Shown one piece after another: positions 1 through 45,399 of a DNA stretch of 45,399 nt. A program made the position numbers and the translations under genes. This DNA is from a virus. Numbering within the stretch: position 1 is the first letter of the stretch; every line of letters starts with the position of its first letter. The DNA is taken from positions 1-45,399 of the IMG/VR virus record IMGVR_UViG_3300046718_000391. One strand, given 5' to 3'. A model generated the notes under the pieces. That model was not told the DNA's origin, did no database searches, and saw nothing but the letters and a program-made list of their open reading frames with translations.

Positions 1-127
1 AAGGCCTGCAAATTGACTGGAACGGAGGCACGGCAACGGCGACGACTTTCCGCATGCATTGCATGTTCAACGATTCATCAGCGGCGAGCGTGCTTTCCAA
101 CACAGTGACGGCATTGGGCACGGCGCA
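1..127. repeat. Terminal direct repeat (contig overlap), left copy
   Basis: These 127 bases are identical to 45273-45399. The reading frame of the tail-spike gene continues in phase across the joint, so this is the overlap of a circular assembly rather than a biological end. The exact length of 127 equals a common maximum k-mer size of de Bruijn assemblers, which makes an assembly origin more likely than a phage terminal repeat. The unique genome is 45,272 bp. Confidence 0.93.
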
Positions 128-302
128 GAACGTAGCAACCTTCACAGGCACAGGGCGAATTCTCGTCAACGGGTTCATCGAGGTAAACGCGGCGGGAACG
201 CTTGTGCTGAGGCTCGCGGAGAATTCGGCGCACGTATCGGGCACGGTGACGCTTTACAAGGGGTCTTGGCTCAGGCTCACACCCCTAACACCTTATCTTT
301 GA
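1..302 (+). CDS. Tail spike / SGNH hydrolase, C-terminal part (gene begins at 43391)
   Basis: This is the 3' end of the gene that starts at 43391 and crosses the contig joint; the joined gene is 2184 bp, 727 aa. The part here encodes a small beta-rich domain (motifs TGTGRILVNG and AAGTLVLRLAENSAH) of a kind often seen at the C-terminus of phage tail fibres, where it is expected to form or cap the trimer. The TGA stop at 300-302 shares a base with the ATG of the downstream lipoprotein gene, so the two are translationally coupled. Identity as a fibre C-terminal domain comes from pattern recognition. Confidence 0.85.
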   Translation, partial: GLQIDWNGGTATATTFRMHCMFNDSSAASVLSNTVTALGTAQNVATFTGTGRILVNGFIEVNAAGTLVLRLAENSAHVSGTVTLYKGSWLRLTPLTPYL

Positions 303-598
303 TGAACAGGCTGCTGCTGTGTGTGTCGCTGCTGATTGTGCTGAGTGGGTGCGCATCGAGTAATGGCGGTGCGCCAACGAAGCTTCAGCGGGTAGCGCAA
401 GTGGCCCGTGACGCCAGAGAGGGTAAAGAGGCCAGAGAGGCCAGAGAAGCGAAGGCGAGCACGCCCCTTGGTGGTGGTATTGCGGGCCTGCTTGGCTATG
501 CCACGCCTGCGGGATTGCTGCTTTCGTTTATTGCGCACGGGTTTCAGTGGTCGTGGAACAAGAGGAACCGAGCGACCAAACGGAGGGGGCGGGCTTAA
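302..598 (+). CDS. Small lipoprotein, possible outer spanin or envelope protein
   Basis: 98 aa. The N-terminus is a lipoprotein signal: hydrophobic residues 4-14, then lipobox LSGC with the acylated cysteine at residue 17. Next comes a charged stretch rich in repeated AREG/AREA-like units (about residues 35-50), then a second hydrophobic segment (about residues 54-78) and a very basic tail. The ATG at 302 overlaps the TGA of the tail-spike gene, and together with the next gene it forms a small envelope-protein pair inside the tail module. A lipoprotein beside a one-helix membrane protein resembles a spanin pair, but the second hydrophobic segment is unusual for an Rz1-type protein. Membrane location is well supported; a lysis role is inference. 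Confidence 0.7.
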   Translation: MNRLLLCVSLLIVLSGCASSNGGAPTKLQRVAQVARDAREGKEAREAREAKASTPLGGGIAGLLGYATPAGLLLSFIAHGFQWSWNKRNRATKRRGRA

Positions 599-627
599 TT
601 GTTGTTGGGCCTGCCTCTTCCTTTCCT

Positions 628-765
628 ATGAGAAAGATTTTATCGACTTTGCTGTTGTGGGTGCTGGTGCCGCTGATACTCGCCTTATCGGAACTGCGGC
701 GCTGGCTGGAAGCCGCAAAACCACTGAATGACTCGAAACCAAATGATGACGACAAACCGCTATGA
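628..765 (+). CDS. Single-helix membrane micropeptide
   Basis: 45 aa. One transmembrane helix (about residues 4-18, LSTLLLWVLVPLILAL) is followed by a charged tail rich in D, K and N. I start it at the ATG at 628; the frame is open further upstream but that part is not coding-like. Its last codon and stop overlap the next gene's start by 4 bases (ATGA at 762-765). It lies 29 bp after a lipoprotein gene, so it could be the membrane partner of a spanin-like pair or a holin/antiholin. It is too short and generic for a firm family call. Confidence 0.6.
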   Translation: MRKILSTLLLWVLVPLILALSELRRWLEAAKPLNDSKPNDDDKPL

Positions 766-968
766 AAATCGCTGATACTAAATTCGACGTGAATCAATCT
801 GTGTTCGCGCTCAAAAACGACGAAATTATCAACACCAAAATTCAAGTCGTTCAGGTGGTTGTGGATAGTTCCGGCACGCAGACGAACACCTACATAGTGG
901 CCGAGGGGTGGAGTATCCCCGAGAACCACGTAGCGAAAGATAAACCCGGTTTGCTGGCCAAGCTGTGA
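762..968 (+). CDS. Conserved small phage protein of tail region
   Basis: 68 aa, no cysteines, no membrane segment. It reads as a small beta-barrel-like protein (FDVNQSVFALKNDEIINTKIQ..., then TNTYIVAEG), a pattern common in short phage proteins encoded near tail genes; the function is unknown. Its ATG overlaps the stop of the upstream micropeptide (ATGA), and its TGA overlaps the GTG start of the nozzle-like gene (GTGA at 965-968). It is therefore locked into the tail operon. Confidence 0.65.
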   Translation: MKIADTKFDVNQSVFALKNDEIINTKIQVVQVVVDSSGTQTNTYIVAEGWSIPENHVAKDKPGLLAKL

Positions 969-3355
969 ATCCAGCGAAAGAAACGCAGGCGGGCGACAAC
1001 GGCTTTATTGGGACAAACCTGCAAGCCGACGCAGCGCAGCTTCAGCCGGGGCTCTTGGCTGGCGCTGAGAATCTGCGCTTTCGCGTGCGGCAATGCGAGC
1101 CGCGCAAGGGGGTCATCAAGCCGCTGTGGGCGAACCAGACGAACACAGCCGGCAAAATCCTGCCGTGGGGCACGGTGCATGGCGTGGGGCTCTATCAGGA
1201 CCCGAGCCGGGTAGAGTGGCATCTGATGGCGGCGAACGGCCAGATATACCGCTATCGCGAGAACAATTCGCCGGTAGGAATCCCGCTGCCCGGGGGCGTG
1301 GTGCTGACAGGCCGCGTGAAGTTCGTGCAGGCTTTCAATAAAGTTTACCTGTTTCGCGGCCAGAATTTCCCGGTGTTGCGGATGCTGAACTTTGACAACG
1401 GTTTCGTGGATCTGGTGAGTTTGTGGAACCCGGCGCACAATTATTTGCAGGATGAGGAAATGGCTTATGGGCCATGGGTCAATGTAACGACGCTAACGAG
1501 CGTGGGCGCACTGGCGACAGCGGTGACCGGGGCGAAGCATGGATACGTGACAGGCCAGGACGTGACGATAATCAATGCGACGCAGGCCGAATACAACGGG
1601 CGCTATTGCATTACGGTGGTGGATGAATTCACCTTCACTTACAAATTTGCAAGCAGCCTGACTTCACCGGCAACCACGGCGAGCACCATCAAATGCTCGC
1701 TGATGTGGAACCATTACCGCTGCAACGTGGGTGGCAGCGTGGCGGGGCACACGCCGGACTCAAATCCGGCTGAGTGGACGCAAACCTACACCGTGCTGCC
1801 CAATAGTGATGACGCCATTTACGTGAATAACCGTTTGCTGGCGATCACCGCGTTTACCCCCTCATCGACAACCGAGGCCTTCGACTCATCGAGCGGCTAT
1901 GGCAAGAGTGATTTTCTGGTAGCAACCGATGTGCTGGATGAGATTCACGTAGATTTCTTTAATGAGTTCCGCATCAATCAGGGCAGCTCTGATGTGCTGC
2001 TGGAATTGCAGAAGTTCGGGGAGACTTCGCTGATTTGCCTGAAGAGCGCGAGTTGGGCGGTGCTAGGTGGCGTGACGGGTGGCGACCTGAGCACAACAAT
2101 CAGCCTGGACGTGCGGGAAAAGGAATACGGAGTGACGTGCAATGGGGCGAGTGTTGGCGGCACGAACGTATATTTCATGAGTGAAAAGCGGGGCGTGGTG
2201 AGCCTGCGGCAAACGGAGCAGAGCAAGGTGGAAAGCATAGATGTGCCGCTGAGCTACGACATTCAACCGCTGATAGACCGCATCAATTGGACCTACAAGA
2301 CGCGGATCCGCATGGCGTATTGGGATAACAAGTTGTTTGTGGCGGTGCCGCTGGATGATGCGACACAAAAGCATGCGCAGCTCATTCCGAGCGGAGCGGC
2401 TTTTGCGCGGTTTAGTTTGGGCAGTCCTTTAATGCGCTACACGGTGACGGAATGGAAACCGCGAGCGAAGTATCATTTCAAGCCGGGAACGGAGTTGTAT
2501 CTGCAACTTCAGTTTACTTCCGAGGGTTACCAGATCCTCACGACGGAGCAGGACTTCTACGCACCCGACAGCGGCGGGCGCATTGATTTATTTCAGGCAG
2601 GAAACGGGACAACGCCGGTAACGGCGACGATAACGGAGAGTTTCCTCAGCGGCGTCAACAACGCGATTCTGGTTTATGACTTCACCACGAAGCAATGGAC
2701 GCCTTACGACACGGGCCGGGCGCTGATGGTGCGGGAGTTTTACAAGGCCAAATGCGCAGGGGTGGAACGGCTCTATTTCGTCAGTGATGATGGCTACATC
2801 AATCTGGTGGAAGAGTCTTACGCAGGCGACCAAGTGGAACGCGGCGGGGACGTGGTGACGGGTCTTGGGTTTGACGAGATTTATCAGCGCATGCGCTCGC
2901 GTGGCTATGTGATGCCGAATAATCGGATGGGTGTTCCGTGGCTGGTGGTGCCGAATATCAAAACGTGGAACCCGAGCTACAGCGTGACGGTGCTTTTCGA
3001 TGGGGTGAGTGAAAGTCAACCGCTGGATAATGATGGAGTATTGGCCTTCACGCGGGACCGGACGAAATACGAGCGGCCTTTCGATGCTGATGATTGGGAA
3101 CCGACGAACGCCAACAACGATCACGCGACGCCTTACCGGCAGGATTACAGCGTGCCGATTGGTGATAGCGGGCTGAACCTTGGCGATGGAGTTTCTTTCC
3201 ATCGGGAACAAATCGCGACGCAGGTGCTAGGAATCTCGCCGCAGGCCGGGCGGATGCTGCAAATCGAAATCATAAACACGCAGGGCCGGTTAACGGTGCA
3301 ATCCATCGAGGTTGACAGCCGGACCCGCGAGCAGCGGGAAGGAGTAGGAATATGA
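965..3355 (+). CDS. Putative tail nozzle/tubular protein (T7 gp12-like size)
   Basis: 796 aa starting with GTG at 965, which overlaps the stop of the preceding gene. The N-terminus (GFIGTNLQADAAQLQPG, then ENLRFRVRQCEPRKG) is the pattern of phage proteins that line or close short tails. The rest is beta-rich, with repeated blade-like segments such as NAILVYDFTTKQWTPYDTG and VERLYFVSDDGYINLVEES, suggesting a propeller. T7 gp12 (nozzle) is about the same length, and the gene sits between connector and ejection genes as gp12 does. A short module near residues 255-275 (HYRCNVGG... then SNPAEW) resembles the chitin-binding-like modules of the 41990 gene. Structural role is likely; exact equivalence to gp12 is inference. 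Confidence 0.6.
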   Translation: MNPAKETQAGDNGFIGTNLQADAAQLQPGLLAGAENLRFRVRQCEPRKGVIKPLWANQTNTAGKILPWGTVHGVGLYQDPSRVEWHLMAANGQIYRYRENNSPVGIPLPGGVVLTGRVKFVQAFNKVYLFRGQNFPVLRMLNFDNGFVDLVSLWNPAHNYLQDEEMAYGPWVNVTTLTSVGALATAVTGAKHGYVTGQDVTIINATQAEYNGRYCITVVDEFTFTYKFASSLTSPATTASTIKCSLMWNHYRCNVGGSVAGHTPDSNPAEWTQTYTVLPNSDDAIYVNNRLLAITAFTPSSTTEAFDSSSGYGKSDFLVATDVLDEIHVDFFNEFRINQGSSDVLLELQKFGETSLICLKSASWAVLGGVTGGDLSTTISLDVREKEYGVTCNGASVGGTNVYFMSEKRGVVSLRQTEQSKVESIDVPLSYDIQPLIDRINWTYKTRIRMAYWDNKLFVAVPLDDATQKHAQLIPSGAAFARFSLGSPLMRYTVTEWKPRAKYHFKPGTELYLQLQFTSEGYQILTTEQDFYAPDSGGRIDLFQAGNGTTPVTATITESFLSGVNNAILVYDFTTKQWTPYDTGRALMVREFYKAKCAGVERLYFVSDDGYINLVEESYAGDQVERGGDVVTGLGFDEIYQRMRSRGYVMPNNRMGVPWLVVPNIKTWNPSYSVTVLFDGVSESQPLDNDGVLAFTRDRTKYERPFDADDWEPTNANNDHATPYRQDYSVPIGDSGLNLGDGVSFHREQIATQVLGISPQAGRMLQIEIINTQGRLTVQSIEVDSRTREQREGVGI

Positions 3356-4296
3356 GCTTATCAATTTCACTGACGCCGGGCTACACGTTCCAAAAGGATG
3401 AGCTGTGCACAATCGACAAGCTGAACCTGCTGAGCAGGCCCGCGATTTTGCTGGAAGGGTCAATTTCATCCATTGCCTTAGCAAGCGAGGCGGTGACAAC
3501 GGACAAGCTGTGCCGACACCCGCCAGCGCTGGCTAATTCGAGCTTGGGGCGTGCTTGCATGGATGATGGCTATCTCAGCGCGGACGCTGAGGGCCGGGCT
3601 AAAATGGCGGATGGTTTCCTGACTGCCTCAAAGTTCGACCAAGGGTCCATGCTCTCAGTGCAGCAATATAGCGTGGGGCTGCTGACGGGAGCCGCTTACG
3701 CGGTGACGCTGGTGCCTGCGATTACTTCGCTGGCGGCTGGCATGGTGGTGAGGTTCAACCCGAATGCGAGTTGCCCGGCAGGCGGGGTGACTCTGAACGT
3801 GAACGGCACGGGAGCAATCGCAATCTTTCGCGAGATTACTTTCCCGCCCAATGCCGGGGACATTAAACAGAACCAGATTTGCGAAGTGATTTATGACGGG
3901 GCGCACTGGCAACTGTTTTCGCCGCGAACAAGTTGGTTTGCCAGCACGCTGCAAACTATCCCGGGAGCGGGCCTGAACGGGACACTGTTGACGGCGACAG
4001 CTCACGGGTTGGGAGCGACACCTATCGAAATGCGGGCGGTGATTGTATGCACCAATGCGGGCGGTGATGGCGGCTACGCGCTGAACGACGAGGTAGACTG
4101 CCGCAGTGTGGCTAGTGGCGCGTGGTTCTCATGGTGGGGAAGTTTAACGCAGGTGGGTGCCGCCAAGAATGGATCTGCATATCCCGGTGGTGGCACGGCT
4201 GGGGCAGCGCAAATCCTGAATAAGAGCGGGATATTGCAGGACATCAGCTTGGCGGCAAACTGGAAATTCAAACTCTACGCCCGGGGTTACTCATGA
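3352..4296 (+). CDS. Tail fibre / receptor-binding protein
   Basis: 314 aa; ATG at 3352 overlaps the previous stop by 4 bases. Residues about 60-100 contain the fibre-type stretch ADAEGRAKMADGFLTASKF. Residues about 105-195 match a module common in phage tail fibres (a YAVTL...AGMVVRF segment, then VTLNVNGTGA, GDIKQNQICEVIYDG and WQLFSPR). The C-terminal part is beta-rich and probably the variable receptor-binding tip. It is followed by a 4-base overlap with the GNAT-like gene. The fibre assignment is well supported by the repeated module; the receptor cannot be deduced. Confidence 0.75.
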   Translation: MSLSISLTPGYTFQKDELCTIDKLNLLSRPAILLEGSISSIALASEAVTTDKLCRHPPALANSSLGRACMDDGYLSADAEGRAKMADGFLTASKFDQGSMLSVQQYSVGLLTGAAYAVTLVPAITSLAAGMVVRFNPNASCPAGGVTLNVNGTGAIAIFREITFPPNAGDIKQNQICEVIYDGAHWQLFSPRTSWFASTLQTIPGAGLNGTLLTATAHGLGATPIEMRAVIVCTNAGGDGGYALNDEVDCRSVASGAWFSWWGSLTQVGAAKNGSAYPGGGTAGAAQILNKSGILQDISLAANWKFKLYARGYS

Positions 4297-4655
4297 GAAT
4301 CGACTCGCTAATCCGACCGATGCAAACGCCAGCGGAGCTTGAGACGCTCATCGCTGTGGCGGCTGAGGACGGCCATTCGGTAGTGGGAGCAACGCACCTT
4401 CTGACCAAGAACGGGAAGATAACGGGATACGCGAGCCTTGGTGGTATTCCGCTGATGAATGTGTGGCTGGACAGCAAGCAGATGGGTGCGCTGGATAGCA
4501 TGCTTTTGCTGCGCGATGCGGAAGCGATTTTGGCGGACCGCGGGCACCATCAATATTTGATGCCGTGCACGGTGGAGAGTCCGTTTAACCCGCACATGGA
4601 ACGCCTTGGGTTTAAAAGACTGGGGCCGACAATGATGCACCTAAAGAAGCTTTGA
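4293..4655 (+). CDS. GNAT-like acetyltransferase-fold protein
   Basis: 120 aa, small for the family. A central beta pair (HLLTKNGKITGYASLGG, then PLMNVWLDS) is followed by an alpha segment and the GNAT-like ending NPHMERLGFKRLGPTMMHL. The usual acetyl-CoA loop (Q/RxxGxG/A) is not clear, so catalytic activity is doubtful. Comparable small GNAT-like proteins occur among structural genes of short-tailed phages. The ATG overlaps the fibre stop (4293-4296), and the next gene begins 3 bp after its stop. The fold call is from pattern recognition only. Confidence 0.5.
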   Translation: MRIDSLIRPMQTPAELETLIAVAAEDGHSVVGATHLLTKNGKITGYASLGGIPLMNVWLDSKQMGALDSMLLLRDAEAILADRGHHQYLMPCTVESPFNPHMERLGFKRLGPTMMHLKKL

Positions 4656-4658
4656 CGT

Positions 4659-5603
4659 ATGGGATGCTTTGGACCAGACAGCCCGAATCAGCGCAACTAT
4701 TCGCAAGAGTTGGGTGATACGCTGAACACGCAGGAAAAGCTCGCCCCGGAGTGGTTCAGTTTGGAGAACCAGTATCAGCCAAAATATGCAGCACTGGCGC
4801 AGCGCACACAGCAGCAGGCTTTGCCGGGCCAATTAAGCATGCTGGGCCAGAGTGACCGATATGTGAGCAACTTGCGGCGCAGCCTGGACCCGACAGAGGC
4901 CGGGCTGATGGACACGCTGAGCGGGCAGGCGAGCAGTGACCTTGCTCTAGGCACAGACCTGAGCCCGGCGCAGCAGCGGCTCGCAACGCAGGGTGTGCGG
5001 GCGGGATTCGCGGATCGCGGACTGGGCTACGGGCCGAGCGATGCTTTCAGCGAGGCACTGGGCCAGATGGATTACGGGACGCAGTTGCAGGCGCAGCGGC
5101 GCAATTTCGCCAGCGGTGTGGCGGGCCAGCGCAACGCGATTTACGGGGATCCGTTCCAAGAGGCAATGGGAGTAATGGGCTCAGCATCCGGCCAGCGCGG
5201 CGGGCCGAGCCTGTTCAATCCCGAAAGCGCTTACGCGGGCAACCTCGCCAATTACAACGCGGCAACGGATTGGCAATTCAAGCAGGCGAGCCCGAGCACG
5301 ATGGCACGCGTGGGGATGGTGAGTAATACGCTTGGCTCGTTCATCGGAAGCGTGGCGGGCGGCGCAATGGGCTGTTGGGTAGCGCGGGCGGTATATGGAA
5401 ACGGTGACAAGCGCTGGCTTGTATTCCGTGGCTGGATGCTGAACGAGGCCCCGGCATGGTTCAGGAAGTTGTATTTCAAATTCGGTCCGACGTGGGCGAA
5501 GTGGGTGAAGAAATCGAACCTGCTCAAATGGGTGATTAAACTCGCGATGGATCGTGTAGTGGAAAGGAGACAAGTATGCCCGGTTTTGGATCAACACCAG
5601 TAG
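4659..5603 (+). CDS. Putative internal virion/ejection protein with CFI-box-like C-terminus
   Basis: 314 aa. Residues 1-200 are Gln/Ala/Gly-rich and helical (for example LSPAQQRLATQG), typical of T7 gp14-like ejection proteins. A glycine-rich hydrophobic segment (TLGSFIGSVAGGAMG) follows. The C-terminus begins with CWVARAVYG and continues with spaced aromatic residues (WLVFRGWML, PAWFRKLYFKFG, WAKWV), resembling the CFI-box type C-terminal domain in which a Cys-aromatic-I/V-A motif starts a helical membrane-proximal segment. The next gene begins 28 bases before its stop. The ejection role is inferred from gene order (fibre, this, second protein, giant protein). Confidence 0.55.
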   Translation: MGCFGPDSPNQRNYSQELGDTLNTQEKLAPEWFSLENQYQPKYAALAQRTQQQALPGQLSMLGQSDRYVSNLRRSLDPTEAGLMDTLSGQASSDLALGTDLSPAQQRLATQGVRAGFADRGLGYGPSDAFSEALGQMDYGTQLQAQRRNFASGVAGQRNAIYGDPFQEAMGVMGSASGQRGGPSLFNPESAYAGNLANYNAATDWQFKQASPSTMARVGMVSNTLGSFIGSVAGGAMGCWVARAVYGNGDKRWLVFRGWMLNEAPAWFRKLYFKFGPTWAKWVKKSNLLKWVIKLAMDRVVERRQVCPVLDQHQ

Positions 5604-6874
5604 GCAGTTGGGCACCCGCCCAGATGCTTGAGGGTTTGCTGCAATACTACAATCAGCAGGCCCAGAGCGGGCTCTCGAAACTTGGGAGCATGGCGGGCGG
5701 CGCAATCGGCGGGGGCATCGCCGGGATGGGCAACAGCGGCAAGATTGCCGATGCGAATATGGTGTCGCGTGGCGAGGTGGATCCAAGCATTCCCATGACG
5801 AACATCAGTCCGAGCCCGGTAGCGCCAGGTGCGCCGACTGGCTTATTCTCTGGCGCGTGGCAAGGACTCGCGGGGGAAGCTGGTGGCGAACAATACAAGC
5901 GCCTGATCCATGGCGGTAGAGCGGCTGACGCGTTCATGTCCTACATGGGTGATGAGGGTTTCAAATCGCTCAATATGTCACCCGAGCAATTCAAAACGCT
6001 TGGCGCTGAAGATAAAATGGGCGCAGTGAGCGGGCTCTTGCAGGGCACGGCTTACAAACAGGGTGCGCAAGACTACGCCATGAAGTTGCAGGCGCAGCAG
6101 CAGAATCTTGCGGCGATGAAACGCGCCAGCGACGAGGCTGACGCCATGCAAGGATTTGCGCGGGACCTCGCGAGCGCTGCTGCGCCAAGTGAGGCCGGGC
6201 CGGTGGACGCTACGGCACGGGGTGAGATTTCGCCGGATGTGCCGGTAACGAGCGGAACGAATCCACCTGCGGGAATGTCGCCCGAAATGGCTTTTGCAAA
6301 TGCGCTGCGGCGCAACCCGGGAGCGCTGGCAAGCCCGCAATTTGATAACTCGCTAAACGCAATCACGCGGATGCATAAGGGCACGGGCACTGACAGAACT
6401 GGAACGGTGACGCCATTGGGCAGCGGTAAAGGTTTTCTGTGGCTCTCGCCTTCGAGCGGCAAGGATATCGACATGAGCGCGAAGGGCGATGAAACGACGG
6501 TGGAGAATCCCGCAGCAAATGTAACGGTAGTAACACCGAAGGGCGGCAAGCCGCAGGTGCATTTCGACACCGAGAAGATGAGCCCGCTAACGCAGGGGAC
6601 TTATGACAACCTGCTGGCGCAGCATGCGGCGCTTACTTCGGAAATTGCAGACCTTAGCCTGAAAAATCCAAAAGAGAAGGTGGGGTATATACCATTCACC
6701 CAAACTTATGGCGGCCTGCTTGCGGAAAAGATGAAGAAGCAACAGCTGCTGCTACTCCAAATGGACGAGCTGAAGAAACAGGGCTCAATACAGCAGAAGC
6801 GCACGCCAGTAGCGACGACGCCGACGACCAAAACGGGGATTTGGGACCAGTATAACAAGTGGAAAAACCAATGA
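5576..6874 (+). CDS. Putative internal virion/ejection protein 2
   Basis: 432 aa, preceded by a clear Shine-Dalgarno (AAGGAGA about 8 bases before the ATG at 5576), one of the strongest in the window. The N-terminal third has a Gly/Ala-rich hydrophobic stretch (MAGGAIGGGIAGMG) of the sort that can insert into membranes. The middle is helical and Gln/Ala-rich, and the C-terminal part is Lys/Gln-rich (EKMKKQQLLLLQMDELKK, a possible coiled coil). It overlaps the upstream ejection gene by 28 bases and the giant gene by 4 (ATGA at 6871-6874). Position matches T7 gp15-like proteins, but sequence similarity is not evident by eye. Confidence 0.5.
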   Translation: MPGFGSTPVGSWAPAQMLEGLLQYYNQQAQSGLSKLGSMAGGAIGGGIAGMGNSGKIADANMVSRGEVDPSIPMTNISPSPVAPGAPTGLFSGAWQGLAGEAGGEQYKRLIHGGRAADAFMSYMGDEGFKSLNMSPEQFKTLGAEDKMGAVSGLLQGTAYKQGAQDYAMKLQAQQQNLAAMKRASDEADAMQGFARDLASAAAPSEAGPVDATARGEISPDVPVTSGTNPPAGMSPEMAFANALRRNPGALASPQFDNSLNAITRMHKGTGTDRTGTVTPLGSGKGFLWLSPSSGKDIDMSAKGDETTVENPAANVTVVTPKGGKPQVHFDTEKMSPLTQGTYDNLLAQHAALTSEIADLSLKNPKEKVGYIPFTQTYGGLLAEKMKKQQLLLLQMDELKKQGSIQQKRTPVATTPTTKTGIWDQYNKWKNQ

Positions 6875-9800
6875 GCCAAGTTCTCGATTTCTTCCGCGAA
6901 CAGGATGCCCGGCTCAAGGATGTTCCAGACGAGGACCTGACCAAGTTCATCGGTGAGAGTTACCCCGAGTTCCGCCAGGAGCCGGATTTCAACGCGCAGT
7001 ATTTCAAGGCCAGTGGGCAAGAGGCTGCCGTGAAAGCGGCAGTTGATGTGCCGCTGGATGCAATCAATCGGGTGGTGAAGGGGGCGCAGTTTGCCGAGGC
7101 AATTCGCGAGGCACCTTACCAAAACACGATTAGCCCGGCTGAGCCGGTGCCATGGACAACGCGACTGCTGCAATCCATTCGTGACAGTGCGCCGGTGCAA
7201 CTGTTCGCGGGACCGAGCCAGCAAACGAAGGATGCGGAATCAATCCTGTGGACGGACGTGCACGGCAATCAGGTGCCGATGTATCGGCCATTGGATAATA
7301 AACTGAATCAGGAAGGGATCATGGCCGGAATGAATAAGGCCTTCCCGCGACTGACGGCTGCGGATATCCAGACGGGAAATTGGAAAGCGTTCCTGCCGGG
7401 GGTGGACCCTGAAACTGGCAGGAGTGAATATTCAGTGGGCGAGCACCCGATTGATCCGCTGACGGATGAGGAAATAAAACCCAACACCCTTTCACAAATT
7501 GCGGCGGGCATCGAGCGCGGCAGTGCCGCTGCCGGTGAAGCTGTGGGCGGTTACGGGTGGCGCATGCCGCCGGGCATGCAAGGCGGGGGCCTGATTGGGC
7601 GCGGTGTGAACATGGCTTTCGCGGTGCAGATGGGGATGCATTTCCCCGACATGGTTAAACAGTTCAATGAAGCGCGGAAGAGCGGGGACGTGGGCAACGC
7701 GGTGGAAGCGCTGATTAACGGAGGCGTGACGGCCTACTTCACGGCGAAGTCTGCGCATGGCGCACTGGGCAAGCAGGCGGTGCCGCAATTCGACAATGAC
7801 GGCAATCCGCTGATGGACCCAACGACGGGGAAGCAGAAGGTTAATTACACGGGTGTTGCTGAGGAATCGCCATGGCTTAAGAATTTGCTCTCTGAGCAAC
7901 TGACCACGCAATACACACCGGACCAACTGAAGGATATTTTCCTGCGGGCACAACGGAAGGCGGCGGGCGAGCCGGTGGATATCTCGCCGGATGAATTGGA
8001 GATTGCGCGATTCATTACCTCGCAGGCTGAGCCACGGCAGGCAATCCGGCGCGGCGCGACGGTGAGCGAAAGCTACCCGAAAATTCAAAGCGAATTCTGG
8101 CGCAATTATCTTGGCCTGAAAGCAGGTGAGAAGGTGCTGACGCTTGGGCCGGAACTGGAACCGACGACGGAGACGGCGCAGCAGCAACCGGCAAGCAAGC
8201 CGATTGTGGAAAAGCCGAACGTGCGAGCGGGCAATCAGGGCAGGCTGTTGGGAATGCCTGAAGGAATGCAGGCAACGCCACCAGAGGAACCACCAGCACC
8301 ACCAGAGGAACCACCACCTGAAGAACCTCAACCACCAGCACCGCCAGAGGAACCGCCAACACCACCACCAGCGCCGAAGGAACGCGGCGCGGGAGATTTG
8401 GAGGGAATGACGGAGAGTGAGCTGGATGCGTTGATTAATGAGGCGCAGGGCGGGACAACGCCACCGGCACCGGCACCAACGCCAGCACCGGCACCGGCAC
8501 CGGAGCAAAGTGATTATCCACACAAAGAGCATGTGGACGTGCTCAATAAACCGGATGCGACGGATCATGAAGTGGCGCAAGCGCTCTTGGAACTGACGCA
8601 CGGAAAGGGCGAGGACTACATACCGAGCGCGCAAAACTTCAGCCGGATCGCTTTGGGGCGCTCGTTCGCGCCACACTTTGAACAGATGGCGCGGGCGGGC
8701 ATTTATCCAAACGCGCCAGTGATTCACAACGATAAGCTTTGGACGCTGCACAGTTTTGACATCGACCAGCGCAACACACAACTGCGGGCAAATCTGGAAG
8801 GCGCGGCGGGTGCGCTAAAACAGAACGTGAACCCACGCACACTCGAAGCGGCGAGGAACCTGAAGGACTTCCAAGCTGGCGATGTGGTGAGGGAATTCAG
8901 CTCAAGCGGGCCGGGCGCTCTTTATCGAGTGGTGGAACCTGACAAGCGCGGAATGGCGAAGCTCGAAAACGCGGAGACGGGCGCACTCAAAACAACGAAC
9001 GCTTACAGCAATCCTTACTACAAGCTGGCATCGAGGCCGACGCCGACAGCAGCACCGGCACCGGCACCGGCACCGGCACCGAAAGCGGAACGCAAAAATT
9101 ACGTGGTGACATTGAACTACCAATATCCCGCGCACGATGAGAAGGAGGGGATTCCGTTCGAGATTGAAGCAACGAGCAAAAGTGACGCGATAAGCAGAGC
9201 GCGGCGACAAGCTTATAATGACGGGCATTTGGTGGGCCACAAAGGGCATGTGAGCTTCAAGGCTGTGGAGGTGGATGAAGCTGGCGACGAGGTGGCACCA
9301 ACACCACCACCAAAGAAGCCGAGCATTAAGGAGGCGGGCAAAGAAGCGGCGGCAGGCCTGGACGAGTCGCTAAAGGGGCTGGAAGAGATTTTCGGCAAGG
9401 GCAAGCATGTTGGCAGCGGGCCGAGCTTCGACGAAAAGACTTACGAGAAGGCGCGGCCACATTTCCAGAGCGCTTATGACCACTACAAGAACGCGGGCAA
9501 AACGCTGAAGGATTTTCTGAAGTATTGCTTTGAGCGGTGGGGCAACGCGATTGCGCCTTACCTGAAAAGGTTCGTGCAGGACGTGCAGAACGCGGGCAAA
9601 GCGGCGGGAACCGTGGGGCGGCGCATTTCCGATTTCGTGAAGAGTGAATTGCTGACTGGCAATCCTGTGAGCCGGGCCGAAGTGCAGGTGCGCGGGCAGC
9701 AACTTGGCTTGACTGAGCGGCAGGCCGACGAGTGGGCCGAACTGGGCAGCACGGAGGCGGCGCGAAACATCGTGATGCAGGGAATGGATCCAATCTCCAC

Positions 9801-12800
9801 TTTCCGTGCGCTGGTGAATCTCTACGAGCGGATGCCGAAGAACGCGGCGCGGACGACGGAAACAAAAATCAATCAGCAGTATTCAACTCCCCCGCCACTG
9901 GCTTACGCGGGCTCAGTGCTGGCGGATTTTGCATCGGGCCGGGTGCTGGTGGAACCGACAATCGGGCACGGGATGCTAACGATTGCTGGTGCGCCTGGTG
10001 CTATCGTGGCGGGCAACGAATTGGACCCCGAACGGCTCGCCCGAGTGATGGAATATTTGCAGACGGCAGGCTTCGGCGATGCGCAGGTGGTGGCGACTGA
10101 CGCGACAAGCGAGGCATGGCAAACCACGCTGAAAGAGCTGGCGGATAAAATCCCGATTGACCGGATGGGGATGAATCCGCCTTTCGGTAACAAGCTCGAT
10201 GAGCAGGGAAACATCATCAAGTTTCCAATCCACGGCGCAGCGACGAAGGCCAAGGAAACGACGAGCATTGACATCGCGATTGCGCTGAACACGCTTCAGC
10301 ACTTGGCAAAGGATGGGAAAGCTTTCGTCATCATCGGGGCCAAAACTGGCTCGCCGGGGGTGATGTTTGGGAGTGACGCAGCACGGGCCGAGGCGTATCG
10401 CACGCCTGCGCTGCTGGAATTCTTCAAACGGTTTAAGGTTCTTGACTGGTTTACAGTGGGCGGGGACCTTTACCGGAAGATGGGCGCGGGCTGGCCGGTG
10501 GATATGATTATCATCGGCGGGAAGGGTGAAACGGATCCCTCAGCTCAAGGCGGCATGCTGCGGCCTTGGGTGAAAGCGCCGCGAGTGTTGGAGAGCTGGA
10601 ACGAACTGGAAGGATTAATAAATGAGCACACCGCAGGAAAGACTGGCACAGGCCCTAGCGGAGGAAGTGGTAAGGGAGGATCAGGAGGGGGGACAGGACC
10701 CCGAAAACCGGAAATTCCTGCTCCACGACCTGAACAGCCTACTGGCGGAAGTGGGGGCGGAAAACGCGGAGATAAAACCGGAACAACTGGACAACCCGGC
10801 ACACCTTCAAGCTTACCTAGCGGCGAGCCTGGACCCGCCAGTCCAAAATCTCCAAAAGGCACTCCCGAACAGACTGGCGGAGTGGGCGAAACAACCACCA
10901 CCGCGGGACCAGCTAAGCCGGATGGAGTGGGCGTCAAAGGGCCGGTGGTTACTGAGCCAAGCGGCGCTCAACCCGGAACAGGATTAAGCGAGTCGCTGCT
11001 CGTTCCATACGAGCCTGTCAGCAAGAACGTTGACCCGCATTTGATGGTGCCGCGCAATATCGCTTCGGCGATGCGTGAGGCGACGCTGGACCTCGAACGG
11101 GAAGTAGGCAAACCGGTTGATGATTACACAGCGGAGAAGATGGGCTGGACGGTGCCCGTGCTGCACCAGCGTTTGAGCGCGGCGCAGATTGACGCACTGG
11201 CTCTTGAGCTGCGGAATTTTGGGCGGGGCTCAGCGCTGATTAACACGGACGAAGGAGGCATCGGCAAGGGGCGCGTGGTGGCTGCGATGATTCAGTATAT
11301 CCGTGCGCAGGGAATGATCCCGATCTTCGTGACGGCGAAGAAGGGGCTTTACTCGGACATGGCTGGGCGCGATCTGCCGGCTGTGGGTGAACCTGACTTC
11401 AATCCGTTCATCACGGATAACGCGTATTACTACGAGGACGCGAAAGGCCGGGAGCACAAGGTCACGCGGCTCGCGAGTCAGGGCAACGAACTTTTCAGGC
11501 AGGTGGCGAAGAGCGGGACATTGCCAGCGGGGACGCATGGCATCTTCACAACTTATTCGCAGCTCACAAAGGACAGGCCCGAGAACTTCAAAGAAACTCC
11601 GAAGGCAAAATTCAAGCGCAAGAATAACCGGGGAGCGCTGCCGGATGGGCCGATGTGGCAAATGCTGCGGGCGATTGCGCCGCGTGCCTTCTTCATTCTG
11701 GATGAAGCGCACCTTGCAGCCGGGCCGGATAGTGAAATCAATCTACGCTTCGGCGGGCTGCTACCGCAGGCGGGCGGGATTTACTACAGCTCAGCGACGT
11801 TTGCAAAGAGGCCTGACAATCTTGGCCTGTATGCCATCGGGACGAGCATGCGCAACAGCGGGCTGAATAATGAGCAGCTCAAAGAAGTTTTGGAAAAGGG
11901 CGGGGTGCCGCTGCAACAAGCGCTCAGCTCGATGCTCGCCAGTAACGGCGAGCTGGTGCGCCGCCAGCATGACATGGCGGGCGTGAACGTGACTTTCAAG
12001 GCGACGGCAAAGGACACGGCAAGGGAAGTGCAGGCGGCAGATTCTTACACTGGATTCATTCGGGACCTGATGACGCTCTCGCGGCAAATCAATCAGGCCA
12101 CTGCCATAATGCAGGACGATGAGAATCAGGTAAGGCCGGAAGATTCGCAGGTGGCAATCGAACCGATCACGTTTGGTTCGCGGCTGTTCAACCTGAGCAA
12201 TCAATATCTGCTGGCGCTGCGAGCCGATGCCATTGTGCAGGAAGCTAAAGACGTGATAAAGCGCGGGCGCAAACCGTTCATCGCGCTTTATAACACGATG
12301 GAGGGACCGATTAAGGATTTGCAGGCCCGCAAGCTGCCGCTGACCTTCGGCGGCATTCTGCGGCGGGAAATGCAAAAGATGCTCACCATCACGGTGAATG
12401 ACCCGCAGGCCGAAGGTGGCAAGCGTGAGGTTGTGTTGACGCCAAAGGATCTGCCGGACGGCGGCGCGTTCTTTGGCCGGGTGGAAGCGCAGATTAACGC
12501 GACGGACTTCGGCGATATGCCGATTTCGCCAATTGACCATATCAAGTATGGACTGGCAGCAGCGGGTATTAAAACTGGTGAACTCACGGCGCGGGAAGGA
12601 GAAGTAGACGACACCGGTGAAGAGGTGGTGCTCAAGAAGCGCGAGAAGATGGAACGGAACAAGGTGTTGAAGGCTTACAACAATGGCGACACTGACGCAC
12701 TGATTGTGAACGGATCAGGCAGCACGGGCCTGAGCGCACACAACGCGCCAGCGGATAAAGCCAAGCGTGAGTTTCTGGACCAGAGGCCGCGCACAATGGT

Positions 12801-15800
12801 CGTGGGGCAACCGGCACCGGACATTAACGAGTTCATGCAAATGCTCTGGCGCATCAATCGCTTTGGGCAGCTCTCGAAACCTGAATACATCATCCTCGCA
12901 ACCGCCCTGGCGGCAGAGCGGCGCTTTGCCACGATGCTGCGCGGGAAGCTGGCGAGCTTGAACGCGAACACAACTGCCGACGCTGAAAGCGGCATGACGC
13001 AGGCGAAGGGATTCGCGGACGATATCTTCAACGAAGTGGGTGACCGGGTGGTGTGGCGCGTGATGCAGGCAAACGAGGATTTGAGCATGCTCATGGGCAT
13101 CGACACAACGGGCGATGAACCTGAGAACGCTGCTCGATGGGCAACCGGCAAGTTTGTGCTGCTGCCAAATACGGACGCACAGAATCTTTGGGACCAAATC
13201 ATAGCGGAGTTTCGCGACGAGATTGAGCAACTCAATGAAACCGGACAGAACCCGTTGAAAGCTTCAGCCGAGGACCTGCGGGCGAAAACGGTTTCGCGTG
13301 ATGAGCTGATGGCGGGCACGGGCAACACGCCTTTCGATAGTCCTGTGGTGGCTGAGAAATGCACGATTGTTCCACCGAACGCGGCACCGAAGCACGCTGA
13401 CGCCATGGCGTTAGCAGACCAGAACCGCCCACGGGTGCAAACTGAGGTGCGGGCATGGCTCGATGCGAGCCGGGTAGCGGAGGCCGAGCGCATCAAGACA
13501 TTGGAACAGCGCGGCGCGAAACAAGAGGCCATCGACAAGGCACGCGCCACGATGAGCGACTTGCGGGATAAGGTGACTGAAGCGCTGAATATGCACTTCG
13601 GCGAAACCTACGGGCTCAGCCTGAACTACGACCAAGAGGTAAACTTCATGGGGGCGGTGACAGACATAAAGCTGAAGGGCGCGAGTGTGTCAGACTTCAG
13701 CAGCCCGAGCCGCCAGCAACTCATCTTCACCACGAATACTTACCGCCGGAAGTTTACGGTGCCACTTTCCAAATTGGAGAAGCAGGCAGCGGGCACGCCG
13801 CTAACAATGCTCACCGGGACAGTTGGCCCCGAGGACTTCGACTCGCAGGCCGAGACGAGCACGGAGCGGTATATCGTGACGGGCAATTTACTGCGCGGCT
13901 TCGAGGCGGCGCGGCAGGCAACCAGCGGGATGGAGACAAAGCCGAGGGTGGCGATTTACACGCGCCACGATGGCAGTGTAAACACTGGCATCATCATGCC
14001 GCCCGGGTGGCAGCCGGGCGCGACGGGCGGGCCGGACAGCGGCGCACGCCGGATCCCGGTGAACACATGGCAGACGTTCCTTCAGAACGTGCGCAATGAT
14101 GTGCCGATGCGCAGCACACCAATCAGCACGGGGCATCCGGTGGAGATTTCGCACGGTCAAATGACGGTGCCCGCAACAGGCGCAGGCCGGGCGCTGTGGG
14201 CCGACCCGAGATACCGCAACTTCTTCGTGGACCCGCCCGAGCAACGCGGTGGAAACTTTCAGGGCTGGCTGCGCGGTGGCGATGAGCAGCTCTCAGGGCT
14301 GTTCAAATTTCTGAGCGACAAAGGTGTAAGGCTGATAGCGACGGAGAGCGAAGGGGGCAGCACCGTTAGCAACGGGGGTGTGATGAAAGCCCGGGGCATC
14401 TTCGTGAAGAATTTCCCGAAGAAGGGCGGCGCAGTGCCGGGCAATGTGGTGGTGAGCCTGGGCGGGATGCAGCACGTGCGTTCCATAGAAATGCCCGAGC
14501 TGGTGCGAATGGCTCGCGAGCTGACAACCGGGGGCATCGGGCTGAAGCGAATGAGCAAGGCTGCGGGAATGTTCATGGCGCACGGGAGCAGCACGCGCAT
14601 TGTTATCGATCCGCGCATGTTCAAAAACGATGTGGAAGCGGCGCAGGCCATGGCGCACGAAATTGGGCATGCGTATGACTTCCTCGATGACAAGACTCTC
14701 AACCGGGGAAACCTGCTTGGCCATTTGCAGGCGTTGCGGGCGCACATGCTGCGCACGCCGCTGGTAGCGGACCTGAAGAAAGAACTGTTGGACCTGACTG
14801 CGTATTGGCGGCCATATGATCCGCTGAAGGATCCCAAGAGCTACGTGCAATATCGGCAGTCGCCCGAAGAGCTTTACGCGGATGCGCTTTCGGTGCTGTT
14901 CAACTCACCGGGGCTCTTGCAGGAAAAGGCGCCGACGTTCTACAAGGCGTTCTTTAACTCGCTTGATGCGAGGCCGAAGGCGAAGGCGGCACTGTTCGCT
15001 GTTTGGGAATTGCTGCATCAAGGTCAACTCACCGTGCTGGAACATCGGGGCGACGAGATTAAAGCCATGTTCGGCAAAGGTGATGAAATCTTTAAGCAGA
15101 AATGGGAGCTGCGAAAGGCGGCAGCAAATTCTTGGGATGGCTGGTGGACGCAGCTTAAGCAGCAACTCTTGTGGCGATGGGAACCGCTGGCAACGAAGCT
15201 GCCGGATTTAATTCCGCTGATGGAAGAGCACGCGCTCACTGACAACATCAACGCCCGGTTTGTGCGGCTGATGCATAAGAACGTGCTCAAGCCGGTGGAA
15301 GATTCGGGCATGACGCAAGATGACTTGGGCGCAATGCTGTTTCTGGAACGCGTGGCAGCAGGGGACATGGACGTGGTGAAGGCGCTGGAGAATGACCCTG
15401 ATATGGTGGCGGCGCTTGGCCGGGCTGGAATTGCGAACCCTCTGGGCCAAACGCCGACGACTGCCAAACAGCAGCTCCTTAAAATGAATCTGGATCTGCG
15501 CCTGGACAAGATGACGATTCTGCGCGATGCGGTGCGAATCTTTCACGACATGGTTTTCAAAGTGACAACGGAGGCGGTGAACGTGGGCGCTTACAGCCGG
15601 GAATCACTCCGCAATGTGATTATCCCGAACAGGAATAATTACGCTGCCTTCGGTGTGCTCGATTACCTCGAAGCGTATGTGCCCGCAGGACTGCGCCGCC
15701 AGAAGGGCACGCTCAAGGAAATTGGAAATCCGTGGATGGTGACAATACTGAAGATGGTGGCGCTGAATAACCTGATTGCTTTGCAGCGGGTGCGCAACGC

Positions 15801-17556
15801 GGGGCGTGATGGACTGGTGGCGCATTTCCCAAATGAAATTGAGCGGGTGAAGGTGCCGGTGATTGGCAAGAGTCTGAGCGGTGGTGTCATCTATGCCGAG
15901 CCGAAGGCTAAAGAGGGAAGAGGCCTGATGACGGTGCTGGAAAATGGCAAGCCGGTTTACTACCAAGTTGATCCCTACATCGCGAAGGCCTTCGAGCGGG
16001 CGGACCCGAACCATTTAAGCAAAGCGCTGAAGGTTCTGGATTGGACTTACCGCAAACTGATGTATCCGCTGCAAATCACATATTCAGTGGGGTTTCAATT
16101 CTTCACGAATCCGAAGCGGGATTTTGATCGCACGTGGAAGAACATGCCCGCGAACATCAAGCGCGGGTATCAGCGCATGGCAATCTTGCGCGAGTATGTG
16201 CGGACTTACAAAGATGCCTTGGCGCGGATCAAGGGCAACGAAAGCGGGCTGAATGAGGAAATGTTAGCCAACTTCGCCGTGGGTATTCCGTGGGAAACTT
16301 TGGGCGGGATGGAACGTGACGATTTCTTTGGCGAAGTGATGAAGCGCTACAAACTGCTGCCTGAGAATGAACGCAATCGGTTTTGGGATTCAAGGGTGCT
16401 CAGCCCGGTGCGAGCTGTGGCTGAGTTCATTAAGGCGCGAGGTGCCATGAATGAGGCGGCGGCAAAGTTTGCGGCCTACTCGTTCCTGCGCCGAGCTGGA
16501 TGGACGCCAAAGCAAACGGCTTATCACGTGCGCAACTACGCGGGCACGCCGAACGTTTACAAGCGGGGGCTCATGTTCCGAACGATTCGAGCGGTGCTGC
16601 CCTTTTACAATATGTTCTTGCAGGGGTTTCGTTCCGACTTCCAACGCATGAAGCCGGGCAGCGGATCCGGCTGGTGGTTTAAGTGGGCCATGACGGATGG
16701 GCTCTCATCGGTCATCGCGGGTCTTGCTGCTGCCGGTATCCTGGGCGAGACGTTGCGCGAGCTGTTCGGGCGCGTGAGTGAATATGATCGGAGCACGTAT
16801 AACATCATTCCACTTGGCTTTAAGGACGGTGGCGATTTCGGGAAAAAGACGGTTTACCTGCGGGTGCCGCGTGCGGAAGATTCGCGACTCATCAGCGGAC
16901 TGGTTTACAAAACAACGCGATTGGCCGCAGGCGATAACCCGGGGCAGTGGGGCCAGCTCTTGGACTTCGGCGCGGGCCAGATGCCGACCCTGAATCCGTT
17001 GCTGACGATACCCGCGAATTGGGGCGTTGCCATGGCGGGCGGCAATCCACATGACCCACTGCGCGGCAAAGAAATTATTCCGCATCGGGAATACAGCGCT
17101 GGTGGTCTGAACGAATTGGGACCGATGTTTCATTGGACCTTGGACCAGAGTGGACTCAACAACTGGATCTCATGGAACCCGCACGCCGAGACAACATTTG
17201 AATTTGGCTTCAGTGCAATCCCGGGGCTGAACCGGATGATCAAGATTAGTGATTACGGGGAGAGGGAAGATCAGCGGGCGGATACTGCGGGCAAGCAAAG
17301 CGAGCGCGATGCTTTGTTCTTGAAGCTGCCGAAGGATGTTCAAAGCGCAGTGGCCGAGCGCGACAATTTGGCGAAGGTGAAGAACCTGCCCAGCGCCACC
17401 GAGGAACAGAAGAACCGATACAACCAACTCAACGTTTGGTATCAACACGTGTTCTCGCCGGACTGGCGAACCACGCGGGATGCAATGTCCAAAGGACAGG
17501 ACGTTTCCGGCAAGATGCAGGCCTTGGAGCAGGGAACCGCAGGCGTGAAAAGATAA
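6871..17556 (+). CDS. Giant polyvalent ejection-type protein: adenine MTase, SNO-type helicase, zincin, LPD38-like
   Basis: 3561 aa from the ATG at 6871, which overlaps the previous stop. Domains in order: an N-terminal region of about 450 residues of unknown fold; Pro/Glu linkers (about 470-505) and Pro/Ala linkers; an N6-adenine methyltransferase with YSTPPPLAY (1004), VEPTIGHGM (1027) and NPPFG (1102); a Gly/Thr/Pro linker (about 1252-1370) that overlaps a nested reading frame; a superfamily 2 helicase of Strawberry-notch type with NTDEGGIGKGR (lysine 1466), LDEAH (1611) and QMLWRINRFGQ (1990); a zincin with HEIGH (2596) and a downstream SPEELYADALS glutamate; then a helical region with FTNPKRDFDRTW (about 3080) and PFYNMFLQGF (3244), matching the LPD38 domain of large polyvalent proteins; then a hydrophobic segment. 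P1 DarB combines methyltransferase and helicase domains, is packaged and protects injected DNA from restriction. Placement after ejection genes suggests the same here. Domain calls are strong; function is inferred. Confidence 0.85.
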   Translation: MSQVLDFFREQDARLKDVPDEDLTKFIGESYPEFRQEPDFNAQYFKASGQEAAVKAAVDVPLDAINRVVKGAQFAEAIREAPYQNTISPAEPVPWTTRLLQSIRDSAPVQLFAGPSQQTKDAESILWTDVHGNQVPMYRPLDNKLNQEGIMAGMNKAFPRLTAADIQTGNWKAFLPGVDPETGRSEYSVGEHPIDPLTDEEIKPNTLSQIAAGIERGSAAAGEAVGGYGWRMPPGMQGGGLIGRGVNMAFAVQMGMHFPDMVKQFNEARKSGDVGNAVEALINGGVTAYFTAKSAHGALGKQAVPQFDNDGNPLMDPTTGKQKVNYTGVAEESPWLKNLLSEQLTTQYTPDQLKDIFLRAQRKAAGEPVDISPDELEIARFITSQAEPRQAIRRGATVSESYPKIQSEFWRNYLGLKAGEKVLTLGPELEPTTETAQQQPASKPIVEKPNVRAGNQGRLLGMPEGMQATPPEEPPAPPEEPPPEEPQPPAPPEEPPTPPPAPKERGAGDLEGMTESELDALINEAQGGTTPPAPAPTPAPAPAPEQSDYPHKEHVDVLNKPDATDHEVAQALLELTHGKGEDYIPSAQNFSRIALGRSFAPHFEQMARAGIYPNAPVIHNDKLWTLHSFDIDQRNTQLRANLEGAAGALKQNVNPRTLEAARNLKDFQAGDVVREFSSSGPGALYRVVEPDKRGMAKLENAETGALKTTNAYSNPYYKLASRPTPTAAPAPAPAPAPKAERKNYVVTLNYQYPAHDEKEGIPFEIEATSKSDAISRARRQAYNDGHLVGHKGHVSFKAVEVDEAGDEVAPTPPPKKPSIKEAGKEAAAGLDESLKGLEEIFGKGKHVGSGPSFDEKTYEKARPHFQSAYDHYKNAGKTLKDFLKYCFERWGNAIAPYLKRFVQDVQNAGKAAGTVGRRISDFVKSELLTGNPVSRAEVQVRGQQLGLTERQADEWAELGSTEAARNIVMQGMDPISTFRALVNLYERMPKNAARTTETKINQQYSTPPPLAYAGSVLADFASGRVLVEPTIGHGMLTIAGAPGAIVAGNELDPERLARVMEYLQTAGFGDAQVVATDATSEAWQTTLKELADKIPIDRMGMNPPFGNKLDEQGNIIKFPIHGAATKAKETTSIDIAIALNTLQHLAKDGKAFVIIGAKTGSPGVMFGSDAARAEAYRTPALLEFFKRFKVLDWFTVGGDLYRKMGAGWPVDMIIIGGKGETDPSAQGGMLRPWVKAPRVLESWNELEGLINEHTAGKTGTGPSGGSGKGGSGGGTGPRKPEIPAPRPEQPTGGSGGGKRGDKTGTTGQPGTPSSLPSGEPGPASPKSPKGTPEQTGGVGETTTTAGPAKPDGVGVKGPVVTEPSGAQPGTGLSESLLVPYEPVSKNVDPHLMVPRNIASAMREATLDLEREVGKPVDDYTAEKMGWTVPVLHQRLSAAQIDALALELRNFGRGSALINTDEGGIGKGRVVAAMIQYIRAQGMIPIFVTAKKGLYSDMAGRDLPAVGEPDFNPFITDNAYYYEDAKGREHKVTRLASQGNELFRQVAKSGTLPAGTHGIFTTYSQLTKDRPENFKETPKAKFKRKNNRGALPDGPMWQMLRAIAPRAFFILDEAHLAAGPDSEINLRFGGLLPQAGGIYYSSATFAKRPDNLGLYAIGTSMRNSGLNNEQLKEVLEKGGVPLQQALSSMLASNGELVRRQHDMAGVNVTFKATAKDTAREVQAADSYTGFIRDLMTLSRQINQATAIMQDDENQVRPEDSQVAIEPITFGSRLFNLSNQYLLALRADAIVQEAKDVIKRGRKPFIALYNTMEGPIKDLQARKLPLTFGGILRREMQKMLTITVNDPQAEGGKREVVLTPKDLPDGGAFFGRVEAQINATDFGDMPISPIDHIKYGLAAAGIKTGELTAREGEVDDTGEEVVLKKREKMERNKVLKAYNNGDTDALIVNGSGSTGLSAHNAPADKAKREFLDQRPRTMVVGQPAPDINEFMQMLWRINRFGQLSKPEYIILATALAAERRFATMLRGKLASLNANTTADAESGMTQAKGFADDIFNEVGDRVVWRVMQANEDLSMLMGIDTTGDEPENAARWATGKFVLLPNTDAQNLWDQIIAEFRDEIEQLNETGQNPLKASAEDLRAKTVSRDELMAGTGNTPFDSPVVAEKCTIVPPNAAPKHADAMALADQNRPRVQTEVRAWLDASRVAEAERIKTLEQRGAKQEAIDKARATMSDLRDKVTEALNMHFGETYGLSLNYDQEVNFMGAVTDIKLKGASVSDFSSPSRQQLIFTTNTYRRKFTVPLSKLEKQAAGTPLTMLTGTVGPEDFDSQAETSTERYIVTGNLLRGFEAARQATSGMETKPRVAIYTRHDGSVNTGIIMPPGWQPGATGGPDSGARRIPVNTWQTFLQNVRNDVPMRSTPISTGHPVEISHGQMTVPATGAGRALWADPRYRNFFVDPPEQRGGNFQGWLRGGDEQLSGLFKFLSDKGVRLIATESEGGSTVSNGGVMKARGIFVKNFPKKGGAVPGNVVVSLGGMQHVRSIEMPELVRMARELTTGGIGLKRMSKAAGMFMAHGSSTRIVIDPRMFKNDVEAAQAMAHEIGHAYDFLDDKTLNRGNLLGHLQALRAHMLRTPLVADLKKELLDLTAYWRPYDPLKDPKSYVQYRQSPEELYADALSVLFNSPGLLQEKAPTFYKAFFNSLDARPKAKAALFAVWELLHQGQLTVLEHRGDEIKAMFGKGDEIFKQKWELRKAAANSWDGWWTQLKQQLLWRWEPLATKLPDLIPLMEEHALTDNINARFVRLMHKNVLKPVEDSGMTQDDLGAMLFLERVAAGDMDVVKALENDPDMVAALGRAGIANPLGQTPTTAKQQLLKMNLDLRLDKMTILRDAVRIFHDMVFKVTTEAVNVGAYSRESLRNVIIPNRNNYAAFGVLDYLEAYVPAGLRRQKGTLKEIGNPWMVTILKMVALNNLIALQRVRNAGRDGLVAHFPNEIERVKVPVIGKSLSGGVIYAEPKAKEGRGLMTVLENGKPVYYQVDPYIAKAFERADPNHLSKALKVLDWTYRKLMYPLQITYSVGFQFFTNPKRDFDRTWKNMPANIKRGYQRMAILREYVRTYKDALARIKGNESGLNEEMLANFAVGIPWETLGGMERDDFFGEVMKRYKLLPENERNRFWDSRVLSPVRAVAEFIKARGAMNEAAAKFAAYSFLRRAGWTPKQTAYHVRNYAGTPNVYKRGLMFRTIRAVLPFYNMFLQGFRSDFQRMKPGSGSGWWFKWAMTDGLSSVIAGLAAAGILGETLRELFGRVSEYDRSTYNIIPLGFKDGGDFGKKTVYLRVPRAEDSRLISGLVYKTTRLAAGDNPGQWGQLLDFGAGQMPTLNPLLTIPANWGVAMAGGNPHDPLRGKEIIPHREYSAGGLNELGPMFHWTLDQSGLNNWISWNPHAETTFEFGFSAIPGLNRMIKISDYGEREDQRADTAGKQSERDALFLKLPKDVQSAVAERDNLAKVKNLPSATEEQKNRYNQLNVWYQHVFSPDWRTTRDAMSKGQDVSGKMQALEQGTAGVKR
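10622..10987 (+). CDS. Nested 121-aa gene overprinted on the linker of the giant gene
   Basis: An ORF of 121 codons plus stop lies wholly inside the giant gene in another frame. It has its own Shine-Dalgarno (GGAAGGA at 10608-10614, 7 bases before the ATG). The product looks like a normal soluble helical protein (starts MSTPQERLAQALAEEVV, contains FLLHDLNSLLAEVG and NRLAEWAKQPP, ends LNPEQD) with balanced composition and codons such as CTG, GCG and GAA, like other genes here. In contrast the giant frame over the same bases is low-complexity Gly/Thr/Pro/Ser with many A- or T-ending codons (GGA, ACA, CCT), unlike the rest of that gene. This suggests the nested frame carries real coding constraint, and perhaps is older than the linker. 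No family recognised; expression is unproven. Confidence 0.6.
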   Translation: MSTPQERLAQALAEEVVREDQEGGQDPENRKFLLHDLNSLLAEVGAENAEIKPEQLDNPAHLQAYLAASLDPPVQNLQKALPNRLAEWAKQPPPRDQLSRMEWASKGRWLLSQAALNPEQD

Positions 17557-17592
17557 AAGCTGACGGTCAACAAAAACACAAAAGCAAACATC

Positions 17593-17727
17593 ATGACAAT
17601 TACTCCCTTCAATATTTTGGTGGTCATCGCGCTGATCATGGCAATTCTCGCGTTGATAAAACCCGAGTGGCCTTTGCTGGCTGTGGCGGTGATTCTGATG
17701 GCAGTGGCTTTGCTTGTCGGTCACTAA
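17593..17727 (+). CDS. Two-helix membrane micropeptide, holin candidate
   Basis: 44 aa. Two hydrophobic segments (about residues 6-22, then 27-43) are separated by a tight KPEW turn, and there are almost no other residues. A short hairpin membrane protein just after the late structural genes is what a class II or III holin would look like. It starts 36 bp after the stop of the giant gene. I see no strong Shine-Dalgarno. Holin is a hypothesis; it could also be a small membrane protein of lysogeny. Confidence 0.55.
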   Translation: MTITPFNILVVIALIMAILALIKPEWPLLAVAVILMAVALLVGH

Positions 17728-17769
17728 ACCGGTGCGCTAATGAGCGTGGAACGGCAGACGCGAAAAGAT

Positions 17770-17802
17770 GGTGTTTACCCCCATGTCAACATGAGGGACA
17801 CC
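17770..17802. other. Imperfect hairpin upstream of membrane gene
   Basis: GGTGT at 17770-17774 can pair with ACACC at 17798-17802, enclosing CCC/GGG and CATG/CATG inner pairings around a TCAA loop. No T-run follows, so it is not a simple terminator. It lies between the holin candidate and the 17844 gene and could be an operator or RNA structure. Confidence 0.25.
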
Positions 17803-17843
17803 AAATCAAAACGCGCCAGAAGCGATTTTAGAGCGATGATTTT

Positions 17844-18179
17844 ATGGTGACATACTCAAATCCCGGTTTTAACGTGGTTTCCGTGAAAGAGAAGAATTTG
17901 GACGGGCCGGGCAAAGCGCCACGCGTGGCTTATACGCAGATCGCACGGCGCATAGTTGACGTGCTTTTCGGACTGGCAATGACGATTCGCCTTCTGTGGC
18001 TTGCTGGCAATGAGCTGATCCAAGCGCTGAACCGCGCAGAGATTTTGGAAACTGCCGCCCTGGTCGCGCTGTGGCTGACCATTCGCCGGGCGCTGGCTTC
18101 GAGCGGGAAAATCAGTTGTGTTTCTGTATCGACCGGTGACAGTGGCACCCAAAGTGGCACCCACGCCGGAATTGATTGA
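17844..18179 (+). CDS. Hypothetical membrane protein next to attP
   Basis: 111 aa. The middle (about residues 35-90) holds two hydrophobic helices (IVDVLFGLAMTIRLLWLAG and ILETAALVALWLTIRRAL) flanked by arginines, so an inner-membrane protein is likely. The last 14 or so codons are made of the left integrase arm repeats (encoding SGTQSGTH), so the C-terminus is probably an accident of the attachment-site sequence. No family recognised. It could act in lysis with the 17593 micropeptide or be expressed from the prophage. Confidence 0.5.
   Translation: MVTYSNPGFNVVSVKEKNLDGPGKAPRVAYTQIARRIVDVLFGLAMTIRLLWLAGNELIQALNRAEILETAALVALWLTIRRALASSGKISCVSVSTGDSGTQSGTHAGID
18141..18162 (+). repeat. Left arm-type repeats of attP (2 copies)
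   Basis: Two direct copies of AGTGGCACCC at 18141-18150 and 18153-18162, start-to-start spacing 12. Together with four more copies on the other side of the tRNA-derived core they form the layout expected for the arm sites bound by the N-terminal domain of a tyrosine integrase. Confidence 0.65.
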
Positions 18180-18206
18180 TTGCAACACAGCGGGCGCGAG
18201 CGACTG

Positions 18207-18268
18207 GCGCAGCCCGCATCTGCATGGGGTTCAGAAGGTCGTCAGTTCAAATCTGACCGCCCCGACCA
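18207..18268 (+). other. attP: attP core: 3' half of a tRNA-Pro(GGG) gene
   Basis: Bases 18219-18268 keep a near-complete tRNA 3' half: anticodon arm 18219-18235 with loop ATGGGGT (anticodon GGG at 18226-18228; one stem mismatch), T-arm 18241-18257 (stem GTCAG/CTGAC, loop TTCAAAT), acceptor strand CGCCCCG, discriminator A and CCA. The 5' half is degenerate: the D-arm looks deleted and only four of seven acceptor pairs can form upstream. Tyrosine-integrase phages commonly carry the 3' end of a host tRNA so that the gene is restored on integration. The integrase gene starts 236 bp downstream. The host site is therefore predicted to be a tRNA-Pro gene. The exact crossover cannot be fixed from one sequence. 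Confidence 0.8.
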
Positions 18269-18427
18269 TCCTCCCTTTCAAAACTTCTCCAAATTCTCCC
18301 AATAAAATGCAGTTTTAACACAGCGGGCATGTGTGATCGCCTTATTGCTGCCTTGTGTGACTCTGAAAGACACTGCGCTTTATACTTGCGTAGCTTGGCG
18401 GTGCTTGGCATAGTTTGGGGGGTGCAA

Positions 18428-18489
18428 AGTGGCACCCAGAGTGGCACCCATAACAAAAGTGGCACCCGCAACTGAAAATAGTGGCACCC
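18428..18489 (+). repeat. Right arm-type repeats of attP (4 copies)
   Basis: Four direct copies of AGTGGCACCC at 18428-18437, 18440-18449, 18458-18467 and 18480-18489 (spacings 12, 18, 22). They sit between the tRNA-derived core and the integrase ATG, so integrase binding here could also repress its own gene. The frame of the integrase is open through them, giving a VAP-repeat extension that I do not consider translated. Confidence 0.65.
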
Positions 18490-18503
18490 GTAAAAGAAAA
18501 AAT

Positions 18504-19751
18504 ATGACGACAAACGCAGCAGCAGCAACAACCGTAGAGAACATCATCGAACTGGCGCAGCCGGAAGCGAAGGACCCGAATAAGCATGACTTCAGTTTCG
18601 AGGGGCGCGACTTCAGCCTTTACAAGAAGTATCCCGGGCGCGAGGGGCAGTGGTATATTCGCGTGCAGATTGAGGGCAAGCGGGTGCCAAAATGCCTTGA
18701 GACAAATCACGCCGAGACGGCAGAGAAAAACGCCAAGAAGCACATTGCTTTGCTGAAGGCCGGCAAGTGGCAAGATCTGGAAGCGATGAAACAGCGCAGG
18801 CAAATATCCACGTGGGGCGACGTGATGAAATTGTATCTGCCCGATCCCGATGAGAAGAAGGGTTGGCCCGGCTTGCATGGAGTGGATCCGCGCACGGCAA
18901 AGAACAACGCGTGGGCCATGGGCAAAATCCTGAAGGATGTGCTCCGCCTGGACGACGCGACAAATGTGCCGCTGAGCAAGTTCGATGATTTGCTGTGCGT
19001 GGCGTTTCAAGATTCGCTGGTGAAGAAGAAGCTGGCCGACGCGGACAAGGATAAGGACTCGCAGAAGTGGGCGCGGGCGCAGGCTGAGAATTCCAGCAAG
19101 TCGATCATCCTTCAGGCTCGCAGCATCTTTAACAAGGGGCGGTTGATGGTGCAGCAGTATGAAAAGCACGGGCTGATTATCCCGCCATGCATCGAGAAGT
19201 TTCTTGAGGCGAAGCTGAACGGGAAGGACCAGCAACGGGCCATGTATCTGCGGCCTGCGGATCACGTCATTAAAAAGACCTTCGAGGAAATCGAAAAGCT
19301 GCGGGACACTGACCGCGAAGTTTACCTGCTGTTCTGGCTCGCGTGCGGGTGCGGCCTGCGCCGTGGCGAGGCGCTGCGCTCACGATGGGAATACTTCGTG
19401 ACGCGTGACGGCAAGCCGTGGTTCGATGGCGGTGTGGGCAAGGATGGCGAACATATCAAGGTGCCGGTGCAAGACCGCGCATGGGCGGCGCTGGAACCGG
19501 TGAAGAAGGAAAACGGTCCCGTCATTGAGAGTGAGAGCCTTGAAGCTGTGCGGCGCGTGGGGTTCTGGCTGGATATGCAGGGCTGGAAAACGGAAAAGAA
19601 AATGCATGAGCTGCGGGCCTACATCGGCAGTCTGATTTATCAGGTTGACCACATGGCAGCGATGAAGTTTATGCGCCACAAGAGCATCAAGGTGACGGAG
19701 AAATTCTACGTGCGGTATGGCGGCAAGGCCATTCCAACAAACGTGCTCTAA
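18504..19751 (+). CDS. int: Tyrosine-type site-specific integrase
   Basis: 415 aa from the ATG at 18504. The frame continues upstream to a GTG at 18429, but that extension is the arm repeats. The C-terminal catalytic domain shows GLRRGE (arginine 286), HELR (H368, R371), MRHKSI (H392) and KFY with the likely nucleophile Y402. The N-terminal 60-100 residues (YKKYPGREGQWYIRVQIEGKR) look like an arm-binding beta domain, followed by a helical core-binding domain. It integrates and, with a directionality factor, excises the phage at the tRNA-derived attP just upstream. Leader sequence is A-rich without a good Shine-Dalgarno. It ends 22 bp before a strong bidirectional terminator. Confidence 0.95.
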   Translation: MTTNAAAATTVENIIELAQPEAKDPNKHDFSFEGRDFSLYKKYPGREGQWYIRVQIEGKRVPKCLETNHAETAEKNAKKHIALLKAGKWQDLEAMKQRRQISTWGDVMKLYLPDPDEKKGWPGLHGVDPRTAKNNAWAMGKILKDVLRLDDATNVPLSKFDDLLCVAFQDSLVKKKLADADKDKDSQKWARAQAENSSKSIILQARSIFNKGRLMVQQYEKHGLIIPPCIEKFLEAKLNGKDQQRAMYLRPADHVIKKTFEEIEKLRDTDREVYLLFWLACGCGLRRGEALRSRWEYFVTRDGKPWFDGGVGKDGEHIKVPVQDRAWAALEPVKKENGPVIESESLEAVRRVGFWLDMQGWKTEKKMHELRAYIGSLIYQVDHMAAMKFMRHKSIKVTEKFYVRYGGKAIPTNVL

Positions 19752-19767
19752 AGCGAACGCCAGAAGC

Positions 19768-19804
19768 AAAACGGGCCAGAGCCGCAAGCTCTGGCCTGTT
19801 TTCA
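19768..19804. terminator. Bidirectional intrinsic terminator
   Basis: A 9-bp perfect stem (19774-19782 with 19788-19796, loop CGCAA) is extended by further pairs so that an A-run precedes and a T-run (TGTTTT) follows the hairpin. It works in both directions and separates the rightward integrase from the convergent leftward operon, whose last stop is at 19806. Confidence 0.9.
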
Positions 19805-19805
19805 T

Positions 19806-20054
19806 TCATGGTGGAAAGCTTGCGCAACCATCGGGGAGTTTGGGGCCAACGATTCTGCGGTATTGGATGACGCGAACATTGTTGAAGGCCCGCCTGCCAA
19901 GTTCCAGATCCGAGAGATATGGCGCGGTGATTCCCATGCGCGTGGCCACGTGCCGCAAGCTGAGGCCTGCCAGCTCCCGAAGCTTGCGCATCGCTGCGCC
20001 ATATTCACGTGGATCGCGAACCTGCCCGGTGCCGTTACATCGCGGGCAATTCAT
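19806..20054 (-). CDS. Zinc-ribbon / XRE-type HTH regulator
   Basis: 82 aa. An N-terminal CPRCNGTG knuckle is followed by an XRE helix-turn-helix (MRKLRELAGLSLRHVATRMGITAPYLSDLELGRR, residues about 22-54). The second knuckle of a full ribbon is absent, so the cysteines may form an intermolecular site. Last gene of the leftward operon; the preceding gap of about 75 bp is the largest in the operon, so it may have its own promoter. Leader is AAACCGAA immediately before the ATG, a variant of the motif seen at other starts here. DNA-binding role is confident; the target is unknown. Confidence 0.75.
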   Translation of the reverse strand: MNCPRCNGTGQVRDPREYGAAMRKLRELAGLSLRHVATRMGITAPYLSDLELGRRAFNNVRVIQYRRIVGPKLPDGCASFPP

Positions 20055-20130
20055 TTCGGTTTCCCTTTGTCATTATTCAGTTTTACCCCCTTGTCTGGAC
20101 ATGGCCCGGGCGATCAAAGTCGCTCATAAG

Positions 20131-20388
20131 TCAAACCAGAGGGCAAGAATTTTTGCGGCGAAGTGCTTCGAGGCGGTTTGCTTCATTAACCAGCATCATA
20201 TCTTCTCTATCGGTTGGTTGTTCAGGCGTTAGGAATTTTAGCAATCTAATCGTTGGCTCCAACTCCTTCACGCTGACCGACTGGGAACGAATCCGCCTGA
20301 GCTGCCGCCGAGCTTGGCGCAAGGCCCGGGTGAGCCTGTCCACCTCCTTCATGGCGTCGTTCCAATTCTCCGTTTCTGCCATGTTCAT
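20131..20388 (-). CDS. Hypothetical helical protein
   Basis: 85 aa, Arg/Glu-rich and almost entirely helical (DAMKEVDRLTRALRQARRQLRRI, then a second helical part), likely a coiled-coil dimer. Start ATG at 20388 overlaps the upstream stop (ATGA); a second in-frame ATG two codons later is equally possible. The leader and start (AAACCAAAATGAACATG) are identical to those of the 20525-20821 gene. Function unknown. Confidence 0.6.
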   Translation of the reverse strand: MNMAETENWNDAMKEVDRLTRALRQARRQLRRIRSQSVSVKELEPTIRLLKFLTPEQPTDREDMMLVNEANRLEALRRKNSCPLV

Positions 20389-20528
20389 TTTGGTTTCAAT
20401 TGTGGGTGAAATGGATTACGGAGCTTGAGCGAGTCCCTGATGAGTTTGGCGCAGCGTTGGCAGATGTCGATCTGGTCCATCTTCCGAAGGCACCAAGCAC
20501 AGTAGCCCTTCTTAATTTTCTGTTTCAT
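20385..20528 (-). CDS. Zinc-ribbon micropeptide
   Basis: 47 aa. It contains two CxxC knuckles (CAWC at residues 10-13 and CQRC at 23-26), spaced as in a minimal zinc ribbon, and ends in LKPK. The ATG at 20528 overlaps the stop of the upstream gene, and its TGA overlaps the ATG of the downstream one, so both junctions are ATGA. This double coupling and the intact knuckles argue that it is real despite its size. Such ribbons often bind nucleic acid or proteins; no specific role is visible. Confidence 0.65.
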   Translation of the reverse strand: MKQKIKKGYCAWCLRKMDQIDICQRCAKLIRDSLKLRNPFHPQLKPK

Positions 20529-20821
20529 GGTTTGCGGATGGTGAAGCCGACGCCTGCGCCGGGCGGGAGCATGAACGTCATGGCTTCGCCTTTCGCGTCT
20601 GATGCGTATTTCATTTTTGGATCCAGCATCGCGCAGTGACCCTTTTCGGCATGAGCTGCGAGGCGGCGCAGGAGTGTGGGCAAATCAAGCTCTGTGGAAG
20701 TGGCGCAGACAATTTCAGCGCCTTCTTCGTGCAGGATGGCGATGATTGCGCCGTGCCCGGTGTTGCGGGCGATGGCGAGCGCCAGATCTTCAAGGTAGTT
20801 TGTTTCTCTTGGCATGTTCAT
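20525..20821 (-). CDS. Hypothetical protein
   Basis: 98 aa. The N-terminal half is mixed alpha/beta (LEDLALAIARNTGHGAIIAIL), with a Leu-rich helix in the middle (LDLPTLLRRLAAHAEK) and a beta ending. No motif recognised. The starting sequence is MNMPRETN; its leader with the start codons is a 17-base match to that of the 20131-20388 gene. It overlaps the upstream micropeptide gene by 32 bases and the downstream one by 4. Confidence 0.6.
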   Translation of the reverse strand: MNMPRETNYLEDLALAIARNTGHGAIIAILHEEGAEIVCATSTELDLPTLLRRLAAHAEKGHCAMLDPKMKYASDAKGEAMTFMLPPGAGVGFTIRKP

Positions 20822-20951
20822 TTTGGTTTTCCGATTTGGTGCGGAGAATGTGAGCGGCGATTATTTCGCACAAGCTGTTGCGGATAGCTGCTTCCTTTTC
20901 AGGCGTCCAGTTTGGGGAACGGTGCACCCTCACTTTCCACTGCCGGTTCAT
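20790..20951 (-). CDS. Basic micropeptide
   Basis: 53 aa, very basic (starts MNRQWKVRVHRSPNWTPEKE). Its ATG overlaps the stop of the preceding gene as ATGA at 20948-20951, and it runs 32 bases into the next gene. No known domain; the basic charge suggests nucleic-acid contact. Evidence is the tight coupling and normal codon use. Confidence 0.5.
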   Translation of the reverse strand: MNRQWKVRVHRSPNWTPEKEAAIRNSLCEIIAAHILRTKSENQNEHAKRNKLP

Positions 20952-21214
20952 TTGTCGTTATCCTTGTTGTGTATGTCTGCGTGGGCTTTGACAACGGCTG
21001 AGGCTTCCTGCCAAAGCTTTTCCATCTCGCCGGTGGCGGCATCCTCATGGAGTTCCGCAATCTGCTGCATGTAAATGATGAGCTGGAAAGCGCTGGCGAA
21101 CCACGCCTTGTGCAGCTCTTGATTTTGAATCGCGCTCAGTGGCTCAGGGTAAACACTGTCGCGATAGTGCTTCCACATTTCGGTAATGGTGTGTGTTTCA
21201 AACTTTTTGCTCAT
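20948..21214 (-). CDS. Conserved small phage protein
   Basis: 88 aa, acidic and helical. The pattern WKHYRDSVYPEPLSAIQNQE followed by a helix AWFASAFQLIIYMQQIAEL is one I associate with short conserved phage proteins of unknown function found in early regions. I start it at the ATG at 21214, preceded by GGAG about 14 bases upstream and 7 bp from the previous stop; the frame is open further upstream but that part overlaps another gene. Function unknown. Confidence 0.65.
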   Translation of the reverse strand: MSKKFETHTITEMWKHYRDSVYPEPLSAIQNQELHKAWFASAFQLIIYMQQIAELHEDAATGEMEKLWQEASAVVKAHADIHNKDNDK

Positions 21215-21221
21215 AGATGTT

Positions 21222-21776
21222 TTAACTCCAAGGCAAGTCTCCCACTGACTCACCATCTTCGTAACCGCATTTGCCTTTCCCCATCTTGTCAAGTTCTTCT
21301 GCTGACAGGGCGATGTTCGCATATAGCTGGCCCTGCCTTCTGGAAAACTGCGCTCTGCCGTTGATGGCACCGTCTTTGAAAAATTCCGTATACGTTTCGG
21401 CGATCATGTAAGCCAGCTCTGCAAAGGTGAGCGTGGGGTGAAGGTGGCGGATCTCGATGATGGTGCCCGCCTTGGATTCACCAGCTCGAAATGGGTGCAC
21501 CAGCTCGCTTGGAAAAGCTTTGTCCTGGCTGATGGTGCACATGGCAGAATAGTGCAGCGCGTTGGACAAGGATGCGCGGTGTGGATTTGTGGGGCCGACG
21601 TGGAAGAGCACACAGCCTGCGGTGCCGCGTTCGCGTGAGAAGCTCAGGTTGAATTCGCTACGCCCGAAATACCAAAGGGTAGCAGTTTCAATGGCGAAGC
21701 TGAGCCAGCGCAGCGGCGCGATGGTTTCGAGCGCGAAGGATGTTTTCTCTTTGCCGAAGTCGATCAGCAGATTCAC
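21222..21776 (-). CDS. Hypothetical protein
   Basis: 184 aa starting with GTG at 21776, which overlaps the upstream stop (GTGA at 21773-21776). The first half is beta-rich with many aromatics (LRWLSFAIETATLWYFGRSEFNLSF), and the second half is helical (FAELAYMIAETYTEFFKDGAI). No family recognised. It is one of the larger genes of the leftward operon. Confidence 0.6.
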   Translation of the reverse strand: MNLLIDFGKEKTSFALETIAPLRWLSFAIETATLWYFGRSEFNLSFSRERGTAGCVLFHVGPTNPHRASLSNALHYSAMCTISQDKAFPSELVHPFRAGESKAGTIIEIRHLHPTLTFAELAYMIAETYTEFFKDGAINGRAQFSRRQGQLYANIALSAEELDKMGKGKCGYEDGESVGDLPWS

Positions 21777-22372
21777 TCTTGCCTTTCGATGTGCGGGTTT
21801 TCTCCGGGTGGCTTGCATTCTTCGGCGCTCATGAAGGTGCCGCCAGATTGTTCGACGGCTGCTTTGATGGCAGCGGTGAGGTTGGGAATCATGGAAGAAA
21901 ACATCATGCCGCCTTTCATGGTTTGTGTGTTGGATTCCCAAACGGCGAGCTTCATGAATTCGAGCGCACCAAGCAACGCGTGCGTGGCGATGCCTGCCCC
22001 TTTGTATTTGCGGATGAGTTCCGCCAGCTCGAAAGTGAACTGGCGTTCAGTGGTCGCGAGTTCCAGCGCTTCCTCTGCCGTGACTTGGAGTATCCCGGGC
22101 GCTTCAGGGTCTACGCCGTAGTCCTCTGCGTTCAGGCCGAAGATGGCTAAGGGCATCAGGCCGGGCAGGCCGTGGGTGGATGAAACTGCCACGGCGGGCA
22201 GGCTTTGCTTTTCTTTGCATCCGCCACACGTCCAGTTCATGCGATGCACGCCGAACCACGTAGCGATTTTATATTCAGTGCCCAGTGGCACTTCCTCTTT
22301 GAGCGCGGGAAAGCCGCATTTGCAGATTGACCGGACGGTGAATTTTGCTGTGTCAGGCAGTTCCATTTTCAT
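21773..22372 (-). CDS. Hypothetical protein with zinc-ribbon N-terminus
   Basis: 199 aa from the ATG at 22372 (starts MKMELPDT), which overlaps the upstream stop. Cysteine knuckles CKC (about residues 16-18) and CGGC (about residues 47-50) flank a beta segment, as in a zinc ribbon. A helical part follows, with an Ala-rich stretch and a methionine-rich segment (MKGGMMFSSMIPNL). No specific family recognised. Confidence 0.6.
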   Translation of the reverse strand: MKMELPDTAKFTVRSICKCGFPALKEEVPLGTEYKIATWFGVHRMNWTCGGCKEKQSLPAVAVSSTHGLPGLMPLAIFGLNAEDYGVDPEAPGILQVTAEEALELATTERQFTFELAELIRKYKGAGIATHALLGALEFMKLAVWESNTQTMKGGMMFSSMIPNLTAAIKAAVEQSGGTFMSAEECKPPGENPHIERQE

Positions 22373-22596
22373 TTTGTTATGTGTGAATTCTTCACGGCGA
22401 TTTTGACGACGAGTGCTCCGCAGCGGACGCAGCGGACGGTGAGAACCCCTTGCCAATATTCGACGGTGCAGGCCGTTGGAAAGTGGCAGCGCGCCGCGAT
22501 GCTTAGCGGGTTATCGGCGCTGATGGCGCGGCCACAACCGCAATCGCATCCCTCCCGGCACAGGTCGTCTAATTGGGCGCGAACAAGTGGTTTCAT
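22369..22596 (-). CDS. Cysteine-rich zinc-binding small protein
   Basis: 75 aa with a dense cysteine cluster (CREGCDCGCG near residue 13) and a second pair, CVRC, near residue 56, plus a histidine, enough for one or two zinc sites. Both ends overlap neighbours by four bases (ATGA). The leader is AAACCAAATT before the ATG. Likely a nucleic-acid or protein-binding adaptor; no family name is justified. Confidence 0.6.
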   Translation of the reverse strand: MKPLVRAQLDDLCREGCDCGCGRAISADNPLSIAARCHFPTACTVEYWQGVLTVRCVRCGALVVKIAVKNSHITK

Positions 22597-23030
22597 AATT
22601 TGGTTTTGTGTTCCACGTGGAAAGTTCCACGTTCATTTGAGACGTTGAACCAAAGGTGCAGAGCGTATCCGCCACTTCGCCGGTAGCAGGGTGTGTAATC
22701 GGTGAGGTCAAAGAGGGTGTCAATTATTTCGATGGCCCGCAGGGGCAGTTGAAATAGATCAATCTCCTTCCCACTGCTGAAGCTCAGATGCATCAGGGTG
22801 GCGAATGCGTGGCGCTCGCAGGTAACGATCATGCGAACACCGTCAGGAAAATCGTAGACATGATTGCGCTGGTATGGTGCGCCTTTGCCACACAGTGCCT
22901 CTTGGACGAATCTTTTGGCGGCAGTGCTTGAGTCGGTCCAGTCCTCGACAACGGCGAGCGTGGCGGGCATGCGCTGGCGCATTTGCTCGATGCTTTCAGG
23001 CTCGAACGGAAGTGCTTCGGGGTAGTTCAT
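22593..23030 (-). CDS. Hypothetical protein
   Basis: 145 aa from the ATG at 23030 (MNYPEALPFEPESIEQ). Mixed alpha/beta with a long central helix-strand part (LPLRAIEIIDTLFDLTDY) and an aromatic ending (YALHLWFNVSNERGTF). ATGA overlaps at both ends. I recognise no family. Confidence 0.6.
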   Translation of the reverse strand: MNYPEALPFEPESIEQMRQRMPATLAVVEDWTDSSTAAKRFVQEALCGKGAPYQRNHVYDFPDGVRMIVTCERHAFATLMHLSFSSGKEIDLFQLPLRAIEIIDTLFDLTDYTPCYRRSGGYALHLWFNVSNERGTFHVEHKTKL

Positions 23031-23311
23031 TTCTTCTTTTGGGATTCGCCGATGCGTGAGAGGTCTGTCAGGCGCGAGTGCAGGGCCATGGCTGCAACCA
23101 TGATTCTGGCTGCGGTGCAATCGAGGCAGTATTTGCCACCACGCGGGCGCTTGCATTCAACTTTGAACGCGATGTTGCTAACAACCTCTGGCGCGAGGGT
23201 GCAAATCTCTTCCACGAACCATGCCAGCGTATGCGGGGGAAGATCCTTCCCGCAGAGAACGCAGTGTTTGCCTTCACGCTGTGGAACGATGCTTTTCTGT
23301 GGGGATATCAT
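23027..23311 (-). CDS. Zinc-finger protein
   Basis: 94 aa. Two knuckles, CVLCG (about residues 17-21) and CLDC (about residues 62-65), with a helical insertion (TLAWFVEEICTLAPEVV) between them, give a zinc ribbon with a long insert. It overlaps the HTH gene upstream by 38 bases in another frame. Role unknown; the operon has several such proteins, which may act together in regulating or modifying host nucleic-acid enzymes (inference). Confidence 0.6.
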   Translation of the reverse strand: MISPQKSIVPQREGKHCVLCGKDLPPHTLAWFVEEICTLAPEVVSNIAFKVECKRPRGGKYCLDCTAARIMVAAMALHSRLTDLSRIGESQKKK

Positions 23312-23627
23312 GATGATGGGTTTCTTTGGGGGGCTCCTTCAGCGCCTTGATTAACTGCTTCTCGATGGCTGGTTCGAGTTGCCTCTTGGCAAAGTCCATG
23401 ACCCGTCTGGCGATGGGCGATGTGCCGTTCCGGTAATCGGCGCGTTTGACGTGCCCGACGCCGAGCCGGTAGGTGACCTGATGAACGCTCAGGCCGGTTT
23501 GTGCCGCGATGGTTTCGGTGCTCAGGCCGAGCTGGCCCAGTGCGCAGCAGAGGAAATCTGCGCCGACCAGAATATTAACTTTGCGGTGCGGTGTGGGTTC
23601 GTAAATGGTTAGCCGGGTGGTTCTCAT
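23274..23627 (-). CDS. HTH-containing protein
   Basis: 117 aa from the ATG at 23627 (MRTTRLTIYEPTPHRK). Residues about 20-60 form a plausible helix-turn-helix (FLCCALGQLGLSTETIAAQ, then TGLSVHQVTYRLG), followed by a basic helical tail. Such short HTH proteins are frequent in early phage operons as regulators. ATGA overlap with the upstream gene. DNA target unknown. Confidence 0.6.
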   Translation of the reverse strand: MRTTRLTIYEPTPHRKVNILVGADFLCCALGQLGLSTETIAAQTGLSVHQVTYRLGVGHVKRADYRNGTSPIARRVMDFAKRQLEPAIEKQLIKALKEPPKETHHHDIPTEKHRSTA

Positions 23628-24331
23628 TTGGAATTGATCATGGCGTTGAAGGCGCGATTGAACGGGGCCATGGCAAAGCCGCAATTGGGGCAGTGCGGCG
23701 TGCCATCTGCGTAAGATGATTTGGGTGCCTCGGTCACTTCAGCCTGGGCGGGCTTCTTCTTCTTGGCTTTTTGATTGTGCCAGTTGGCTCTGGCTTTGGC
23801 CGAATACGCTTCGTAATCGGCGAGGTGCTTCATTTGGGTGGTTTTGTTGTAGTAAAACTTAATGTCCTGCTGGCCGACCTGTGTTTTCCATTCGGGATGC
23901 TGGTTCAGCAGCGGCACCACGGCGACTTTGCCGCTGACGGGATCGCGAGCGTCCCAAATCTGCCGCCAGATTTCGCCATGCGGTTCGGTGGCGAAGAATG
24001 CGGCGAGCTTGGGTGGATACTGCGAGAACTGCGCGAGGGAAGGAGAAGCGGATCCGTTTGAAGGAGAAGCGGGGCTACTATCGGCTACACTGGCATCAGT
24101 TTTGCTCCCCCCCCCCCCTGTCGTTTTAATTGCTCCACCGCGCAGGGAACTAACGATTTGATAGAAGGGTTGCGGCATTGCTTTGGACGGATCAAGGCCG
24201 AGGGTTTTTGCTTCCTGCGGATGCTGGCTGAAGTAATCGCGCCAGCTTTCGCCGGGCTCAACTCGCTTCAGAATGGTGGATATGAGCGAAAGATTTTTGG
24301 GCTCTCGCAATAGGGTGTATAACGATTTCAT
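23624..24331 (-). CDS. Hypothetical protein with zinc knuckle and G12 tract
   Basis: 235 aa. N-terminal helical part (about residues 1-70), a low-complexity Gly/Ser linker containing four glycines encoded by a run of 12 G, then an aromatic-rich part (DIKFYYNKTTQMKHLADYE) and a Lys-rich stretch. The C-terminus has CPNCG near residue 217, a single knuckle. The homopolymer lies about 75 codons into the gene, where slippage would shift the frame and truncate the product. Second gene of the leftward operon, coupled to the HTH regulator upstream by ATGA. No family recognised. Confidence 0.55.
   Translation of the reverse strand: MKSLYTLLREPKNLSLISTILKRVEPGESWRDYFSQHPQEAKTLGLDPSKAMPQPFYQIVSSLRGGAIKTTGGGGSKTDASVADSSPASPSNGSASPSLAQFSQYPPKLAAFFATEPHGEIWRQIWDARDPVSGKVAVVPLLNQHPEWKTQVGQQDIKFYYNKTTQMKHLADYEAYSAKARANWHNQKAKKKKPAQAEVTEAPKSSYADGTPHCPNCGFAMAPFNRAFNAMINSK
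24107..24118. repeat. 12-base homopolymer (C12 on +, G12 in the gene)
   Basis: Twelve consecutive C on the + strand inside the 23624-24331 gene. Tracts of this length are prone to slipped-strand mispairing in replication and also to sequencing error. It is the longest homopolymer I noticed in the window. Confidence 0.9.
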
Positions 24332-24807
24332 TTTGGTTTTGTTTGCTGTGGTTTCTTGCGTTGCGACTTGATGGCTGCTGCCTCGCGTTGTTTGTCCTGT
24401 ACCATCTCGTCGTAAAATTGATTCAGGGGCACGATGGAGCGCAGCACTTGCTCGCGCTGTGCGGCACGCAACAGCTCGCGCTGATATTTGGGGCTGATGC
24501 TGCGGTAAAGCTGAACCAGCTTGGTGGCGTCATCCATAGTCATATCGGTGCCGTCCCCCACGCGTGACTTGATGGTGAACAGCTCGAAGTCATCACGCAG
24601 CACAGTCTTTAACCAGCCGAGCAGCAATTGCGCGTAGGTGGCTTTGGTGACGTTGTAATAGTCGGCCAGCACCTTCAGTGAAACCAAGGTGATTTCCTCG
24701 CCGTATTCAGCCCGCTGCACGGTGCGCAGGGCGAGCTTGCAGGCCACTGCGACGGCAGTTTGGGATTTCTGCCCGCGCAGGGTTCGTAATGATTGCGCTA
24801 AACTCAT
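24328..24807 (-). CDS. XRE-family HTH regulator, candidate lysogeny repressor
   Basis: 159 aa. N-terminal XRE-type helix-turn-helix (LAQSLRTLRGQKSQTAVAVA, then LALRTVQRAEYGEEI, then VSLKVLADYYNV; residues about 3-55), then a helical C-terminal part ending in a Lys/Gln tail. It has no S24-type protease domain. As the first gene of the leftward operon next to a divergent promoter region it is the best candidate for the phage repressor or a Cro-like switch. The leader has no clear Shine-Dalgarno. HTH is well supported; the repressor role is inferred from position. Confidence 0.7.
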   Translation of the reverse strand: MSLAQSLRTLRGQKSQTAVAVACKLALRTVQRAEYGEEITLVSLKVLADYYNVTKATYAQLLLGWLKTVLRDDFELFTIKSRVGDGTDMTMDDATKLVQLYRSISPKYQRELLRAAQREQVLRSIVPLNQFYDEMVQDKQREAAAIKSQRKKPQQTKPK

Positions 24808-25004
24808 CTTTATATTTCGCTTTTGCTGCTTTGGTTTTCCCTCTGTCCCCGCAGCTAAAACAACATGCCAAATAAAGGCATACCGCGCCGAAATGCAAGC
24901 GACAAAAGACTGATTTTATTGGTTGCCTGATGCGGGTGGTAAACGCGGCCAACTACGTCTTTCAAAGTCATAGCGCGGAATAGAGTCGCACGCAGAGTAA
25001 AGAC
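24808..25004. promoter_or_regulatory. Divergent control region
   Basis: About 200 bp without a gene, between the first leftward gene (HTH regulator) and the first rightward gene. It should hold both early promoters and operators. A short inverted repeat, TGCC-N7-GGCA, lies near 24868-24882. On the minus strand TTGCAT followed after about 16 bp by TTTATT is a weak promoter match. No strong consensus promoter is visible, so exact sites are not assigned. Confidence 0.45.
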
Positions 25005-25223
25005 GTGGTGCAATCTCAAGTCACAGCAATGGCACCACCAGTGCGACAATCAGTTCCCCGCATGGATCGCGCAATCGTGAACCGCAAGAAAGAGTCGCTG
25101 GTTCGGATGTGCCGGGATGTGGTGAAAGGCATGCTGGCCCGGGAACGCAAACCCGAATACGTGCAGGCGTTGCGGGAATTTGACGAGCATCTCAAGCGCG
25201 GGCATCGGCCCGATTTTTCATGA
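25005..25223 (+). CDS. Small basic protein, first rightward gene
   Basis: 72 aa from GTG at 25005, or 64 aa from the ATG at 25029; neither has a clear Shine-Dalgarno and I cannot choose firmly. Basic and helical (RKKESLVRMCRDVVKGMLARE, split by a single Cys). It sits directly at the divergent control region and overlaps the next gene by ATGA, so it may be an early regulator or Cro-like protein, though no HTH is obvious. Confidence 0.55.
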   Translation: MVQSQVTAMAPPVRQSVPRMDRAIVNRKKESLVRMCRDVVKGMLARERKPEYVQALREFDEHLKRGHRPDFS

Positions 25224-25345
25224 GTGGCAAGCGCCAACAATGCCCGAAGTGCAAACGCCGGATCTCCATCAAGCGCCACAACTGGCAGGCGCATCAAGCC
25301 AAGCACCAGCGCGAAGAACGCCCCAAAGTTTATGGCAAGACCTGA
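25220..25345 (+). CDS. Zinc-finger micropeptide
   Basis: 41 aa. CPKC at residues 8-11 and histidines at 20, 25 and 29 give a possible C2H2 site in a very basic peptide. The ATG overlaps the upstream stop (ATGA at 25220-25223), and the gene overlaps the next by 14 bases. Coupling and the intact ligand set support it as real. Confidence 0.55.
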   Translation: MSGKRQQCPKCKRRISIKRHNWQAHQAKHQREERPKVYGKT

Positions 25346-25520
25346 AGCAAAGATGCTCACCATCAAGGAAGCGGTGGCGGATTACAAAATGTCGCGCCGC
25401 TGGTTTGTGGACCGCGTTAACGCCGGTGAAATCGTGGGTTTTTTAATGTCTGGCCGTGCTGGCTACCGGCTCGATGCCGCCAGTATTCGCCGGTTTTTCG
25501 AGACTCGCCGGATCCGATGA
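25332..25520 (+). CDS. Excisionase-like HTH_17 protein
   Basis: 62 aa from the ATG at 25332 (or 55 from 25353, MLTIKEA). It reads as a winged HTH of the excisionase/MerR type: MLTIKEAVADYKMSRRWFVD, then VNAGEIVGFLMSGRAGYRLD and IRRFFETRR. Its size and position among early genes fit a recombination directionality factor for the integrase, although many phage HTH_17 proteins regulate transcription instead. It overlaps the next gene by 4 bases. Confidence 0.65.
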   Translation: MARPEAKMLTIKEAVADYKMSRRWFVDRVNAGEIVGFLMSGRAGYRLDAASIRRFFETRRIR

Positions 25521-26275
25521 CCTCGCCGGTTTTTCCGATATTTATGGACGATTCCCAATCTCTCGTAAGGCCGGAACAGGCCGAGCTGCCGATGGATATC
25601 GAGCTGGGTCGCGAGCTGTTCCTGCCCGAGCCAGAGCAGCGCAAGCGCTTCACGGCTGAGCGCGTGGCGCTGAATCGCGAGCGCTACCTCGCCATCGTTT
25701 CGGCCATTGCTGAAGGGATTGGACTGCGCCGCATCTCCCGAGCGTTCCACGTGTCGCATCACACCGTGCGCGTGATTCTCGAACGCGAGCCCGAGCTGGT
25801 AGCCACACTTAAAAAAAGACTGGCGCGGACATTTGCCTACGCAGCGCAACTGACGGTGGAACGCTGCATCGAGCTGCTGGAAGATGATGCGGTTGATGAG
25901 AAGGGCCGACCGCTAATCGGACCCGCGCACTTCAGTCAGCTATCGGTTAGTGCGGGAATATTCGAGGACAAAAGGGGAAAGCTCGAAGGCGAGGCCAGCA
26001 CGGTCATCGAGCACCGAACCGGCGGTGCCAGCCTGGACGACATGCGCCGAGCTGCCATCGAAATCGAATCGGAAATTTCCCCCTCTGTTGCTCATTCAGA
26101 GGCGAATCTGCTGAATCCCTCGGTAAATCAGGGCTGTGGAACTATGGGTGCCACTTTGGGAGCCACTTTGGACCCGCAGGCCGAGAAGTGCGCCGAGCTG
26201 GCCGAAGGCTCGAACGGGGGGGAGGGGGGTCCTTCAGCCGGGGGGCCGGGCCGCGGCGCAACGGATTCGGCTTAG
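25517..26275 (+). CDS. HTH protein, possible terminase-small-like DNA-binding protein
   Basis: 252 aa. A helix-turn-helix lies around residues 55-90 (AIAEGIGLRRISRAFHVSHHT, split after 20, then VRVILEREPEL), followed by a helical region (AAQLTVERCIELLEDDAV). The C-terminal 50 residues are low-complexity and Gly-rich. Phage proteins with this plan have been annotated both as small-terminase-like and as regulators; the gene is far from TerL, so I do not call it terS. Near its 3' end the sequence includes an inverted, nearly exact copy of the attP arm unit (26146-26167), which encodes GATLGATL. Confidence 0.55.
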   Translation: MTSPVFPIFMDDSQSLVRPEQAELPMDIELGRELFLPEPEQRKRFTAERVALNRERYLAIVSAIAEGIGLRRISRAFHVSHHTVRVILEREPELVATLKKRLARTFAYAAQLTVERCIELLEDDAVDEKGRPLIGPAHFSQLSVSAGIFEDKRGKLEGEASTVIEHRTGGASLDDMRRAAIEIESEISPSVAHSEANLLNPSVNQGCGTMGATLGATLDPQAEKCAELAEGSNGGEGGPSAGGPGRGATDSA

Positions 26276-26289
26276 CGGGATTTTGTATA

Positions 26290-26724
26290 ATGAGCACCAC
26301 ATATCCACACAGCGAAATCGGCCTTTCAAAAAAACTGGGCGTAAGCCGCCAGATTCTCACCGGGCTAAGGGACCAGCTAAAAAAGGGCGAGGACTGGGAC
26401 ACTGAAAGCAAGAGCATTCAATGGAGCCACAAGGCCGCACAGTGGGCCGCGTTCCATTTGGGGGTGGAACTGCCAAGCGAGGAAAAAACGCCGGTTGTGG
26501 CTTCACCTGTGAATGGGAACGGGCACGTAGAAAGCATGCTGGTAACGCGGAGGATCACTAATCCCACTTTCATCGAAGCGCAGCGGGCGGACGGCTCAAG
26601 GGTGCTGGTCAAGGTGCAACGCAATACGAATTTCCGCCCGGCAATGTCGATACAAGCGGCGCGGATATCCGCAACGGATTGGAGGCTGGTAGGGCGCACG
26701 CCGCGTTTTCCCGGCAGGTGGTAA
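26290..26724 (+). CDS. HTH-containing small protein
   Basis: 144 aa from the ATG at 26290 (MSTTYPHSEIGLSKKLGVSR). The first 50 residues resemble a homeodomain-like HTH used to recognise DNA (LSKKLGVSRQILTGLRDQL), followed by a Trp-containing helix, and the C-terminal half is beta-rich and basic (MLVTRRITNPTFIEAQ). It starts right after a TATAAT hexamer that overlaps the ATG. Probably an early regulator or replication accessory protein; unrecognised family. Confidence 0.55.
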   Translation: MSTTYPHSEIGLSKKLGVSRQILTGLRDQLKKGEDWDTESKSIQWSHKAAQWAAFHLGVELPSEEKTPVVASPVNGNGHVESMLVTRRITNPTFIEAQRADGSRVLVKVQRNTNFRPAMSIQAARISATDWRLVGRTPRFPGRW

Positions 26725-26729
26725 CTCTC

Positions 26730-26999
26730 ATGAACAAAACAGAAGCACGGTTAGCAGTAGCAGCGGGGGTGAGGCGTGGCTGGATCTCATTCGCGTTGAT
26801 GGATTCAGCGTTCAGGAACGGGCTCTTGGAAGAGCTAGCCCAGTCTGAGCGGGGAAAGGTAAGACTATGCCCACTAAAACAAAGCACCACACCGGGCCAA
26901 GCGGCCTTGGCTGGAAGCGGATCCGCTTCTGGCGACTTACCCAAATCACCGGAACCGGACCAGTGCAACGGCGCTGGCAGTGGCGAGAAGAAGTTATAG
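26730..26999 (+). CDS. Hypothetical small protein overlapping the next gene
   Basis: 89 aa from the ATG at 26730, 5 bp after the previous stop. The first 45 residues (MNKTEARLAVAAGVRRG, then FRNGLLEELAQSERGKV) look like normal coding. The rest, overlapping the following gene in another frame, is Ser/Gly/Pro-rich and may be tolerated rather than selected. No family recognised. Confidence 0.45.
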   Translation: MNKTEARLAVAAGVRRGWISFALMDSAFRNGLLEELAQSERGKVRLCPLKQSTTPGQAALAGSGSASGDLPKSPEPDQCNGAGSGEKKL

Positions 27000-27109
27000 G
27001 GAAGCGCGTCGTGTGGCTGCTGGATTCGCCGGATGGAGAGACCTGGGAATTCAAGCTTCAGCGCGGCGCGTGGATTCGACCGTATGAGCCTAGCAACAAA
27101 AATTCATAG
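26867..27109 (+). CDS. Hypothetical Trp-rich small protein
   Basis: 80 aa, basic and Trp-rich (SGLGWKRIRFWRLTQITG, then WLLDSPDGETWEFKLQRG), beta-type. It overlaps the previous gene by 133 bases and the initiator gene by 26. Composition across the overlap favours this frame over that of 26730-26999. A weak AGG lies about 12 bases before the ATG. Function unknown. Confidence 0.5.
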   Translation: MPTKTKHHTGPSGLGWKRIRFWRLTQITGTGPVQRRWQWREEVIGKRVVWLLDSPDGETWEFKLQRGAWIRPYEPSNKNS

Positions 27110-28007
27110 CTCCTTCTGGTCTGATGAGGGGGTAGGGGCGCTGCCACCGGATCAGAAGCTCGCGGTGGCGTGGGTTTTGACCAGCAAGGACACAAACAAC
27201 CTTGGTTATCTGAAGGTGCAAAAACGGCAATTCGAGTTTGATACCAATCTCCCATTGATGGCCCTTGAAGGGGCATTGATGGGGCTACCAAGGACCTTCC
27301 TTTCCAAGCGCGATGAGCAGGGGCTGCGGGTGCTGGCGCTGTCTTACATTCATTACCAGTTCTCGGATGCGGCAACAAATCCTAACAACCGCTTGCAGAG
27401 CAACTTAGTGAAGCTGCTCTTGGAATCAGACGATTGGGTTCAAGCCGCCATACTAGGGAGATACAAGGGGCTTGTATCCCCCTTCCTAGTGGCTAAGGGG
27501 GATGCATCCTCCTTCAAGGGACCAGAACAGAACAGAACAGAGAAGAGCAGCGCAGATCTGCACAGATCAGTACAACCGGGGGGTGCAGGGGGGGCTGCGT
27601 GGGCCGAGGTGCCGACCGATGCGGATGTATTCGCCTTCTGTGAGAAGTGGACGGGAGAGCCTGCCAGTGGAGCGCCGCTTATTCCAAAAAAATTCGCCGA
27701 AAAATGGATCGCCCGAATGGCCGGGCGGCAAATGTGGCCAGCGAGCTGGGAGCGCAAGTTGATTGCGGACTGGCGGGCCGAGTTCTCTGCGTGGGGCAAG
27801 ACCAATGGCGCAGCACCACCGGCGCGGACGCTGCTCGACAAAAAAACGCGGCTGGAAGCGCTGAGGCGGCAGATTGCCAATCACCCGGGCAATCCTGAAG
27901 GCAACTGCGGGTTCATGGGTGACCCCGGGGCCGAGGACATTTTCGAGTTTGAAGCGCTCCTGAAAGAAAAGGCGGTGCTGGAAAAGGAGATAGCTGGCAA
28001 TGGCTAG
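27084..28007 (+). CDS. Replication initiator, lambda O-like layout
   Basis: 307 aa from the ATG at 27084. Residues 1-110 form a winged-helix domain of the replication-initiator type (KIHSSFWSDEGVGALPPDQ, then VLTSKDTNNLGYLKV). Residues about 130-175 are a low-complexity linker whose DNA is full of palindromes, and the C-terminal part (VFAFCEKWTGEP, then FAEKWIARM, WPASWERKL) is a helical domain that would recruit the helicase. It overlaps the DnaB gene by 8 bases. By analogy to lambda O, it would bind the internal origin and load DnaB. The assignment rests on domain pattern and gene order. Confidence 0.65.
   Translation: MSLATKIHSSFWSDEGVGALPPDQKLAVAWVLTSKDTNNLGYLKVQKRQFEFDTNLPLMALEGALMGLPRTFLSKRDEQGLRVLALSYIHYQFSDAATNPNNRLQSNLVKLLLESDDWVQAAILGRYKGLVSPFLVAKGDASSFKGPEQNRTEKSSADLHRSVQPGGAGGAAWAEVPTDADVFAFCEKWTGEPASGAPLIPKKFAEKWIARMAGRQMWPASWERKLIADWRAEFSAWGKTNGAAPPARTLLDKKTRLEALRRQIANHPGNPEGNCGFMGDPGAEDIFEFEALLKEKAVLEKEIAGNG
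27450..27570. other. Candidate replication origin inside the initiator gene
   Basis: Dense dyads: GATACAAG/CTTGTATC at 27460-27478 with 3-base loop, extended outward by ACTAGG (27452) and CCTAGT (27485); ATCCCCCTT/AAGGGGGAT at 27476-27484 and 27495-27503; the palindrome GGATGCATCC at 27500-27509; and three tandem AGAAC units at 27524-27538. Three related 12-mers (TGTATCCCCCTT, its near-copy inverted, and TGCATCCTCCTT) look like iterons. The stretch encodes only a low-complexity linker, as in lambda O, whose gene contains the origin. Function is inferred. Confidence 0.45.
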
Positions 28008-29574
28008 GAAGAAGAAAGACGAAGGCGAATTCCTGCCAGCTCTGCCGCCACACGCGCCGGACGCCGAACGCGGGTGCCTGGGCTGTTGCTTCCTGAGCGT
28101 GGATTGCATCGGCGATATCCGCGAGGCCTTGCCGGATGATGCCGCCTTTTGGGACCTGCGGCACCGCGTGATTTGGCAGCACTTGCAGAAGGCCTACGAC
28201 GAAAAAAAATCCGCTGACATTGTGCTGGTAATGGAATCTCTGCGGGCCAGCGGAGAACTGGACCAAGTAGGCGGGCTGGCATTCCTCACAACGCTGCCCG
28301 ATAACGTGCCGAGCGCTCACAACCTGCCGAGCTACCTCGACGTGGTGAAGGAGCGCTGGCAAATGCGGCGCATGATATCGGCTTGTGCGCAGACGGTTAG
28401 TGAGCTGATGGACTCGGACCAAACCAAGTCAGTTGGCGATTTACTGGCGGGCGGGGAATCGCGGGTGCAAGCGGCGGGCGAGCTGCGGGTGACGGCCAAC
28501 GAACAGACCATGAAAATGGTGGTGTGTGACGTGGCGGCAAACGTCCTTGAAAAATTCGAGCGCGGAAAAAAGTTCAGGATAGGACCGCAGACCGGGTTCA
28601 ACTACGTGGATAACATTCTGCCGGGGCTCGCGCCGGGCCAGCTCATCGTGATAGCGGCGAGGCCGCGCACCGGCAAGAGCGCCTTCATCATGCAGACGGC
28701 GGAACATATCGCGCTCGTGGAAAAAGAACCGGTGGCAATTTTCAGTTTGGAAATGACCTCGCGCAGCTTGGGCTTGCGCCAAATCTTCCAAAAGGCCGGC
28801 GCGGACCTCACCAAGTTCCTGAATGGCTTTCTGCTGGAAGCGGACGTGAATAGGTTAACCCTCGCGGCGGCGACTCTAGCACAGGCCCCGATCATCATCG
28901 ACGAGAGCCCGCGAATCAGCCTTGAGGATTTGGAGGTAAGAGCGCGGCGGATGAAGCGGAAGTATGGGACGAAGGTTTTCTTCGTGGATTATTTCCAGCT
29001 CATGTTCTGCCGCAACTCTAAGCAGCAGTGGAGTAAGAGCGATGAGCTGGCTTACATCAGCATGCGGCTAAAGGCTCTGGCTAAGGAATTGGAGGTGCCC
29101 ATTGTGCTGTGCGCCCAGATGAACCGGCAGATTGAACAGGACTTCAACCGCAGGCCGCGTCTGGCGGACCTGAAGGATACGGGCCAGCTCGAACAGGATG
29201 CCGATGTGGTGGCGTTCCTATGGAAAGCGCCTATCGACATGAGCAACGATAAGCAGCGGGCGAGGATACAGGAGATTTTAGCGCACCTATCGAGCGTGCC
29301 CGCCGACTGGCGCAAGCTCGACGAGCTGAGCGACGAGGGCAAGCCGTGGAAGCATTACCTGACCATCGTAACGTGCACAATTGAGAAGCAACGCGAGGGG
29401 CGCAGCGGAGAAGATGCTGCGATGGTGTTGATTCGGCCATGGGTGCGTTTCGTGGACGCGTACACCCCGCCAAGACCACCGAAGGAAAAGAAAGAAGCGC
29501 AGGCCGAAGAAAATTTGCCGTCCAGCCAGGACGGCCAAGAAGAACAACAACAACAACAAGAAGAGCTGATGTGA
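28000..29574 (+). CDS. dnaB: Replicative DNA helicase, DnaB family
   Basis: 524 aa. The N-terminal DnaB domain begins with the PHAPDAERGCLGCCFLS pattern and spans about residues 15-115; the C-terminal RecA-like domain has Walker A RPRTGKS (lysine 226), SLEMTSRSL (arginine-loop region), Walker B VFFVDYFQL (aspartate 330) and QMNRQIEQ followed by RPRLADLKDTGQLEQDAD, all hallmarks. It unwinds DNA at the phage fork as a hexamer. The C-terminus is extended by a Pro/Glu/Gln tail including a run of six glutamines. The start overlaps the initiator gene, and its stop overlaps the GTG of the RyR gene. Confident. Confidence 0.95.
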   Translation: MARKKKDEGEFLPALPPHAPDAERGCLGCCFLSVDCIGDIREALPDDAAFWDLRHRVIWQHLQKAYDEKKSADIVLVMESLRASGELDQVGGLAFLTTLPDNVPSAHNLPSYLDVVKERWQMRRMISACAQTVSELMDSDQTKSVGDLLAGGESRVQAAGELRVTANEQTMKMVVCDVAANVLEKFERGKKFRIGPQTGFNYVDNILPGLAPGQLIVIAARPRTGKSAFIMQTAEHIALVEKEPVAIFSLEMTSRSLGLRQIFQKAGADLTKFLNGFLLEADVNRLTLAAATLAQAPIIIDESPRISLEDLEVRARRMKRKYGTKVFFVDYFQLMFCRNSKQQWSKSDELAYISMRLKALAKELEVPIVLCAQMNRQIEQDFNRRPRLADLKDTGQLEQDADVVAFLWKAPIDMSNDKQRARIQEILAHLSSVPADWRKLDELSDEGKPWKHYLTIVTCTIEKQREGRSGEDAAMVLIRPWVRFVDAYTPPRPPKEKKEAQAEENLPSSQDGQEEQQQQQEELM

Positions 29575-29936
29575 AAACACTAACTGTAAGCCAGATAGCG
29601 CGGGTGGCGCATGAACTGAACCGGAGCTATTGCCGGGAACTGGGCGATAACTCAATTGTAGGATGGGATGATACGACCGATGACATTAAAGCATCAACCA
29701 TCGCGGGCGTGCGCAATGTGCTGCATAACCCTGCGATAACACCCGAGGACTCGCACCATGCATGGCACGACTACAAATCCAAACAGGGATGGGTTTACGG
29801 GCCGGAAAAAGACGCCAACAAAAAGGAGCACCCTTGCATGATGCCGTTTCAACACCTGCCAGCAGAGCAGCGGGTGAAGGATGTGATTTTCATCGGGTTA
29901 GTGCGGGCACTGAGAAACTTAGCGGAGTTTGCGTGA
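29571..29936 (+). CDS. RyR-domain protein
   Basis: 121 aa starting at GTG 29571, overlapping the DnaB stop (GTGA). The whole protein matches a prokaryotic RyR repeat domain: IARVAHELNRSYCRELGD near the start, then a helix, then SHHAWHDYKSKQGWVYGPEKD, then KKEHPCMMPFQHLP and a final helix (VKDVIFIGLVRAL). RyR domains in bacteria and phages are thought to bind small molecules, perhaps nucleotides, and are linked by comparative genomics to conflict systems. Its pairing with a MazG-like gene 4 bp downstream fits a nucleotide-related role, but no activity is established. Confidence 0.8.
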   Translation: MKTLTVSQIARVAHELNRSYCRELGDNSIVGWDDTTDDIKASTIAGVRNVLHNPAITPEDSHHAWHDYKSKQGWVYGPEKDANKKEHPCMMPFQHLPAEQRVKDVIFIGLVRALRNLAEFA

Positions 29937-29940
29937 GTTT

Positions 29941-30264
29941 ATGAAAACGCAACTTACAAATTTGGACTTCGCGGACCTGCGAAGAGCCAACGTCACACGA
30001 AATAATGCCGTCTTTGAAGGGGAGACGTGGAGCGCAACTGATTGGGCAACCGCGATGGCTGGTGAGTGCGGCGAGGCTTGCAACTTCATTAAGAAGCGCA
30101 GGCGCGGGGATAAGGTTTCACTGAAAGCAATCGGCAAAGAGCTGGCAGACATGATTACCTACGCCGACTTACTGGCTCACCACCTAGGCATTGACCTTGG
30201 CGAGGCGGTGCGCAGCAAGTTTAACGAAGTGAGCGCGCGAAAGGGTGCCCCAATTTACCTCTAA
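29941..30264 (+). CDS. MazG-like nucleotide pyrophosphohydrolase
   Basis: 107 aa from the ATG at 29941. The core WATAMAGECGEACNFIKK, then KELADMITYADLLAHHLGI, contains the ExxE and ExxD metal-binding pattern of the MazG/dCTPase all-alpha superfamily. It would hydrolyse NTPs or dNTPs to monophosphates; phage versions are proposed to clean the nucleotide pool or lower alarmone-like signals. It ends KFNEVSARKG, also typical. TAATG overlap with the next gene. Substrate unknown. Confidence 0.8.
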   Translation: MKTQLTNLDFADLRRANVTRNNAVFEGETWSATDWATAMAGECGEACNFIKKRRRGDKVSLKAIGKELADMITYADLLAHHLGIDLGEAVRSKFNEVSARKGAPIYL

Positions 30265-30473
30265 TGAAACGTCTAATCATGCGGCTGGAAGATGAACGAG
30301 ACGGGATGCTATGCGTGGTAGAGCGTGAAATTCCAATGGCGGAACTAATCCGGTTTGAGCTTTTCTGCGGTTCAACGCTTTGGATGGAGTTTCAGGAACT
30401 AGAGAGCGCACTGCTGGAAACCAAGGAAGATTCAGACCAAAACAAAAACAAGAAACGAAAGGAAATAAAGTAA
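30264..30473 (+). CDS. Hypothetical small protein
   Basis: 69 aa. N-terminal beta hairpin (MKRLIMRLEDERDGMLCVVE), a helix (MAELIRFELFCGSTLWMEF, one of the few Cys-containing segments) and a Lys/Asn-rich tail. Start and stop both sit in TAATG overlaps, so it is coupled to MazG upstream and the next gene. Function unknown. Confidence 0.55.
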   Translation: MKRLIMRLEDERDGMLCVVEREIPMAELIRFELFCGSTLWMEFQELESALLETKEDSDQNKNKKRKEIK

Positions 30474-30775
30474 TGCATTACATGAATGGCCGGGAAGCGC
30501 GGGAAGGGGATCACATTGTTTGGCGCACGCCAAGCACGTGGTCTACGCCGGGGAGAAAGCAGAAAACCTTTGCGGGCGTCATCGCAGAGCTGAACCCGGA
30601 TGTTACGTCCTGCGACGCTTCAATCTTCTACCCGAAGATGGGAGGCATGGGGCAACTATGCATCACCGTGGGTGAATGCTTGCACGCGGAGGATGCTTAC
30701 GACGCTTACGTGCTGGCCGGAGGCTCGCAAGGGCAAGCAGCACCACCACCACCGCTAACACCAGCGGCGCTTTGA
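30473..30775 (+). CDS. Hypothetical SH3-like small protein
   Basis: 100 aa. It begins MHYMNGREAREGDHIVWRT and continues TFAGVIAELNPDV, a pattern typical of small SH3/KOW-like barrels encoded in phage early regions. The C-terminus is a Pro/Ala-rich tail (QAAPPPPLTPAAL). The preceding A-rich leader includes GAAAGG about 8 bases before the ATG. Function unknown. Confidence 0.55.
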   Translation: MHYMNGREAREGDHIVWRTPSTWSTPGRKQKTFAGVIAELNPDVTSCDASIFYPKMGGMGQLCITVGECLHAEDAYDAYVLAGGSQGQAAPPPPLTPAAL

Positions 30776-30782
30776 TTGACGC

Positions 30783-31013
30783 GTGAAGAAACCGGAGTTT
30801 AACCGGCTCCTACGCCAGCGGCGCGATGAATTCGGGCGACCGATGACAATCGCGCTGCTGGCGCAACAGATTGGGAGTGAGCGCTCACACGTGAACCGGG
30901 TGCTGCTGGATTACAGCGACAGGCACCGAGGCAAGGAAACCCGGCAGAAGATCGCGGACGCGCTCACGCTGGAAGAGATAGCGGCACTAGGATGGACAAT
31001 ACAGGAGACCTGA
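30783..31013 (+). CDS. HTH-domain small protein
   Basis: 76 aa starting at GTG 30783. Nearly all of it is a helix-turn-helix of XRE-like layout (MTIALLAQQIGSERSHVNRV, then a basic loop, then TRQKIADALTLEEIAALGW). Phage proteins of this form are common small regulators. It lies just before the packaging genes, so it might time late expression (inference). Confidence 0.6.
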   Translation: MKKPEFNRLLRQRRDEFGRPMTIALLAQQIGSERSHVNRVLLDYSDRHRGKETRQKIADALTLEEIAALGWTIQET

Positions 31014-31018
31014 AACTT

Positions 31019-31327
31019 ATGATTGAACTGAAAGTGGTAATCGAACACACGGCGAAGGAATTGGAGGTGCAGGTAAACGTGAGCGGCGGGGGAACGCCGG
31101 GTGAGCGGGCGCACGCAGAGATTTACCTGTGCGGCATGAAAGCGATAAATGAGCTGATAAGGATGCGGCCAGCCAAGCAAACCCCCGAAACGGTGGTGCG
31201 GGCAATCGTAGAAAGGCTGGTTAATGAAGCGCAAGAGCTGAGGGCGGCATCCGAAAAGAGGGGGACGGTGCTGCGCGACCTTGGGCTGAGCGACCAGAAC
31301 GACATGACGCCGGGCGAGGAAAATTAG
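31019..31327 (+). CDS. Hypothetical small protein preceding TerL
   Basis: 102 aa from the ATG at 31019, 5 bp after the previous stop; an upstream ATG at 30992 is possible but overlaps. Begins with a beta segment (MIELKVVIEHTAKELEVQV) followed by long helices (AIVERLVNEAQELRAASEK). It occupies the place where a small terminase subunit is often found and its size would fit, but no DNA-binding motif is evident. Confidence 0.5.
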   Translation: MIELKVVIEHTAKELEVQVNVSGGGTPGERAHAEIYLCGMKAINELIRMRPAKQTPETVVRAIVERLVNEAQELRAASEKRGTVLRDLGLSDQNDMTPGEEN

Positions 31328-31330
31328 CGA

Positions 31331-33040
31331 ATGCTGCTCGAACGCTTACAGAGGCCTGACGGCTACGAGTGGTTGCTGGCGCAATTCCCGAAATGGGCTG
31401 CGCCGCATCCGTTCGTTCCCGTTCCCTCGCGAGAAGCCTTGGTAGCGATGCTGCGCAAGCCGGATGGTGAAGAGCGGCTGCACGCGTTCTTTGAAGGGCG
31501 AGGCAAAGCGCTGGAAAACGAGCAGAAGGATCCATTCCGCCATGCGTGCAAGCTGAAACCGTGGATAGATGCGGACCGGCTGCTATTGCAATGCATGCTC
31601 TTGGCGTGCCTGGGCGGGAACCGGGCCGGGAAAACTGAATACGGCGCGTTCACGGGGATGCACAAGGCCGCAGAAAAGGCGGGCGCTAACATCCTCTGGC
31701 TGCATGAGTCTGATTCAAGCAGTGTAGGCATTCAGCAGAAGGCGGTTTACAAATATCTGCCCGAGGAATGGCGCGATATCAAAAAAGGGCAGATAACCAA
31801 CATCCTTTACTCAGTTAAAAATGGGTTTAGCGATAACAAGTTCGTCTTGCCTAATGGCAGTGTGGGAATGTTCGGCAGCTACAAGCAGGACATTAAGGAT
31901 TATGAAGGTTTTGAGTATGATTTGGTTGTAGCTGACGAAAATCTGCCGCTGGCATGGCTGCGAACGCTGATGGTGCGCCTCGCGACGCGGGCCGGGCGGT
32001 TCATTTGGAGTTTCACCCCGATTCACGGCATCACGCCGACGCTTAAGGAGATTGTAGAGGGTGCGGTGACGGTGGAAAGCAGGCCGGTGGACCCGGCGCT
32101 ACTGGACCCGCAGAGGGTGCACGTGGATGACTGCCCGCCCGGGCACATGCCTTACATCCAAAAGAGCACGCTACCAGATACGAGCGTGATTTACTTCCAT
32201 TCGGACCTGAACCCTTACAGCGATTACGTTTCGCTTCGCAAAATCCTGTTGCGTTTCGAGACGGAGGACCGGAAACGACGGGGCTACGGCTACGCACGCA
32301 ACACGATGCTGACGCTGTTCCCGATGTTCAGCGCGTTCCACGTCATCGAGGAACTGCCGGAAGGGGATTACACGCGCTATCACTTCGCGGATCCGGCAGG
32401 GGCGCGGAATATGTTCCAGCTTTGGGTAGCGGTGGACTTGCACAGGCGGCATTTCGTCTACCGGGAATGGCCGGATATCTCGCGCTACGGCGAATGGGCG
32501 AGCCCGAGCGAGAACCCGACGCGATGGGATGGTGACCCGGGGCCTGGTCAACCGACGCTTGGCTTTGGAGTGCTGGAATATAAGCGGCAGATACTAGCGG
32601 ATGAAGGCAAGGAAACGATAGAGCAACGTTACATGGACCCGCGCAGCGGCGCGGCGGCGGCGATTACCGAGGACAAGGGTGGGCAATCATTAATGGACCG
32701 CTTCCGCGAAGAGCAATTCAACGAGCGCAAGGAGCTGGTAGGGCCAATGATGGATTTCCTGCCCGCACCCGGGCTGCGTGAGGATGAGGGGGTGCAGGCG
32801 ATAAACGATTTGCTGAGCTACAACCGGCATGAACCGATTGTGGCGCTGATGAACGAGCCGAAGCTGTTCGTTTTGAAGCGGTGCCAAAATCTGATTTGGG
32901 CGCTGAAGAATTACACGGGGCACGATGGAGAAAAAGCAGCGTGCAAGGACCCGATAGACGATTTGCGCTATATGGCAACGCAGCGGCTCGATTATTTGGA
33001 CCCGAAACGGAAGGTAAGTTTCGGGGGAGGGAGTTACTAA
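31331..33040 (+). CDS. terL: Terminase large subunit
   Basis: 569 aa. ATPase motor: Walker A GGNRAGKT (lysine 101), Walker B LVVADEN (D202, E203), coupling motif WSFTPIHG. The C-terminal nuclease part shows an acidic strand (LWVAVDLHRRHF), RYMDPRSGAAA and KDPIDDLRYMA. It cuts and pumps DNA into the prohead through the portal. The N-terminal 80 residues are longer than the shortest family members. The next gene begins directly after the stop. Confident in function; the packaging mode (cos or pac) cannot be told from this alone. Confidence 0.93.
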   Translation: MLLERLQRPDGYEWLLAQFPKWAAPHPFVPVPSREALVAMLRKPDGEERLHAFFEGRGKALENEQKDPFRHACKLKPWIDADRLLLQCMLLACLGGNRAGKTEYGAFTGMHKAAEKAGANILWLHESDSSSVGIQQKAVYKYLPEEWRDIKKGQITNILYSVKNGFSDNKFVLPNGSVGMFGSYKQDIKDYEGFEYDLVVADENLPLAWLRTLMVRLATRAGRFIWSFTPIHGITPTLKEIVEGAVTVESRPVDPALLDPQRVHVDDCPPGHMPYIQKSTLPDTSVIYFHSDLNPYSDYVSLRKILLRFETEDRKRRGYGYARNTMLTLFPMFSAFHVIEELPEGDYTRYHFADPAGARNMFQLWVAVDLHRRHFVYREWPDISRYGEWASPSENPTRWDGDPGPGQPTLGFGVLEYKRQILADEGKETIEQRYMDPRSGAAAAITEDKGGQSLMDRFREEQFNERKELVGPMMDFLPAPGLREDEGVQAINDLLSYNRHEPIVALMNEPKLFVLKRCQNLIWALKNYTGHDGEKAACKDPIDDLRYMATQRLDYLDPKRKVSFGGGSY

Positions 33041-33850
33041 ATGGACAACGCTACACAAACAAAGTTTGAGGCGGCCTTTGGTCCCGAAACGATTGGGGTG
33101 GAGGATTTGGCAATCGTATGGCGAGAAAGCGGCACCAAATATATTTACGAGAATTGCCTGTGTTACAAACGAGCAGCCAAGGTAATGATAGTTGAGCGCG
33201 CAAAAGACCTGTTTGCCGGGTCTTGGACCGCATTTAACCGATTTCCAATATGTGTAGAGAAAACCGGCTTACATCACTGGGGTAATCCCAATGCTTGCTA
33301 CCCTCAAATATGCTTGCCGGTGCGGTGGCGGACGAATTGGCGATATGCTGACTCGCTGGCTTTCGATGAGCGGCATGGGTGCTGGCTCCATGGGAGATAT
33401 AATGAAGAAGGCGAACTGCAAATTAACGTTTCTAGCGAGAACGTTGCTAGCATTGTGAACAGGCAGATGGAGCGCGACGGGGCTTGGTTCATGCTCCACT
33501 ACAAGCGTGCGTGGGTCCCAGACACGCGAGATCTGCGGTGGTTTGCGGCTGCGTTCAAGGAAGCGCGTCAAGAGAGCTACTACATTAGGCACTGCAAGCT
33601 GCGGGATTCAATTTGGCAGGCATTTGACAGGCAACGGCAAAAAGAAGAATTGGAGGACGCGGAGCAAAAGCGGTGGCGAGAAAGAATGCAGCGCTATAAC
33701 GAGAGGCACCGTAAGCAGGTGCAGGAGTGGGAGGCGCATCGGCGGCAAGTAAAACTTAACAAGATTCGGCGCACGAGGCTTAATAAGGTGCCACCATTAC
33801 TGAAACGCATCGCTGAAGCTGCCGCGCTCTCAAAAACTTTATGCAAATAA
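33041..33850 (+). CDS. Hypothetical protein of the TerL-portal accessory block
   Basis: 269 aa. Begins directly after the TerL stop with a purine-rich Shine-Dalgarno (GGGAGGGAG). N-terminal and middle parts are aromatic-rich (WRESGTKYIYENCLCYKR, VRWRTNWRYADSLAFDE), and the C-terminal 80 residues are a basic coiled-coil-like stretch (RWRERMQRYNERHRKQVQ). By eye its DNA is less GC-rich than its neighbours, hinting at separate acquisition. No family recognised. Overlaps the next gene by 10 bases. Confidence 0.55.
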   Translation: MDNATQTKFEAAFGPETIGVEDLAIVWRESGTKYIYENCLCYKRAAKVMIVERAKDLFAGSWTAFNRFPICVEKTGLHHWGNPNACYPQICLPVRWRTNWRYADSLAFDERHGCWLHGRYNEEGELQINVSSENVASIVNRQMERDGAWFMLHYKRAWVPDTRDLRWFAAAFKEARQESYYIRHCKLRDSIWQAFDRQRQKEELEDAEQKRWRERMQRYNERHRKQVQEWEAHRRQVKLNKIRRTRLNKVPPLLKRIAEAAALSKTLCK

Positions 33851-34422
33851 AACAAAACGATAACGATGAAACAGCCCAGTTTGTACAGCTTGTGATGAAG
33901 GGTATCCAATGCTGGATGGAAGCGGGGAAATTGGTCGCAAAGAAACTGAACGAAGATCCCGACTGGGCGGATCGCGTGCATGAGTTGCACCCGGAGATAA
34001 GCGTAGAAACCATCTATGCTTTTGACAAGGTGGGGCGAATGCAACTTCACCCGCAATTACTGCTAAGTGACTGCCCTGGACACGTGCAGTTGCGGCGCTT
34101 GAGTTACGATGCGCAACAGAAGTATCTAGGGGAGCCTGTCCCGTTGCTGGTGAGAACCGAGAGCGGGTGGGAAAGCTTAAACGTTGACGTGCGCAATCTA
34201 ACCACACTGCAAGCGGCGCAGGTGTTTGAGGGTAGCAAGGGAGTAAGAAGCGATGCGGCGCAACGTGCGTGGCTGGAATCCAGAGCGGTGAAGCACGGGG
34301 TGCCAGACTCACACGCGGGCCTGCCGTATCGAGTGGTGGGGCGAACGGTCGTGGTGGTGCAGCCGTGCAAACTGAAGGCGGGTGAGCTGGCGCGATTGCT
34401 GGCCGAAATGGAAAGTGCCTAA
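33841..34422 (+). CDS. Hypothetical protein
   Basis: 193 aa, mixed alpha/beta. N-terminal helical half (QLVMKGIQCWMEAGKLVAKK, then LHPEISVETIYAFDKVG), C-terminal part with helices (TLQAAQVFEGSKGVRS) and a beta ending (PYRVVGRTVVVVQP). No family recognised. Starts within the last codons of the preceding gene. Confidence 0.55.
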   Translation: MQIKQNDNDETAQFVQLVMKGIQCWMEAGKLVAKKLNEDPDWADRVHELHPEISVETIYAFDKVGRMQLHPQLLLSDCPGHVQLRRLSYDAQQKYLGEPVPLLVRTESGWESLNVDVRNLTTLQAAQVFEGSKGVRSDAAQRAWLESRAVKHGVPDSHAGLPYRVVGRTVVVVQPCKLKAGELARLLAEMESA

Positions 34423-34427
34423 GTGTT

Positions 34428-34592
34428 ATGAAAAAGAAAAAACGCAAATCGGAGTCGGAGCTAGAGAAGCTTCAGGCGGTGATTAAGGACTTGGAAGAGC
34501 TGCAACAGCGGCTTTGCTATGACGCAACGGTGATACTGGTTATCGGGCGGATGAAGGGGCTGATAATGGAGGTAATGAAGGTGCTGCGATGA
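34428..34592 (+). CDS. Basic coiled-coil micropeptide
   Basis: 54 aa: a Lys-rich start (MKKKKRKSESELEKLQAV), a heptad-like Leu/Ile pattern and a hydrophobic second half (ATVILVIGRMKGLIMEV). Its TGA overlaps the ATG of the lipoprotein gene (34589-34592), so the two may be co-expressed. The hydrophobic part might sit at the membrane. Unrecognised. Confidence 0.5.
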   Translation: MKKKKRKSESELEKLQAVIKDLEELQQRLCYDATVILVIGRMKGLIMEVMKVLR

Positions 34593-34999
34593 AAGCAAAG
34601 GCAAAAGCGGCAACAGTTTTAGGGATTGCGGTAGTGGCACTATCAGTAGGTGGATGCTTGGCGCACAAGCACAAGTTGAAGCTGGTGCCGCTGCCGCCCC
34701 TGCCGTGGAACAGGAAGGCGCTCGCGCCGGAAGGGCCTGCGGTGCCGGAAACGGTGCGCCCATTGGTGGTAATTGCGCCCGGGCTCACCAACGTCCTGTT
34801 GAGATGGGAAAATGTGCCCTGGCCATGGGCGGCAGGCTGGCGAACGCGAATTGATGGGACGACGAACCTAACTGACTACTACGAAATAACGAACGTGCCG
34901 TATGTGACGAACGGCACGGCTATCCTCAGTAACCGCCCGGCAAAGATAGAGTTCTACCGGGTGCGAAATGGGCTGCTGATGGAGAAGGAATGGGAATAA
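34589..34999 (+). CDS. Secreted lipoprotein with a Verrucomicrobiota-type C-terminal signature
   Basis: 136 aa. Signal peptide of type II: basic N-terminus, hydrophobic core 9-20, lipobox VGGC with Cys 23. The C-terminal half has GTTNLTDYYEITNVPYV, then TNGTAILSNRPA and IEFYRVRNG. That string (trial-text N-L-x-x-Y/W, a repeated T-N-V/G, then a FYRVR ending) is one I know from many secreted proteins of Verrucomicrobiota, especially Pedosphaera relatives. A phage gene with it suggests acquisition from such a host and a surface role in the lysogen or in lysis. Lipidation is strongly indicated; function is unknown. Confidence 0.6.
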   Translation: MKAKAKAATVLGIAVVALSVGGCLAHKHKLKLVPLPPLPWNRKALAPEGPAVPETVRPLVVIAPGLTNVLLRWENVPWPWAAGWRTRIDGTTNLTDYYEITNVPYVTNGTAILSNRPAKIEFYRVRNGLLMEKEWE

Positions 35000-35002
35000 G
35001 GT

Positions 35003-35329
35003 ATGGGCAAAAAACAGCGTATGTGGGCCAAGAAAGCGCGAGCCAAGCTAATGCTTGAACTGGGCAGCGCATGTGCTGAGTGCGGGGTAACGGGGATGGA
35101 GCTGGAAATGCGCCCGCCCAACGGCAAGCAGATCATCCTTGAGTTTGACTGCATCGAGGGGCGGGGCGATGACCATCACCGGGGCAACGCGGAGGCCCGA
35201 ATGATTTTCTACCGCAAAGAGCACAGCCAAAAAAACATTCAGATTCTCTGCACCACGTGCAACGCTCGCAAGGGGCTGGCGGTAGAGAGGCGAGCGCAGA
35301 ACGGAGCTTATGAACAAGAACCATTCTGA
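35003..35329 (+). CDS. HNH-type endonuclease-like protein
   Basis: 108 aa. Zinc knuckles CAECG (near residue 24) and CTTCNARK (near residue 89) bracket the putative HNH core, with DDHHRGNAEARMIFYRKEH and NIQILCTTC. HNH proteins next to terminase and portal genes are often needed for packaging cleavage, which makes this a plausible terminase partner rather than a homing nuclease. The catalytic His is likely in the DDHHRG motif. Overlaps the next gene by 20 bases. Confidence 0.65.
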   Translation: MGKKQRMWAKKARAKLMLELGSACAECGVTGMELEMRPPNGKQIILEFDCIEGRGDDHHRGNAEARMIFYRKEHSQKNIQILCTTCNARKGLAVERRAQNGAYEQEPF

Positions 35330-35495
35330 AGGGATTTGCGGCAAGTGCGGTGACCCGATGCAGTTGACCCTGGACGGCAATTGGATTTGCGAGAAATGCG
35401 AAAGGCCAAAACATGAGTCCACAAACGAAGAGAAAATTCACGATGGCGCTAAGCCGGTATATGAGGGCACGCAAGGATTACTGGGAGAGCAGTAG
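35310..35495 (+). CDS. Zinc-ribbon micropeptide
   Basis: 61 aa. A textbook small ribbon, CGKCGDPMQLTLDGNWICEK with C after (two CxxC knuckles separated by a beta hairpin; residues about 10-30). The tail after residue 35 overlaps the next gene by 83 bases. It starts inside the HNH gene end, coupled. Function unknown; ribbons like this often bind DNA or partner nucleases. Confidence 0.6.
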   Translation: MNKNHSEGICGKCGDPMQLTLDGNWICEKCERPKHESTNEEKIHDGAKPVYEGTQGLLGEQ

Positions 35496-35643
35496 CTTTA
35501 CCCCTGTCACAGACTGGGGCAGGCGAAGGGAAGAAAGGCGACTGCGCGCGCAGGACCGGGCGCGGGAATACTTGTATGCCGTGGTAGAGCAAATCGAGGA
35601 AAAGGCAAAGCAGACTGTAAATGACCCGAACCCAATTCGATAA
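35413..35643 (+). CDS. Small basic helical protein
   Basis: 76 aa, Arg/Lys-rich and helical (SRYMRARKDYWESSSF, then RRREERRLRAQDRAREYLY). Overlaps the ribbon gene by 83 bases and the HTH gene by 23. Charged small proteins at this position may bind DNA during packaging; no family recognised. Confidence 0.5.
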   Translation: MSPQTKRKFTMALSRYMRARKDYWESSSFTPVTDWGRRREERRLRAQDRAREYLYAVVEQIEEKAKQTVNDPNPIR

Positions 35644-35824
35644 CCTGCCGCTGCTGCTAAGCCCGGGCCAAGCGGCGCGGGTCATTCAGTGCAACCGCGA
35701 GACGCTGCGGATTCTGCGGGAGCAGAACCCGACGATAGCGGTGCGCCTGAAGGGGATGAAGCATCCGAGGTATCTGAAGTTTAAGCTGGCGGAAATCGCC
35801 GGAATCGACGTAAGTAGCCATTAG
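35621..35824 (+). CDS. HTH_17-like small DNA-binding protein
   Basis: 67 aa. LLLSPGQAARVIQCNRETLR, then ILREQNPTIAVRLKG and HPRYLKFKLAEIAGI matches the MerR/excisionase-type winged HTH in which the second part contacts the minor groove. Located directly before the portal gene, it could be the small terminase-like recogniser or a regulator of head genes; its use as an excisionase is less likely given its distance from attP. Confidence 0.6.
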   Translation: MTRTQFDNLPLLLSPGQAARVIQCNRETLRILREQNPTIAVRLKGMKHPRYLKFKLAEIAGIDVSSH

Positions 35825-35872
35825 CTACCGAGTCCGCCCAAAACTTGAAATCAGAGTGATGGACTGGACCCA

Positions 35873-38185
35873 ATGGAAGATAAACTGGTTTATGCGACAA
35901 AAGAGCCGCAAATCGAGGAACTAATCAGCGACTTTCGGAACTGCTCGCCGTGGTCTGACGGCAATTGGAACCGGATCAGCGACAATGAATCTATTCGCTT
36001 CACGCGCTGGCCTGACCAATACCCTGACGGCAAAAAGCACGACACGCAAAACAAGCTGGCTTTCCCTTTCGACGGGGCCAGCGATACGCGACTGCCAACA
36101 GCAGACGCAATCATCAACGAGAATGTGGCGGTGTGCTGCGCGGCGTTCTGGCGGGCGATGATTCGGCCTAAAGCGGGGATGACTGAGGGCGCAAGCTACG
36201 CGGTGAAGCTGGCTGATTATTTCCTGAACACGGTGCTTTATCATGAGCTGGTGCGGGAAGTGGAGCTAAGCGAACAGTATCGGCAAACGCTTGGATGGGT
36301 GGCGCTGCACCCCACGTGGAAGGTGGATATAACGATGCGGCGCATTTGTGTGCGGGTGCAAGATATCGTGGCGGCGGCGCAGCAGGGCGGGGATCCGAAT
36401 TCGGAAATCGCGTTGCTGGCGCAATCCATCCAAGACCCGCTACAGGATGAGGACAGCGCGGCTTTGCTGGAAGAGGGTTTCGACGCTTACGCCAAGCAGC
36501 AGCTCTCTGAAGTGCTGGAAGATGACGTGAAGATCCCCACGATAAAGAAAACGACGCTGTTGAAAGCGGTGCGCGAGCTGCGGGAGGATGGCGAAACGTA
36601 TCTGCCAATTCCATCGGTCACGCGCAATCAACCGCAGATCATCGCGCTCAAACCGTGGGACGAAATCTTCCTGCCGAACAGCACGACAGATATCCAGCTC
36701 GCGGCGCGGGTCTATCGCCGGGTGTGGATGAACGAAGTGGAATTGCGAAGCATGATTCTAACCCGGGGCTGGAATGAAGAGTGGGTAGAACAGGCCTTGC
36801 GCCACAAGGGACAGTTCACGACCTGGACAACGGATCCGAGTTCCGCAACGGCACCACCGCAGTATATGACGGATGCCATGGCAAGCAGTGGAACGCCGAT
36901 GGCAGTAAGCCCGGTGCGCAATAACAGCAATCTAGTGGAAGTCATCTACGCGGTGAGCCGCCAGCTCGACGATGACAATGTGCCGGGGATTTACATGACG
37001 GTGATGCACGCGAGCGTAACAACGGGCCAAGGAGGCAAGCCGCTTTACGGAGAACATACCTTGCTCGAAACGACTCGCGGCGAAGTGCCTTACGTAACTG
37101 GCCAGCGGGAAAATTGGAGCCGCAACGTAACGATGAGCCGGGGGGTGCCGCAGGTGGCGGCGACGTGGCAACGTGAATTAAAGGTGCAGCGTGACGCGCT
37201 GGTAGACCATACGAGCATCGGGGTAACGCCGCCCGTGCTGGTGCCCAAGGGTGCGCAGCAAACGCGCATGAAGTTTGGACCGGCTGTGCAGAACGAAGTG
37301 ACGGCGGGCCGGGAACCGAAGTTCATGGAAGTGCCGGGACACAACGCGCCTTTAGCGGTGGAGCTGGCGCAGCTTGTAGAGAGGGACGTTGACAATTACT
37401 TCGGGCGAATGTCTGAGGATGTGCCGCCACAACGGGTGCAAGCCAAGCAAGCGATGTTGGTGCAACCGTTCCTGCTCATGTGGTCAAAGGCAATTCAGCA
37501 GATGCTCGACCTCGCACAGATTTACATGGACGACGCGGAATTCGCGATGGTGACGGGTGCGCCGCAGGGCTGGCTGGAAGCGCACCGAAACAAACTCGGA
37601 ATGCTGGCGGTGCAATTGGAATTCGACGTGCGGGAGCTGGATCAGCAATACGTGATGCAGCAGCTCGACACGATTAATAAGACGGTGCTGCCGGGCGATG
37701 TGGCGGGTGTGATTGACCGGGCCAAGGTGACCGCGTTCCAATTGCGGGCGATTAACCCCGCGCTGGCCCGCGAGCTGGTGGCGGACCAGCAGGCGGCTTC
37801 GCAACAAATCTTCAGGGACGTGCAAAGGGATATCGCGATGATGTTCCTAGGCAACGAGGCCGAGTATGTGGAATCGGATCCGACAGCTCAAACGAAGCTG
37901 CAATTCGCGAGTCAAATCTTGCAGTCAAACCCGAACTATCAAGCCGCGATGCAGAACGGCGGGCGGTTCGCTCAGCTAATGAAAAAATGGATCATGAACC
38001 TACAGTTCAGCATCACCGAAGAGCAGAACAAGAAGATCGGCGCTATCGGGGTAAAGCCCGAGGGGACAATGAAACCGGGCGAGCTGCCGAGCGGGATGGG
38101 CGGAATGGGGCCGGGCCGGATGGGCAGCATGGGCAGCAACGGCAACGGAGGACCGCCCGGGGGCATGCAAGGGCAACTGTCATAG
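35873..38185 (+). CDS. Portal protein
   Basis: 770 aa. Placed between TerL/HNH and scaffold/capsid, and of the right size for podovirus portals (P22 gp1 is 725 aa). Sequence supports: LPTADAIINENVAVCCAAFW near the N-terminus, the long central beta/alpha part, the helical stretch around KQAMLVQPFLLMWSKAIQQM, and a disordered Gly/Met-rich C-terminus (GMGGMGPGRMGSMGSNG). Forms the dodecameric ring at the vertex through which DNA enters and leaves. The identification is by context and general pattern, not by a short diagnostic motif. Confidence 0.8.
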   Translation: MEDKLVYATKEPQIEELISDFRNCSPWSDGNWNRISDNESIRFTRWPDQYPDGKKHDTQNKLAFPFDGASDTRLPTADAIINENVAVCCAAFWRAMIRPKAGMTEGASYAVKLADYFLNTVLYHELVREVELSEQYRQTLGWVALHPTWKVDITMRRICVRVQDIVAAAQQGGDPNSEIALLAQSIQDPLQDEDSAALLEEGFDAYAKQQLSEVLEDDVKIPTIKKTTLLKAVRELREDGETYLPIPSVTRNQPQIIALKPWDEIFLPNSTTDIQLAARVYRRVWMNEVELRSMILTRGWNEEWVEQALRHKGQFTTWTTDPSSATAPPQYMTDAMASSGTPMAVSPVRNNSNLVEVIYAVSRQLDDDNVPGIYMTVMHASVTTGQGGKPLYGEHTLLETTRGEVPYVTGQRENWSRNVTMSRGVPQVAATWQRELKVQRDALVDHTSIGVTPPVLVPKGAQQTRMKFGPAVQNEVTAGREPKFMEVPGHNAPLAVELAQLVERDVDNYFGRMSEDVPPQRVQAKQAMLVQPFLLMWSKAIQQMLDLAQIYMDDAEFAMVTGAPQGWLEAHRNKLGMLAVQLEFDVRELDQQYVMQQLDTINKTVLPGDVAGVIDRAKVTAFQLRAINPALARELVADQQAASQQIFRDVQRDIAMMFLGNEAEYVESDPTAQTKLQFASQILQSNPNYQAAMQNGGRFAQLMKKWIMNLQFSITEEQNKKIGAIGVKPEGTMKPGELPSGMGGMGPGRMGSMGSNGNGGPPGGMQGQLS

Positions 38186-38250
38186 CGCAGCCCGAAAAGC
38201 TGTGGGACTGGGAAGATATGAACAAAAACCTTTACCTAGGGTTCTGACAA

Positions 38251-38493
38251 ATGACTGACGAACAACTGAAGCAAGCAAAGGTGGTGGCGGCGCTGCAAGC
38301 AACGTCACCGGATAATCCACAATGGCAAGCGGTGCATGCGCTGCTCGATGAAACTATCGAGCTGGAATTGGAGGCGGCGCTGCTGCCGGGTGTAAGTGAT
38401 GCCGGGCGGCATTACAACGCAGGCCGGGCAGCTGCGGCAAAGGATTTCAAGGAGGTGCTGTTGCGGGCCTGGGTGAACGCCCAAGAGCCGTAA
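38251..38493 (+). CDS. Conserved small head-region protein
   Basis: 80 aa, helical and acidic (DEQLKQAKVVAALQATSPDN, then LLDETIELELEAALLPGVSD, AGRHYNAGRAAAAKDF). The final RxAAAxDF pattern is one I associate with small conserved proteins encoded between portal and capsid genes. Role unknown. Followed by two hairpins, so transcription probably slows or ends here. Confidence 0.65.
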   Translation: MTDEQLKQAKVVAALQATSPDNPQWQAVHALLDETIELELEAALLPGVSDAGRHYNAGRAAAAKDFKEVLLRAWVNAQEP

Positions 38494-38511
38494 CAAACCG
38501 ATAAAGAACAA

Positions 38512-38538
38512 ACCTAAAGGCCAACGCATCCTTTAGGT
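38512..38538 (+). other. Hairpin
   Basis: ACCTAAAGG at 38512-38520 pairs with CCTTTAGGT at 38530-38538 (9 bp, 9-base loop). It immediately precedes a stronger terminator-like hairpin and could be part of the same RNA element. Confidence 0.5.
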
Positions 38539-38556
38539 GCCGCAGTGTCCAGAAAG

Positions 38557-38590
38557 GGGCGCATCAGAAATGATGCGCCCTATTTCATTT
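38557..38590 (+). terminator. Intrinsic terminator or RNA-stabilising hairpin with GAAA tetraloop
   Basis: A perfect 10-bp stem, GGGCGCATCA at 38557-38566 with TGATGCGCCC at 38571-38580, closes a GAAA tetraloop and is followed by TATTTCATTT. The T-tract is interrupted, so termination may be partial, letting scaffold and capsid levels be set separately. Confidence 0.7.
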
Positions 38591-38813
38591 CCCTGAATCG
38601 AAGTAATAACGCCTGAAAGTGGCGGAAAGCGCCGGAACTGTGAGGCGGGCTATTCCAATCCGCGCACGGAAGGAGGACAACGGCACCCATGGCGTGAGCT
38701 TTCTGATTTCACTTGCGCCACGGGTGGATTGCATACGAGGCGGGGTAGCCTTCCGGCTATTCCCGCCAAGTTCCCCCAAAACTGAAGTCTGGCTCCTACT
38801 TGCAGGATAAAGC
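38591..38813 (+). promoter_or_regulatory. Gene-free spacer upstream of scaffold/capsid, with stable hairpin at 38739-38767
   Basis: Together with the hairpins above this makes a 320-bp interval without a credible gene. A long dyad at 38739-38767 (GGCGGG pairs with CCCGCC, then a G-T pair and one bulge, then TAGCC/GGCTA around a TTCC loop) has no T-run, so it is not a terminator. It lies about 45 bp before the scaffold ATG. A promoter or an RNA leader for the capsid genes is plausible; no consensus promoter was found. Confidence 0.45.
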
Positions 38814-39914
38814 ATGAACGCGGAACACGCCGCAGCGGGGACCTTGGATAACCCCGAAGCAAAAACCATGGACAAAGAAGCGCCAGAGGCGGAAGCGCCA
38901 ATGACGCGAGCAGGCCTCACGGCTGACTTAGCCAAAGCGCTAGGCGGCGCGGAAGAGGAAGAACATCCAACCCCTGAAAAGACTGCTGGCGATGAAACGC
39001 CAGAACCTTCACGCGAAAACGAACAGGAGCGCGAAGGAGCTGCCGGGGGCGAGGATAAACCGGAACCGGGTGAAGAGGCCGAGCCAACGCCTGCCGAAAA
39101 GCAGCAATGGCCGGAATCTTACCGGAGCCGAATTGACAAGATCACACAGCAAAGGGGCGAGCTAAGGGAGCGCGTGGACGCGCTGGAACAGGAACGCAAC
39201 GAGCTGAATACGCAGGTTGAATCGCTGAGGAAACAAACGGAAGCGGGCACTGGCACTGCTACGCCCGAGGATCCGCTTGGGTTCATCAGGAGCACCAAAG
39301 ACCTAAGGGAATTCGAGGGGAAGCTCAAGGTGGCGACACGGGACATTGAGGACTTTCTCGATGACGCATTGCCTACCGAGAAGGAAGAGGCCTTTAAGAA
39401 GTGGGCTCAGAGCCAAGGCGCGTTTGACCCCGAAACGGGTGAATACGACAGCAAGAAACTCAAGTTCCTAAAAAGGACGGGAGAGGATTTGCTGAAGGAT
39501 TCAGTTCCGCACCGGGCCGAATTCATTCGCGCAGAGGCCGAGAATTCAACCTTGGCCGAGCAGCGTTTCCCATGGCTGAAGAATCAGCAGAGTGCGGAAT
39601 ACAAACAGTTCCAAAGAGTGTTGGAAACACTGCCCGAGGTTCGCCGGTTACCAAACTGGAAGGGTGTAGCGGCAATCTTCGTTCGCGGCCTACAGGCTGT
39701 GAACGCGGACAAGGAAGCGGCGGCGAAAAACGGGAACGGCAAGGCCAGACCGGCTGCGCCGAGACTGCCCGGCGCTGCCTCAGCGGTGCCAGCTCGCCAG
39801 TCAAGCACTGGCGGTGATCAGCAAGTCAATTCGCTTCGCGAGAAAGCGCTCAGAAGCGGGAATCCGAAAGATTACGCCTCGATGCTCGCGGCGCAGATAG
39901 CAACGGCAGTGTAG
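38814..39914 (+). CDS. Scaffolding protein
   Basis: 366 aa directly upstream of the capsid gene. The first 110 residues are acidic and disordered (many EE/EP units), followed by a coiled coil (QQRGELRERVDALEQERNEL, then NTQVESLRKQ). The middle is helical, the end is Ala-rich and basic (KNGNGKARPAAPRLPG). This acidic, coiled-coil layout and the position fit a scaffold that guides procapsid assembly. No protease domain is visible, so it is likely recycled or expelled rather than cleaved by itself. Confidence 0.8.
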   Translation: MNAEHAAAGTLDNPEAKTMDKEAPEAEAPMTRAGLTADLAKALGGAEEEEHPTPEKTAGDETPEPSRENEQEREGAAGGEDKPEPGEEAEPTPAEKQQWPESYRSRIDKITQQRGELRERVDALEQERNELNTQVESLRKQTEAGTGTATPEDPLGFIRSTKDLREFEGKLKVATRDIEDFLDDALPTEKEEAFKKWAQSQGAFDPETGEYDSKKLKFLKRTGEDLLKDSVPHRAEFIRAEAENSTLAEQRFPWLKNQQSAEYKQFQRVLETLPEVRRLPNWKGVAAIFVRGLQAVNADKEAAAKNGNGKARPAAPRLPGAASAVPARQSSTGGDQQVNSLREKALRSGNPKDYASMLAAQIATAV

Positions 39915-39954
39915 TCACGCCTGTTCACAAAATTGCAAGTGAACGGAGTTAATC

Positions 39955-40959
39955 ATGCTTACTTATGAAAATGTAGTTGGTAACCAAGAGGATTGGGCCA
40001 ATTACATCACCAACGTTGACATGCGGCAGACGCCATTTCTGGAATGGCTGACCGTGGGCGATAAGCCCGTAAATGTCATCTACAACTATCAGGCCGAGGC
40101 CTACGCTCCGCCCGAAGATAACAGCCATGTGGACGGCAAGCCCTGGACGGCATTCAAGAGCGCTCAGGAAGGTGTGGGCCAGCTCAAAGCGCTGGTGCAG
40201 TGGTTCGATAAGACCACTTCGATCAGCAAGCTCACACAGGACGTGACCAACAATGCGGCGCTGCCGGATTTGCTGGCGCACGATATCACCAAGCGGCTAA
40301 AGGAAATGTCCCGCGACATGGAAGCGGCGTTTCTGGATGACAACGACGGGCGCGAGGATAACAAGGTGGTGGGTTACAAATCCCGAGCCTTGGGTAGTTG
40401 GATTAACAACTCAGCGCAGGCGCTTTACCCGGTGCCAACGCCGTTTCTGACGCCGACATCGAACATTGACGCGACGGCCAGCGGCTCACTCACTGAAGAT
40501 ATTGTCCGCAACATCCTTGAAGGCATTGGCCGCACCAGCGGTAACAAAGAACCCATCACCCTGTTCTGCGGGCCGAAACTGAAACGGAAGTTTGCTGACT
40601 TCCAATTCTACGTCCCGAACCAAGCGGCAACCGGCACGTCTGGCGTGGTAGCCCGCATGGTGGACAACAAGGCGGATGACCGGAGCGTGACCTTGGCGGT
40701 GGATCAGTATCACGGGGATTATGGCCCGGTGGATATCATGATCGACTGGTTCTTAGTGGCGCTAACCGGAACGACGGTGGTGCAGAACTTTCGCGGGTAT
40801 TTCGTGCATCGCCCGATGTGGGAACTCCGGTGGAACCAAAAGCCGAAGGTCTATCGGCCTGAATTCAAGGGCGGCTCTTACGAGGCCGCGATGGATGCCA
40901 TTCTGATGCTGGTTTGCAAGAACCCGGCAGCGGAAGGCAAATATGCGCCGACGACCTAA
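39955..40959 (+). CDS. Major capsid protein, SU10/DUF5309-like
   Basis: 334 aa, preceded by a good ribosome-binding site (GGAG 8 bases before the ATG). The N-terminus (MLTYENVVGNQEDWANYITN, then QTPFLEWLTVGDK) and the central DITKRLKEMSRDMEAAFLDD match the SU10-type HK97-fold capsid family. The remaining parts (KLKRKFADFQFYVPN, and VDIMIDWFLVALTGTTVVQN) are consistent with the P- and A-domains. There is no large cleaved delta domain. It assembles the icosahedral shell. Strong by position and pattern. Confidence 0.85.
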   Translation: MLTYENVVGNQEDWANYITNVDMRQTPFLEWLTVGDKPVNVIYNYQAEAYAPPEDNSHVDGKPWTAFKSAQEGVGQLKALVQWFDKTTSISKLTQDVTNNAALPDLLAHDITKRLKEMSRDMEAAFLDDNDGREDNKVVGYKSRALGSWINNSAQALYPVPTPFLTPTSNIDATASGSLTEDIVRNILEGIGRTSGNKEPITLFCGPKLKRKFADFQFYVPNQAATGTSGVVARMVDNKADDRSVTLAVDQYHGDYGPVDIMIDWFLVALTGTTVVQNFRGYFVHRPMWELRWNQKPKVYRPEFKGGSYEAAMDAILMLVCKNPAAEGKYAPTT

Positions 40960-40977
40960 CCAGAAAGGAATAACAGA

Positions 40978-41469
40978 ATGAAAATTATTACTTTGACGGA
41001 CATTGAGCGCGAGGAGATGGAATTCACCCACAAGATCATTGTGACCTTTGCGGACATGGTGACGGCGGCGCTTACCCAAACGCTCAACATCTTTCCGAAA
41101 ACGGGCGTTCTATCGCCAACGCTAAACACGAATCTGGCCGTTAGGGGAGCGGCAGTGAGGATGATAACGCCCTTCACCGGGCCTGCCGTCACCTCGCTGA
41201 AGGTGGACGTGGGCGATAACATCACGGCGGGGCGCTTTATTGCCCTTGGCAGCACGGATTTGCTGACTGCTTTTGCAACAAACGCGACGCCGAATGTTCT
41301 TTGGCAGACGGGCTATCCCTACTCATTCAAGAACCTGAACGCGGACGGAGTTACCAATCTGACGCTCAAGTTTACCGCTGTGGGCGCGAATCTGAACGTG
41401 TTAACGACGGGCGAGGCTCATATCTACATTTGCATCAATGACCTAGCCGATCTGGATAAGGCCAAGTAA
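40978..41469 (+). CDS. Putative head decoration or head-completion protein
   Basis: 163 aa, 18 bp after the capsid stop, beta-rich (NIFPKTGVLSPTLNTNLAVR, then PFTGPAVTSLKVDVGDNITA, TLKFTAVGANLNVLTTGEAH). Proteins of this size and beta content directly after the capsid gene are frequently decoration proteins. It is followed by a strong terminator. No specific family is recognised. Confidence 0.6.
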   Translation: MKIITLTDIEREEMEFTHKIIVTFADMVTAALTQTLNIFPKTGVLSPTLNTNLAVRGAAVRMITPFTGPAVTSLKVDVGDNITAGRFIALGSTDLLTAFATNATPNVLWQTGYPYSFKNLNADGVTNLTLKFTAVGANLNVLTTGEAHIYICINDLADLDKAK

Positions 41470-41486
41470 AGCTTCCGTGGACCCAA

Positions 41487-41524
41487 GGGCGGGGCCGAGC
41501 CAATACGGTCCCGCCCGTTTCTCC
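41487..41524 (+). terminator. Intrinsic terminator after head genes
   Basis: A 10-bp GC-rich stem (41487-41496 with 41507-41516, one G-T pair, loop of 10 bases) followed by GTTTCTCC. It ends the scaffold-capsid-decoration unit just before the tRNA gene. Confidence 0.8.
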
Positions 41525-41535
41525 AAACATGAATT

Positions 41536-41610
41536 TGCGGGGTGGAACAGTGGTAGTTCAAGGGCCTCATAAACCCTTTGTCGCAGGTTCGATTCCTGCC
41601 CCCGCACCCA
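41536..41610 (+). tRNA. tRNA with CAU anticodon, initiator-like
   Basis: 75 nt with encoded CCA. Acceptor TGCGGGG/CCCCGCA (7 pairs), D-arm GAAC/GTTC with loop AGTGGTA, anticodon loop CTCATAA (CAT at 41568-41570), T-arm GCAGG/CCTGC with loop TTCGATT. Purine 11-pyrimidine 24 (A-T) and GGG/CCC in the anticodon stem recall initiator tRNA, but those pairs are shifted by one and the last stem pair (C-A) is a mismatch; the first acceptor pair is T-A rather than mismatched; the discriminator is C. It could be initiator, elongator Met or an Ile2 tRNA needing lysidine. Confidence 0.85.
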
Positions 41611-41621
41611 ATTTCTGACTT

Positions 41622-41993
41622 ATGCCTCTCGAAGTTGATTTAACGGAGCTGGATAACCCAACGCGCCAGAGCATTCACCGGCTTGTAGCGGACGAGGGCA
41701 GCTTCCAAATCATGCAGGCGCGATTGCGGCAGGAGGGCATTGCAAAATTCTATCGCGATAATCAGCCGCGCAGTATCGAGGGCGTGGGTGAACAGACGAT
41801 GGCGATTGATCCGTTCTGGATCGGGTATTTCAACGCGATGCATCGGCGGCAGGTGTGGGCGGATCCTGACTTCCGCAAATGGCTGACGAAGGAGGATGAC
41901 GTGTTCAGGGTAAAATCGCGGAGCGGCAAACTCCAAGTTGGTTGGGTGCCATCAAGCGAGCGGTCAACTTTCCACAAGAGTTACGAGCTGTGA
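41622..41993 (+). CDS. Hypothetical connector-region protein
   Basis: 123 aa, 11 bp after the tRNA. Begins with a helix (DNPTRQSIHRLVADEGSFQI) and ends beta-rich (DVFRVKSRSGKLQVGWVPSS). Small proteins of similar length between capsid and adaptor genes often belong to the head-tail interface. The stop overlaps the GTG of the adaptor gene (GTGA). Confidence 0.55.
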   Translation: MPLEVDLTELDNPTRQSIHRLVADEGSFQIMQARLRQEGIAKFYRDNQPRSIEGVGEQTMAIDPFWIGYFNAMHRRQVWADPDFRKWLTKEDDVFRVKSRSGKLQVGWVPSSERSTFHKSYEL

Positions 41994-43030
41994 CAACTGT
42001 TGATTACTACGATGTGTTGCAGGCCTGCGCGGACTTGTGCTCGATGGACCGTGAGAACATCGGCACGCGTGAGCAGGCGATATTGCGGGGCCTGATTAGC
42101 AAGCGGCTGAGGACGGCCTGGGAGAATCAGGACTGGCCGGACCTGCGCCGAACGGAGAAGAGGTATTTCCGTGACTGGTATAGCAATGCCACGGCTTACA
42201 ACCCCGGGGATGAAGTCTATTACACGGCGACGCAGAAGTATTATCAATGCGTAGCGGCGACGACAGGCAACGCACCGGCTGATGGCAGCGCTCATACTCA
42301 GTTTGCTTATTGGGCTGATGCGGCGGTAAGCAGGGTGGCGGATGATTACACTAACGCCAAAGGATACGTGCCGGGCGATTTGGCTTACTACTGGACGACG
42401 GATGCGGTTTACCAGTGCATCGCGAACAGCACGGGAAACCTGCCGACAGATACGACCCACTGGGGGCTGCTCAATAAATACCAGCGATATGTAAGCCTGG
42501 ACCAGACTTTGAACGGGGTAGAGCAAACGCCAATGGGGACAATCCTGCGGGTGTGGGACAAGGACCCTGATGCTTACAAGGATGCGACCGAGCTGCTGAA
42601 GGGCAGGAAGGCAAGTCTGAACCATTGGGGTGTGCAGGTGGATAAGGATGTGCCGTTTGTGTGGATCACGTTCCGGCTGCGGGTGCCGGTGCTCTACGGC
42701 GGCAAGTGGAACGCGGCGGCAGGGTATCTCGCTGACCAGCAGGTTTATTACCGGAGCGCAGCGCTGAACGGCAACTTCTACACCAACACGGGCGCGGCCA
42801 TGCCGGGCGAAAGCCCCGAGACTAACCCCGAGAAGTGGACGCTGGTAGAAATCCCCGCCGAGTTTCGGGGCTATTTGGAATTTGCAGCAGCGAGCGATTT
42901 CTTGCTGCCGCAAGGAGAAGATGAAGCTGGACCCTTGCGGGGTCTAGCCGAGGGATTGCTCGCGGACCGGGCTGGTGTGCTCTGTGGGCAGGAATCGCAG
43001 AACCAGAGAACCGAAGTAATGACGAGATAA
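41990..43030 (+). CDS. Head-tail adaptor-like protein with chitin-binding-like modules
   Basis: 346 aa starting with GTG 41990 inside the previous stop. The N-terminal helical part (VLQACADLCSMDRENIGTRE, then SKRLRTAWENQDWPDLRRTE) is typical of podovirus adaptors. Two close modules follow, each with Y-x-PGD-x-x-YY, then YQC-x-A-x-TGN-x-P and a Trp (about residues 62-115 and 120-165), and a third, more distant one (about 240-280). They resemble carbohydrate-binding modules of the CBM5/12 chitin-binding type. The C-terminal part returns to a structural pattern (FAAASDFLLPQGEDEAG). Adaptor function is inferred from order. Confidence 0.6.
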   Translation: MTTVDYYDVLQACADLCSMDRENIGTREQAILRGLISKRLRTAWENQDWPDLRRTEKRYFRDWYSNATAYNPGDEVYYTATQKYYQCVAATTGNAPADGSAHTQFAYWADAAVSRVADDYTNAKGYVPGDLAYYWTTDAVYQCIANSTGNLPTDTTHWGLLNKYQRYVSLDQTLNGVEQTPMGTILRVWDKDPDAYKDATELLKGRKASLNHWGVQVDKDVPFVWITFRLRVPVLYGGKWNAAAGYLADQQVYYRSAALNGNFYTNTGAAMPGESPETNPEKWTLVEIPAEFRGYLEFAAASDFLLPQGEDEAGPLRGLAEGLLADRAGVLCGQESQNQRTEVMTR

Positions 43031-43035
43031 AACCT

Positions 43036-43386
43036 ATGGGCAGCTATAATCCGAGAGTTTCAGGCAGCGAATCGACACTGACCGCCGTTTCGATTGATAG
43101 AGTTGAAGGAATCGTCCCATGCCGATTGTTCTTCGCTACTTTCTTTAATGGGACGGCTGGTGTGCTCTATCTACAGGTCTTTGATTCTGCAACCACCATA
43201 CCCAACGGGCAGCAATGCGTTATGTCCGTTGCCATCCCCGCTGGAAGCACCGGAGGCCTGGACTATGCGACGGGCAAACCAATAAAGACCGGGTTGTCAG
43301 TGTGGCTCTCATCGACGCCCATGCTTAAAACCGGGATCGGCTTTGGCCAAAACACCATCCTCGATGTGGGATACAGAATCTCGTAA
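43036..43386 (+). CDS. Small beta-rich virion protein
   Basis: 116 aa. Beta-sandwich type (ESTLTAVSIDRVEGIVPCRL, then GVLYLQVFDSATTIPNGQQC, PIKTGLSVWLSSTP). Proteins of this length and look are encoded in many tail modules and often decorate the capsid or sit at the base of fibres. It begins 5 bp after the adaptor stop and ends 4 bp before the tail-spike gene. Confidence 0.6.
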   Translation: MGSYNPRVSGSESTLTAVSIDRVEGIVPCRLFFATFFNGTAGVLYLQVFDSATTIPNGQQCVMSVAIPAGSTGGLDYATGKPIKTGLSVWLSSTPMLKTGIGFGQNTILDVGYRIS

Positions 43387-43390
43387 CGAT

Positions 43391-45399
43391 ATGAAAAAAC
43401 TAATCATTCTAGGTATGGTGCTGGCGCTATCTGCGCTGGTGTGGAGCGCATTTGGGGCGGCGACTGGCGGCGTTTCGGTGTCGCCGGGAACTGGTTACGG
43501 CGCAAAGGTGTCGCAAAGCACGGACGCGCTCTCGCTGATTCAGGCCTTGGGCACGCCGACGAATCAGGCGCAGGCCATGGCTGAGACTTACATCCAACGG
43601 GCCAAGATTGTTTCATTCGCGGGGCGGCAGTTTGTGCATGCGTTTGTGAATGGCGCGGCCAATGTCAGCGGGTTGGGTGTGACGAACTTGCTCGACTTCG
43701 CGTTCTACCGTAAGGGGCTGCAATTGCCGTATGGCAATCCCGTTTCGATGCTAAGCACGGGGATGGTTTATGGAACGGTGAATCGAAGGCTGGGCGGGTT
43801 CCAGATTTTCAATCGTCCAAACAACGCAGGCTATACGACGAACTGGTTCTATCACACGAACCTGCCGCCAACGACAACGCGGACGCTGATCATCTGGTTT
43901 CAGGGCGATGCGATTAGTGGGACCGGTGCAGGAGACACCGGTCTGATGCCGTTTCAATTGCGAGCAACGGCGGCTGTGGGTGTGAACGCTCAAACTCAGA
44001 TGGGTTTATATCACGCTGGCGGTATTGGATACGGCGGTTATATCTACAACGGCACTATTCAAGACATTGACGGCGTGCAAAACGCTTATCCCGGTTGCGG
44101 GGTGAACAACGTGGGGCCGAACAACTGGGAGCTGAGCATAGCTTGCGTGGGGTTCGCAAGCGGGGTGGGTGTGAACAGTGTGGTCAATGTGGTTAAAGAT
44201 TTTGACTGCAATACGGCTACTTCTGATGGTGTTAGCACTTCAACATCGTGCCGCCGCTGGATGCCCTATAACTACACGGTGACGGACCAGTGCTCAGCTG
44301 CGCCTGTAGAAATCAATTTCGGCAGTCGCATGGATAACAACACGTATGGGTGGTGCGGACTGATTATCGGCTGGGCCTATTTTGACTTAAACCTTTCCCC
44401 GGCGCAGATGCAGGCGGTGAATCTACTACTTCCCCGGGTGGGCCTGGTCGTGGGTGGCGACAGCAAGACTGTGCCTTCAAATGTTAACTGGGCGCAATGG
44501 CTGGAACAGTCGCCGGAAGGTTGGGGGATGCTTTCGACGCTTACCAACTCAGCCGGTGGTGGGCTATTGACGGCAATTGCCAACAATGGAGGCGATAGCA
44601 TTGAGAAGCGTTACCCATCGGACATAGCCAGCTTAAATAAGGCGGCGGGATTTGAGTATTCAACGTTTCCCGTGGTGTGGGCGGCATATCGGGCGGGGCA
44701 TAATGACTTCTTTGGCCCGGGAATCGCAACGCAGGTTGGAGGCGATAACGCGTTTGTTGCGATAACGAATATGTGGCAGCAGTTCCGCAATCAGGGCTGG
44801 AAGGTGTTGGGGTGGACAGTTGACCGAACCTCGACAACGGACAGCGCTGGCGGACTTAACAAGGCAATTCTCAGCCAGCTCAATGGCCGGATCCGGCGCG
44901 ATGCGTATCTGTGTGATGCCTTGGTGGATTGTGAGCGGGAATATGTTGTCCACTTTGGAGCCACGCCTTACACGATTGGCGCACTGTATAACGGTGATCA
45001 AGTGCATGACAGCACGGGCGGGCGGTTTTGGCTGGGCACGAACATCGTTGACAGGATAATGCCGATCAGCCTGGGCTATGAATATCCGCCGCAGATGTTG
45101 GACCCGCAGGATGTGGCGCTCAATACGCCTAACCCACTAACGACGGTGGCGACGGCGGACCAAACCTCCATCGTGAACACAATGGCAGCGGCGAAGATGA
45201 TGTATTTGCAGGTGGGTGGCGGACGCTACGCAATCGAGGGCGTGCTTTATGTGAACCAGTCTACCGCTGGCGAAGGCCTGCAAATTGACTGGAACGGAGG
45301 CACGGCAACGGCGACGACTTTCCGCATGCATTGCATGTTCAACGATTCATCAGCGGCGAGCGTGCTTTCCAACACAGTGACGGCATTGGGCACGGCGCA
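43391..45399 (+). CDS. Tail spike with signal peptide and SGNH/GDSL hydrolase domain (continues at 128-302)
   Basis: 727 aa after joining the contig ends. Residues 1-23 look like a Sec signal peptide (MKKLIILGMVLALSALVWSA), uncommon for a virion protein. The next 320 residues are beta-rich, with a possible lectin/LamG-like domain (TRTLIIWFQGDA, AYFDLNLSPAQMQ). An SGNH hydrolase follows: GDSKT with serine 358, GHND with asparagine 438 and DQVHD with aspartate 536 and histidine 539, the expected catalytic set. The C-terminus is a fibre-type beta domain. It would cleave ester groups, perhaps O-acetyl groups, on surface polysaccharide. Clustered cysteines near residues 226-315 may form disulfides, in keeping with export. 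Function as spike is inferred from position and C-terminus. Confidence 0.8.
   Translation, partial: MKKLIILGMVLALSALVWSAFGAATGGVSVSPGTGYGAKVSQSTDALSLIQALGTPTNQAQAMAETYIQRAKIVSFAGRQFVHAFVNGAANVSGLGVTNLLDFAFYRKGLQLPYGNPVSMLSTGMVYGTVNRRLGGFQIFNRPNNAGYTTNWFYHTNLPPTTTRTLIIWFQGDAISGTGAGDTGLMPFQLRATAAVGVNAQTQMGLYHAGGIGYGGYIYNGTIQDIDGVQNAYPGCGVNNVGPNNWELSIACVGFASGVGVNSVVNVVKDFDCNTATSDGVSTSTSCRRWMPYNYTVTDQCSAAPVEINFGSRMDNNTYGWCGLIIGWAYFDLNLSPAQMQAVNLLLPRVGLVVGGDSKTVPSNVNWAQWLEQSPEGWGMLSTLTNSAGGGLLTAIANNGGDSIEKRYPSDIASLNKAAGFEYSTFPVVWAAYRAGHNDFFGPGIATQVGGDNAFVAITNMWQQFRNQGWKVLGWTVDRTSTTDSAGGLNKAILSQLNGRIRRDAYLCDALVDCEREYVVHFGATPYTIGALYNGDQVHDSTGGRFWLGTNIVDRIMPISLGYEYPPQMLDPQDVALNTPNPLTTVATADQTSIVNTMAAAKMMYLQVGGGRYAIEGVLYVNQSTAGEGLQIDWNGGTATATTFRMHCMFNDSSAASVLSNTVTALGTA
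45273..45399. repeat. Terminal direct repeat (contig overlap), right copy
   Basis: Identical to bases 1-127. It lies within the tail-spike gene and keeps its frame, so the genome is circular or circularly permuted and the contig was opened at an arbitrary point. Confidence 0.93.

What the first reader, a model, noticed from the sequence alone, without database searches (positions are those of the whole stretch)
10622..10987. A complete 121-codon gene appears to be overprinted inside the giant polyvalent gene
The nested frame has an ATG, a good Shine-Dalgarno (GGAAGGA, 7 bases upstream), a stop and a product with normal soluble-protein composition. The giant frame over the same bases is low-complexity Gly/Thr/Pro/Ser and uses A/T-ending codons that are unusual in the rest of the gene. 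It lies exactly between the methyltransferase and helicase domains, so one explanation is that an independent small gene between two genes was swallowed when they fused, leaving its reverse-reading frame as a linker. A dual-coding gene in an ejected antirestriction-type protein would be new to me.
Basis: partly seen in the sequence, partly recalled or inferred. Interest (0 to 1): 0.85.

Follow-up and report, generated by a model that had tools for sequence, protein, structure and literature searches.

The report
Hidden gene inside a phage giant gene
A 121-residue protein gene is written in a second reading frame inside a giant phage DNA-protection gene; the same hidden gene sits at the same spot in about a hundred distinct phage and plasmid relatives, so it is real, widespread and almost never annotated, though what the protein does is unknown.

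Summary
The nested ORF 10622-10987 is exactly where reported: same strand, +1 frame, ATG, AAGGA 7 nt upstream, TAA. Alone it is not significant: with the giant's residues fixed and codons permuted, the +1 frame stays open in 10% of shuffles.

Relatives settle it. In about 127 distinct MTase-linker-helicase loci from phages and cyanobacterial/alphaproteobacterial plasmids, a +1 ORF of about 90-170 codons fills the linker while the giant frame also stays open. The ATG lies most often exactly 14 nt after the MTase homology, often behind AAGGAG. In 29 sequence-disjoint pairs the linker's substitution pattern is rotated (27:1, p=2e-7), so the nested frame is the more constrained one. Nested products form folded families: AlphaFold pLDDT 84 for the window's, 92 for a larger clade's. 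A free-standing homologue of the larger clade exists in Coleofasciculus.

Best explanation: a conserved overprinted gene, translated by internal initiation from the mRNA of a strawberry-notch-type, DarB-like methylase-helicase protein, giving a small, fast-evolving accessory protein. Function is inferred. The 'swallowed between two fusing genes' origin is not supported: the outgroup is fused and lacks the ORF, and split-gene relatives lack it too. No known protein or fold family matches.

The parts
6859..17556 (+). Giant polyvalent ORF (3565 aa; GTG start as listed): N-terminal regions, N6-adenine MTase, linker, strawberry-notch-type helicase, long C-terminal region
9727..10608 (+). Adenine MTase domain of the giant (NPPF motif, conserved in all six aligned relatives)
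   Evidence: alignment A3
10608..10614 (+). GGAAGGA: Shine-Dalgarno-like site for the nested gene, at the end of the MTase-homologous codons
   Evidence: sequence; AAGGAG-type site 7 nt before ATG recurs in many relatives
10622..10987 (+). Nested (overprinted) gene, 121 codons plus TAA, +1 frame of the giant; predicted all-helical acidic protein (13.6 kDa, pI 4.7)
10609..11001 (+). Inter-domain linker of the giant protein (Gly/Thr/Pro/Ser-rich), the giant-frame reading of the overlapped DNA
11002..13074 (+). Strawberry-notch-type NTPase/helicase domains (AAA_34 and Helicase_C_4)
   Evidence: Pfam matches above cut-off; alignment A1

Best explanation
10622-10987 is a genuine protein-coding gene overprinted in the +1 frame inside the linker of a methylase-helicase polyvalent gene. 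Ribosomes most likely start on it independently, at an internal ATG behind a Shine-Dalgarno site at the end of the MTase coding region, so one mRNA yields both the giant protein and a small soluble protein. The nested frame is the more constrained one; the giant frame only has to stay open and so reads as a flexible Gly/Pro/Ser/Thr linker. Functionally (inferred): the product is a small, fast-evolving accessory protein of the methylase-helicase module, for example a partner that helps to target, package, regulate or give specificity to the injected DNA-protection protein. Shown: conservation, constraint, start position, predicted fold, one free-standing homologue of a related clade. Inferred: actual translation, physical partnership, role.
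For: Conserved +1 ORF in the same linker in about 127 distinct loci and in cyanobacterial and alphaproteobacterial genomes and plasmids. ATG exactly 14 nt after the MTase homology in 33 of 90 non-redundant loci, most often with AAGGAG 7 nt upstream. Both frames held open: 146 stops expected in the nested and 149 in the giant frame by codon permutation, 0 observed. Substitution rates in the linker rotated in 27 of 28 informative sequence-disjoint pairs, p=2e-7, while the MTase of all 29 pairs is normal; nested residues differ less than giant residues, 0.39 vs 0.50. Nested changes 0.59 of the giant-only expectation, with 32 nested stops expected and none seen. ORF-free control 78% vs 0-11% zero-stop. 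AlphaFold2: window product pLDDT 83.7, pTM 0.75; larger clade 91.8, 0.85. Profile searches with the nested family in 386 cyanobacterial genomes hit 9 places in 7 genomes, every one nested in the same frame of the same giant gene. Cyanobacterial and phage nested families are homologous (hhalign 6.7e-15). Free-standing homologue in Coleofasciculus (hhalign 2e-7).
Against: No expression data. A strong SD is not kept in all members of the window's own clade: clear in the window and L098, weak or absent in L093-L096. The window's subfamily is not linked to the larger clade by sequence profile (hhalign E 0.013 and 0.26); their equivalence rests on position, frame and start site. For some loci the chosen start is uncertain. 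No function can be tested here.
Confidence: 0.87

Rival explanations
1. Chance ORF: the +1 frame is open only because the giant's linker is Gly/Pro/Ser/Thr-rich and so contains few codons that make +1 stops.
For: In the window alone 10% of synonymous permutations leave the frame open; other long alternative-frame ORFs exist in this gene.
Against: Across 90 non-redundant loci 146 stops expected, 0 seen (ORFs were picked as open stretches, but the ORF-free control agrees); rotated substitution pattern; conserved start site; folded families with high-confidence models; free-standing homologue.
Confidence: 0.03
2. The nested frame is reached by programmed +1 frameshifting from the MTase, giving a truncated MTase-nested fusion, rather than by independent initiation.
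For: The nested ORF follows the MTase immediately and in some loci the open +1 stretch begins upstream of the ATG. Some members of the window's clade lack a clear SD.
Against: ATG conserved at a fixed position, most often with AAGGAG 7 nt upstream. In the window no in-frame +1 stretch extends above the ATG. No shared slippery motif was noticed, though none was searched for systematically.
Confidence: 0.08
3. The nested ORF is a mobile hidden element, like the out-of-frame HNH homing endonuclease of the ShiLan insertion in phage methylases, that invaded the linker and spreads selfishly.
For: Same general anatomy: an ORF hidden out of frame in a phage methylase gene without breaking it (PMC11855218).
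Against: No endonuclease, nuclease or other family match; conserved at one site across deeply diverged lineages; no sporadic presence in close relatives; an SD site is present in many, whereas none was detected for ShiLan.
Confidence: 0.03
4. The nested gene is real but its product acts independently of the giant, for example as an anti-defence protein that merely shares the mRNA.
For: It diverges more than the MTase in 41 of 51 pairs, as arms-race proteins do; acidic, median pI 4.6; one free-standing homologue about 4 kb from a giant gene.
Against: Found almost only inside this gene in genome-wide searches, which suggests linkage to the module; median charge of about -6 per 100 aa is only moderately acidic (the comparison with Ocr-like DNA mimics is from memory).
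Confidence: 0.3

Closest known systems
DNA methylase-helicase dyad of polyvalent proteins (Iyer et al. 2017, PMC5512222), archetype phage P1 DarB; here the strawberry-notch helicase type
   Same: The host gene: adenine MTase with NPPF fused to an SF2/SNF2-type ATPase in a giant phage protein, with strawberry-notch domains matched in Pfam
   Different: The terms 'overlapping', 'overprint' and 'linker' do not occur in that paper; P1 darB has no nested homologue recognised here, only R/S-rich chance frames
ShiLan domain: hidden HNH endonuclease out of frame in an actinophage methylase (PMC11855218)
   Same: Complete ORF hidden in another frame of a phage DNA-methylase gene whose own frame stays open
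   Different: ShiLan is a homing HNH element that the authors describe as actively homing, with a GTG start and no detectable RBS; ours is a resident, non-HNH gene family with ATG and often an SD, conserved across phages and plasmids
Fully embedded phage genes such as lambda Rz1 in Rz and phiX174 E in D (from memory)
   Same: Small protein translated from an alternative frame wholly inside a larger gene
   Different: Unrelated sequence and, as far as known, function; here the embedded frame is the better conserved one and the host frame is a linker
P1 Ulx, small protein encoded next to darB, listed as aiding DarB localisation (PMC9024508)
   Same: Possible functional analogue: small accessory protein of the methylase-helicase protein
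   Different: Separate gene; no profile similarity (hhalign E 0.56 and 0.76)

Membership tests
Overprinted (embedded overlapping) protein-coding gene | Alternative frame conserved open across homologues beyond expectation | tested here: met
Overprinted (embedded overlapping) protein-coding gene | Purifying selection on the nested frame | tested here: met
   rotated position rates p=2e-7; nested changes 0.59 of expected
Overprinted (embedded overlapping) protein-coding gene | Own translation start signals | tested here: met
   conserved ATG at +14 and AAGGAG-type SD in the larger clade; SD uneven in the window's clade
Overprinted (embedded overlapping) protein-coding gene | Product made in cells | not testable with these tools
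   no expression or proteomic data
DarB-like methylase-helicase polyvalent protein (host gene) | Adenine MTase with NPP(F/Y) fused to SF2/SNF2-type helicase | tested here: met
DarB-like methylase-helicase polyvalent protein (host gene) | N-terminal LPD36 domain | not tested
   no model for LPD36 was used
DarB-like methylase-helicase polyvalent protein (host gene) | Packaged in the virion and ejected; antirestriction activity | not testable with these tools
   only the precedent of P1 DarB (PMC5512222, PMC9024508)
ShiLan-type hidden HNH homing endonuclease | HNH/zinc-finger endonuclease product | tested here: not met
   no Pfam, PHROG, NCBIfam or PDB match
P1 Ulx family | Sequence-profile similarity to Ulx | tested here: not met
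Large nested family (profiles A6/A8/A10) | Profile similarity of the window's nested subfamily to the larger clade | tested here: inconclusive
   hhalign E 0.013 and 0.26; same position, frame and start site

The most novel reading that the evidence does not exclude
In a whole class of methylase-helicase polyvalent proteins of phages and plasmids the inter-domain linker is the shadow of a second gene: a previously unnamed protein family, with no detected relative of known structure, is overprinted there, gained once in an already fused gene, kept across widely diverged phages and plasmids, and translated from the same mRNA as an obligate, fast-evolving partner of the injected DNA-protection machine.
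Probability: 0.55. Interest if true: 0.88.

Novelty: new variant of a known kind. Interest (0 to 1): 0.82.

Why it matters
Fully embedded genes are known one by one in model phages. A conserved, folded and widespread one inside a major class of antirestriction polyvalent proteins was not found in the literature searched and is missed by standard annotation; where it was called (Gloeobacter pGMOR1), the MTase part of the giant has no listed gene. It means the methylase-helicase system probably has an unrecognised small component, gives a clear experimental target, shows that 'low-complexity linkers' in giant phage proteins can hide genes, and offers a natural set of about 100 loci for studying how two frames co-evolve.

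Tried and rejected
Direct tblastn of the nested product against phages and of the related nested proteins against phages and plasmids: no hits, because the family diverges fast and cultured phages with this gene are nearly absent; solved by fetching relatives through the MTase and helicase domains. Pfam, PHROGs, NCBIfam, PADLOC, PDB sequence and Foldseek PDB/BFVD searches gave no credible match. Judging the ORF by its length or GC-position shift alone was rejected as insufficient. An automatic longest-ORF choice missed the nested gene in L181, L183 and L187; direct reading at the MTase end showed it there, so the 'none' label of L181 and L183 in the tree is an error. Coupled re-initiation of the helicase at the nested stop: an ATG overlapping the stop occurs in only 2 of 90 loci, so not general. 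P1 Ulx homology rejected.

Full report
Observation. The window holds a giant ORF at 6859-17556 (3565 aa) with Helicase_C_4 and AAA_34 domains above Pfam cut-off and an upstream adenine MTase with NPPF. Between them, in the +1 frame on the same strand, lies 10622-10987: ATG, 121 codons, TAA, with GGAAGGA ending 7 nt before the ATG. GC by codon position is rotated over this stretch: giant frame [.67.74.39], nested frame [.74.40.68], rest of the giant [.62.44.69]. By itself this is not proof. Permuting synonymous codons of the giant frame leaves the +1 frame open in 10% of cases, other alternative-frame ORFs of 109-159 codons exist in the gene, and another low-complexity linker near 8209 shows part of the same GC shift.

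Relatives. Nested-protein searches found nothing at first, so relatives were fetched through the neighbouring domains: tblastn in phages and plasmids, then degenerate scans of viral contigs and one scan of bacterial genomes. MTase and helicase lie in one open frame in nearly all. In almost every one a +1 ORF fills the linker, and the +2 frame is mostly shorter or closed. The closest relatives (L093-L098; MTase 48-58%, helicase 55-65% identical) all have it with ATG starts. Cyanobacterial plasmids and contigs (L004-L006 and most of L173-L194), the alphaproteobacterial L007, L178, L187 and L188, and Bacteroides phage BS-TP4 (L002) have it as well.

Start site. Measured from the end of the MTase homology, the ATG is at +14 in 33 of 90 non-redundant loci, the commonest position by far; the consensus upstream is an A/G-rich AAGGAG-type Shine-Dalgarno ending about 7 nt before the ATG. 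The window shares the +14 position and AAGGA. Within its own clade only the window and L098 have a clear SD, while L093-L096 do not.

Constraint. Three tests agree. (1) In 90 non-redundant loci, codon permutation predicts 146 stops in the nested frame and 149 in the giant frame; none occurs in either. Both frames are kept open. The nested ORFs were chosen as open stretches, so repeats the test without choosing: the first 90 codons of the linker are stop-free in +1 in 78% of loci and never in +2, against 0-11% in +1 for MTase and helicase segments. (2) In 29 pairs sharing no sequence, substitutions in the MTase are faster at giant position 3 than position 1 in 29 of 29; in the linker giant position 1 (nested position 3) exceeds giant position 3 (nested position 2) in 27 of 28 informative pairs (p=2e-7), and nested residues differ less than giant residues (0.39 vs 0.50). 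The pairs share no sequence but are not fully independent phylogenetically. (3) Under a giant-only null the nested product should have changed 1.7 times more than it did, and 32 nested stops should have appeared. The nested frame is thus the better conserved one, and the giant linker's Gly/Ala/Pro/Arg/Ser composition is what an out-of-frame reading of it would give (interpretation).

The product. The window's product is predicted all-helical with pLDDT 83.7 and pTM 0.75 from 12 sequences. The larger clade gives 91.8 and 0.85, a small mixed fold that keeps a similar run of helices. Neither has a PDB match, nor the larger clade's a BFVD match, and no sequence library matches credibly. Phage and cyanobacterial nested families are homologous (hhalign 6.7e-15); the Bacteroides group is marginal (7e-4); the window's subfamily is not detectably linked. 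A genome-wide profile search of 386 cyanobacterial genomes found 9 places in 7 genomes, all nested in the same frame of the same kind of giant gene. One free-standing homologue exists in Coleofasciculus LEGE 07092, about 4 kb from a giant gene with its own nested copy.

Origin. In a tree of MTase plus helicase the Dar-like outgroup (L003, L008-L012) is fused and lacks a credible nested gene; its linkers are mostly shorter, though L010's is 603 nt. The other 114 rows nearly all have the gene, with losses concentrated in an AT-rich subclade that includes split genes. Gain in an already fused gene, by insertion or overprinting, therefore fits better than trapping during fusion, but the root is uncertain, and 'none' for L181 and L183 in that tree is my labelling error.

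Function. Iyer et al. (PMC5512222) describe the methylase-helicase dyad as an injected DNA-protection module and do not mention overlaps. P1 DarB has small helpers such as Ulx, listed as aiding DarB localisation (PMC9024508); Ulx is not homologous here. The nested protein's near-universal linkage to this gene suggests a partner of the module; its faster divergence than the MTase (41 of 51 pairs) suggests contact with something variable. I commit to 'accessory protein of the module made by internal initiation', with existence close to certain and role plausible but untested.

Comparison. The nearest published analogue is the hidden HNH endonuclease in actinophage methylases (PMC11855218). It differs in product, site and mobility. 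Embedded phage genes as a kind are known; this family was not found in the papers searched. Only an open-access library was searched, so prior description elsewhere cannot be excluded.

Noticed in passing
L208:5158-5676 (minus strand), Coleofasciculus sp. LEGE 07092: Free-standing homologue of the nested family in its own gene, about 4 kb from a giant gene that also carries a nested copy.
   Followed up: partly
L005 (Gloeobacter morelensis plasmid pGMOR1) 3001-5700: The record lists the nested gene (WP_230844304.1) and a helicase starting at an ATG that overlaps its stop; no gene is listed for the MTase part of the same open frame.
   Followed up: partly
L099-L110, L111, L123, L143: About 400 to 1400 extra bases lie between the nested stop and the helicase homology, so some giants have a further segment there.
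   Followed up: no
L047, L052, L048, L063 (AT-rich viral contigs); also L020, L021: MTase and helicase are split into separate ORFs (the first four) or joined by a short linker (L020, L021), and no related small gene lies between them.
   Followed up: partly
L077 and L081, 4609-4917: A giant ORF whose MTase is not recognised by the window's MTase still carries a +1 ORF of 103 codons before the helicase, so the nested gene may extend to more distant relatives.
   Followed up: no
window 8059-8500: P/E-rich linker with a partial shift of GC by codon position but no plus-strand ORF of 100 aa or more: a warning that GC rotation alone is not diagnostic.
   Followed up: partly
window 18429-19751, 28000-29574, 31331-33040, 39955-40959: Integrase, DnaB-like helicase, terminase large subunit and major head protein: the window is a tailed, probably temperate phage.
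   Followed up: partly
pairs such as L141/L092 and L034/L030: Nested and MTase divergence disagree strongly in both directions, which hints at recombination of the nested/linker segment between phages.
   Followed up: no
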